Positions 1 through 44,118 of a stretch of DNA of 44,118 bases are shown here, one piece after another. Below the pieces are notes generated by a model, which saw only the letters and a program-made list of their open reading frames with translations, was not told the DNA's origin and made no database searches. How positions within the stretch are numbered: the stretch's first letter is position 1; each line of letters opens with the position of its first letter. Made by a program: the position numbers and the translations under genes. The DNA comes from Planctomycetota bacterium (GTDB lineage: Bacteria; Planctomycetota; Planctomycetia; Pirellulales; PLA5): contig QEVJ01000048.1 in assembly GCA_003576845.1 (NCBI GenBank), positions 1-44,118 of the forward strand. The letters run 5' to 3'.

Positions 1-2
1 GC

Positions 3-798
3 CAGGCGGCTTCGGCGGTAATTCCGGCGAGCCAGTATTCGCTGGCGACGGCGCTCGAAACGACGCCGCCGCAGGTGTCGTCGATTCTGGTGTCGAGCTT
101 GCAGTGGACGCCGTTGTTCGTGAGCTTCCTCGACTCGCAAGACCTCGGCGTCGGCGGGTACGAGCTGCCGCTCGGCGGCACGTCGAGCGTGTTGCCCTGG
201 TCGAACCTCGACCAGATCAAGGTGCGGTTCGATTCCGACGTGTTGCTCGATGCCGAGGATCTGACGATTTCTGGCGTCAACGTGGCCGACTATGGCATCG
301 TGGGCTTTGATTACGATTATGCCACGCTCACCGCGACGTGGACGTTGGCGCAGCCGATCGCGTTCGACCGGGCGAACATCGTGCTCGCGCCGACCGTGAC
401 CGACCTGGCGTTCAACAGCATCGCCGGGCCGCGGACGGCTGGCGTGAACGTGGCGACGGGCGACGTGACGGGCGACGGAGCGATTAGCTCGGCCGACCGG
501 ACCGCCAATCTCGCCCACCAGTTCCAACCTGAGCGATCTGGTGATCTTGCAGCAGCGGTTCCGCAGTTCGCTGCCGGCGCCGTCGTCGGCGGTCGTCGCG
601 AAGGCGGGCGATCGGGCGATGGTTCAGATTCCCGAGGACTTGGACGCGCTTCGCGCAGCTCGTCGAGTAGGCCGGCCGAGCAACGGTGTCGTTCGGGCGA
701 CATTAGCGGCAACGGACCAAGCGCTGGCGGCGGCGGCTAATGATCTCGGAGGCCTCACGGGTCGGCGGGACCGGATGTTCCACCGAAGGCGCGGTTAA
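3..798 (+). pseudogene. 3' end of a dockerin-type exported protein, frameshifted, 5' end outside the window
   Basis: The frame is open from the first bases of the window, so the start lies upstream. Frame 3 reads a beta-rich domain (about nt 80-440, with the phrase LPWSNLDQIKVRFDSDV) and then the first dockerin-like calcium loop (GDVTGDGAISSADR, about nt 465-505). At about 505-530 the sense jumps to frame 1, where SNLSDLVILQQRFR completes the dockerin and a basic tail ends at 798; frame 3 itself degenerates and stops at 740. One indel therefore breaks the gene, or the base call is wrong. The beta domain is a close relative of residues 747-870 of the protease gene at 15509, so this is probably another giant surface protein of the same island. 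Its N-terminus and function cannot be seen. Confidence 0.7.
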
Positions 799-1107
799 CG
801 GCGAAGCACTCGGCAAGAATCGAATTCGCGCGGCGCGAGCGATCGCCGGCGAGCGTTTCGCCGAACACCGCGACCGTCAGCAAATCGCCCTGCGACCATT
901 CGATTCGCGACGCAGGGTATTGCCCGCACTTCGCCCGGTAATTATCCTTGCGGTCTGCTATCCGAATGGTGGGGCTGGGGCCATTCGGTTCTTGCGGATG
1001 CCTGTGAGGTACTGCTAGTGGAAAACGCCGGGTGTTGATCCGGGATGTCGCGGCGATCGTTGCCGCGGCTCTGCGACTTGCACGCTCTTCCCTTAGGCGG
1101 TTCCACG
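799..1107. other. intergenic stretch, no convincing gene
   Basis: Short open frames here have poor start signals and no recognisable content. There is a small 6-bp hairpin (CGGCGA / TCGCCG) near 860-880. I see no convincing promoter hexamers, although this stretch should carry the promoter for the genes at 1108 and 1407. Confidence 0.4.
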
Positions 1108-1410
1108 ATGATTTGGCGTCCGTTCTTTCGTTGGCCCGGCGGCATGCTGGCCAAAACGCTCTGTTGTTTGATCGTATCGCTCGCCGCGCCGGTTGTGGCC
1201 CGATCGCCAACCGGCCCGCCGCAAACGCTCGCCTTCGACGACACGGTAGGTGCGGGCAATCCCGATGTTACGGATTTGGAAGTCGGCGCGTGGCTGTTCG
1301 CTTCGCAAGAATTCCATACGGTGTCGCTGTCCGACGCTGGGCTTTGTGCAAAGCGGCATACCGCACATCGCCAGCGCCCATCCGCCCATACGCTTGCAGG
1401 ACATCCATGA
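1108..1410 (+). CDS. small putative secreted protein, ATGA-coupled to the downstream giant gene
   Basis: This is a 100-residue reading frame. The N-terminus looks like a signal peptide: basic residues, then the hydrophobic run LAKTLCCLIVSLAAPVVA, with cleavage plausible after AxA near residue 30. The rest (TLAFDDTVGAGNPDVTDLE and onward) has no family I recognise. An in-frame ATG at 1045 would put a charged extension before the signal peptide, so 1108 is preferred, although its ribosome binding site is weak. The stop codon overlaps the start of the LEPR-XLL gene in the arrangement ATGA (1407-1410), which fits translational coupling and is the main argument that it is real. It could instead be the remnant of a longer secreted protein, because its last 30 residues look like random sequence. 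Confidence 0.45.
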   Translation: MIWRPFFRWPGGMLAKTLCCLIVSLAAPVVARSPTGPPQTLAFDDTVGAGNPDVTDLEVGAWLFASQEFHTVSLSDAGLCAKRHTAHRQRPSAHTLAGHP

Positions 1411-4400
1411 TTAAGAAGCACTACTTTGCATTTCACAACAATTCGCGTCGCATCGAGCGAGTCGGACGTTTTCGAAAGGCGAACGTCGAGCGGCTCGAAA
1501 TGCGTCAAATGCTCACGGCGCTGTTAACGGTCGGCGGAAATACGTGGCACGACGTCGATCGCGACGGCATTTGGGACTCGACCGAATCTCCGGCGCCGGG
1601 GCTGACCGCGGAACTTTACTACGTCGGGCAAAACTACATGGAAGGAGACGCCGACGACGAGTTCATCGGCGTCGCGGTCAGCGATGAAACGGGTGCATAC
1701 GTAGTGTCCGACGTGCCGCCGGATCGAGATTATTATTTCGTATATACACCGCCGGAAGCCCTCTCGATTACGAGGAATACTTCCGGAATTACTTCGAACA
1801 TTTACGACAGCGATGTCGATCCGCACCGAGGTCGGCTACGATTCCACGTCTACGGGAATTCGCTGAACAACCTCGGTGTTGGCCTGGTCTCGCCGCCCTC
1901 GTTTGGAGATGTCGCAATTATCCGTGCCGCCGAATCGAGCGCCAACGTCGTAGGCAGCGCCATGTCGCGCGATGACGCGGGAAACCTTTACATCGTCGGA
2001 CACCACGATAAGTCGGTCGACTTCGATCCAACGTTGGGCAACGAAATCACCTCCGCCGGAGCCGGCCGAGCGCTCTACGTCGCCAAGTATCTGGCCGGCG
2101 GTCAAATCGACTGGGCACGAAATCTGATCGTGCCGATCAACGGCTACGGCGCGGCAACGTCCGTCGCAACGGACGATGACGGCAATGTCTTTGTCGGCGG
2201 CAACTTTGTTGGCACGGTCGATCTTGACCCGACTGCGAATGTGGACGCCCGCACTTCCCGCGGCGAATGGGACGGTTTTGTCACGAAGTTCGACGCCGGC
2301 GGCGGCTATTTGTGGACTCGAGTTGTCGGGGATACCAGTTTCGAGGAGCTTCGTTCCCTCGCCACCGACACCCAAGGCAATGTTGTCGGGGTCGGGAACT
2401 TTCGGGGAACTGTGGATTTTGACCCCGGCCCCGCGAACCAGACGCTGGCTGCATTCGGCAATCAAGACGCGTTCTTGTGGAAGCTCGATCCGGCCGGCGA
2501 TTTGGTTTGGGCAAAGTCTTTCCGCGGCTTGGGAAATCGAGAGACGATTCATCGCATTGCGATCGACGCCAATGACGACGTGGTCGTCGTCGGCGCTTTC
2601 GATGGGCAAATCGATTTCGATCCTTCGCCGCTTAGAACTCACTTTGTCACCTACGCCGGTGGCGAGTCGGACGCGTTCGCCGCCAGGCTCGCGTCGAATG
2701 GCGATTTCATTTGGGCAAAAACGTTTCGCGCTGCGACGACCGAGGCGGCGATCGACCTCGTGATATCCAAAAGCGGAAACCTCTATGTTACCGGCGCTTT
2801 TGAGACGCTGACCGACTTCGATCCCGGCGTCGGCGACTACCTGCTCGATGGCGATGGCGAGCAAATGTTTGTCGTCGCCTTGACCGATGCCGGCGACTTC
2901 CGCTGGGCGCGCGGACTCCCCGGAGAATGGCGAACTAAGGGGCTGGGCGTGCGCCTCGACGACCGGGAAAACGTTTACATCGCCGGCTCGTTCACGCCAT
3001 TCCAAACGGACGACTTCGACTTCGATCCAACGGAGGGCGTGTTTTCCTTTAGGCCCGAACCATATCCCTACCGGCAACACACGCGCGTCTTTGGATTGCG
3101 CCTTACCTCCTCCGGCGAATTCGACTGGGCACGGCTGCACGGCAACACCGTAAGAGGATTCGAGGTCGACGACGCGGGAAACGCCTATCTGTTCACCGAT
3201 TTCCGCAGCGGATTCGAACTCGATCCCGGCGCTGGCGTCTTTTCCGCGATTTCGCAAGCCGATGTGTTGGCGATCGCGAAGTTCTTGCCGCCCGGCGAGA
3301 TTGCGGGAAGCGTGTGGAACGATCTCGACGGCGACGGGATTCGACAAGCCGGCGAGCCGCCGCTCCCCGGCGTGACCGTGAGGCTGTACGAAACCGTCGA
3401 TGGAATCTCCGGAAACGACAACGACGTCCAAAGCTGGCCCGTGGCGGTGTCTGCCGCGGACGGTTCTTTCCAGCTTACTGGCGTAGCGCCGGGAACATAC
3501 TACGTGCGCCCGGACATGCCAATTGGCCGCCGAATCTCGCCGACGGAGAAAGACGGCGGAAGCTCGCTCGACAACGACGTTTCGCCGGTTACGGGGCTTT
3601 CGAGCACCTTCGCGGTAACGAGCAACGGACGCGCCGAAGGGATCGGCGTCGGGTTGTCGGCCTACGCACCCCTGCCGCGAGACGACCACTACGCGGTCGC
3701 CGAAGACGGTTCGCTCTCGGTCGGAGCCGCGCAAGGAGTGTTTGGCAACGACGATCGAGGCGCCACGCTGCTGCCGCCGACCGTCGTTTCGGCTCCGCAA
3801 TACGGCGCGTTCGAACTGCGCGCGGACGGGGGATTCGATTATCGGCCGAATCCCGACTTCAGCGGCGTCGATTCGTTTTCCTATCTGGCGGCTCAGAGCA
3901 ACGGCGTGGGGTTTGATCTTACGCGGGAATTCCGTCGGTTTGCCCGCGACACCGTCGAGTTTAACGATCGATTCGCGGAGAGCGTCGCCATCTGGGGCGA
4001 TTGGGCGATCGCCGGTGCGCCCGGCGACTACGCGACGAGCGGTCCCAAAGGTTCGGCATACATTTACCGTTGGGACGGAACGAGTTGGAAGGAGCACTTT
4101 AAGCTGCAAGGAACCTCAGCGGACGAATGGTTCGGATCTTCGGTCGACATTTGGGAAGATAAAGTCGTGGTCGGCGCCATTCGTCGCAGCAATGTTACGG
4201 CCGGACGCGCGTACGTCTTTCGACGTAACGGCAACACATGGGCGCAAGAGGGAACGCTCTCGCCCGGCGACGCCGAAGGCCGCAACAACTTCGGCGCGGA
4301 CGTCGCAATCTCCGGCGATAACATCGTTGTTGCTGCCCGCGAGGCCGCTTACATCTTTCGCCGAAGCGGCGGAACGTGGTCGCAACAAGCCCGCGTGACT

Positions 4401-4910
4401 CCGCCGAACTACTACAGCCAATGGTCGTCGCGCGTGTCGGTCGATGCAACCGGCGACACCGTCGTTGTTGGCGTGCCGCGGTCGGACGTTGCCTCGCTCG
4501 ACAGCGGCGCCGCGTATGTCTACGTCCGTGAGGGGAATAACTGGCCCCTGCAGGCGAGCGTGACCGTGCCCGACCCAACGGGCACGAGCGATCATTTTGC
4601 CTGGTCGGTCGCAGTCGACGGCAATACGCTCGTCGTCGGTGCGCCGGACGCCGACGGCCACCCTTACGGATTCAGCAGCGGCGCGGCCTACGTATTCTCG
4701 GGGTCCGGGCCGTCGTGGAGCTTCGTCTCCAAGCTGGAAAGAGACATTGAGTCGGCGGCGAACTTTGCCGAAGAGGTTGCCGTTTTCGGCGACTTAGCGG
4801 CGGCGCGACGCACGTGTTTCAGCAAGTCGACGGCCGGTGGCTGCGCCATGCCCGCGCCGCACCCAGCGACGGCGGCTTGTCGACCGCTTTGGGCCGCTCC
4901 GTGGCGGTAG
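1407..4910 (+). CDS. LEPR-XLL giant surface protein, N-terminal part (frame breaks near 4800)
   Basis: The start at 1407 (MIKKHYFAFHNNSRR) has GCAGGA about 6 bases upstream and places the LEPR-XLL-type signature NVERLEMRQML at residues ~27-37, where this family carries it; the longer frame from 1032 only adds arginine-rich nonsense. Order of domains: SdrD/Cna-B-like domain (res ~42-140), about six SBBP-type beta-propeller repeats (res ~165-630, units built on GNxYxxGxFxGxxDFDP and DxxWAKxF), a second SdrD-like domain (res ~631-750), a cadherin/Ig-like Big_9 domain (res ~755-833), then FG-GAP integrin-like repeats (from ~850). In the last FG-GAP blade sense is lost after VAVFGDL (about nt 4790) and the frame ends at 4910. 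The protein continues in another frame in the next entry. Such proteins are thought to be exported to the planctomycete surface; the ligand is unknown. Confidence 0.8.
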   Translation: MIKKHYFAFHNNSRRIERVGRFRKANVERLEMRQMLTALLTVGGNTWHDVDRDGIWDSTESPAPGLTAELYYVGQNYMEGDADDEFIGVAVSDETGAYVVSDVPPDRDYYFVYTPPEALSITRNTSGITSNIYDSDVDPHRGRLRFHVYGNSLNNLGVGLVSPPSFGDVAIIRAAESSANVVGSAMSRDDAGNLYIVGHHDKSVDFDPTLGNEITSAGAGRALYVAKYLAGGQIDWARNLIVPINGYGAATSVATDDDGNVFVGGNFVGTVDLDPTANVDARTSRGEWDGFVTKFDAGGGYLWTRVVGDTSFEELRSLATDTQGNVVGVGNFRGTVDFDPGPANQTLAAFGNQDAFLWKLDPAGDLVWAKSFRGLGNRETIHRIAIDANDDVVVVGAFDGQIDFDPSPLRTHFVTYAGGESDAFAARLASNGDFIWAKTFRAATTEAAIDLVISKSGNLYVTGAFETLTDFDPGVGDYLLDGDGEQMFVVALTDAGDFRWARGLPGEWRTKGLGVRLDDRENVYIAGSFTPFQTDDFDFDPTEGVFSFRPEPYPYRQHTRVFGLRLTSSGEFDWARLHGNTVRGFEVDDAGNAYLFTDFRSGFELDPGAGVFSAISQADVLAIAKFLPPGEIAGSVWNDLDGDGIRQAGEPPLPGVTVRLYETVDGISGNDNDVQSWPVAVSAADGSFQLTGVAPGTYYVRPDMPIGRRISPTEKDGGSSLDNDVSPVTGLSSTFAVTSNGRAEGIGVGLSAYAPLPRDDHYAVAEDGSLSVGAAQGVFGNDDRGATLLPPTVVSAPQYGAFELRADGGFDYRPNPDFSGVDSFSYLAAQSNGVGFDLTREFRRFARDTVEFNDRFAESVAIWGDWAIAGAPGDYATSGPKGSAYIYRWDGTSWKEHFKLQGTSADEWFGSSVDIWEDKVVVGAIRRSNVTAGRAYVFRRNGNTWAQEGTLSPGDAEGRNNFGADVAISGDNIVVAAREAAYIFRRSGGTWSQQARVTPPNYYSQWSSRVSVDATGDTVVVGVPRSDVASLDSGAAYVYVREGNNWPLQASVTVPDPTGTSDHFAWSVAVDGNTLVVGAPDADGHPYGFSSGAAYVFSGSGPSWSFVSKLERDIESAANFAEEVAVFGDLAAARRTCFSKSTAGGCAMPAPHPATAACRPLWAAPWR

Positions 4911-7762
4911 GCGCGCACACGGTCCTCTCGGGCGCGTACAACGGGTCGTCGTCCGCCAGCTCCGGCTATCGCGGCGCGGCATACTTTCACGAGTTCGTGC
5001 GCGGCGCTGTGGCTCACGTCACGCTCGACGTCGCGCCGGCAAACGACGCTCCGATTGCCCGACGCGATGTGTACCAGATTCCGGCCGGGCAATCGCTCCA
5101 TGCCCAGCGAGGAATCCCGGCGGCCCAGCTTGCGCGGGATCTACTCGTCGCGGCAGACGACTACGTGTATCGCGTGCGCTACGGACTTTCGAGTGTCGAA
5201 GGGATTCTCGGCGACGACAGCGACTCGACGATTCCGCGCGGCATCGCGTTCGACCCAGTCGAGCGAAAGATTTATGGCACGAATTCGCAATCGGACCAGG
5301 TGTGGCGGGCGAACTACGATGGCACGGCAAAGGAGACGATATCCACAGCGACCGAGCCCACGGCGATCGTGTTCGATCCAAACGGTCGCAAGCTGTATTG
5401 GATTTCCAACCAAATCCCCGGCATTTGGCGATCGGATCTGGACGGTCAAAACCGAACCGTTCTCAGCGCTCGCGAGGAATTGGGCGTCGGGCGAGGCTTG
5501 GCGATCGATCCAACGGCGGGAAAACTCTACTACACGAGTCGCGATTCCGTCCGTCGCGTCAACCTAGATGGCACGTCGCCCGAGGATCTCGTCACCGCGG
5601 GCGTTTCGCAAGCCCGCGGTATCGCGCTGGACTTGTCGGCCGGAAAAATGTACTGGATCAACGCGCGGCAAATCGATCGCGCGAATCTCGACGGAACGAG
5701 CGTCGAGACGCTTGTCTCGTCGGCAACCGATATCCTCGCGATCGCCGTCGATCCGGCAGCCGGCGCACTCTTCTGGGCGGAAGCCGGATCGTCCAGTCCC
5801 GCACAAAGGCTCTTCCGGGCGAAGCTCGATGGCTCGTCCACCGAACTTCTGTTGACCGACGCCGGCCGCGTCTTTGGCATTATCCCGACTCCCGCTCTCG
5901 ACTACGTCGCCGATCCATTGATAAGCCGAGAGACCGTCTGGCGTTTTCTCGACAACGGGTCCGATCAAGGGACCGCGTGGCGCGAGCCGGACTTCGATCA
6001 CGCCGGCTGGCGGAACGGACTAGCCGAACTCGGCTTTGGCGACGGCGGCGATGGACGCCCGGAGGCAACGACGTTGAACTCGGGCCCGAGCGGCAATCGC
6101 TACGTGACGTACTATTTCCGCCGCGAGTTTTCCGTCGTCGATCCGGCATACTATGCTTCGCTGCAGCTAGATCTCAAACGCGACGATGGCGCCGTCGTGT
6201 ACCTCAACGGCTTCGAGGTACTTCGCAATAACATGCCCTCCGCAACGGTATCGAGTTCCACGCTCGCGTCGCAAGCCGCACCCGACGATGGCGCGAACTT
6301 CATACGTTTCGACATCCCGTCGAACCACTTGGCGCCGGGACGCAATGTCATTGCGGTCGAGATTCATCAGGCATCGCGAGACAGTTCGGATATCAGCTTC
6401 GATCTCGAATTGACCGGCTCGATTGCTCCCAACCTTGCCGGGGTGGCGCTGGCGAACGATTACGATGCAGACAATTCGTTGCTCACCGCAACACTCGTCG
6501 CGCCCCCGCACCAAGGAACGCTGACCTTCCGCGACGACGGCGCGTTCACTTACACGCCAAATCCCGGCTTCGAGGGCGTCGACCGATTCATCTATCGCGC
6601 CAGCGACGGCGAACTGTCGTCGCCCGATACGCTCGTCACCATCAACGTCGGCGCCGCGAACAGGCCCCCCTCGGCCGCCGACGACCGATACGTTGTCCGC
6701 AACAATCGCACGATCATCGTATCCGCGGCGGCAGGCGTGCTCCTCAACGATTTCGATCTCAACGGCGACGAAATGCTGGTCGCTTTGTCGTCGTCTCCGA
6801 TTCACGGGTCGCTGTCCCTCGCCGCAGACGGCAGCTTCGCATATACGCCGGATCCCGGCTTCGTCGGCATCGATTCGTTCACCTACCGCTTGAGCGACGG
6901 CAGCGGCGCTTTTGCCGTAGCCACGGCGATCGTTCACGTTGTGCCGCAGCACGATCCGATCAACGGCATCCCGCTCGCCGACCACGACGTGTTCGACGCG
7001 GCGGCCGGCGTACTCTCCGTCGTTTCGCCGGGTGTGCTCGAGAACGACACCGATCCGGAACAACGACCGTTGACGGCCGTCGTCGAGCGATCTCCCTGGC
7101 ACGGCACGCTCAGTTTCGCATCGGACGGCAGCTTTACCTATACGCCGCTACCCGGGTTCTTGGGCCAAGACACGTTCGCGTACCGAGCAACCGACGGAAA
7201 CACGTTCTCGATGCCGGCGACGGTGGTACTCAACGTCACCGCACCGAATCCGGCCGCGCCCGAATCAGGCGTGGCGACTGGTATTCTTCCTCCCACGCCA
7301 CCGACTGTTTCCGCCTTCCCACCGTCGACAATCGATTCAGGTACGAGCAGTCCCGGCACAACCTCAACATTGCCGTCCTTTGCCGATCTCAACGGCGATG
7401 GCCGCGTCGACCGCGGTGATCTCGCGGCGGTAATGGCCGCCTACGCCTCGACAAATCTCGCCGCCGATCCAAATGCCGACGGCCGAGTCTCGCTCGCCGA
7501 CGCCATCGTCGTGCGCAACGCAATGGCGTCGCAAAGCTTTGAGCCGGGCGCCATCGTTCAGTCATCGGCAAAACAACTGACGCCGCGAGCAGTCGACCAG
7601 GCATTGCTCTACGCAACACGGCGTTTCATTCGCCGCAGTCCGGCAGTGAACGCCGATGTCCTTGGCGACCTAATGGCCAGCGGCAGCCGCGACCCCTCAT
7701 CACCTGACTCGAACTGCGTCCGCCTCGATCCCGTGCGTCGGCAGATCCGCGATCGACGGTGA
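4814..7762 (+). CDS. LEPR-XLL giant surface protein, C-terminal part with dockerin repeats
   Basis: This frame continues the protein above. It resumes the broken FG-GAP blade with THVFQQVDGRWL from about 4808, so the GTG at 4814 is only the first formal start and not a real one. Domains: rest of the FG-GAP propeller (to ~5000); a YWTD/LDL-receptor-like propeller (5155-5880, repeats of AIVFDPNGRKLYW and RANLDGT type); a beta-sandwich module (5920-6420, with DDGAVVYLNGFEVLRNN) that recurs four times in the gene at 9306; three Big_9 cadherin-like domains (6430-7240, each ending TYTPxPGFxGxDxFxYRxSDG); a dockerin pair (DLNGDGRVDRGDL and DPNADGRVSLADA, 7380-7520); and a basic tail. Intact, the whole protein would be about 2,100 residues. 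Either the locus is a young pseudogene or one base is miscalled. Confidence 0.75.
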   Translation: MFQQVDGRWLRHARAAPSDGGLSTALGRSVAVGAHTVLSGAYNGSSSASSGYRGAAYFHEFVRGAVAHVTLDVAPANDAPIARRDVYQIPAGQSLHAQRGIPAAQLARDLLVAADDYVYRVRYGLSSVEGILGDDSDSTIPRGIAFDPVERKIYGTNSQSDQVWRANYDGTAKETISTATEPTAIVFDPNGRKLYWISNQIPGIWRSDLDGQNRTVLSAREELGVGRGLAIDPTAGKLYYTSRDSVRRVNLDGTSPEDLVTAGVSQARGIALDLSAGKMYWINARQIDRANLDGTSVETLVSSATDILAIAVDPAAGALFWAEAGSSSPAQRLFRAKLDGSSTELLLTDAGRVFGIIPTPALDYVADPLISRETVWRFLDNGSDQGTAWREPDFDHAGWRNGLAELGFGDGGDGRPEATTLNSGPSGNRYVTYYFRREFSVVDPAYYASLQLDLKRDDGAVVYLNGFEVLRNNMPSATVSSSTLASQAAPDDGANFIRFDIPSNHLAPGRNVIAVEIHQASRDSSDISFDLELTGSIAPNLAGVALANDYDADNSLLTATLVAPPHQGTLTFRDDGAFTYTPNPGFEGVDRFIYRASDGELSSPDTLVTINVGAANRPPSAADDRYVVRNNRTIIVSAAAGVLLNDFDLNGDEMLVALSSSPIHGSLSLAADGSFAYTPDPGFVGIDSFTYRLSDGSGAFAVATAIVHVVPQHDPINGIPLADHDVFDAAAGVLSVVSPGVLENDTDPEQRPLTAVVERSPWHGTLSFASDGSFTYTPLPGFLGQDTFAYRATDGNTFSMPATVVLNVTAPNPAAPESGVATGILPPTPPTVSAFPPSTIDSGTSSPGTTSTLPSFADLNGDGRVDRGDLAAVMAAYASTNLAADPNADGRVSLADAIVVRNAMASQSFEPGAIVQSSAKQLTPRAVDQALLYATRRFIRRSPAVNADVLGDLMASGSRDPSSPDSNCVRLDPVRRQIRDRR

Positions 7763-7893
7763 CTTTCACTTGATTGACGATCGGCTGTATCCCCAACTTG
7801 ATCCACTCCCTTTCTTCGGAACGCCAGTGAGTAAACAAGCAAGTGCCGTTTCCCAGCGATGTGCCGCTTGTTTCCTTCCTCCGAGGTGCTCCG

Positions 7894-9075
7894 ATGCGAA
7901 GTTTACATCACCTTGTGCGCATTGCCATGCGCTTCCGCCGGTTAGTCGTGCTGGCGCTATTGATTTGCGTCTCCTCGCGCCCGGTCAATGCCGCGCCGGG
8001 CGACACCTTGCACACGTTCACGCCACCACCGGGGCAAGTCGCTTATCGATTTGGACATGCCTTCGGGAGACTGGACGGCGACATTTTTGTTGGTGGTCAA
8101 AATCCAGACGTATCGTTCGTCGCTAACGTCTACGATGGCAAGTCATATCAGTTCGAGCGGTCGTTCTCGATTTCGGCGGCAAGCGGAGCGACGATCTCGG
8201 ACTTCATCTGGAGTACCGCGGTGCACAACGGCCAACTTCTCGTCGGTGGCGTGTGGACGAGAGCCATTTCTGGATTTGGCGTCGTCCATTTGGTCGACGG
8301 GGCGACCGGAAACGGCGTGCGCACCTTCCGAAATACGACGGTTCCGCCCAATTCGAATGACGCCTTTGGGCTGTCGGTAGCCTTTTCCGGTAACGATGTG
8401 CTGGTTACTGACTACCTCGCACCGGGCGGCTCACCGACGGGCGCGGTTTATCTCTATGATGGTGGAACGGGAAGCCTGCTTAGAACCTTTCTGAACCCGA
8501 CCGGCCGCCTGAATGATGATTTCGGCGGCACGTTGGCCGCCTCAGGCGACAGCATCCTGATCGGGGCGCCAAGGTATCGGGGGCCGGACGGCCGAGAAAG
8601 CGGCGCCGTCTACCTGTTCGACCGGGAGTCTGGAGCACTTGTCAACACGGTTTACGGGGCGGGCACGTCCGCCATTGAGCGTTTCGGCCAATCGATGGCC
8701 GTCGATGGCAGCCGTGTTCTGATCGGCGGCCAGCAGACCGGCCCCCAAGCGGTCTATGATGCTCGAAACCTGTCGCTGATTCAGCACATTCCCGACTCCC
8801 GCCCCTACCGGCCCGACTACTATACGGCGGGCGCTTTTGTCGACCATGCCGTGGCGCTCACACGGTTTGCCGGCGATCCTGATCTCCGTCATGTCGTAAA
8901 GCTCTTCGACGGCAACAGCGGCGAACTGATCGCCGATCTTTACAGTCCGGGGCCGTCGTCGATCGCGTACTTCGGTCCGGCGGCGGCGGCCGGAAACGAC
9001 GTGCTCGTCGGTATCGGACACAAGACAGCGTGCTGCTGTACGAAGGGGCGCACGCACCCGGACCGTCCATGCTGA
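7894..9075 (+). CDS. secreted FG-GAP beta-propeller protein, C-terminus disrupted
   Basis: ATG 7894 is chosen over the GTG at 7843 because GAGG lies 7 bases before it and a clean signal peptide follows (RRLVVLALLICVSSRPVNA, cleavage before APGD at about residue 35). The mature part is a run of FG-GAP-like blades built on FGxSVAxSGNDVLV and GAVYLYDGGTGSLLRTF, predicting a beta-propeller outside the cytoplasm. The last blade is interrupted: after GNDVLVGIGHKT the frame gives a Cys-rich nonsense tail to 9075, while the expected continuation VLLYEGAHAP is found in another frame from about 9030. No dockerin or LEPR-XLL signature is present, so it may be a solitary secreted protein. Ligand and role are unknown. 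Confidence 0.7.
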   Translation: MRSLHHLVRIAMRFRRLVVLALLICVSSRPVNAAPGDTLHTFTPPPGQVAYRFGHAFGRLDGDIFVGGQNPDVSFVANVYDGKSYQFERSFSISAASGATISDFIWSTAVHNGQLLVGGVWTRAISGFGVVHLVDGATGNGVRTFRNTTVPPNSNDAFGLSVAFSGNDVLVTDYLAPGGSPTGAVYLYDGGTGSLLRTFLNPTGRLNDDFGGTLAASGDSILIGAPRYRGPDGRESGAVYLFDRESGALVNTVYGAGTSAIERFGQSMAVDGSRVLIGGQQTGPQAVYDARNLSLIQHIPDSRPYRPDYYTAGAFVDHAVALTRFAGDPDLRHVVKLFDGNSGELIADLYSPGPSSIAYFGPAAAAGNDVLVGIGHKTACCCTKGRTHPDRPC

Positions 9076-9245
9076 CGATGTGGTGGGCTGTCAGAATCCG
9101 CCTGTCGCGAGGGCGCCTTGCCTTGTCAGCTCGGCAGTATTCCTGCGAGATGCGGTACGCCGTCTCTGCGAATCTTGCCAGGGGCCCGTTTTCACCTGAC
9201 GCAAGCGACTCGGCCGGCTCAGCCTAACGGAATAAATAGATCCAT

Positions 9246-9275
9246 TTGACCCGAAAGGGCGAACGACGGGATAAT
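9246..9275 (+). promoter_or_regulatory. near-consensus sigma-70-type promoter for the 9306 giant gene
   Basis: TTGACC (9246-9251) and GATAAT (9270-9275) are separated by 18 bases. Each matches 5 of 6 consensus positions. Transcription would start near 9282, giving a leader of about 24 bases. This is the best-looking promoter in the window; it is not experimentally supported. Confidence 0.55.
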
Positions 9276-9291
9276 GCCGGCACCACGACTT

Positions 9292-9298
9292 AAGGAGG
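9292..9298 (+). promoter_or_regulatory. strong Shine-Dalgarno for the 9306 gene
   Basis: AAGGAGG lies 7 bases before ATG 9306, an almost perfect anti-16S match. Most genes in this window have weak or partial sites, so this one stands out and fixes the start. Confidence 0.8.
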
Positions 9299-9305
9299 TA
9301 CTGCA

Positions 9306-12300
9306 ATGCCGAGATGTCGAGCGTATTGCATTGAGAGCATTCACGTTCGGTTTTTTTCGAGGCCAAAGGCGATCCGCACGCGCCGTCGAGCAACTCGCTT
9401 ACGTTGTGAGTTCCTTGAGCCGAGAACGCTGCTGGCAGTTGTATCGCTGATCGATAGCGGGAGTTCCGTACGCGCCCTCGCCCCGACGCTCGATGAGTTT
9501 AGCGACTTCGGCTTCGATTGGACCGGCGTCGTTGAGCCGTTTGACGATTCCGCTTGGCAGATGGGGACACGTGGCGTCGGTTACGACGTGAACGCGGCGG
9601 CGCCCTACGCGAGCTATATCGGCACGAGCGTCGAGTCGACGATGTTGGACAATACGGCCACCGCGTTCGTGCGGGCGCCGTTTACGGTCGTCGATCCTGC
9701 GGCGCTGACCGGCTTGACCTTGCGGCTGCGGTACGACGATGGCTTTATCGCCTGGATCAACGGCGTGGAAGTCCTCCGCCGCAATGCCCTGGGAACTTAT
9801 CCCGCGTGGAGCAGCGGCGCTGCGGCGGCCCATACGGCGACCAGCGCGTTTTCGACATTTGATATGTCCCAGTTCCTATCGTTGCTTCAGCCGGGCCCAA
9901 ACGTGTTGGCAGTGCGCGGGCTTAACGTGTCGGCAAGCGACAATGACTTTTTAATTCAAGCCGAACTCGACGGTCGCGACGACCGGCCGCCGACCGCCGC
10001 CAACGACGTCGCCATCGGCATCGACGGCGTCGCCGTGCCGATCGACGTGCTCGGTAACGACGCACCCGGCACAAGCCCGCTGGATTCCGGCTCGGTGCGC
10101 ATCGCGTCGCCTCCCCAGTTCGGCACGGCGACGGTCAACGTCGACGGAACGGTGTCCTATACGCCGCGCGTGGGTTACGGTGGCGCGGACTCGTTCTCCT
10201 ACACGGTTCGCGACACGTCCGACGTCGTGGGACCGGGCACCACGACGCGCACGCTCGTCTCGGCCAACGCGACTGCCAAGGCTTTCATTCCGACGGACGA
10301 CGAACTTGGCCGTTCCTGGACCGGCGGGAGCGAACCGTTCAACGATCAGGCGTGGAGGTCCGGCACGCTGGGCGTCGGCTACGACACGCGCACGGCCATC
10401 GACGACTATCGGCCGAACTACGATCTTTCCGTGCTCGACATGCGGTTCGTCAACGCGAGCGCCTATGTTCGCGTGCCGTTTTCGATCGACTATCCGGCCG
10501 AGGTCCAGCAACTCACGCTGCGGATGCGCTTCGACGACGGGTTCGTGGCCTACGTCAACGGCGTCGAAGTCGCCCGCGCCAACGCGCCGACGCCGCTGAC
10601 ATACAACTCGAGCGCGACGGCTTCGACGACCGACGCCGATGCGGTGGTTTTTCAGGAGTTCGACATTTCGTCGTTCGCCGCGACGCTAGAGGTAGGCGGC
10701 AATGTCCTCGCCATTCACGGCCTTAACGAATTGCTCGACAGCACGGATTTGTTGATCCAACCCGAACTGCTCGCCACGGTGACCGCGCGCGGGCGCGTGT
10801 CGAACGCCGCGACCGTCCAGCTCAACGTCGTGCCGCCAAATCCCGTCGCCAACGATGACACCGCCGCGACGCTCGAGCAAACGCCGCTGGCAATCGACGT
10901 GCTTGCGAACGACGAAGCCGGACCGCTCGGGTTTCCTATCGATCCGACGACCGTGGAGATCGTCGCACCGCCTACCAACGGCACGGCGACTGTCGACCCC
11001 GCTTCGGGCGCCATCACCTACAGTCCGGGCGACGAATTCACCGGTCAGGATTCATTCACGTATCGCGCCTTCGACACGGCGCCGGGCGACGGCGTCTTCG
11101 GTCCTCTGACGGTGATTCCCTTCAATGCTGTGTGGAAGTACCTGCCGCTTGGCCCGGATCAAGGTCCGGCTGCCGTGTGGGCGGCGCCGGAGTTCGACGA
11201 TTCGGCTTGGCCCGCCGGTCCCGCGGAGTTGGGCTACGGCGATTTCGACGAAGCCACGCTGCTGCCGGCCGACCCCGTCGGAACACCCACCGTCTATTTC
11301 CGCCGGACTTTCGACGTCGCCGATCCGGACCAAGTTTATGAATTGGGCATCACGCTCTATCGCGACGACGGCGCGGTCGTGTACCTCAACGGCGTCGAGG
11401 TCGCGCGCAGCAACATGCCCGCCGGACCGATTACGTTCTACACCCGCGCGCCGCAGTTCACGCCGGACGACGGCGAACAGGCCTTCGGCTACGCCGTGCC
11501 GCGGCCGCTGCTCGAATCGCTGTTGCGGCCGGGCACGAACACGATCGCCGTCGAAGTGCATCAGTATGCCGACATCAGCAGTGACTTGAGCTTCGAGCTC
11601 GGCTTGACCGCAGAGGTATACGTCCCGCCGGGTCGCACGACGCAAACGGCAACCGTCGCGGTCACCGTCGCTCCGAATCCCAACAAACCCGCGTCCGTTG
11701 CCGATTCGTATGTGCTGGGCGAAGACGAAACCCTCGTTGTCTCCGCCGGAGCCGTGCCGGCGGGAGTGCTCGAAAACGATACCGATCCGAATCTCGACAC
11801 GCTGACCGCGCTTCTGGTTGCCGGCCCGGCCCACGGCGTCGTTTCTCTCGATCCCGATGGCTCGTTTGCGTACACCCCGGCGGCGGACTTTTTCGGCGTC
11901 GACAGCTTCACGTACCGCGCTTCCGACGGAGCTTCGCTGTCGTTGCCGACGACCGCGACCCTCACGATCGAACCGCGCAACGACGCGCCGCGAACCGCGC
12001 CCGACCAATACGCGATGCTCGAAGGCGAAACGCTCGACACGACGCGTCCGCCTCCACCCGATTACACGGCAACGATCCTGGCCGCGGGACCGATCGCCTA
12101 CTGGAAGTTGGGCGAGCCAGCCGGCGCATCCGATGCGACCGAAATCGTCGGAGGCTTTAACGGAGCGTACAACGCGGGAGTTACCGGCGGCGCCGCTGGG
12201 GCCATCGTCGCCAGTGCCGACACCGCCGCTCAGTTCAACGGCGTCAATGGCTTTATCGACGTGGGCTATCGGCCGGCGTTGAATCGGAGCAATAACTTCA

Positions 12301-15300
12301 CGATCGAAGCGTGGATCCACCCCGATTCCGTCAGCGGAATCCGCCGCATCGTGGGCAATCCGGCTGCCGGCGGCGGATTTGGATTCGGGCTGATCGACGG
12401 ACGATTGCGTTTCACAACCTACACGATTCAGGACTACGACACACAATCGGTCCTGGCGGCCGGCCAGTGGTATCACGTCGCCGTCGTCTTCGACGCGAGC
12501 AACGACGCGACCTTTTACGTGAACGGCGAGTTCTTTCAACGCATCAACGGCAGTTTGGCCGCCCGTTCGAGCGACCAGCGGTTTCTAATCGGGGCGGGCC
12601 CGCCTTACGAGCCGTTTGCCGGACGGATCGACGAAGTCGCCGTCTATGGCCGCGCTCTGGGAGCCGCGGACATTCGATCGCATTATGCCGCCGGTCAAGG
12701 ACGAACCGATCTTCCCCTGCCGCAGCTTGTTTTCGCACGCGGCGCTATGTGGCGATACCGCGATAATCTCCCTAACGGTGCTGCCTATCCCGTCGACGCC
12801 CAAGGCGACCGCTGGATCGAACCGGCCTTCGACGATTCGGGCTGGGCATCGGGGGCGGCGCTGCTTGGCTACGGGACGATCAATGCCGCCCCAATCGCCA
12901 CGGTGATCGGCTTCGGCGGCAACGCGAACGACCGCTACCGAACGGCCCTCTTCCGGCGAACGTTCGAGGCAACCGACGTCGCGCGGATTGCGTCCCTCAC
13001 GTTCGACATGCTGATCGACGACGGCGCCGCGATCTTCATCAACGGCCGCGAAGTTCTGCGGCGAAATCTACCCGGCGCGGCGGGCGATGCCACGCTGTCG
13101 ACCAATACGCTTGCGCCGGTCGCCGGCGACGAGGACAACTACCAGTCGGTCGTCGTCGATCTGGAGAGTTCTCCTGACTTGTTGGTCGACGGAACGAATA
13201 CGATCGCCGTTGAAGTGCACCAGACGGCCCCCAACAGCTCCGATCTGGGATTCGATCTTTCGCTGGTGGCGACGGTGTTGCCTCCGCCGCTGGTCGTTGA
13301 CGTTTTGGCCAACGACGCCGATCCCGACGGCGATGCGATCGTGGCGTCGCTGTTCGCCGCGCCGCAGCATGGCGCGGTCGATTTCCGCACGGATGGAACG
13401 TTTGTCTACACGCCGGCTCCGGGCTTCGTCGGCGTCGACACGTTTACCTACACGGCGAGCGATGGCGCCGAAGAATCGGATGCGACAACGGTCACGGTCG
13501 CCGTCGAGCATTTGCCTCCCGCAGCGGCCTCGGATGCTTATGCGACCGATGAAGACGTTCCGCTCGTCATCTCGGCCGCGTTGGGCGTGCTGTCCAACGA
13601 CTTCGACACGCTCGGCCACGCGCTGACCGCAACTCTCATCGCGCCGCCGGACCACGGCACGTTGACGCTGGGCGCCGACGGGGCATTCGAGTACGTGCCG
13701 GCCGACAACTACTACGGACCCGACCGTTTCACGTACGTGGCCGGCGACGGCGAACGGGCATCGGCAGCGGCCACCGTATTGATTAACGTAAGCTCGGTGA
13801 ACGATGCGCCCGTCGCTAACGACGATACGTACGTTGTTCCCTTCGGAGCTTCGCTCGATGCGATCGTGCCGATCCAATTCAGCACGGCCCCAACCGGTTC
13901 GAGCGTCTTGCTCCCGATCGGCGGCGGAGACCTGTTCTATGACGGCGCACGCCATCGATTATATGCTAAGGCGATCGGCGCTCTGCAACGTTACGATGTG
14001 GCGGCGGATCAAGTTCTGACGCCATTTGCGCTGCCCGGCACCGTCGGACAGGGCGACATCACCTCGGACTCGCGGGCGATGTACTTCGCCGACGGTGCGA
14101 CCGCGCCGAACCTGGGATACGTGCAGAAGCTCGACCTCGCCACGGCCGTGGTCAGTCCGCTCTCGTTCGCGCGGGGCGACGAGTCCGGAACCGTGAACCT
14201 TATTATTGGCAACACGGACATCGCCTGGATTCACGGCGATAAGACCAGCGCAAATACTCCAGTGCGGCGAGTCGACACGCGGACCGACACGATTACCGTA
14301 CAACCCGGCCCAGGCATTTACTACGGGTTCTCATTTCACTCCGGACCGGACAAGAGCTTGCTCGTCTTGGTGCATCATGCGTTGTCCGACGGTGGAATCG
14401 CAACGGCCAGAGGCGACACGTTTGCCGGAGTCGGCAACGCATTTACCTGGTCGTACAACAACGGCGTTACGGCAGAAGTCAACCGCAACGGCACGCTCGT
14501 AGCATTGTCTTGTTGCGGAGGCATGTCCATCCGCTCGCGCACGCTGCAAGAACTGCGCGTGCTTTCGAACCTCAGTCGGCCCATGGCGTTTGATCCACTG
14601 CAAGACATTTTTTACGCCACGGACCTTGCTAGCGACGAGCTTGTCGGCCTCGACACGAATTCCTGGCAAATCGTTACGCGCCTTCCCATCGGCGAGAATG
14701 TCACGGGCGGCGGCGACATGATCGTCAGCAGCAACGGCCAATTCGTATTCATGACCACGCCGTCGGGCGTGCGCATGCTCAACGTCGGCCGACCGGGACA
14801 GCAGATTGGCCTTCTGGGCAACGATGTCGATCCGGAGCGCGACGTATTGTCCGTCGAAGTCGTCCAGGGGCCGCCATCCGGCACGTTGGAAATGAGTCGT
14901 AGCGGCACGTTTCGCTACACTCCGGGCGGACTGTCCTCCGGCACGGTGTCGTTTACTTATCGCGTGAGCGACGGAACGGCGTTCTCCAACGTTGCGACGG
15001 CGACAATCCACGTATTGCCGGTTTCGACCGATCTGACCGGCGACGGCGCCTTCGATCGGAGCGATGCGGCCGTGCTCGCGCGCAACTTCGGCAAGACGAC
15101 GGGCGCAACCGCGGCTCAAGGGGACTTCGACGGCGACGGAGCGATTACGCTTGCCGACGCGGGGATACTGCAAGCTATCATGGGATTGTCGTTGCCTGGC
15201 GCGTCCGGCTCGTCGGCGATGGCTTCGATGGTTCCCGCGGCTCCGCCGAGCGCCGCCGAAGCGCTTGTGGCGACCGCCTCGCTAGATTCGCACATCCACG

Positions 15301-15494
15301 TCAGACCGCTTGTGGGCGTCGACGGGCAAGCACGGTCGATGCTGCGCATTGCGCGCCGATCGGTAAGCCGGCCTCGCATTTCCGAGGCGACCGTCGACGC
15401 CTTGTTTGCGCAGCCGCTGTCGGGCGCCTTCGATTCGGTTCGCGCGCGGCGAGTCGATAAAACTCGTCGTCTATCCCGCGAGACGGGTGTTTAG
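9306..15494 (+). CDS. LEPR-XLL giant surface protein with four beta-sandwich modules, LamG and dockerin
   Basis: This frame is intact at 2,062 residues, and its start is fixed by the strong ribosome binding site. The N-terminus is basic with the signature CEFLEPRTLLAVV at ~res 36-48. A beta-sandwich module with core DDGxxxYxNGxEVxRxN occurs four times (res ~47-225, 315-492, 607-775, 1147-1325), interleaved with Big_9/cadherin-like domains. A LamG/concanavalin-like domain lies at ~928-1128 (IAYWKLGEPAG, FTIEAWIHPDS, GRIDEVAVYGRAL). Towards the C-terminus come more Big_9 repeats, a low-similarity propeller-like stretch (~1515-1830, VLDTN-type repeats), a final Big_9 domain and a dockerin pair (DLTGDGAFDRSDA, DFDGDGAITLADA, ~1910-1960). 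A large cell-surface or matrix protein is the natural reading; carbohydrate binding by LamG is possible but unproven. The next gene starts 14 bases downstream, suggesting one transcript. Confidence 0.88.
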   Translation: MPRCRAYCIESIHVRFFSRPKAIRTRRRATRLRCEFLEPRTLLAVVSLIDSGSSVRALAPTLDEFSDFGFDWTGVVEPFDDSAWQMGTRGVGYDVNAAAPYASYIGTSVESTMLDNTATAFVRAPFTVVDPAALTGLTLRLRYDDGFIAWINGVEVLRRNALGTYPAWSSGAAAAHTATSAFSTFDMSQFLSLLQPGPNVLAVRGLNVSASDNDFLIQAELDGRDDRPPTAANDVAIGIDGVAVPIDVLGNDAPGTSPLDSGSVRIASPPQFGTATVNVDGTVSYTPRVGYGGADSFSYTVRDTSDVVGPGTTTRTLVSANATAKAFIPTDDELGRSWTGGSEPFNDQAWRSGTLGVGYDTRTAIDDYRPNYDLSVLDMRFVNASAYVRVPFSIDYPAEVQQLTLRMRFDDGFVAYVNGVEVARANAPTPLTYNSSATASTTDADAVVFQEFDISSFAATLEVGGNVLAIHGLNELLDSTDLLIQPELLATVTARGRVSNAATVQLNVVPPNPVANDDTAATLEQTPLAIDVLANDEAGPLGFPIDPTTVEIVAPPTNGTATVDPASGAITYSPGDEFTGQDSFTYRAFDTAPGDGVFGPLTVIPFNAVWKYLPLGPDQGPAAVWAAPEFDDSAWPAGPAELGYGDFDEATLLPADPVGTPTVYFRRTFDVADPDQVYELGITLYRDDGAVVYLNGVEVARSNMPAGPITFYTRAPQFTPDDGEQAFGYAVPRPLLESLLRPGTNTIAVEVHQYADISSDLSFELGLTAEVYVPPGRTTQTATVAVTVAPNPNKPASVADSYVLGEDETLVVSAGAVPAGVLENDTDPNLDTLTALLVAGPAHGVVSLDPDGSFAYTPAADFFGVDSFTYRASDGASLSLPTTATLTIEPRNDAPRTAPDQYAMLEGETLDTTRPPPPDYTATILAAGPIAYWKLGEPAGASDATEIVGGFNGAYNAGVTGGAAGAIVASADTAAQFNGVNGFIDVGYRPALNRSNNFTIEAWIHPDSVSGIRRIVGNPAAGGGFGFGLIDGRLRFTTYTIQDYDTQSVLAAGQWYHVAVVFDASNDATFYVNGEFFQRINGSLAARSSDQRFLIGAGPPYEPFAGRIDEVAVYGRALGAADIRSHYAAGQGRTDLPLPQLVFARGAMWRYRDNLPNGAAYPVDAQGDRWIEPAFDDSGWASGAALLGYGTINAAPIATVIGFGGNANDRYRTALFRRTFEATDVARIASLTFDMLIDDGAAIFINGREVLRRNLPGAAGDATLSTNTLAPVAGDEDNYQSVVVDLESSPDLLVDGTNTIAVEVHQTAPNSSDLGFDLSLVATVLPPPLVVDVLANDADPDGDAIVASLFAAPQHGAVDFRTDGTFVYTPAPGFVGVDTFTYTASDGAEESDATTVTVAVEHLPPAAASDAYATDEDVPLVISAALGVLSNDFDTLGHALTATLIAPPDHGTLTLGADGAFEYVPADNYYGPDRFTYVAGDGERASAAATVLINVSSVNDAPVANDDTYVVPFGASLDAIVPIQFSTAPTGSSVLLPIGGGDLFYDGARHRLYAKAIGALQRYDVAADQVLTPFALPGTVGQGDITSDSRAMYFADGATAPNLGYVQKLDLATAVVSPLSFARGDESGTVNLIIGNTDIAWIHGDKTSANTPVRRVDTRTDTITVQPGPGIYYGFSFHSGPDKSLLVLVHHALSDGGIATARGDTFAGVGNAFTWSYNNGVTAEVNRNGTLVALSCCGGMSIRSRTLQELRVLSNLSRPMAFDPLQDIFYATDLASDELVGLDTNSWQIVTRLPIGENVTGGGDMIVSSNGQFVFMTTPSGVRMLNVGRPGQQIGLLGNDVDPERDVLSVEVVQGPPSGTLEMSRSGTFRYTPGGLSSGTVSFTYRVSDGTAFSNVATATIHVLPVSTDLTGDGAFDRSDAAVLARNFGKTTGATAAQGDFDGDGAITLADAGILQAIMGLSLPGASGSSAMASMVPAAPPSAAEALVATASLDSHIHVRPLVGVDGQARSMLRIARRSVSRPRISEATVDALFAQPLSGAFDSVRARRVDKTRRLSRETGV

Positions 15495-15508
15495 TCGGCA
15501 TTCGTTAT

Positions 15509-18500
15509 ATGAAGTCACGGCGTCGCAAGCACTGCGCTTTGGCTATCGAACGGCTCGAACCGCGCGATTTACTCGCCGCCGCCGAACCGTTGTGGCGATA
15601 TCCGTTCGACGTTGCCTCGGCGCCGGCCGAGTTCACCGTGCCGGGCGGCACATGGCCACAGCCCGGCGGACTGGGATCCCCCGTTACGTTGACGTACAGC
15701 TTGAGCAATCTAACCGACGGCGGTCTTCCGGGCGGTCTTGCCGCGCCACAACTTCGAGCCGCCGTCGAGGAAGCCCTTGGTTTGTGGGCGGCGTACGCGC
15801 CGCTGTACTTCGTCGAGGTAGCCGACAGTGGCCCTGTGCCGGACGACATCGAGTACGCTCCGCAGGATCATCCGCAGCTTCGCATCGGCCATCATGCGAT
15901 CGACGGCGAGGCGTTCCCGGACGAACTCGCGCACGCCTACCTACCGCCCGACGCAGCGTTTGCCGACGGCCTGGCCGGCGACGTTCATTTCGACGACGGC
16001 AATGCGTGGTCCCTCGACCCGGATACGGCCGTCGACGTCCTCGAAGTTCTCGTCCACGAACTGGGCCACGCCCTCGGGCTGGGGCATGAAGAGATCGCAA
16101 CGGCGATCATGAACCCGTTCTATGCCGGCCGGTACGACGGCTTGGGAACGGCCTTTCTATTCGAGGACGATATCGCCGGCATCCGCAGCCTGTACGGCAG
16201 CGGCGTTGGCGCCGTTACGCCGGTCGTCGATATCGGCATCTTTGGCGCGGGAGTCGAAATCGCTTCGGGCGACACCATCGCGTCGACCGCCGACGGCACC
16301 TATTTCGCCACGGCGATTCTCGGCACGGCGGGCATCGAACATTACTTCACGATTACAAACCGCGGTCAAGGCACGCTCGAATTGACCGGCACGCCGGCCG
16401 TCCAACTTGTGGGGCCTGACGCGGGCGATTTCACGGTCGTCGCAGTCCCGGCGACGAGCCTTGCGGCACAGGGTAGCACGACGTTTTCGCTTCGATTCGT
16501 GCCCACGTCCGTCGGTTTGCGCACGGCCGCCGTGCGCATCGCAAGCAACGACGCCGATGAGAGCATCTATGAATTCGCGATCGCCGGGCGTGGCTTGTCG
16601 CCGCAACAGGAAATCGAAATCCTCGGTCGCGGGCAACCCATCGTCGCCGGCGACGCAACGCCATCGGCGGTCGACGGAACGGAATTCGGCTTCGTCAACG
16701 TCAACGGCGGGACGGCGACTCGAACGTTCACGATCGAGAATGCCGGCGCCTCGCGGTTATCGCTGCTGGGCGATCCCAGCGTGGCGCTGGTTGGACCTCA
16801 TGCCGCCGACTTCGCCATTGCGGCGATGCCGGCGGCGGAAATCCCGCGGGAAACGGCCTCCAGCTTCTCGATTCGATTCGATCCGACGGCGATTGGCCTG
16901 CGAACGGCGGTGGTCCGTGTCGCCAGCGACGATGCAGACGAAGACCCCTACGAGTTCACGGTCGCCGGAACCGGTTATGCCGCCAACGCGGAGATCGGCA
17001 TCTTCGGCAACGGTATCTCGATTGCCGACGGCGATGCGACGCCCGGCGTTCTCGACCACACCGCGTTCGGCGCGGCAAACGTCGCCGGCGCTCTGCTCGT
17101 GCGAACGTACACGATTACGAACACGGGCGTTGGGCCATTGCACTTGACCCACGATCCGCCGGTTGCATTGGCGGGATCACACGCCGGCGACTTTCGCGTC
17201 ATCAATCAGCCGGCGACGCCCGTGTTCTCGGGTGGCGCCACGACGTTTTCGATCGCATTCGATCCGTCGGCGGCAGGCACGCGCTCGGCGACCGTCGTCG
17301 TCGAGAACTCGGACGCAAACGAGAACCCGTTCGAGTTTGCCATTTCGGGCAACGGCTTCGCCGCGGCCGCGGAGATCGAAGTTCGGGGCGAAGGGCGGGT
17401 CATTCTCAGCGGCGATGATTCGCCTCAAGGCCTTGATGGCACGGACTTCGGCAATGCCGCCGTCGGTGCGCCGCCCGCGTCGCGAACGTTCGTCGTCGCA
17501 AATGTCGGTTCGGGCGCCCTGAATCTCATCGGCAGCCCGCGCGTGGCGATCACCGGCGAGAACGCCGCGGACTTTCGCGTCAGTTCGTTCCCGCCCGGTG
17601 CGGTGAATGTCGGCGGCACGGTTTCGTTTACGATCGAGTTCTCGCCGAGCGGCGGCGGACGACGAGCCGCCACCGTCAACGTGCCGAGCAACGACGACGA
17701 CGAGAACCCCTACGAGTTCGCCATCGTCGGATTCGGCGCGGCACCGCCCCACGTCGTCGGCGTAACCGTGGGCAGCACGGTCGGCGAACATGCTTTTCAC
17801 GAGTTAGAGGCGGGAACCGGCCGATTGCAGTGGCGACCGCTGCCTTGGGTGAATCTCGATCGCATTGAGGTTCGGTTCGATCAAGACGTCGTCTTGGCGG
17901 CCGGCGACCTGATGCTCGTCGACGGCGCTGGAGCGACGCTCAATTTCGCGCCTGACGGTTTCGACTACGATGGCGCGAGCCATACGGCTGCGTGGCGGTT
18001 CGAGGATGAGTTTGTTTCCTCTCGAATTACACTTCTGCTCAAGAGCTACGACGGAGTGCGGGGTGTCCGGAACGGCGTAGGGACTGCACTCGACGGCGAA
18101 TGGACTGAGCCGACCGCTTACGACGAGCAGACTTCCGATGTGTTTCCGTCAGGCGATGGGATTCCCGGCGGCGACTGTAGGCTAAGCTTTCGCGTCAATC
18201 CTGGCAACGTCGAGCAGGCGATCGTCGACAACGCGGATGAGTCGCTCGACATCAACTGGCTCGATCTGAGGGCCGTGCTGGACCGCCAGTTCCGCGCCGC
18301 CGGCGACGCCGCGTATTCGAAGTGGGCGGACCTCGACGGAAACGGCGCCATTAATGCCGTCGATGCCGTTTTCGCCAACAACTATCGAGACGCCAAGGTC
18401 TCCATAGCGGCGGCCGATGCGGCGATCGCCTCCGTATCCAACAGGGAGTCGTCGCTTCTTGTCGCCTTTCGCCAAAGATTGTCACGGCGGCCAAGCGTGC

Positions 18501-18844
18501 CGCAGCCTCTACCGGAAACAGATATGGTTACGCCAAGGAGTTATACGCTCGCTCGCCAAAGGCCTAAGCGCCAGCGAGCGGCAACGCAGGACCGCGCCGC
18601 TGCGCTTTTGCCAGCCATGCCAGAATTCCGACGTTTACGAAAGGCCCGAATGCCCGAAAGACCGAATGCCAGAGTTTCCGTGACAGGTGAGCGACCCGTG
18701 GGTAAGCCAACGAGCGCCGCTTCAAATTGGACTCGGAGCGCGATGGACCATCATCCAATGCACTTGCACGATCACACTTTCTGGGTCATCGGCACGGAAG
18801 GCGGCCGCATTCCCGAACAAGCTTGGATTCCGACCAACACTTAG
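15509..18844 (+). CDS. LEPR-XLL metzincin-like protease with choice-of-anchor D repeats, dockerin and foreign C-terminal tail
   Basis: The protein has 1,111 residues, and its N-terminal signature LAIERLEPRDLLAAA fits the family. Residues ~45-230 form a matrixin-like (M10-type) zinc metallopeptidase: HELGHALGLGH at 183-193 supplies the three His ligands and catalytic Glu, and the Met-turn is AIMNPF (Met201). Four tandem domains of about 125 residues follow (~240-367, 368-490, 493-617, 620-744), matching choice-of-anchor D/ASH-like Ig folds (xFTIxNxGxxxLxLxG, NDADExxYEFxxxGxG). Residues 747-870 are the beta domain shared with the protein at the left edge. A dockerin-like pair lies at ~910-970. 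After about residue 985 the sequence is arginine-rich filler, then from Met1079 an unmistakable piece of multicopper oxidase (separate entry). The original stop was probably lost by fusion to foreign DNA. No clear Shine-Dalgarno; it is probably co-transcribed with the 9306 gene. Confidence 0.85.
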   Translation: MKSRRRKHCALAIERLEPRDLLAAAEPLWRYPFDVASAPAEFTVPGGTWPQPGGLGSPVTLTYSLSNLTDGGLPGGLAAPQLRAAVEEALGLWAAYAPLYFVEVADSGPVPDDIEYAPQDHPQLRIGHHAIDGEAFPDELAHAYLPPDAAFADGLAGDVHFDDGNAWSLDPDTAVDVLEVLVHELGHALGLGHEEIATAIMNPFYAGRYDGLGTAFLFEDDIAGIRSLYGSGVGAVTPVVDIGIFGAGVEIASGDTIASTADGTYFATAILGTAGIEHYFTITNRGQGTLELTGTPAVQLVGPDAGDFTVVAVPATSLAAQGSTTFSLRFVPTSVGLRTAAVRIASNDADESIYEFAIAGRGLSPQQEIEILGRGQPIVAGDATPSAVDGTEFGFVNVNGGTATRTFTIENAGASRLSLLGDPSVALVGPHAADFAIAAMPAAEIPRETASSFSIRFDPTAIGLRTAVVRVASDDADEDPYEFTVAGTGYAANAEIGIFGNGISIADGDATPGVLDHTAFGAANVAGALLVRTYTITNTGVGPLHLTHDPPVALAGSHAGDFRVINQPATPVFSGGATTFSIAFDPSAAGTRSATVVVENSDANENPFEFAISGNGFAAAAEIEVRGEGRVILSGDDSPQGLDGTDFGNAAVGAPPASRTFVVANVGSGALNLIGSPRVAITGENAADFRVSSFPPGAVNVGGTVSFTIEFSPSGGGRRAATVNVPSNDDDENPYEFAIVGFGAAPPHVVGVTVGSTVGEHAFHELEAGTGRLQWRPLPWVNLDRIEVRFDQDVVLAAGDLMLVDGAGATLNFAPDGFDYDGASHTAAWRFEDEFVSSRITLLLKSYDGVRGVRNGVGTALDGEWTEPTAYDEQTSDVFPSGDGIPGGDCRLSFRVNPGNVEQAIVDNADESLDINWLDLRAVLDRQFRAAGDAAYSKWADLDGNGAINAVDAVFANNYRDAKVSIAAADAAIASVSNRESSLLVAFRQRLSRRPSVPQPLPETDMVTPRSYTLARQRPKRQRAATQDRAAALLPAMPEFRRLRKARMPERPNARVSVTGERPVGKPTSAASNWTRSAMDHHPMHLHDHTFWVIGTEGGRIPEQAWIPTNT
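18546..18580. repeat. inverted repeat in the tail of the protease gene
   Basis: Perfect 8-base arms CGCTCGCT (18546-18553) and AGCGAGCG (18573-18580) flank a 19-base loop. It sits in the non-conserved link between the dockerin and the multicopper oxidase remnant. The sequence resembles the short AGCGAGCG-type interspersed repeats I associate with planctomycete genomes, but only one copy is visible here, so that identification is a guess. Confidence 0.4.
18743..18841 (+). pseudogene. remnant of a multicopper oxidase C-terminal cupredoxin domain
   Basis: In frame with the protease gene, this segment reads HHPMHLHDHTFWVIGTEGG and then RIPEQAWIPTNT. HPMHLHxH is the copper-ligand motif of multicopper oxidases, and FWVxGTEGGRIPxxAWIPxNT is the usual continuation. 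The match stops at 18841, before the second motif (HCHxxxH) that every functional enzyme needs, and nothing upstream resembles the other cupredoxin domains. It is therefore a fragment of about 33 codons, presumably left by deletion of an oxidase gene that once headed the metal locus. Confidence 0.75.
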
Positions 18845-18856
18845 GATGGGAACCTG

Positions 18857-19497
18857 TCAAACGACGTCAGCCATGCCACATTTGCGTTTGCAGGCTGCCA
18901 GTGCAAGAGTTCCCAGAGCGGCCGCCACAAGGCCGATGGTCGACGGCTCGGGGACGACCGAAGTCGTATGATTTTGCTGGTAGGTCTCACCGAAACTGTG
19001 GGCAAGCATCGCCACGTCAGAACGATCGATGAATCCGCTTCCGTCAAAATCGCCGCGATCCCAATCCCCAGGTTCGCCGAGGGTCTGCGTGAGCGCGGCT
19101 AGATCACCGAGACCGATGTGGCCATTCAGGTCCAAGTCGCCCGCATGTCCGATGTGATGGTGGTGCATCCCATCGCTGTGGTGATGGTCTTCGTGATGAA
19201 TGCCGCCCGGTGAATGGTGGTGTTGGAATTGATGGTCGTGGTGCGGGTCCGGGTCGTGGAATAACGTGGTTGCGTGATGATGCGTGTCTTGGGGATCAAG
19301 GTGCGCAAAGTGATGATCCAAGATTGGATCGCCACTGCCGTCGTGGTGCGGGATCGGACGGTCGATTGGATGATGGACCGGATCGGTTGGCGAATGATGG
19401 TCGAGCGTATCGTGGAAGTTTGCGCCGCGGATCCTCGCGCCATTAGGGAAATGCCTAAAACCCACAGCGCCGTTCGGAAGCGAAGCGCACCTGGCAT
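18857..19497 (-). CDS. His-rich PEP-CTERM protein with dockerin repeats (one frameshift after the signal peptide)
   Basis: ATG 19497 follows AAAGGA at 8 bases and opens a signal peptide (RTALWVLGISLMARGSAA). Within about 20 bases of its end (near 19430-19445) the sense moves to another frame, which runs on without a stop to 18857; a gene caller would probably start at GTG 19465. That frame gives a region with 30 histidines in about 91 residues (HH, HHH and HHHH clusters mixed with Asp and Pro), a dockerin-like pair (DLDLNGHIGLGDL, DFDGSGFIDRSDV), then a PEP-CTERM anchor: VVPEPST, a hydrophobic helix and a basic end. PEP-CTERM proteins are sorted to the surface by exosortase. The position next to a metal-efflux locus suggests extracellular metal binding; this is inference. 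It is convergent with the protease gene (12-base gap) and divergent from the operon. Confidence 0.72.
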
Positions 19498-19660
19498 AAC
19501 ATTGTCCTTTCTCAAAACGACCCGAGCTTGCGGATGGTTGGGCGCCATCAGTTGACGCCCCCTTTGGGAGACGGTCAATCGCCGACGCATACCTTGCGGC
19601 CGAAAATCGAACAAATCTCGCCGAATCTTCGTTTTTGCATCATGCACCGGGGAGTTGCTC

Positions 19661-19688
19661 TTGATTTCGGCCTTCGCCAACCGATAAT
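19661..19688 (+). promoter_or_regulatory. candidate promoter of the metal-handling operon
   Basis: TTGATT (19661-19666) and GATAAT (19683-19688) are 16 bases apart. Start of transcription would be near 19695, 38 bases before ATG 19733. The site lies in the 235-base divergent gap between the His-rich PEP-CTERM gene and the + strand series. No clear operator dyad is visible. Confidence 0.4.
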
Positions 19689-19732
19689 TCCGTTACTGGT
19701 TAGCAGGTTCCGATACGGCACGCCGTGGACCA

Positions 19733-20248
19733 ATGGTGTTTCAAGCGACAACCTGGTTCGTTGCCTTCGCGACCCTTGTCGGGCCGGCGCTTTGCTGTTG
19801 CACGGCCACAAAACTTGCGTCGAACGTTTCCACGTTGTTTGGCGGTGGCGAAGTCCAGTGCCCATCGACTGGTTGCTGTCATCATCGCGCGGCTAGCCGC
19901 TCGTCAAGTTCGCACGGTTCGGCCTGCGGCCATCACCAGCATGAACCGAAGAGTTTGGCCGCGGCAGAGCTTGCTAAGAGAAAGGTTCCGGTCAAGCCAG
20001 GAAACCCGCCGCCGCGCGAGTGCCCGTGCAAGCAGCACCGTGCAGACGTCGCGGCGCTGCCCGCAACGGCCGATGCGGTGGCGGCTTGTTCGCTGGGGCA
20101 ATTCGCTTGGGTTGGGACGACGGCCGATCTCGGCGTCGTCTCCGAGAGTTCGCTAAATGGCGCCGGCGTTGCTGGCAATTGCCGCCCCGAGTCCGCTTGC
20201 TTAAGTGGCCGGGAGATACTGCGCGCACACTCGATTTTGCGCATCTGA
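19733..20248 (+). CDS. small secreted Cys/His-rich protein, first gene of the metal locus
   Basis: A 171-residue protein with a hydrophobic N-terminus (WFVAFATLVGPAL) running into CCC at residues ~21-23, so it is probably exported, possibly lipid-modified. The first 110 residues contain grouped ligands: CCC, a C..GCCHH cluster, ACGHHQH and CPCKQH, about 12 Cys and 8 His in all. The C-terminal 60 residues are bland. I do not recognise a named family, but short Cys/His-rich exported proteins at the head of planctomycete heavy-metal efflux loci fit this description. A metal sensor or buffer in the periplasm is plausible. The ribosome binding site is weak. A 194-base gap separates it from the next gene. 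Confidence 0.6.
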   Translation: MVFQATTWFVAFATLVGPALCCCTATKLASNVSTLFGGGEVQCPSTGCCHHRAASRSSSSHGSACGHHQHEPKSLAAAELAKRKVPVKPGNPPPRECPCKQHRADVAALPATADAVAACSLGQFAWVGTTADLGVVSESSLNGAGVAGNCRPESACLSGREILRAHSILRI

Positions 20249-20442
20249 TTCGGCGTTCTGCCGTCTGTCTTGAGTAGTTCGCGCCCGGCGGTACTAGGCT
20301 GGGCGCAGGTGTTCTGTACGCACGGCTTCCATTCGGCAAGGACGCTGCTCGCCGCTGCACGGATGTAGCGCGGGTCGGAAGCGATCTCCGTGACGCCCGG
20401 CAGCCGAATGCGGGCTCACGTCAACGTTTCAGGAGTTATTTC

Positions 20443-21336
20443 ATGTCTCGCAAGTCCCTCGTGGCCGTCGCCGCTGGCGTCGGCATATTGGCTGCCGCAA
20501 TCGCCTTGGCTGGCTGCAACAACCAGCAGCCGGGGCACGTTACGGATTCTGCAAGCGGCACTCCCTCGACCGAACAGAGCGCCGCTTCGACTCACCGAAC
20601 TTCGACCGCAGAGAAGGACGTGACGGACGAACACGCGCACAAGCCGGGCGCCCATGGCGGGATCATCGTCTCACTGGGCCGCGACAGCTACCACGTCGAG
20701 GCGGTGTTCGAACAGGGTGGCTTGCTCCGGCTTCATGTGTTGGGAAGCGATGAAACGAAAGTCCAGGAAATCGATGCCCAGGACCTCTTGGGTTACATCA
20801 AAGCCAGCGACGCCAACGAAGCGATCGCCGTCGTCTTCAAGCCGCAGCCGCAACCGGGAGACACTGCCGGCAAGACGTCGGTCTTCGTCGGTCGGATTCC
20901 CGCCGACCTGGTCGGCAAGAATCTCGACGTCACGGTCCCCAGTGTCCGCATCGCCGGCGAGCGGTTTCGGCTCGGTTTCACGTCGACGCCGCAATCGCAC
21001 GGCGAAGACATCATGCCGGACAAGGTCGGCGATGACGAAGAGCGCGATCTGTACCTGAAACCGGGCGGGCTCTATACGGAAGCCGACATCAAGGCGAACG
21101 GCAACGCGACCGCATCGCAGAAATTCGCCGGCTTCAAGTCGTCGCACGACATGAAGCCCAAACCCGGCGACAAGATCTGCCCGGTCACGATGACCAAAGC
21201 CAATCCGAAATGTACTTGGGTCGTCGGTGGTAAGACGTACGAGTTCTGCTGTCCGCCCTGCGTGGACGAATTCGTCAAATTGGCCAAAGAGAATCCCAAC
21301 GACGTCAAGGATCCCGATGCCTACGTGAAACGGTAA
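20443..21336 (+). CDS. lipoprotein with His-rich segment and C-terminal YHS/TRASH-like Cys cluster
   Basis: 297 residues; AGGAG lies about 9 bases before ATG 20443. The signal peptide ends in the lipobox ALAGC (Cys25). After a Ser/Thr-rich linker comes DEHAHKPGAHGG (res ~65-77), a likely metal-binding patch at the start of a beta-rich domain of about 110 residues (res ~75-190) of unknown family. The C-terminal 55 residues contain CPVTMTKANPKC and YEFCCPPC, spaced like the zinc/copper-binding YHS or TRASH fold (ligands at ~res 243, 254, 265-269). This suggests a membrane-anchored periplasmic metal-binding protein feeding the efflux pumps. It is codirectional with the genes around it, 69 bases before the HMA gene. 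Confidence 0.75.
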   Translation: MSRKSLVAVAAGVGILAAAIALAGCNNQQPGHVTDSASGTPSTEQSAASTHRTSTAEKDVTDEHAHKPGAHGGIIVSLGRDSYHVEAVFEQGGLLRLHVLGSDETKVQEIDAQDLLGYIKASDANEAIAVVFKPQPQPGDTAGKTSVFVGRIPADLVGKNLDVTVPSVRIAGERFRLGFTSTPQSHGEDIMPDKVGDDEERDLYLKPGGLYTEADIKANGNATASQKFAGFKSSHDMKPKPGDKICPVTMTKANPKCTWVVGGKTYEFCCPPCVDEFVKLAKENPNDVKDPDAYVKR

Positions 21337-21405
21337 GCGCCGACGCGCAATCGCATAGGAATCAACGGAGTCTCTTCATCAATTCCACTTCCCCGGAGAA
21401 TAGTC

Positions 21406-21744
21406 ATGCTACGCACGATGGTTGTTTCAACGATCGCGGCACTGGCGTTTGGTGCGCTGGGTGTCGTCAATTCCGCGCTGGCCGTCGAGAGCCGGACCAC
21501 CTCAATTACGATCGACGGAATGCATTGCGCCGGCTGCGCCAAAAAAATCGCGACGCGCCTGCGGGCGGTCGCCGGCGTGGACGATGCCCAAGTGAGCGCC
21601 GAAACGGGAACTGCCGCAGTGACTCCCAAGGACAAGGCGAACGTCTCGCCGCGATCGTTGTGGGAGTCGATCGAAAAGGCCGGATACACGCCGACGAAGC
21701 TTGTCGGACCCGGCGGTACATTCACGAAGAAACCCGACCGCTAA
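21406..21744 (+). CDS. periplasmic heavy-metal-associated (HMA) protein
   Basis: 112 residues with GGAGA before ATG 21406. A signal peptide (STIAALAFGALGVVNSALA) precedes a single HMA domain of about 65 residues: TTSITIDGMHCAGCAKKI with the CxxC pair in GMHCAGC at ~res 38-44, then VDDAQVSAETGTAAVTP and the final strand SLWESIEKAGYTP. The ferredoxin-like HMA fold binds Cu(I), Hg(II) or similar soft metals through the two Cys. With an export signal it would act as a periplasmic carrier, like MerP or the CusF-type shuttles in role though not in fold. A stem-loop spans its stop codon. It most likely delivers metal to one of the downstream RND systems. Confidence 0.88.
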   Translation: MLRTMVVSTIAALAFGALGVVNSALAVESRTTSITIDGMHCAGCAKKIATRLRAVAGVDDAQVSAETGTAAVTPKDKANVSPRSLWESIEKAGYTPTKLVGPGGTFTKKPDR

Positions 21745-21757
21745 ACGCGGTTGGGTT
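21731..21757 (+). promoter_or_regulatory. stem-loop over the stop codon of the HMA gene
   Basis: An 11-bp stem (21731-21741 with 21747-21757, one G-U pair) closes a 5-base loop that contains the stop codon TAA. No T run follows, so it is not a standard terminator. It could slow decay, mark a processing site or give partial attenuation inside the operon. Confidence 0.5.
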
Positions 21758-21776
21758 AAGCAAGCGGCGTTCCACG

Positions 21777-21789
21777 ACCGACGGTCGGT
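21777..21789. repeat. 13-base palindrome in the intergenic gap
   Basis: ACCGACGGTCGGT is a perfect 6+1+6 palindrome, 55 bases before the small lipoprotein gene. It could be an operator half or a small hairpin; no second copy is evident upstream of the locus. Confidence 0.35.
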
Positions 21790-21844
21790 AGGATCGCTCA
21801 GGATAGATATTTCGTTTCGAGCCTCGTGACATGGAGAGTTATCG

Positions 21845-21991
21845 ATGAATGCATGGAAGCGAAATTCCAAGTGGTGTTTCTGGTTGGTGCTTCTGGTCGG
21901 TACGGCGGCTCTTGCGGCCGGCTGTGCCTCCGACGGCGCCAGTCGCCGCAACGAAAGCAGTTCGGGCAGTTGCCCAAGCTGCGGCACGTAG
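21845..21991 (+). CDS. 48-residue lipoprotein with terminal CPSCGT
   Basis: ATG 21845 has GGAGAG about 5-6 bases upstream. The product starts MNAWKRNSKW, has a hydrophobic stretch (LVLLVGTAALAAGC) ending in a lipobox with Cys27, and only 21 residues after it: a Ser/Arg/Asn-rich linker and the end CPSCGT. It is short enough to be missed by gene callers. The lipobox, ribosome binding site and position in the operon make it credible. A CxxC tail on a membrane-tethered peptide suggests metal binding or a redox pair. It is flanked by stem-loops on both sides, so its level may be set separately from the neighbours. Confidence 0.72.
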   Translation: MNAWKRNSKWCFWLVLLVGTAALAAGCASDGASRRNESSSGSCPSCGT

Positions 21992-22050
21992 GTGCGTCGA
22001 TGCCGGGCCGCGCGGGCTGCCGGCCTTTGGCCCGAGCATCCGACACAGAG

Positions 22051-22095
22051 GAATCGCGGCAAGGATCGACATAGGCGCCGATCCTTGCCCGATTC
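22051..22095 (+). promoter_or_regulatory. strong 17-bp stem-loop between the small lipoprotein and the adaptor gene
   Basis: GAATCG (22051-22056), one bulged C, then GGCAAGGATCG (22058-22068) pair perfectly with CGATCCTTGCC (22079-22089) and CGATTC (22090-22095) around a 10-base loop. The following bases contain only TTT, so a weak or Rho-assisted terminator, an RNA processing site or a stabilising element are all possible. It is the most stable hairpin I found in the operon. Confidence 0.6.
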
Positions 22096-22123
22096 GGTTT
22101 CGATCTAGCGAAAGCCGACTGTT

Positions 22124-24376
22124 ATGACACGCTTCTTCTCGCTCGCCGCAATTGGCTGCGTTTTCGCGATTGCGTTCTACGGCGGCCGCGCGAAAGCCCA
22201 CGAAGGGCACGCGGCGCTGCCGACCAAAGGTACTCAAGTCGATTTGGAGCAAGGCACGGTCTTTCTCAGCCCGGAGGCTCGCGACGCGCTCGCGGTCAAG
22301 ACTGCCGAGGCCGAGTTGCGACCGCTGCAAAAGAGCGTCTTGGCCTATGCGACGCTGGAGTCGCCGTGGACGAAGCACGCGTTTGCCACCAGCCGCGTCG
22401 GCGGACGCATCGAGCGGCTGTTCGTCAAGCCAGGCGAATACGTCACGGCGGGCGATCCATTGGCGGAGGTCCGGAGCCTGGAGTTGGAGAATCTCCAACT
22501 CGAGCTGCTCGATGCACAGAACGCGTGGTCGCTATCGCAAAAGCTGGCCACCCAGAGCGAGCGTTTGGCGCGCGAAGGCGCCGTGCGAAGCCGCGACGCT
22601 TTGGAAGCGGAGGCAAAACGCCGCGAAACCGAAAACGCCGTTAACGTGGCACGACTCAAACTCGCGAGTCTCGGATGGTCGGAGGCGGAGTTGAATCAAT
22701 TTGTCGAACAAGAGACGCCGCGGGAAAGCCGTCCCCTCGTCGTTACCAGCCCGGTCGGCGGAGTCGTCATTCACTCAGACCTGACGGTCGGCAAGGTGGT
22801 CGAGGCGAACGAACATCTATTCGAAGTGGTCGATTTATCGAGCGTGTGGGTCCGCCTCAGCGTCCTGGAAAAAGATTTGTTTGAGGTCGCCGCAGGACAG
22901 GCGGTGGAACTGAATCTGTCTGCGTTTCCCGGCAAGGCATTTCCGTGCCGAGTGCAGGTGAAGAGTCAAGCGCTCGATCCCGACACCCGCTTGGGAACGG
23001 CTTGGGCCGAGTTGTCCAACCCAACCGATAGTGAACCGAGGTTCCTGCCCGGCATGACGGGTCAGGCTCGCATCGTCGTGTTTGCGCCGGGAAAACGAAC
23101 TGCCGTGCCCTCATCCGCCGTCGTCGGCGAAGGGGCGGAGCGCTTCGTGCTCGTCGAAGACGAGGCCACCGCCAAAGGCAGCTCCTTTCGCAAGCGCAAC
23201 GTGGTCGTGGAAACGGTCAACGGCGGCCTGGCCTTCCTGCGGGCGGGAAAAGTCTACCCTGGCGACCAGGTGTTGACGCAAGGAGCGCACATCCTGGCGT
23301 CGTACTTCGCCGCCGGCGTCCTGAGGCCGAGCGAAGAAGCGAAGCAGAGCATCGGCCTGCGGATCGAAACCGTGCAACCGCGCCGCGTCGATTCGATCGC
23401 GGAATTAGACGCCGTCGTCGATGTCCCTCCCGATCGTCGGGCCGTGTTGTCGTCGCAGTTTGCTGGCACTTTGGAGCGGATTCACGTGGATCGGGCGCAA
23501 GCGGTCAAAAAAGGAGACCTAATTGCCGAGGTGGCGAGCCTGGAGTTCCAAAACCTGCAACTGGAGCTGCTCCAGGCCGATCAGGAGGCGAAGCTGCTTT
23601 TAGACCAGCGCAAGTTGATCGGCGGCTTGACCGACGATGCCAACCCCATCGTGGCGCGAAGGCGCCTTTGGGAACTGGAGGCCGCGAACTCCGCGGCCGT
23701 TCATCGCCGCGAAACGGCCCTCCGCAAACTTCGCTCATCCGGACTGAACGATCGCCAGCTCGACGGCTTGCTGCGCGACCAGCGACTGATCGCGGCGCTG
23801 CCGCTCCGCTCGCCGATCGACGGCGCCCTCGTGCATTTCGAGAAATCGCTGGGCCAGGCGGTCAAGCCGGACGAGGCGCTGTTCGAGATTCACGATTTAT
23901 CGCGGGTCTGGGTGAAAGCTTTTCTCTCCGAACAACAAGCGTCGCAGTTTCACTTGAAATCCGCATCGCCGCAAACCGCGCGGATTCGTTTGGCCGCAGA
24001 CGCGAATGCCACGGTGACGGGAAAGGTCGTTCGCAGCGATCGGTTGTTGGACCCAAAGACGCGCGCGCTGTCGATTTGGGTCGAGTTGGATGCTCCGCCG
24101 TCGACGCCTTGGCCTCACAAGATGCTGGCAAGCGTGACGCTGAGCCGCGGTCCGGCGGCAACGGTCCTGGCTGTGCCGCGCCAAGCGATCGCTTGGGATG
24201 GTGCGCGGGCTTTCGTGTTTGTTCAACGACGGGACGGGGTACTGGAACGCAGGACCATCGACGCGGGGAGAATGGACGATCGTTTCGTGGAAGTGATCAA
24301 GGGCTTGCGGGCATCGGAATCAATTGCCGTCAGCGGCGCGGCCGACCTTCAGACGGCCTACGCGACTTTGCGCTAA
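22124..24376 (+). CDS. tandem-duplicated RND efflux periplasmic adaptor (CzcB/CusB-like, two copies in one chain)
   Basis: 750 residues, about twice the usual length. A signal peptide (res 1-25) is followed by AHEGHA. Copy 1 (res ~50-405) has a lipoyl/barrel-sandwich half (GRIERLFVKPGEYVTAGDPL), a helical hairpin (LELENLQLELLDAQ to ~res 180), the returning half (VTSPVGGVVIHSDLTVGKVV), a beta-barrel (VWVRLSVLEKDLFEV) and a membrane-proximal domain. Copy 2 (res ~410-750) repeats the plan: GTLERIHVDRAQAVKKGDL, SLEFQNLQLELLQAD, LRSPIDGALVHFEKSLGQAV, VWVKAFLSEQQ. Normal adaptors work as hexamers, so three of these chains could form the ring. The pump gene starts 18 bases downstream. The copies are diverged, so the duplication is old. 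Confidence 0.85.
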   Translation: MTRFFSLAAIGCVFAIAFYGGRAKAHEGHAALPTKGTQVDLEQGTVFLSPEARDALAVKTAEAELRPLQKSVLAYATLESPWTKHAFATSRVGGRIERLFVKPGEYVTAGDPLAEVRSLELENLQLELLDAQNAWSLSQKLATQSERLAREGAVRSRDALEAEAKRRETENAVNVARLKLASLGWSEAELNQFVEQETPRESRPLVVTSPVGGVVIHSDLTVGKVVEANEHLFEVVDLSSVWVRLSVLEKDLFEVAAGQAVELNLSAFPGKAFPCRVQVKSQALDPDTRLGTAWAELSNPTDSEPRFLPGMTGQARIVVFAPGKRTAVPSSAVVGEGAERFVLVEDEATAKGSSFRKRNVVVETVNGGLAFLRAGKVYPGDQVLTQGAHILASYFAAGVLRPSEEAKQSIGLRIETVQPRRVDSIAELDAVVDVPPDRRAVLSSQFAGTLERIHVDRAQAVKKGDLIAEVASLEFQNLQLELLQADQEAKLLLDQRKLIGGLTDDANPIVARRRLWELEAANSAAVHRRETALRKLRSSGLNDRQLDGLLRDQRLIAALPLRSPIDGALVHFEKSLGQAVKPDEALFEIHDLSRVWVKAFLSEQQASQFHLKSASPQTARIRLAADANATVTGKVVRSDRLLDPKTRALSIWVELDAPPSTPWPHKMLASVTLSRGPAATVLAVPRQAIAWDGARAFVFVQRRDGVLERRTIDAGRMDDRFVEVIKGLRASESIAVSGAADLQTAYATLR

Positions 24377-24394
24377 CTTGCTCGCGGGTGGACC

Positions 24395-27300
24395 ATGCTG
24401 AACCGCATCATCGCATTCTCGCTGAACAATCGCCTGGTCGTGTTGGCGGCCGCCGCCACGATGATCACGCTGGGCGGTTATCAGTTGACGCAAATGCCGG
24501 TGGACGTCTTCCCCGATCTCAATCGCCCGACCGTCGCCGTGCTCACCGAAGCGCCCGGCATGGCGCCCGAAGAAGTCGAAACGCTCGTAACGCGCCCCAT
24601 TGAGTACCTTCTCAACGGGGCTACCGGCGTGCAGCGTGTGCGTTCTGCCTCCGCTATCGGACTGTCGATTGTATGGGTGGAGTTCGAGTGGGGCACGGAC
24701 ATTTACAAGGACCGCCAGGTCGTTGCCGAGAAGCTGCAATTGGCCAGCGAGCGGCTGCCCCAGGACGTCAACCCGACGATGGCGCCCATCTCATCGATCA
24801 TGGGCGAAATCATGCTGCTGGGACTGCGTTCGACCACCCCGCTTGGGACACCGCAAGCGCAGTCCGAACAGGCCATGCAGCTACGCACGCTGGCCGAGTT
24901 CACGCTTCGCAACCGGCTCCTGGCCGTCGACGGCGTCTCGCAGGTCACGGTCATGGGCGGCACGCTCAAACAGTACCAGGTCATCACGTCGCCCGAGCGT
25001 CTTGCAGCCCAGAACGTGTCGCTACAGCAGCTTGCGGAAGCTGCCGAAAAGGCAAATGTCATCGCCGGCGGCGGCGTCATGGAGCGAGGAGCGCGCGAAA
25101 CGCTCATTCGCATCAGCGGAAAAAGCCTGACCCTTGAGGATATCGAGACCACGCCCGTCGTATGGCGCGAGCCGCGACCCGTCGTGATCCGCGACGTGGC
25201 GGAGGTTCGCTTTGGCGGCCCGGTTCGACGAGGCGATGGCGGCGTGCGAATCAAGGATGGCGACGCGGTGGTCGGCGGCCCCGCCGTCATCATGACGGTG
25301 CAAAAGCAACCGAATGCGAACACGTTGGTTCTCGATCCGAAGATCGAAAGCGTGCTCGCGGAATTGCAGCAAGAGCTTCCGAACGACGTCGTCATCGACC
25401 GGCAGATTTTCAAGCAGGCGGACTTCATCGAGGCCGCGATCGCCAACGTCGAGGAGGCGATTCGGGACGGCGTCGTGTGGGTGTTCTTGATCTTGTTTAT
25501 CTTCCTTTGGAACTTTCGCACAAGCGCCATCACGCTGACGGCAATTCCGTTGTCGCTCTTGATTACCGCCCTCGTGTTTCACTGCTTCGGCGTGACGATC
25601 AACACGATGACGCTCGGCGGCATCGCCGTTGCGATTGGCGAACTTACCGACGACGCGATCGTCGATATCGAGAACATCTATCGCCGCCTTCGCGAGAACC
25701 GCCAATCCGCCAATCCGCGGCCGGCTCTGAAAGTCGTGTTCATGGCTTCCAGCGAAGTGCGGAACTCGATCGTCTATGCGACACTGATCGTGTGTCTGGT
25801 GGTGCTGCCCTTGTTCGCGATGAGCGGCCTTGAGGGCCGCATGTTCGCCCCGCTGGGCCTGGCCTACATGGTCTCGTTGCTGGCGTCGCTTGCCGTGTCG
25901 TTGACCGTCACGCCCGTGCTGGCCTCGCTGCTGCTGTCGCGTGCCCGGTTCATGGAGCGCCGGCAAGACCCGCTCGTTTTGCGCTGGCTGAAGAAAGTCG
26001 ACACGCACGTTTTGCGGTTCGCTTTGCGGCATCCGTGGCCGATCCTGGTCGGCACCATGATCCTCGCGTTTTCGTCAAAACTGGTCGTCTTTTGGATGGG
26101 ATCGGAGTTTCTCCCGCCGTTCAACGAAGGAACGCTCACGATCAATGTCCAAACCGAACCGGGAACGAGTCTCGCCGAAAGTCAACGCATTGCCGAGCGC
26201 GCCGAGAGTTTACTGCTCGGCGTGCCGGAGGTATTGACCGTATCGCGGCGGACGGGCCGCGCCGAGTTGGACGAGCACGCCGAGGGCGTCAACTCGTCCG
26301 AGATCGACGTCCGACTGCAAGCGCATCAGACTTCCCGCCCCGGCTTGCACAACGCCATCCTGCGGGCGATTCCTGGCATGTATTCGTTCGGAGCGGACGT
26401 CGCTGGCCGTCCAAAGCAGCAAGTGCTCGCGGACATTCGGGACCGCATTACCAGCATTCCGAACGTCAAGATCAACATCGGCCAGCCGATTTCCCATCGG
26501 CTCGACCACATCATGTCCGGCGTGCGGGCCCAAATCGCCGTGAAGGTGTTCGGCAGCGATCTTCGAGAGATACGCAACACCGCGCAGGACATTCAATCGG
26601 CGATCGGCGACATTCCGGGCGTCGTCGATCTTCAAGTCGAGCCGCAAGTCGAAATCTCGCAACTTCGGTTGAAGGTCAAGCGGCGCGAGGCGGCCCGCTA
26701 CGGCCTGGCGCCGGGCGACGTCGCCAAGATGCTCGAAACGGCTTACAAGGGGCTCGTCGTATCGGAAATCCTCGACGAAGATCGGCGATTCGAGCTTGTC
26801 GTCTGGTACGACGAGAAATCTCGCAGCGATCCGGCCACCATTAACGAAACGATTCTCGACACTCCGTCTGGCCGCAAAGTTGCGCTCGGGCAAGTCGCCG
26901 AGGTGCTCGACACGAGCGGACCCAATACGCTCAATCGCGAGAATGTCCAGCGACGGATCGTCGTTTCGGCCAACGTACACGGGCGCGACTTGGGCGGAGT
27001 CGTCGCCGATATTCAGACGAAAGTGCAACCGATCGACGAGCGTTTGCGTCAACTAGGAGCCGACTACCGCATCGAGCTCGGCGGTCAGTTCGAAGCGCAA
27101 CAGCAGGCAAACGCGAGATTGCTTCTCTTGGGAGCGCTATCGGTCATCGGTGTGTTTTTGTTGCTTTGGCGATGCCTCGACTCGTGGGTCGCGGCGATGC
27201 AAGTCTTGCTCGTCAATATCCCGTTGGCCGCCTTGGGTTCGGTCGCCATGCTCCTCGCGATCAACCGGCCGACGTGGGACGTGTTGCAGGCGGCGCCGCT

Positions 27301-27916
27301 ATGGGATTGGCCGCGCGTCTGGGCCCAGACGACCACGCTTTCCGTAGCCCATTGGGTCGGCTTCATCACGCTCATCGGCATCGTCAGCCGCAACGGCATT
27401 ATGATGATCTCGCACTACATCCACCTGATGAAGTACGAGGGCGAGAAGTTCGACGAGCACATGATCATTCGCGGCAGCTTGGAACGTCTCGCCCCGGTCC
27501 TGATGACGGCGTTCGTGGCCATCATGGGGCTGATCCCGCTGGCTCTGGGCGCCGGCCAAACCGGCAAGGAGATTCTTCATCCTCTGGCGATCGTCGTCAT
27601 CGGTGGATTGCTCGATTCGACCTTGATGGACCAATTCGTCACGCCGGCCGTTTTCTTCCTGTTCGGCAAACTGTTCGGCCCGCAAATCTACGTGCGGCGG
27701 CCCGCGGGCGGACACGAGAGCGACGTCCTCGAACGCCAGGCCGACGTGCTCTTTCCGGATTTGACCGAACGGCTCGTCGCAGTACCAGACTCCTCGTCAC
27801 CGCCGGGCAACGCGCCGCTGCCCGACACCTTGGTAGCGGAGGGAAACGGTTCCGCGTCCCTTGCGGGGGGTGTCGCCGAAACAGTTCCATCTCTTTCCAA
27901 TGGAGAAAAGCCATGA
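24395..27916 (+). CDS. heavy-metal RND efflux pump, CzcA/CusA family, without the CusA Met triad
   Basis: 1,173 residues, full length for an HME-RND inner-membrane proton antiporter. Family marks: TM1 followed by DVFPDLNRPTVAVLTEAPG, porter domains, the TM4 segment GGIAVAIGELTDDAIVDIEN (res ~407-426, with the Asp aligned to the proton-relay Asp405 of CusA), a second half from EFLPPFNEG (res ~570), and late TM helices (VGFITLIGIVSRNGIMM). Aligned by eye to E. coli CusA, the three copper-binding Met positions (573, 623, 672) fall on Leu (EFLPP), Ser (VNSSEID) and His (RLDHIMSG), so Cu(I)/Ag(I) is less certain and a divalent substrate is possible. The partner is probably the tandem adaptor just upstream. 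Its stop overlaps the next start by ATGA. Confidence 0.9.
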   Translation: MLNRIIAFSLNNRLVVLAAAATMITLGGYQLTQMPVDVFPDLNRPTVAVLTEAPGMAPEEVETLVTRPIEYLLNGATGVQRVRSASAIGLSIVWVEFEWGTDIYKDRQVVAEKLQLASERLPQDVNPTMAPISSIMGEIMLLGLRSTTPLGTPQAQSEQAMQLRTLAEFTLRNRLLAVDGVSQVTVMGGTLKQYQVITSPERLAAQNVSLQQLAEAAEKANVIAGGGVMERGARETLIRISGKSLTLEDIETTPVVWREPRPVVIRDVAEVRFGGPVRRGDGGVRIKDGDAVVGGPAVIMTVQKQPNANTLVLDPKIESVLAELQQELPNDVVIDRQIFKQADFIEAAIANVEEAIRDGVVWVFLILFIFLWNFRTSAITLTAIPLSLLITALVFHCFGVTINTMTLGGIAVAIGELTDDAIVDIENIYRRLRENRQSANPRPALKVVFMASSEVRNSIVYATLIVCLVVLPLFAMSGLEGRMFAPLGLAYMVSLLASLAVSLTVTPVLASLLLSRARFMERRQDPLVLRWLKKVDTHVLRFALRHPWPILVGTMILAFSSKLVVFWMGSEFLPPFNEGTLTINVQTEPGTSLAESQRIAERAESLLLGVPEVLTVSRRTGRAELDEHAEGVNSSEIDVRLQAHQTSRPGLHNAILRAIPGMYSFGADVAGRPKQQVLADIRDRITSIPNVKINIGQPISHRLDHIMSGVRAQIAVKVFGSDLREIRNTAQDIQSAIGDIPGVVDLQVEPQVEISQLRLKVKRREAARYGLAPGDVAKMLETAYKGLVVSEILDEDRRFELVVWYDEKSRSDPATINETILDTPSGRKVALGQVAEVLDTSGPNTLNRENVQRRIVVSANVHGRDLGGVVADIQTKVQPIDERLRQLGADYRIELGGQFEAQQQANARLLLLGALSVIGVFLLLWRCLDSWVAAMQVLLVNIPLAALGSVAMLLAINRPTWDVLQAAPLWDWPRVWAQTTTLSVAHWVGFITLIGIVSRNGIMMISHYIHLMKYEGEKFDEHMIIRGSLERLAPVLMTAFVAIMGLIPLALGAGQTGKEILHPLAIVVIGGLLDSTLMDQFVTPAVFFLFGKLFGPQIYVRRPAGGHESDVLERQADVLFPDLTERLVAVPDSSSPPGNAPLPDTLVAEGNGSASLAGGVAETVPSLSNGEKP

Positions 27917-28449
27917 TTGCTCGCGCACGTCCATTGATCTTCGTCGCTGGGGTTGCGGCATTCGCGCTTCCGCCGCTCGCGGGCTGCTCGAATCAGCCCG
28001 CCGACACTAAGAAGGGTGAAGAGCAGCACGACGACCACGCCCACGACGCACACGGCAAGGATGGCGACGGCGACGGGCATCACCACGAGGGGCACGACCA
28101 CGCGGCGCTTACCGAGCAGGATGTAAAGCTGCCGGAATCCTTTGCGGACGGAGTGGCGCGGCTCGCGAAGTTGCACGAGAAGATCGATCACTTGATCGAG
28201 CACGACGAGCTTGAGGACGTGCACGGCGCCGCGGAAGAAATGGCGATCGTGGCGCGCAAAATGAAGGAATTGGCGGCAACGGACGTTGCCGACGACCGAC
28301 GAGCGGATGCCGGTCGCTTATGCAACGAAATAGCCGGCTACTTCCGGCCAATCGACGAGGCCGCCGACGCCGGCAAGAAGGACGACACGATCGCCATTTA
28401 CAGGCAAATGACGACGGCGATCGGCAAGCTGGACGCCTTGACCAAGTAA
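27913..28449 (+). CDS. His/Asp-rich lipoprotein, translationally coupled to the RND gene
   Basis: 178 residues. The start shares ATGA (27913-27916) with the stop of the pump gene, and GGAG lies about 9 bases upstream. The lipobox is PLAGC (Cys25). The mature N-terminus is a metal-binding string of His, Asp, Glu and Lys (HDDHAHDAHGKDGDGDG then HHHEGHDH; about 10 His within 35 residues). The remaining ~115 residues are helical (LAKLHEKIDHLIEHDEL, AAEEMAIVARKMKELA), reminiscent of small all-helical periplasmic metal-binding proteins such as the CnrX/ZraP group, although I see no exact match. Coupled translation with the pump suggests stoichiometric supply of a metal buffer or sensor. Confidence 0.78.
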   Translation: MIARARPLIFVAGVAAFALPPLAGCSNQPADTKKGEEQHDDHAHDAHGKDGDGDGHHHEGHDHAALTEQDVKLPESFADGVARLAKLHEKIDHLIEHDELEDVHGAAEEMAIVARKMKELAATDVADDRRADAGRLCNEIAGYFRPIDEAADAGKKDDTIAIYRQMTTAIGKLDALTK

Positions 28450-28472
28450 TCCTTGCGATTGGCAGGTACGTC

Positions 28473-29132
28473 ATGGACTCCTTACACGAGTTCTCCGCGC
28501 GCGTCGCGGCCCGGCTTGCCGCGACGCCCCGACCGAACGCGTCCGCGGGCGAATCCGCACGCTACATGGCGCAATTCGAGCCTAAGTATCGGCAGTTCGA
28601 ACAACTTGCCAGCCGGCTCTTGACCGAGATCGTTCAGCCGCGTCTGGAGGTCGTTGCGCACTTCTTTCCCGGCGCCCGCGTACGACCGGCCGTGCAAGAA
28701 AACCGTTGCGCGGCGTGGTTCGGTTTCTGCGAACGATTTCCGGCCACGGCTAAGGTCGAGTTGACCATCGACGCCGACCAGGCGCTCGATAACGTCGTGC
28801 TGCGATGCGAAGTGACGATCGTGCCGTCGTTTGTGAAATACGATGCCCACGACAAGCTAGTGCTGCCGCTGGATCAGGTGGATGAACCTCGGACCGCCGC
28901 CTGGGTCGAGGAGCGCCTATTGGCATTTCTCGACACATATCTGCAACTCGATCGCGGAGACGAGGATTCCTCAGAGGTCACGGCGACAGACCCGGTGTGC
29001 GGCATGCAGGTCAACGCGCCCGACGCCCTACAGGCCGACCATCGCGGCCATGCCTATTACTTTTGTTCCGCGGATTGTCGCCAGCGGTTCATGGCGGCGC
29101 CTGCGCGGTATATTCATTTGGACGTGGAGTAA
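28473..29132 (+). CDS. YHS-domain protein with an unrecognised N-terminal domain
   Basis: 219 residues from ATG 28473 (GGCAGG about 7 bases before it). No signal peptide is visible, so it may be cytoplasmic. The first 165 residues are a mixed alpha/beta domain I cannot name (ARYMAQFEPKYRQFEQLAS, ATAKVELTIDADQALDNVV, a C..FGFC pair at ~res 82-88). Residues ~173-214 are a YHS domain: DPVCGMQV, HAYYFCSADCRQRF, spaced as in P-type copper ATPases and related metal proteins, with Cys ligands for Cu or Zn. It lies 23 bases after the His-rich lipoprotein and before the second adaptor. A cytoplasmic metal receiver or chaperone is a fair inference. Confidence 0.75.
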   Translation: MDSLHEFSARVAARLAATPRPNASAGESARYMAQFEPKYRQFEQLASRLLTEIVQPRLEVVAHFFPGARVRPAVQENRCAAWFGFCERFPATAKVELTIDADQALDNVVLRCEVTIVPSFVKYDAHDKLVLPLDQVDEPRTAAWVEERLLAFLDTYLQLDRGDEDSSEVTATDPVCGMQVNAPDALQADHRGHAYYFCSADCRQRFMAAPARYIHLDVE

Positions 29133-29186
29133 TGCTGTCGAAACAACCGGCCTGAAATCACGGGTGTCAGGCGAACCTCCTATGCA

Positions 29187-30707
29187 ATGCAAGGTGTTCT
29201 CGTGCGCATTCCACAAACCTGGCTCATTTGGATCGGAGTAGCGGTTGTGGTCGTCGCCGCGGTCGCGGGCCTAGTCGCGTTTTTTGGCCCGCCCGCCGAC
29301 GAGAACGCCGACCAAAGCGACGTGTGGACCTGTTCCATGCACCCGCAAGTTCGGCTGCGGGAGCCGGGGGATTGTCCGATCTGCGGCATGAAGCTGATTC
29401 CTTTGTCGGAGTTGACCGACGAGCAGGTTCGCGTCGCGCATCAGGCGCGGATCGTTACCGAGCCGGTGGCGTTCCGCGAGTTGTTCAAGGAAGTGCGCAC
29501 GGTCGGCAAGCTCGATTTCAACGAACGCCGCGTGGCAAACATCGCGTCGCGCGTCGCGGGGCGCGTCGATCGCGTGTTCGTCGATTTCACGGGGATCGAG
29601 GTCAAGAAAGGCGATCATTTGGTTTCGATTTACAGTCCCCAACTCGTCGTCGCCCAGACCGAATTGTTTCGCGCGCTCGAACGTTTTGGGCAGGCCACGC
29701 CCGAGCGCCAACCGCAAGACCGCTCGTTTCTCGACGCCGCCCGGACGAAACTGCAGCTTCTGGGCATCCTCGACGAGCAGATTGCCGAAATGGAGCGTTC
29801 GCGGAAAGAGCTCACGCACTTGACGATCTACGCTCCGATCGGCGGCACGGTGATCGAGAAGGACATTCGCGAAGGGCAGTACGTCGAAGAAGGCGACTCG
29901 CTCTATCGGATTGCCGATCTCGATCCGATCTGGCTTTATCTCGACGTGTATGAATACGACCTCGGTTGGATTCGATACGGTCAGCCCGTCGACGTGCGGT
30001 TGGAAGCGTATCCCGGCGAAGTGTTTCGCGGCACGGTCGTGTTCATCGATCCGTTCTTGGACGACAAGACGCGGACCGTGCGGGTGCGGGTGAATCTCAA
30101 GAACTCGGACCGGCGGCTCAAGCCGGCAATGTACGCGTCGGCCACGATACGCGTGCCGCTCGAGCCGGACGGAACGCCGCGCCCGACGGGCTTGGAAGGC
30201 AAGTACATTTGCCCGATGCACCCGGAAGTGGTCCAAGAAAAGCCCGGCAAATGCCCGATATGCGAGATGCCGCTGGAACCAGTCCCGGCGCCGCGGTTGC
30301 AGTTGCCCCCGCGCGGTAAGCGCGTGCCGGACGCGACCGGCGCCGACGCGAAGGGCAAGGTGCTCTCTGTGCCCGTGTCCGCCGTGCTCGACACCGGTCG
30401 CCGCCGAGTCGTCTATCGCAAGACGAAGGACGGCGCCTTCGAGTTGGCCGAAGTGACGCTCGGTCCGCGCGCCGACGCCCAGCGCGACGGCGAACTCATC
30501 GGATACTACCCGGTGTTTTCCGGGTTGAGCGACGGGGACCGGGTCGTCGTGCGAGGGGCGTTCCTGCTCGATAGCCAACGGCAAATCGAAGGGATGCCAA
30601 GCCTGTTATACGCGGAAGGCCGCGGGCCGGCTAACTTGCACGGCGATCACGGCGGCCACGCGCCCACCGAACCGGCAAGCCCGATGCCGGCCGAGCACAA
30701 ACATTAA
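29187..30707 (+). CDS. cusB: CusB-like RND periplasmic adaptor with two heavy-metal-binding motifs
   Basis: 506 residues. The N-terminus is a membrane anchor (WLIWIGVAVVVVAAVAGLVAFF). A heavy-metal-binding domain follows at ~res 47-70 (WTCSMHPQVRLREPGDCPICGM), then the usual barrel-sandwich, hairpin (DEQIAEMERSRKELTHL), lipoyl return (IYAPIGGTVIEKDIREGQYV) and beta-barrel (WLYLDVYEYDLGWI). A second such domain is inserted at ~res 340-366 (YICPMHPEVVQEKPGKCPIC) with EM instead of the usual GM. The C-terminus is His-rich (HGDHGGHAP...HKH). The ATG at 29187 lacks a ribosome binding site; GTG 29202 has AAGGTG 6 bases upstream and could be the real start, five codons shorter. It pairs with the CusA-like pump 14 bases downstream. 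Confidence 0.88.
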   Translation: MQGVLVRIPQTWLIWIGVAVVVVAAVAGLVAFFGPPADENADQSDVWTCSMHPQVRLREPGDCPICGMKLIPLSELTDEQVRVAHQARIVTEPVAFRELFKEVRTVGKLDFNERRVANIASRVAGRVDRVFVDFTGIEVKKGDHLVSIYSPQLVVAQTELFRALERFGQATPERQPQDRSFLDAARTKLQLLGILDEQIAEMERSRKELTHLTIYAPIGGTVIEKDIREGQYVEEGDSLYRIADLDPIWLYLDVYEYDLGWIRYGQPVDVRLEAYPGEVFRGTVVFIDPFLDDKTRTVRVRVNLKNSDRRLKPAMYASATIRVPLEPDGTPRPTGLEGKYICPMHPEVVQEKPGKCPICEMPLEPVPAPRLQLPPRGKRVPDATGADAKGKVLSVPVSAVLDTGRRRVVYRKTKDGAFELAEVTLGPRADAQRDGELIGYYPVFSGLSDGDRVVVRGAFLLDSQRQIEGMPSLLYAEGRGPANLHGDHGGHAPTEPASPMPAEHKH

Positions 30708-30721
30708 CGGGAGGCACGGCG

Positions 30722-33700
30722 ATGGTTGCCAGTCTCATCCGGTGGTGCCTCGACAATCAATTCCTCGTGGCGCTGGCGACGGTGGCGCTGCTGGTGGCCG
30801 GCTACTATTGCCTCGGCAACACGCCCGTCGACGCGATTCCCGACATCGGCGAGAAACAGGTCATCGTGTTCGCCGATTGGCCGGGCCGCTCGCCGCAGGA
30901 CGTCGAAGACCAGGTGACGTATCCGCTGACCGTCAGCCTGCAAGGCACGCCGGGTGTGAAGACGATTCGCTCGGCGTCGGGCTTCGGGTTCTCGATGATC
31001 TTCGTGATCTTCAAGGACGAGATCGACTACTACTGGGCGAGGTCGCGAGTCTTGGAGCGGATGAACGTGGCGACGACGAAGCTGCCGCAGAACGTCGTGC
31101 CCGTGCTCGGTCCGGACGCGACGGCGTTGGGCCAGGTTTATTGGTACACGCTCGAAGCGGAAGGAGCCGACCTCGCTCAGCTTCGCTCGCTGCAAGACTG
31201 GTACGTCCGCTATCAGTTGCAAGCGGTCGAGGGCGTGTCCGAAGTGGCCAGCGTCGGCGGATTCGTCAAGCAATACCAGGTCGACGTCCATCCCGACAAG
31301 CTGCGGGCCCACCGCGTCGCGCTCGACGAGGTCTACGAAGCGGTCCACAACAGCAACATCGACGTGGGCGCAAAGGTCGTGGAGAAGAACGGGCTGGAGT
31401 TCTTCGTCCGCGGCGTGGGGTTCATCAAGAGCGTGCGCGACGTCGAGAACATCGTGATTCGTCAGGAAGGCGGAACGCCAATCTTCGTCAAGAACGTGGC
31501 GACGGTGCAGCTTGGGCCCGACTTTCGCCGCGGACTGCTCGACAAGCATGGCCGCGAGGCGGTGGGCGGCGTGGTGGTGATGCGATACGGCGAAAACCCG
31601 CTGTCCGTCATCGACCGCCTCAAGGCGAAAATCGCCGAGATCGAGCCGGGCCTGCGGATCACGCTCGCAGACGGCGAAGTGGTGCCCGTGCGGATCGAAT
31701 CGTTCTACGATCGGACGCAGATCGTTCACGAAACGATGGACACGCTCAAAGAGGCGCTCACCGAGGAAGCGCTTGTGGCCGGCGCCATCGTCATCATCTT
31801 TCTGCTGCACCTGCGCAGTTCGCTGTCGATTCTGCCGACGTTGCCGCTTTCCGTGGCGATGAGCTTCATCGTTATGTACATGCTCGGCGTCGACAGCAAC
31901 ATCATGTCGCTCGCGGGCCTGGCAATCGCCATCGGCGACGTGGCCGACATGGGCATCATCATGACGGAGAACATCTATCGCCGGCTGGCCGCCGAGCCGC
32001 ACCGTCCGCATAAGGAGGTCGTCTACGAAGCGGCCGCCGAAGTCGGACCCGCCATCTTGACGGCCGTGTCGAATACGATCGTGTCGTTCATCCCCGTGTT
32101 TCTGCTGGCGGATCAGGAGGGCAAGCTGTTCAAACCGCTGGCGTACACGAAGACATTCGCCATTGCCGCGTCGGTCATCTTGGCGCTTACGCTCGTGCCC
32201 GTGCTGAGCTATCACTTGCTCAAGCCGACGCGGTTGTCGAGGCTTACGTCGCTTTTGTTAGGCATTGCCACGGGAGTCGCCGCCGCGTTTGCCGCCCATT
32301 TCCTGTTGATGTGGGGCTTCGAGCGCGAAACACACTATAGCGGCTGGCCGACGTCGTTCGCGATCGGCATCATGGTCGCCGCGGCGGTCTATCGCATGGG
32401 ACGCGAACGGCTCTTGCCGCTGGAAAGCAACCTCGTCGCCCGCGGCATCGCGGCGGTTTATCGCCCGACGCTCTCGTGGGTGCTTGCTCACAAGGCATCC
32501 TTCCTGACGATTCCGGTGGCGCTTACTTTGTTGGGCATCACGATTTGGCAAGGCTTCGAGCGGATCGCGTCGCCGATCGCGTCGGCGTCTCGCAGCGTTG
32601 GCCTCGATGTCACGGCGACGGGGGCCTGGCAGCGGCTGGCCGCGACGTTCCCCGGCATCGGCCGCGAGTTCATGCCGCCGCTCGACGAAGGATCGCTCCT
32701 GTACATGCCATCGCTGTTGCCCTCGGCGTCGCTCAGCGAGGTGCAAGAAGTCATCGCCCGGCAGGACGAGGCCATCGCCCAAGTGCCGGAAGTGGCGAGC
32801 GTCGTCGGCAAGGCGGGGCGCGCGGAGTCGGCGCTCGATCCCGCGCCGATCGGCATGGTCGAGACGATTATCCTGCTCAAACCGGAAGACGAGTGGCGGA
32901 TGGTCGACGACGGCAAGGGCGGCGAGCGGCGGATCACCAAGAGCGAGATCCTGGCCGAGCTTCAAGCGAAGACGGCCATTCCCGGCGTGTTGCCCACGTG
33001 GCTCCAGCCGATCCAGACGCGGATCGTCATGCTGCAAACCGGTTTTCGCGCCATGATGGGCGTCAAAGTGTTCGGCAGCGACGTCAAGGAAATCGAACGC
33101 ATCGGCCTGCAAATGGAGCAGATTCTCCGCAAGGTACCCGGCGCCACGGACGTCGTGGCCGATCGCATCGTGGGCAAGCCATACATCCAATACGAAATCG
33201 ACCGCGAAGCGATGGCCCGCTACGGCGTCAACATTCGCGACGTGCAGGACGTGATCGAGATCGGCATCGGCGGCGAGAACCTGACGATGTCGGTCGAAGG
33301 CCGCGAGCGTTATCCGATCCGCGTGCGGTATCTTCGCGAGTTGCGCGAGCGATTCGACGATCTGGAGCGCGTCCTCGTCCCGACCTCAGCCGGCGCGCAC
33401 GTGCCGATCGGCCAGCTTGCGCGAATTACCTACACGATCGGCCCGCAGGAACTCAAGAGCGAGCAGGGTCTGCTCGTGGGCTACGTGACGCTGAACACGC
33501 GCGATCGCGATGAGATCAGCGTCGTCGAAGAGGCCGAGGCCTTGCTTCAAGCCGAAAAGCAGCGCAGCGACGAGTTGATCGCCGCCGGCAGGCCCGAGGA
33601 AGCGACGCTCGTCGTGCCGCCCGGCTATTACTGGAAATGGTCGGGCCAGTTCGAGAGCCAGCAGCGCGCCACCGCTCGTCTGTCGATCGTCGTGCCGCTC

Positions 33701-34270
33701 GTGTTGCTGACGATGTTCGTGTTGATCTACGTCGGTTTGGGCCGGTGGTGGCTGGCGCTGGTCGTGTTCTTCGGAATCGTCGTCTCGGCGTCCGGCGGAA
33801 TGCTGATGTTGTATCTGTGGGGCGTGAACCTGAGCGTTGCCGTGTGGGTCGGTTTCATCGCCCTGTTCGGCGTCGTGGACGACAGCAGCGTCGTGATGCT
33901 CGATTTCTTCGAGCGGGCGTTTGCCAAGCACGAACCGCAGTCCATCGCCGACATCCGTGCCACCGTCATGGAAGCGAGCCTCAAACGGGTACGGCCGCTC
34001 TTGATGTCCACCGCCACGACCGTCGTGGGCCTGATGCCGATCTTCCTGACGCAGGGCCGCGGTTCCGACGTCATGCAGCCGATGGCCATTCCCAGCGTTG
34101 GCGGCATGGCCGTTCAGCTCATCACGCTTTTCATCGCTCCGTGTGTATACTGCATGGTCAAAGAGTGGCAACTCGCCCGGAAGTCATCGAAGCTGGAACC
34201 TGCGGCGAAGCCAATGGTTTCCCCACAAGACGGCGTCAGTTCAGCGGCTACTTCAAGCGACCTTCCATAA
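30722..34270 (+). CDS. cusA: CusA-like Cu(I)/Ag(I) RND efflux pump
   Basis: 1,182 residues, start supported by GGGAGG 5 bases upstream. It shows HME-RND marks: DAIPDIGEKQVIVFADWPG, TM4 GLAIAIGDVADMGIIMTEN (res ~398-416), AVWVGFIALFGVVDDSSVVM near the end. The three Met used by E. coli CusA are matched by eye in EFMPPLDEGSLLYMP (res ~648), IGMVETI (res ~709) and RIVMLQTGF (res ~765), which favours Cu(I)/Ag(I). It is about 135 residues longer than E. coli CusA; most of the excess is an insert between TM6 and the second porter half (nt ~32250-32630) with two extra hydrophobic segments (LTSLLLGIATGVAAAFAAHF, TSFAIGIMVAAAVY). No outer-membrane factor gene is nearby. Confidence 0.9.
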   Translation: MVASLIRWCLDNQFLVALATVALLVAGYYCLGNTPVDAIPDIGEKQVIVFADWPGRSPQDVEDQVTYPLTVSLQGTPGVKTIRSASGFGFSMIFVIFKDEIDYYWARSRVLERMNVATTKLPQNVVPVLGPDATALGQVYWYTLEAEGADLAQLRSLQDWYVRYQLQAVEGVSEVASVGGFVKQYQVDVHPDKLRAHRVALDEVYEAVHNSNIDVGAKVVEKNGLEFFVRGVGFIKSVRDVENIVIRQEGGTPIFVKNVATVQLGPDFRRGLLDKHGREAVGGVVVMRYGENPLSVIDRLKAKIAEIEPGLRITLADGEVVPVRIESFYDRTQIVHETMDTLKEALTEEALVAGAIVIIFLLHLRSSLSILPTLPLSVAMSFIVMYMLGVDSNIMSLAGLAIAIGDVADMGIIMTENIYRRLAAEPHRPHKEVVYEAAAEVGPAILTAVSNTIVSFIPVFLLADQEGKLFKPLAYTKTFAIAASVILALTLVPVLSYHLLKPTRLSRLTSLLLGIATGVAAAFAAHFLLMWGFERETHYSGWPTSFAIGIMVAAAVYRMGRERLLPLESNLVARGIAAVYRPTLSWVLAHKASFLTIPVALTLLGITIWQGFERIASPIASASRSVGLDVTATGAWQRLAATFPGIGREFMPPLDEGSLLYMPSLLPSASLSEVQEVIARQDEAIAQVPEVASVVGKAGRAESALDPAPIGMVETIILLKPEDEWRMVDDGKGGERRITKSEILAELQAKTAIPGVLPTWLQPIQTRIVMLQTGFRAMMGVKVFGSDVKEIERIGLQMEQILRKVPGATDVVADRIVGKPYIQYEIDREAMARYGVNIRDVQDVIEIGIGGENLTMSVEGRERYPIRVRYLRELRERFDDLERVLVPTSAGAHVPIGQLARITYTIGPQELKSEQGLLVGYVTLNTRDRDEISVVEEAEALLQAEKQRSDELIAAGRPEEATLVVPPGYYWKWSGQFESQQRATARLSIVVPLVLLTMFVLIYVGLGRWWLALVVFFGIVVSASGGMLMLYLWGVNLSVAVWVGFIALFGVVDDSSVVMLDFFERAFAKHEPQSIADIRATVMEASLKRVRPLLMSTATTVVGLMPIFLTQGRGSDVMQPMAIPSVGGMAVQLITLFIAPCVYCMVKEWQLARKSSKLEPAAKPMVSPQDGVSSAATSSDLP

Positions 34271-34285
34271 TCAAAGGGCACGGCA

Positions 34286-35386
34286 ATGATTCGCGCACTT
34301 ATCGGCGGTTGCGTCGCGCTTGCGGCTTTCGGCGCGGCGTATTCCGCAAAGGCCGCGGGGCCAACTCGTCCGCAACGCGTAGTCTCCGTCGTTTCCGTTC
34401 CCAAGGGCGGCCAGCCCGTGGCAGCCGCGGCCGATTCGCGGGGCGTCGTTCACGTGCTGTTCAATTCCAAAGACGGTCCTCAATACGTCTCGTCGTCCGA
34501 CGGCGGGAAAACGCTTTCCGAGCCGATCGCGGTCGTCGATCGAGCTTCGCGAAAGCCGGGATTGGAGTTTACTGCGTGGAGCATGGCCGTCGCGCCGGAT
34601 GGGCGGGTACACGCAGCGCTCGGCACAAACGCCTGGAAGCTAAAGCTGCCGAAGGAAGAGTGGTCGCTCCACTACACGAGCCTCGCGCCCGGCGCGAAGG
34701 AGTTCTCGCCGGTACGAAACCTCAACCACAAACCGAGCGAGGGGTTCTCGTTGGCCGCGGACGGCGAGGGCAACGTGACGGCCTGTTGGCTTTCGGGAAA
34801 ACTGTACGCGAACGTGTCGAACGACGCCGGCAAGACGTTTGGTCCTGCCGTGGAGATCGACGCGTCGTTCGACCCATGCGACTGCTGCACGACGGCGGCG
34901 GCTTATGGCGCCGACGGGAAACTAGCCGTGCTCTACCGGGAGGAAACCGGAAACGAGCGCGACATGTTCCTCGTCCTGTGGGATCAAAAGGGCAACGCCG
35001 TGTCGCGGACGGCCGTTAGCCGCACGTCTTGGAAGACGGACAGTTGTCCCATGTCGTACTATGCGCTCGTTCCGCGGAATCGCGGTTTCACCGCGGTATG
35101 GCCCACGAGGGGCCAGGTTTGTTTCGCGCGACTCGACGAAAAAGGGGCGCTGGCCTCGCGGTCGGAAGTGAAGACGCCCGGAACTGCCGGGATGCGAACG
35201 GGCATGGTCTCGCTGAGCCTTGCCGACGACAACACGTTGGTCGCCTGGAACGAAAAAGAGCAATTGAAGTGGCAAATCTACGACAAGGACGACCGTCCGA
35301 TTGGCCAACCTGAGTCGACCGCAACCCACGGCACAGGCGTGGCGGGCGTGGCTACGGAGCGCGGCGAGGGCATACTCTTCCGCTAG
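34286..35386 (+). CDS. secreted sialidase-like (Asp-box) beta-propeller protein with CDCC motif
   Basis: 366 residues, signal peptide MIRALIGGCVALAAFGAAYS then AKAAG. Two Asp-boxes are visible, SSDGGKTLSEP (res ~70) and SNDAGKTFGP (res ~178), the mark of the six-bladed sialidase/BNR fold. A Cys group DPCDCCTT (res ~196-203) and a later SCPMSYY (res ~252) could form a metal site. The catalytic Arg triad and nucleophile Tyr of true sialidases are not evident, so enzyme activity on sialic acid is doubtful. The gene starts 15 bases after cusA and is the last of the + strand series, so a periplasmic role in metal handling is more likely than glycan cleavage. Confidence 0.7.
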   Translation: MIRALIGGCVALAAFGAAYSAKAAGPTRPQRVVSVVSVPKGGQPVAAAADSRGVVHVLFNSKDGPQYVSSSDGGKTLSEPIAVVDRASRKPGLEFTAWSMAVAPDGRVHAALGTNAWKLKLPKEEWSLHYTSLAPGAKEFSPVRNLNHKPSEGFSLAADGEGNVTACWLSGKLYANVSNDAGKTFGPAVEIDASFDPCDCCTTAAAYGADGKLAVLYREETGNERDMFLVLWDQKGNAVSRTAVSRTSWKTDSCPMSYYALVPRNRGFTAVWPTRGQVCFARLDEKGALASRSEVKTPGTAGMRTGMVSLSLADDNTLVAWNEKEQLKWQIYDKDDRPIGQPESTATHGTGVAGVATERGEGILFR

Positions 35387-35468
35387 CCGCTTCCTCCGAC
35401 ATCCGGCGCCGTGGTCGCGTTTCACGGCGAGACTTCGAGACGCGAGTCGTGGAATGTCCGCGCAGAAA

Positions 35469-35494
35469 AATGGCCCGGTCGGAAGACCGGGCCA
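35469..35494 (-). terminator. intrinsic terminator of rpsA
   Basis: A perfect 11-bp stem (ATGGCCCGGTC with GACCGGGCCAT) around a 4-base loop is followed on the minus strand by TTTTT. It lies 30 bases beyond the rpsA stop. On the + strand no T run follows, so it acts in one direction. Confidence 0.88.
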
Positions 35495-35524
35495 TAACGT
35501 AGTTGATCCTTCACGAACGCTGCC

Positions 35525-37300
<1,776 letters not shown>

Positions 37301-37350
37301 AGTGGGAAGTGAAATTCGCCGTTTGCCGCTCGGGGGTGGTTTTCAGCCGA

Positions 37351-37380
37351 ATTATCCCGCGCGTGACCGGAGCCGGTCGA
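37351..37380 (-). promoter_or_regulatory. candidate rpsA promoter
   Basis: On the minus strand TCGACC (37375-37380) and GATAAT (37351-37356) are 18 bases apart, giving a leader of about 45 bases to the rpsA start. The -10 is good and the -35 moderate. Confidence 0.4.
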
Positions 37381-37839
37381 AGCGTCGCGAGAGTGCCCGG
37401 AAGAAATGCGCCGTGGGCAAAGAGGGTTAGGAGGAACGGCCCGTCGAGCGACCCGCCCGGTGCGCGTCGCGAAAAACCGACATCGGCCAAACCGCCAAGG
37501 ATAGCAAACGCGGGGGCGGTTCACAACCGCGACGGCGGCGAGAAAAGCGGATAAACGGTTCCCAGGCTCGCGCGGGACGATCGGTTTGACCCTGACTCCG
37601 GCCTGCGGTGGGGCTTTGCGAGTGATCGGAAGTGTCGAGGGCCGGCAGAAATCGCCGATTGGCTGACCTTGCGGCGGATTTTGCTTGTCGCTATCGTTCG
37701 CGTCCCTTTCGCACGGGATGCGGGCGCGCTGTGGCGCCGCCGCGTCGACACGTCAATGTATCGAGAACTGCAAGGCGCCCGCCGACGCTCGTTTGGGCCT
37801 GTGGCGCGTTTGCTCAACCACGCTATGCGAGGCCGCGCC
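37381..37839. other. divergent intergenic region, no convincing gene
   Basis: Arginine-rich open frames cross this stretch on both strands, but none has domain content or a start signal. An in-frame upstream extension of the 37840 lipoprotein (from 37669) is rejected because it would bury the signal peptide. Confidence 0.4.
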
Positions 37840-38508
37840 ATGGATCGGTTTGGCCCTGTTCGTTCGCTCGTTGCCGTTGTCCTCGTTGCCGGCGGATTGC
37901 TGGCCGTTGCCGCGGGGTGCAACGCTGTGGCCACCGCCTGGTGGGTCATCAAGGACGGCAAGACGTATCCGGCCGAGTATAAGGGCCTGAACGGCAAGAA
38001 GGTGGCCGTCGTGGTTCGCGGCCCGCAGAGCGGCATGTTCCGCCAGGCGCAGAACATGCCCTATCAGTTGACGCGGAACATCAACCGGCTGCTCAAGGAG
38101 AACCTGAGCAAGAAGACGCAAATCGTTTCGGCCGACCGGATCGACAAGGTGATCGACAGCCAGGATTGGGAAGATTTCGTCGAGGTCGGCCGGCAGGTCG
38201 GCGCCGAGCAAGTCGTGGCGATCGAGGTCGACGGATTCCGCCAGAGCCTGTTGTCGACCGCCTATTCGGGCGAAGCGTCACTGAGCATTTCGGTCTTCGA
38301 CGTGGAAAAAGACGGCGAAGAGGTTTATGGCCCGAAGTCGATGCGGGACCTCCGCTTTCCGCCCACGATGGAGGCCATGCCGGCGGGGAACATGTCCGGA
38401 GCGCAATTCACCGAGCTGTTCGTCGCGTTCCTGGCCGACAACATCGCCCGCAATTTCTACGACCACGATCCGCGGGCGAACTTTGCCGGGTATGGCATCA
38501 TGGAATAG
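37840..38508 (+). CDS. lipoprotein of unknown function
   Basis: 222 residues from ATG 37840 (GAGG 7 bases before it). Signal peptide with lipobox AVAAGC (Cys27). The mature part is alpha/beta: KKVAVVVRGPQSGMF, TRNINRLLKENLSKKTQIV, ADRIDKVIDSQ, VGRQVGAEQVVAIEVDGF, SLSISVFDVEKDGEEVY. This order (strand, helix with RLLKENL, then a GAEQVVxIEV strand and a strand carrying VFDVEKDGEEV) resembles the CsgG/LpoB-type periplasmic lipoprotein fold, but I cannot assign a family. It converges on ubiD with a 17-base gap. Confidence 0.72.
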   Translation: MDRFGPVRSLVAVVLVAGGLLAVAAGCNAVATAWWVIKDGKTYPAEYKGLNGKKVAVVVRGPQSGMFRQAQNMPYQLTRNINRLLKENLSKKTQIVSADRIDKVIDSQDWEDFVEVGRQVGAEQVVAIEVDGFRQSLLSTAYSGEASLSISVFDVEKDGEEVYGPKSMRDLRFPPTMEAMPAGNMSGAQFTELFVAFLADNIARNFYDHDPRANFAGYGIME

Positions 38509-38525
38509 CTCGCGGGCGCACGCGG

Positions 38526-40376
38526 TTAGAATAGGCCGGCGAGCGGGCCGCCGCGGACGGCGAGCGATTCGATGCGCCGCGCGACGGCGGGGCCTTCGAC
38601 GAGCGGCGGCGCGTGCCACGGTTTCGCCCGGGCGTCGACCACGAGCGAACCGCGGCAGCCCCAGTGCTTGTGTTCGGTGAACGCTTCGATGCCGTGCACG
38701 TCGTGGGCGGGGTCACTGCGGGTGAAGGTCGTCCAGAGGAAGTTGCCGAGCGTCGCGGCCGCGAACTCGGCGTCGTCGACGATGACGATCAGCGGGAAGC
38801 GGCAGAGTGCGTCGGCCGCGCAGAACGTTTCGCAGAACCGTGCTATTCTGACTTCGGTCGACGCGGCGCCGCGGTCGTGGGAAGCGTCGAACCGCGGACC
38901 ACGGACCGCGAGCACGCCGGGGATGACGAGCCGGGCGCCGTCGAAACCATCGCAGAGCCGCAAATCGCCGGGAATCGCCGTCGGCAACTCGCGGAGGGGT
39001 GGACCGACCGCGGCGATCACCGCCTTCGAGCCTTCGTTGAGCGCCGTTCCGCTGTAGTCGAGCGTGTCGATCGTCGTGGCGGTTTGGAAATGAATGTCGC
39101 GCCGCCAATCGACGCGCCGCAGCACGTGCGCGAAAAATGCGGCGATGTCGTGAATGTCGAGTTGCGGATCGTCTTCGCCGGCCGCAATCCATAAGTACTT
39201 CGCGAGCGAAAGCTGCCCCTGGCCGAGAATGGCATTGGCTTGCGTGAGCAGCTCGGCGGGGCGAGCGGCGGGAAGAAATGGCACGTACCGCTCGCTGCCG
39301 ATCGCCAGGAGTAGCGGATGAACGCCGGCCGCGTCGACGGCGTGCACTGCCTTCACGCCGGGAATGACCGTGGGAATGATCGGTCCGGTGAGCTCGTGGA
39401 TCAACGCGCCGAAGACCGTGTCTTCTTGCGGCGGGCGGCCGACGACCGTCAGCGGCCAGATCGCGTCATCGCGGTGGTAAACGCGCTCGACGCGCAGCAC
39501 CGGGAAGTCGTGAGCGAGGCTGTAGTAGCCCAGATGATCGCCGAAGGGTCCTTCGGGCAGTAGTCCCGGCTCGACTACGCCGGTGATGCAGAAGTCGGCT
39601 TCGGCGTGGACTGGCAGTTCCTTGCCGCGGCAAATCATCCGGACGCGGCGGCGATTGAGCGCGCCGGCGAAGCCGAGCTCGGACATGCCCTCGGGCAGGG
39701 GCATTACGGCGGCGACGGTCATGGCCGGCGGACCGCCAACGAAAATGTTGACGCGAAACGGCTCGCCGCGGCGCAGGGCTTTCGCTTGATGCACGCCGAT
39801 GCCGCGATGAATCTGATAGTGCAAGCCGACCTGCCGGTTGGGCGCGTACTCGTTGCCGGCAAGCTGGACGCGGTACATGCCGAGGTTCGAGTGGGCGAAG
39901 CCGGGGCGCTCGACGTCTTCCGTGTAAACCTGCGGCAGCGTTACGAACGCTCCGCCGTCGTCCGGCCAACTCTTCACTTGAGGCAACTGGTCGATCGTCG
40001 TTTCGTGCGCGAGGACCGGCCCGGACCGGACGCGCTTGGGGAGCATGGCGAGGGCCGTTCGCGCGGCGGCGAGATAGCGGAGCGGTCGGCGGGCGGCTTG
40101 CGAGGGATCGATTTTGAGCTCGACGAGCCGCCGGACCGATTCGAGCGCGTCGCGGAGGATGAACCGCGCGCGGTCGAGCGTGCCGAACAGATTGCTCGCG
40201 AGCGGAAAGCGGCAGCCTTTCACGTTCGTGAACAAGAGCGCCGGTCCGCCAGCGGCGAATACGCGGCGGTGGATGGCGGCGACTTCGAGATTCGCGTCGA
40301 CTTCCGCGTCGATACGGCGCAGATGGCCCGCGGCGGCCAAATCGTCGGTGCATTCTCGCAGCGAGCGGTAGGACAT
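38526..40376 (-). CDS. UbiD-family (de)carboxylase
   Basis: 616 residues from ATG 40376; a TTG at 40391, next to the previous stop, would add five residues. UbiD enzymes use prenylated FMN to decarboxylate aromatic or unsaturated acids, in ubiquinone or menaquinone synthesis or in catabolism. Seen here: HSNLGMYRVQ (res ~162-171, prFMN and Mn binding) and LPEGPFGDHLGYYS with the catalytic Glu at about 275. The chain is about 120 residues longer than E. coli UbiD, as in many planctomycete and actinobacterial members. No UbiX is encoded nearby. The gene follows a toxin-antitoxin-like pair directly and may be transcribed from its promoter. Substrate unknown. Confidence 0.88.
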   Translation of the reverse strand: MSYRSLRECTDDLAAAGHLRRIDAEVDANLEVAAIHRRVFAAGGPALLFTNVKGCRFPLASNLFGTLDRARFILRDALESVRRLVELKIDPSQAARRPLRYLAAARTALAMLPKRVRSGPVLAHETTIDQLPQVKSWPDDGGAFVTLPQVYTEDVERPGFAHSNLGMYRVQLAGNEYAPNRQVGLHYQIHRGIGVHQAKALRRGEPFRVNIFVGGPPAMTVAAVMPLPEGMSELGFAGALNRRRVRMICRGKELPVHAEADFCITGVVEPGLLPEGPFGDHLGYYSLAHDFPVLRVERVYHRDDAIWPLTVVGRPPQEDTVFGALIHELTGPIIPTVIPGVKAVHAVDAAGVHPLLLAIGSERYVPFLPAARPAELLTQANAILGQGQLSLAKYLWIAAGEDDPQLDIHDIAAFFAHVLRRVDWRRDIHFQTATTIDTLDYSGTALNEGSKAVIAAVGPPLRELPTAIPGDLRLCDGFDGARLVIPGVLAVRGPRFDASHDRGAASTEVRIARFCETFCAADALCRFPLIVIVDDAEFAAATLGNFLWTTFTRSDPAHDVHGIEAFTEHKHWGCRGSLVVDARAKPWHAPPLVEGPAVARRIESLAVRGGPLAGLF

Positions 40377-40391
40377 GCGGGAAATGCGCAA

Positions 40392-40742
40392 CTATGGTTG
40401 AACGAACCAGACCTGGCCGTCAATTTCCTCAGGTTCGGTTATCAGAATATACACAAGCAGGCTATCGATGGATGGGCCGGAAAATGCCTGCTGCGGCAGA
40501 TACAAGACGCCAGGCATCGGCAGTCCTCGTTCGAGCCGTTCGTACGCCAGCGGCGGAACGGTTCTAAGATCGTGGGTCAGCAACACCGGCGAGCGCGCTG
40601 CGCACCATTCCAACACGACTTCGTCGGGCGAACCGGAGAGGCCCACGTCTTGAATGCGGACGATGTCGATTTGGTCGGAGCGCTGCAAGAGGCCAGCGAC
40701 GACGTTCCCGTTGAAGTTCTCGTCGCTAGCGATTCGAAGCAT
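40392..40742 (-). CDS. DUF5615 PIN-like protein (putative toxin)
   Basis: 116 residues. The fold marks are acidic residues near the N-terminus (SDENF, Asp7/Glu8), VGLSGSPDEVVLEW (res ~33-46) and LLTHDLRT with Asp58, typical of DUF5615 PIN-like proteins, presumed Mg-dependent RNases. It overlaps the preceding DUF433 gene by 17 bases (40726-40742), the usual layout of these pairs. Its stop abuts the ubiD start region. Toxicity is inferred from family context only. Confidence 0.8.
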   Translation of the reverse strand: MLRIASDENFNGNVVAGLLQRSDQIDIVRIQDVGLSGSPDEVVLEWCAARSPVLLTHDLRTVPPLAYERLERGLPMPGVLYLPQQAFSGPSIDSLLVYILITEPEEIDGQVWFVQP

Positions 40743-41085
40743 CGGAACCTTCCGCGAGTTTTGCCGCTTGCCGCGCGAAAATGCGGGCGCGAACTTCGCT
40801 CATCGGCGTCTGCAATGCTTCGATGCGGCGCTGCACTTCGTCGCCCTCTTGTTCGCGCTTCCTTATGTACTCCTCGACGAAATCGCGATTCTTCAGATAG
40901 AAGGCGACCGCGCCGTAGGCATCCGCAAGCGAAAGAGAAGAAAACCTAAGGACGATTTCCTCGCAAGTGGCTCCGTTTCGAAACGCATAGACGACCATAT
41001 CCAGCAACACATTGGTCTTGCCAATGCGCAGGTCGCCGTGTGCATCCTCGCGAACTACGTCAGCAGTAGGAAGCTTTTGGACCAT
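40726..41085 (-). CDS. DUF433 protein (putative antitoxin)
   Basis: 119 residues; GGAG lies 7 bases before ATG 41085. The core (TNVLLDMVVYAFRNGATCEEI, SLADAYGAVAFYLKN) is the DUF433 helix-turn-helix pattern in which an antitoxin domain usually binds its own promoter. It sits directly upstream of, and overlaps, the DUF5615 gene. The C-terminal half is a charged helix (EEYIRKREQEGDEVQRR) that could wrap the partner. A dyad at 41103-41139 just upstream is a possible operator. Confidence 0.8.
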   Translation of the reverse strand: MVQKLPTADVVREDAHGDLRIGKTNVLLDMVVYAFRNGATCEEIVLRFSSLSLADAYGAVAFYLKNRDFVEEYIRKREQEGDEVQRRIEALQTPMSEVRARIFARQAAKLAEGSDASNR

Positions 41086-41102
41086 CGCATTTCTCCCAAC
41101 GA

Positions 41103-41139
41103 AAACAAGCAGCCGGCGAAACTCGACGACTGCTTGCTT
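41103..41139 (-). terminator. candidate fusA terminator or DUF433 operator
   Basis: On the minus strand AAGCAAGCAG (41139-41130) pairs with CTGCTTGTTT (41112-41103), one G-U, 17-base loop, ending in TTTT. It lies between the fusA stop and the DUF433 start. As RNA it fits a moderate intrinsic terminator; as DNA it is a dyad at an operator position. I cannot choose between them. Confidence 0.45.
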
Positions 41140-41175
41140 AATTCTACGCTGCGATGGCGCCGGGCGGAAAGTCGG

Positions 41176-43275
<2,100 letters not shown>

Positions 43276-43530
43276 GATGTTGGGCCTCGACTGGAGGTCG
43301 AATTGCCTGCCGAAGCGGCGTCCGGCAGTGGGAAACGGGTTGTCGGGAGCGTGGGACGACCAACGTCCGGCCGTTCCATGCGGATTCATCTATCGTAACG
43401 CATGTCCAAGCAAAACGGGTATGCCGAAACGTGGAATGCGCTGTCCATTCCGTGCGTCAAAAGGGTCGGGTTCTCGCGGTAGCGCCGGCGGCGACTACCG
43501 ATTTTAGGGAGCGTCTTGCCCGCGGCAATG

Positions 43531-43746
43531 TTACGCCGCTCGCGCAAGTCGCACCAATTTATGGGACTGTCGTTTGTTTCGCGACCGCCACAAGCGCCAC
43601 GCGAATAGCCCGGCAGCCGGCACGGCCAGGTTCCGCGCGTTCGACGTACGCCCGTTAGGGGGCGGCGCAACCGGCTTGAACCTGCTTTTTTTGCCGCGTT
43701 TGAGTGGCGTCTCCGGCAGCACGTCGGGTTGTGGGCCGGACGACAC
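43531..43746 (-). CDS. doubtful small basic protein
   Basis: 71 residues from a GTG. It begins SSGPQPDVLPETPLKRGKKS, has one weakly hydrophobic segment (LAVPAAGLFAWRLW) and a basic end. GC at third positions looks coding, but there is no ribosome binding site and no family I recognise. It may be a small membrane protein or chance. Confidence 0.3.
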   Translation of the reverse strand: MSSGPQPDVLPETPLKRGKKSRFKPVAPPPNGRTSNARNLAVPAAGLFAWRLWRSRNKRQSHKLVRLARAA

Positions 43747-44118
43747 GTCCGCTGCGCCCTACGCCGGCGCCGCCGGAACTTGCGTTCCTAGAGCAGCAAC
43801 CGCTGTGTGGCCACGATCGACGGTAGGTGGGAACCGCGGCGAAGGACCGAGACCCGCGAATCCACGGAGCCTTCCACCGCCGGCGCGTCGATCCGAAGTG
43901 CGCGCTCCCGCACGAAGTGTGGAGCCTTCGCCAAAGTAGTCGACGAACACTACATTCTACTTATCGTCGAAATGCTGCAAAGGGGAGTTTAGGGGATTTT
44001 CGGCATAGCTAACGACAGAGTGCAGGACACGGTTTGCAAAAGAATTCGGGTTGTTTTCTAAGAGGGGGGGTGGTTTACAACGAGGCGCGTGGAGTTTGGC
44101 GAAGCCAGTCAACCCGGT
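43747..44118. other. right-edge non-coding stretch
   Basis: No credible gene, tRNA or hairpin. A run of seven G at about 44064 and an AT-richer stretch (43940-44060) are the only visible features; this may be an upstream region of a gene beyond the window. Confidence 0.3.

Follow-up and report, generated by a model that had tools for sequence, protein, structure and literature searches.

A histidine-rich PEP-CTERM protein beside heavy-metal efflux genes in two planctomycete genomes: a candidate extracellular metal buffer

To our knowledge, most exosortase substrates have no known function. Histidine-rich surface proteins that bind zinc and are genetically linked to metal transport are familiar from streptococci, in which the polyhistidine triad proteins (PhtD) carry HxxHxH triads and are tied to zinc uptake. 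In the literature on histidine-rich PEP-CTERM proteins the match is ZepA, presented in the passages of PMC10957091 drawn on here as a folded protein with a conserved H-X2-9-H-F/Y-H site that is linked to Zur and supplies zinc; homologues are there delimited by at least 35% identity and at least 75% coverage of the mature protein. Inside the cell envelope, SilE is described in PMC5008109 as a periplasmic ‘molecular sponge’ for silver and copper, which is disordered, relies on His and Met and is encoded with the Cus-type pump of sil operons. According to passages of PMC7726332, PEP-CTERM proteins of Geobacter are raised under cobalt stress and extracellular immobilisation has been suggested, so that exosortase substrates have been connected with metal stress before. 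Here, we describe a histidine-rich PEP-CTERM protein encoded in a 44,118-nucleotide stretch of a Planctomycetota genome (assembly GCA_003576845.1, contig QEVJ01000048.1; hereafter the window), which a first-pass annotation had read as a surface metal trap.

The gene lies on the minus strand, where an open reading frame (ORF) from a GTG to a stop (18857–19465, 202 aa, frame B) contains a body of 91 residues (19145–19417) with 30 histidines, 14 aspartates and 10 prolines, which makes the annotated count of 30 histidines in about 91 residues exact. Against an assumed background of 2.2% histidine, the binomial probability of this density is approximately 5e-27. The body continues in frame into a dockerin type I-like domain (18998–19144, minus strand; aa 108–156 of the GTG ORF) and a PEP-CTERM sorting signal (18881–18955, minus strand) composed of VPEPST, a hydrophobic stretch and a basic end. 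The sorting signal scores above the curated cut-offs of both PF07589 (24.3 vs 20.7 bits) and TIGR02595 (21.3 vs 16), and the dockerin domain reaches 20.3 bits with the Dockerin_1 profile, just below the Pfam cut-off of 22.9; one dockerin-type domain was found where a pair had been proposed. As a comparison set, 30 PEP-CTERM loci were fetched from the window genome and a sister genome, and 25 of them yielded an ORF with a short P.P[S/T] tail (unconvincing in L104, L115 and L117). The densest stretch of the window protein has 23 histidines in 60 residues, as against at most 6 in 60 among these 25 ORFs. A repeat scan of the gene found no tandem DNA repeat underlying the histidine run. An AlphaFold2 model, built from a two-sequence alignment, is uninformative (mean pLDDT 38.6), and a motif scan at the locus gave 1 promoter-like site with 0.5 expected and 2 terminator-like sites with 1.8 expected. 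Exosortase (PF09721) is matched above cut-off twice in the window genome and three times in the sister genome, and PEP-CTERM matches are abundant in the two genomes (80 and 83). We conclude that the window gene is that of a real and unusual protein.

The comparison within the genus and family comprises two genomes, the window's own (G000) and that of a same-genus relative (G001, the sister genome), which encodes the same protein with 56% identity (E = 4.5e-61; 65% over the body, locus L021). In the relative, a 214-aa protein carries all of its parts in one frame: a signal peptide (MIGRINDARHARPIMCFLAIAVLANRVHG, assigned by composition), a body with 34 histidines in 92 residues, a dockerin domain of 25.2 bits, which is above the cut-off, and a PEP-CTERM signal of 25.9 bits. 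Cysteine is absent from both bodies, and methionine occurs once or twice.

Histidine is kept in the relative at 29 of the 30 positions that have it in the window, and 13 of these 29 conserved residues use the other codon (CAC vs CAT). In a nucleotide alignment built without reference to codons, the differences within the body number 41, 14 and 10 at codon positions 3, 1 and 2, respectively (chi-square P = 2e-6); dS is saturated (NG86 returns no value) and dN/dS is therefore not quoted. An alternative is that the true product is the Thr/Ile/Arg-rich frame that runs on from the signal peptide, of which the histidine frame would be a shadow. That frame is indeed continuous with the ATG and the signal peptide, but conservation and the third-position excess track the histidine frame, stops interrupt the matching frame of the relative where the body begins, and the dockerin domain and PEP-CTERM signal would be lost. 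We rejected it, on conservation, third-position excess and the stops in the relative, as scarcely credible. The richness in Thr and Ile arises because the CAC and CAT codons are read one base over, which gives ACx and ATx, that is, Thr and Ile without stops. By this comparison, the histidine frame is the conserved frame.

The first-pass annotation had the protein joined in frame, which holds for the body, the dockerin domain and the PEP-CTERM signal but not for the export signal, given that the latter starts in another frame, at an ATG at 19497. The span 18857–19497 is 641 bases, which is no multiple of three. The sole plausible signal peptide of the window gene, MPGALRFRTALWVLGISLMARGSAAQ (19420–19497, minus strand, frame A), is probable from hydropathy and composition, with a best 11-residue hydropathy of 2.14 versus 0.93 and -0.37 in the other frames, and its ATG is preceded by a purine-rich AGAAAGGA. 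Its frame differs by one base from that of the histidine body; the GTG start of the body ORF falls inside the signal-peptide region, and an export signal is absent from that ORF's own frame. A one-base change from frame A to frame B within approximately 19405–19425 (minus strand) would be needed to join the two. With signal peptide and trap in different frames, the sequenced window copy would not be sorted. Given this one-base offset and the intact copy in the relative, the gene in the window is either frameshift-damaged or mis-assembled.

The case for a pseudogene, in which a single-base change cut the signal peptide off from the body, leaving the window species without an exported trap and the working form to relatives alone, falls just short of an even chance in our judgement. 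It draws on the frame difference across the 641-base span, on a decayed multicopper-oxidase scrap that abuts the 3′ end of the gene and from which it follows that the spot has been rearranged, and on the absence of a second copy from the window genome, in which the next-best matches cover the dockerin/PEP-CTERM part alone. However, the body has no further lesion, and the window genome is a draft of 289 contigs in which an assembly error is possible; the long genes nearby in the window are intact, meaning that errors are not widespread, and this tips the balance slightly towards a real lesion. Such a pseudogene is compatible with a metal-buffer function of the family. A programmed -1 frameshift, perhaps metal-controlled, could also bring the signal peptide into frame with the body in the window species, and one -1 step would suffice. 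This is disfavoured because no canonical X XXY YYZ slippery heptamer in the right phase was seen on inspection of the interval by eye, and the gene of the relative needs no shift; we consider it very improbable. Whatever its origin, the break is a warning to annotation pipelines, which could predict the protein minus its signal peptide and then misclassify it.

In the window, the histidine-rich gene diverges from a plus-strand CzcBA/CusBA cluster, in agreement with the position that had been annotated: an intergenic region of 235 bp (19498–19732) separates it from the next plus-strand gene, which starts at 19733. That gene (19733–20248) encodes an exported-looking Cys/His-rich protein of 171 aa without a family match, for which a search run without a positive control found no match in 5 other genomes. 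Farther along the plus strand are a lipoprotein-like protein with a weak C-terminal TRASH/YHS-like CC motif (20443–21336; profile scores below cut-offs), a heavy-metal-associated (HMA) chaperone-like protein (21406–21744) and an RND periplasmic adaptor with two CzcB-type units fused in one 750-aa chain (22124–24376), the latter two with profile matches, and a CusA/CzcA-family RND pump (24395–27916; TIGR00914 above cut-off). The cluster continues with a YHS-domain protein (28320–29132), a CusB-like adaptor with two HMBD heavy-metal-binding domains (29187–30707), a second, CusA-like RND pump (ACR_tran; 30722–34270) and a BNR/sialidase-fold-like protein with a CxCC motif (34286–35386), which has 30% identity (E = 4e-30) to the BNR neighbour in the relative. 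A pattern for the fourth-helix motif of the pumps matched none of four proteins and supports no claim on their metal class.

Two further features of the window touch on this neighbourhood. A predicted histidine-rich lipoprotein, HDDHAHDAHGKDGDGDGHHHEGHDH (27913–28449, plus strand; 178 aa, read by eye), with an ATG that overlaps the stop codon of the first pump gene, is a possible second metal sponge in the cluster; it forms the C-terminal 178 residues of the ORF 27166–28449, for which as a whole no Pfam match was found. On the other side of the gene, the multicopper oxidase scrap is a C-terminal remnant (HPMHLHDHTFW...; 18737–18886, plus strand) that reaches into the 3′ end of the histidine-rich gene and is fused in frame to the end of an M10 metalloprotease ORF (15509–18844). 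It is the sole PF07731 match in the window genome, and the sister genome has none.

In the relative, the gene lies inside an operon that runs from sigma factor and zf-HC2 genes through CusB, a CusA-type pump and a P1B ATPase to the histidine-rich gene, which is co-directional with the P-type ATPase and 140 nt behind it, and to a BNR protein immediately downstream. CusB carries HMBD and DUF3347 domains, and the ATPase has YHS and HMBD domains together with the motifs CPC, Nx6YNx4P and Mx2SSx2V, which we take to be the signature of Cu+/Ag+ transporters of type P1B-1. Another CusA-type pump is encoded farther along this contig, together with a TRASH-like protein and an efflux protein of the outer membrane. 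The CusA-type pump upstream of the ATPase appears as two consecutive ORFs (L023:9418–13578, minus strand), possibly a split gene or an assembly break. BNR-like CxCC proteins stand at the end of the metal cluster in each genome (window 34286–35386, plus strand; L023:4918–6063, minus strand).

The link to metal genes thus holds in two settings of differing arrangement, divergent in the window and inside an operon in the relative, and the gene has kept its association with metal genes despite a change of relative position. Two genomes of one genus are nevertheless thin evidence, and common ancestry could account for both. The idea of a surface histidine sponge had been made to depend on the histidine frame being the conserved one in relatives and on a link of such relatives to metal genes. 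It survives on both counts: the sister genome keeps the histidine frame and closes the Thr/Ile frame by stops, and the one clear relative lies in a copper-type efflux operon. The idea is strengthened on frame and metal link, with exosortases present in both genomes, and is weakened by the out-of-frame export signal of the window copy.

We think it probable, from the sequences compared here, that the family is an exosortase-sorted extracellular buffer, Sec-exported and with an approximately 90-residue His/Asp/Pro middle, with copper as its most likely metal and other histidine-binding ions as possible ones. The protein would be exported via Sec, an exosortase of the EpsH type would trim the PEP-CTERM tail, and the mature protein would be retained at the surface or in the matrix. 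There the body, helped by aspartate, could bind multiple metal ions outside the cytoplasm and soak up metal that is pushed out by the CzcBA/CusBA pumps or arrives from outside. We infer metal binding, the surface location and the identity of the metal, for which copper is favoured because of the copper-type operon in the relative. Given a body without cysteine and with one or two methionines, Cu2+, Zn2+ or Ni2+ would suit the ligands equally well. Cu+ sites often use Cys and Met.

Compared by description, SilE appears to be the best working analogy for the protein, although we know of no SilE with a PEP-CTERM signal or a dockerin domain. Both would be small secreted histidine-containing sponges whose genes accompany those of RND pumps and a P-type ATPase, but SilE, as portrayed in PMC5008109, is periplasmic and has His and Met motifs, whereas the window body is nearly free of methionine and would act outside the cell or at its surface. 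No SilE-type family appeared among the NCBIfam or Pfam matches, in libraries that may not contain such a model. Streptococcal PhtD proteins have in common with the present protein that they are surface-located, rich in histidine and linked to metals, and differ in being Gram-positive and of unrelated architecture. The Geobacter proteins are likewise exosortase substrates tied to metal stress, but the main text of PMC7726332 does not use the wording ‘histidine-rich’, and its passages drawn on here show no linkage to efflux operons.

Two other functions were weighed against the buffer. The protein might be a metal-acquisition exoprotein that captures scarce zinc (or nickel) outside the cell and passes it to an uptake receptor. 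Such a role is precedented by ZepA, a zinc-handling exoprotein with a Sec signal and a PEP-CTERM tail and with homologues in the PVC superphylum, and ZepA as described in PMC10957091 resembles the present protein in sorting, a histidine-based metal-handling role, superphylum and metal-gene neighbours, yet the present protein is set apart by its low-complexity His/Asp/Pro body, its dockerin domain and its efflux neighbours. The cysteine-free, histidine-rich body suits Zn2+, but the zinc-site pattern H-X2-9-H-[FY]-H is absent from the bodies in the window and the relative, the gene has efflux and detoxification functions encoded next to it in each genome, and neither an uptake gene nor a FUR-type regulator was found among the genes searched. 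The sorting resembles that of ZepA, but the neighbours speak for efflux and not for uptake, and we regard acquisition as unlikely. We rate equally low the prospect that the protein is a matrix or adhesion component with metals as cross-links and the metal genes as incidental neighbours. The many PEP-CTERM proteins of both genomes are in keeping with such a role, but comparable histidine richness occurs in none of those parsed, and metal genes flank the gene in two different arrangements. An extracellular buffer remains our preferred reading.

The protein appears to be rare. The histidine body was found in 2 of 396 genomes of the order (the window's own and its sister), in 1 of 392 genomes of the phylum (the window's own) and at one locus in the genome_contigs collection, and BLAST, with a low-complexity filter that may hide histidine runs, gave no plasmid match. 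Absence elsewhere is weakly informative, because low-complexity sequence evolves fast and search filters penalise it. A loose search (E up to 2) produced matches in 89 of the 396 genomes of the order, the window's own and its sister counted; of 28 weak loci (L057–L084), three ORFs passed a filter of at least 13 histidines in 60 residues, none with PEP-CTERM or dockerin motifs. The pattern HHH shortly before a dockerin-like motif occurred in 8 of 246 order genomes (10 matches), and the two matches judged relevant by eye both belong to the relative, namely the histidine-rich gene and a 445-aa PEP-CTERM ORF (L094), at whose locus no ORF exceeded a filter of 14 histidines per 60 residues. The other histidine-rich-looking match (L091) looks, by eye, like an antisense frame. 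In the class, a generic histidine-run pattern matched 66 of 397 genomes and the 30 loci scanned had no PEP-CTERM signal in their histidine-rich ORFs, a weak negative given that the pattern misses the genes of both the window and the relative. The samples of order, class and phylum thus gave no further example of a general link between histidine-rich PEP-CTERM proteins and metal genes, and we found no description of this protein in the literature on PEP-CTERM, histidine-rich, copper-efflux and planctomycete dockerin topics.

More tentatively, and as a view that we hold to be rather more doubtful than likely, the protein may represent a previously undescribed class, an exosortase-sorted surface metal sponge in the copper/heavy-metal efflux regulon of these planctomycetes. 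The pumps would expel the metal and a histidine matrix at the surface would block its return, completing the efflux route outside the cell as SilE buffers the periplasm. A PEP-CTERM protein whose body is one-third histidine, common to two species and found beside efflux genes in two arrangements, offers a concrete candidate function, extracellular metal buffering, for one exosortase substrate. If true, this would extend the idea of the metal sponge from the periplasm to the cell exterior.

Follow-up and report, generated by a model that had tools for sequence, protein, structure and literature searches.

A two-unit periplasmic adaptor encoded beside an HME-family RND pump in Planctomycetota

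Introduction

Known RND pumps carry six adaptors on each pump trimer, and in the CusBA complex these are a trimer of dimers made of separate chains (PMC4446572). The TriABC-OpmH pump uses two adaptors, TriA and TriB, and both are required (PMC4338810). Joined adaptors have been described as well. In Desulfitobacterium hafniense, two adaptors are naturally fused in the single chain of the protein DSY0927 (PMC4446572, PMC4338810), and engineered AcrA-AcrA tandem fusions, as they are cited in PMC4446572, show that two covalently joined adaptors can function. The membrane-proximal domain of an adaptor docks on the pump, and such domains have been described as characteristic of the adaptors of RND and MacB-like pumps (PMC4446572). 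Crystals, TriABC, and laboratory fusions have supplied the arguments on whether adaptors act as dimers with non-equivalent positions.

The locus considered here lies in a window of 44,118 nucleotides of planctomycete DNA (the whole stretch that was analyzed). An initial annotation, made from the sequence, claimed that the window encodes an RND adaptor doubled in tandem within one polypeptide, along with a pump at 24395.

Results

A doubled adaptor in one reading frame

The adaptor gene, its parts, and its close neighbors are as follows.

20443..21336, + strand: putative lipoprotein with a weak TRASH-like metal motif (sub-threshold, 19.5 bits against a cut-off of 27)
21406..21744, + strand: HMA-domain (MerP/CopZ-like) metal-binding protein, upstream of the adaptor (PF00403, 56.7 bits)
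22124..24376, + strand: tandem (two-unit) RND periplasmic adaptor, 750 aa (reading of the ORF, profiles, BLASTP of half against half)
22124..22198, + strand: predicted Sec signal peptide, residues 1-25, ending AKA (read from the sequence; tandem adaptors conserve the HxxH junction)
22199..22210, + strand: predicted mature N-terminus HEGH, residues 26-29, a conserved HxxH
22271..23335, + strand: adaptor unit 1, approximately residues 50-404, with predicted lipoyl halves, hairpin, barrel, and membrane-proximal domain (profiles, alignment)
23336..24373, + strand: adaptor unit 2, residues 405-750, a complete adaptor fold (profiles, structural model)
24395..27916, + strand: HME-family RND pump, 1173 aa, with TM4 motif AVAIGELTDDAIVDIEN (TIGR00914 match)
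27913..28449, + strand: His-rich putative lipoprotein whose start overlaps the pump stop (without a Pfam match)

The adaptor ORF opens with ATG and runs through 750 codons with no internal stop. On the full chain, the Pfam profiles HlyD_D23 and HlyD_3 each match two stretches, one per half, with HlyD_D23 scores of 131.6 for unit 1 and 100.8 for unit 2 (cut-off 30). TIGR01730 (RND_mfp) also matches two stretches, for a total of 221 bits. When the halves are presented separately, residues 1-403 score 115.2 bits and residues 404-750 score 116.3 bits against a cut-off of 94.9, and so each unit by itself lies above the curated cut-off for RND adaptors (TIGR01730/PF16576). The idea of a doubled adaptor hinged on the second half matching adaptor profiles, which it does. 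The score against the narrower CzcB/NccB subfamily (TIGR00999), 188 bits with both units combined, falls below that profile's cut-off of 319.3.

The two halves are also recognizably related to each other. The proposed self-alignment gave a BLASTP match with an E-value of 2e-27 and 31% identity over 314 columns. The two sequences initially quoted as marking the repeat, AEVRSLELENLQLELL in unit 1 and AEVASLEFQNLQLELL in unit 2, occur in the chain at the coordinates claimed for them; they are the ends of the first lipoyl half-motif in the respective units. The original claim of a tandem doubling is thus borne out.

Unit 2 (residues 405-750) was modeled by AF2 from a seven-row alignment, with a mean pLDDT of 87.1. 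The model presents, in order, the first membrane-proximal strands, a lipoyl half, a two-helix hairpin, the second lipoyl half, the barrel, and the C-terminal membrane-proximal strands. Unit 2 therefore has lipoyl halves and a barrel of its own, and the chain is not limited to a single barrel-sandwich domain, the outcome that had been named as fatal to the claim. A structural search with the model (residues 1-346) placed CusB, as it stands in the CusBA complex, at the top (Z 19.4 over 306 residues, rmsd 9.6). We read the high rmsd as a reflection of the known flexibility between adaptor domains. In a profile search against solved structures, ZneB and CusB ranked first. For unit 1, profile and alignment span the full adaptor. 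The full-length model that covers unit 1, built from an alignment of three sequences, was poor (pLDDT 50) and was set aside as uninformative on the relative placement of the units. Profiles, the unit 2 model, and conservation show that one exported chain carries two complete adaptor units, i.e., that it is a fused dimeric adaptor.

Right behind the predicted signal peptide, 54 of 56 tandem adaptors carry HxxH, mostly as HEGH, a pattern found near the N-terminus in 0 of 42 single adaptors. This element could be an N-terminal histidine metal site.

The pump and other neighbors

The gene downstream proved to be an RND pump, as proposed. It starts 18 nt beyond the adaptor stop, and its score against TIGR00914 (734.3 bits, cut-off 701.45) places it in the CusA/CzcA family, hence among HME pumps. 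The motif in its TM4 follows AVAIG[DE]L[VT]DD[SA]IVD[IV]EN; the DFG-DGA-VEN of HME1 and HME2 (PMC3637150) is not found in TM4, which reads AVAIGELTDDAIVDIEN.

Further downstream are a gene encoding a YHS protein and then a second, separate HME system (29187-34270 of the window), consisting of a single adaptor with two HMBD metal domains and a pump of 1182 aa. Elsewhere in the window, at 9306-15494 and 15509-18844, lie two very long ORFs of 2062 and 1111 aa, both with an LEPRxLLA-like N-terminal motif. There is no gene for an outer-membrane factor on the window's contig; such genes are present elsewhere in the same genome.

Occurrence in related genomes

Genomes were searched with the 750-aa protein at E <= 1e-35, the window's own genome being counted. 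It had matches in 9 of 392 genomes sampled across the phylum, in 46 of 396 from the order, and in 76 of 397 from the class (the three samples overlap). Nearly all matches cover both units within one frame, and the search for other two-unit adaptors suggested in the initial annotation yielded 55 further distinct sequences, making 56 in Planctomycetota with the window's own. That so many others share the arrangement excludes chance and assembly error.

Wherever the contig extends past the tandem adaptor, an RND pump frame lies directly 3' of it, usually after a gap of a few bases, and at the loci examined the two were never seen separated by a further adaptor gene. A gene for an outer-membrane factor directly precedes the pair in two genomes (G021 and G024) and lies within a few kilobases of it at several other loci.

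Some apparent variants were rejected. Frames of 969-2068 aa that could be taken for adaptor-pump or triple fusions are stop-free extensions in GC-rich DNA, with a normal tandem adaptor within. A search of plasmids matched 483 records; the 15 places listed, each of about 1 kb, are single adaptors matched by both halves of the query. No match for the tandem adaptor was found in viral contigs.

Two architectures

The tandem adaptors fall into two types. Type A, the kind found in the window, accounts for 39 of the 56 distinct sequences and has two complete units, whose hairpin segments are of similar mean length (89.9 residues in unit 1 vs 89.0 in unit 2). In all 39, the junction is of constant length, 40 residues, and leads from the C-terminal domain of unit 1 into the first strand of unit 2.

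The remaining 17 are of type B (loci L046-L058, L060, L061, L064, and L065) and are monophyletic whether judged by unit 1, by unit 2, or by the pump. Their second unit has lost both membrane-proximal parts: they have no counterpart of the C-terminal part (equivalent to residues 691-740), and the N-terminal strand has given way to a flexible linker made largely of Pro, Ala, Ser, and Thr. In 11 of the 17, the hairpin segment of unit 2 exceeds its unit 1 counterpart by exactly 8 residues. All tandem adaptors, of either type, keep the membrane-proximal domain in unit 1. Since the domain is lost from unit 2 only, the two positions are not equivalent, and among the sequence evidence this unit-specific loss is what most strongly suggests that they differ in role.

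The type B linker bears on whether the units remain joined. Perhaps a cut separates the units once the chain has been exported, the fusion being a device for producing equal amounts of two adaptors, as TriA and TriB are produced from separate genes. The flexible linker of type B could be cut in this way. The type A junction, however, is constant and direct, leaving no obvious loose linker to cut, and we regard cleavage as improbable.

Trees and origin

A careful tree combined 15 single adaptors with both kinds of unit, 20 first and 20 second. All first units fall into a single clade (support 100/99), all second units into another (95/92), and each of these clades spans distant families of the phylum. 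The two unite before any single adaptor, with support (92/76) that is not firm. A larger tree of 154 units gave the same picture, apart from two single adaptors on very long branches, which lie beside the second units. In the pump tree, pumps linked to tandem adaptors form one clade (100), and within the same tree type B pumps form one clade (100). The other HME pumps of the window's genome fall outside the tandem-linked clade. The nearest of them (L153, positions 2485-9698 of contig C113) is accompanied by a single, ordinary adaptor with a His-rich N-terminus and by an upstream outer-membrane factor gene.

The separation of the unit clades indicates that fusion or duplication happened once, long ago, and that the units have not been homogenized since. 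The simplest reading of the trees is that a single ancient duplication-fusion was passed down as a cassette together with its pump and that the units never mixed later. An origin from two unrelated adaptors, like that of DSY0927, is not favored, because first and second units cluster with each other and away from single adaptors, albeit with the modest support just given.

One might suppose instead that the doubled gene is a recent local duplication or an assembly artefact, functionally meaningless. The window's genome has only one tandem adaptor gene, and one other genome of the same genus has no match at E 1e-40, as this view would lead one to expect. Against it stand the relatives, the separate unit clades, and the co-inherited pumps. 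The unit trees and the relatives rule it out, leaving it a probability that is close to nil.

Discussion

How the tandem adaptor may work

We put at roughly 0.74 the probability that the protein serves a tripartite HME-RND metal efflux pump as its adaptor, with two protomers permanently joined, three chains for each pump trimer, and roles split between the units. The six adaptor positions of the tripartite metal pump would most likely be filled by three chains, a 3:3 stoichiometry. That metal is the substrate and that labor is divided between the units, we infer.

The events may be pictured as follows. The tandem chain would be exported. The end of unit 1, its membrane-proximal domain, continues straight into the opening strand of unit 2, and this direct passage would set the two units next to each other at the inner membrane. 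Three fused dimers would then surround one trimer of the next-door pump, with the hairpins of both units extending toward the outer-membrane channel. Since the membrane-proximal domain docks on the pump, is always present in unit 1, and can be lost from unit 2 alone, the comparison suggests that the essential contact with pump and membrane probably falls to unit 1. Unit 2 would probably serve mainly to complete and seal the channel.

A solved structure offers a parallel. Chain 6vej_P has 695 residues, is present in three copies, and matches the adaptor profile in two stretches. PDB 6vej is an engineered TriA-TriB fusion, made in the laboratory. It has the same two-unit architecture and three chains, and it is a direct precedent for three fused chains filling six places.

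A different arrangement would place only one unit of each chain in the adaptor ring, with six chains per pump and the other unit stacked above or outside the ring or bound to a second partner. The units do differ, and in type B the second lacks the domain that touches the pump. However, the lipoyl halves, hairpin, and barrel are similarly conserved in both units, and three fused chains exactly fill the six ring positions, as in the three-chain 6vej entry. We consider this arrangement unlikely, if somewhat less so than cleavage.

The original proposal was that a fused dimer would enforce alternating, non-equivalent positions around the pump trimer. Enforcement of this kind is well supported, if indirectly, by the sequence comparisons: the unit clades are separate, the loss in type B is confined to unit 2, and tandem-linked pumps form a clade of their own. 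It is about an even bet that the two adaptor positions in Planctomycetota are genetically fixed and functionally split and that, in one clade, only three of the six touch the base of the pump. The last point would follow from the absence of the membrane-proximal domain at the second position of type B. If true, type B would be a natural dissection of the adaptor contacts that an RND pump requires. As type B shows, one position can dispense with a domain considered characteristic of these adaptors.

The fusion would hard-wire paired adaptor positions that other pumps build from separate subunits. In planctomycetes it was made by evolution and retained across the phylum, and its units never mixed. 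It also makes each adaptor position separately mutable in one gene, which is impossible in pumps with six identical adaptors.

Comparison with known systems

In the open-access papers searched, we found neither a fused HME-RND pump adaptor that is lineage-wide nor any description of type B. Within that literature, fused adaptors both natural (DSY0927) and engineered are already known, and the lineage-wide HME-RND version is new.

The planctomycete adaptor resembles CusB, CzcB, and ZneB in that each unit matches the same profiles, unit 2 has the same four-domain fold, and the adjoining gene encodes a pump of the CusA/CzcA family. Those adaptors, however, have one unit per chain, and the planctomycete adaptor has two. 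It would share with TriA and TriB the presence of two diverged adaptors per pump protomer, but these are encoded naturally by separate genes and serve a drug pump. The AcrA-AcrA fusions differ in being laboratory constructs of identical units. As for DSY0927, its predicted partner is an ABC transporter, its host is Gram-positive, and its halves are different kinds of adaptor, the first without a coiled coil. In the planctomycete adaptor, by contrast, both units are complete and apparently of common origin, and the partner is an HME-RND pump.
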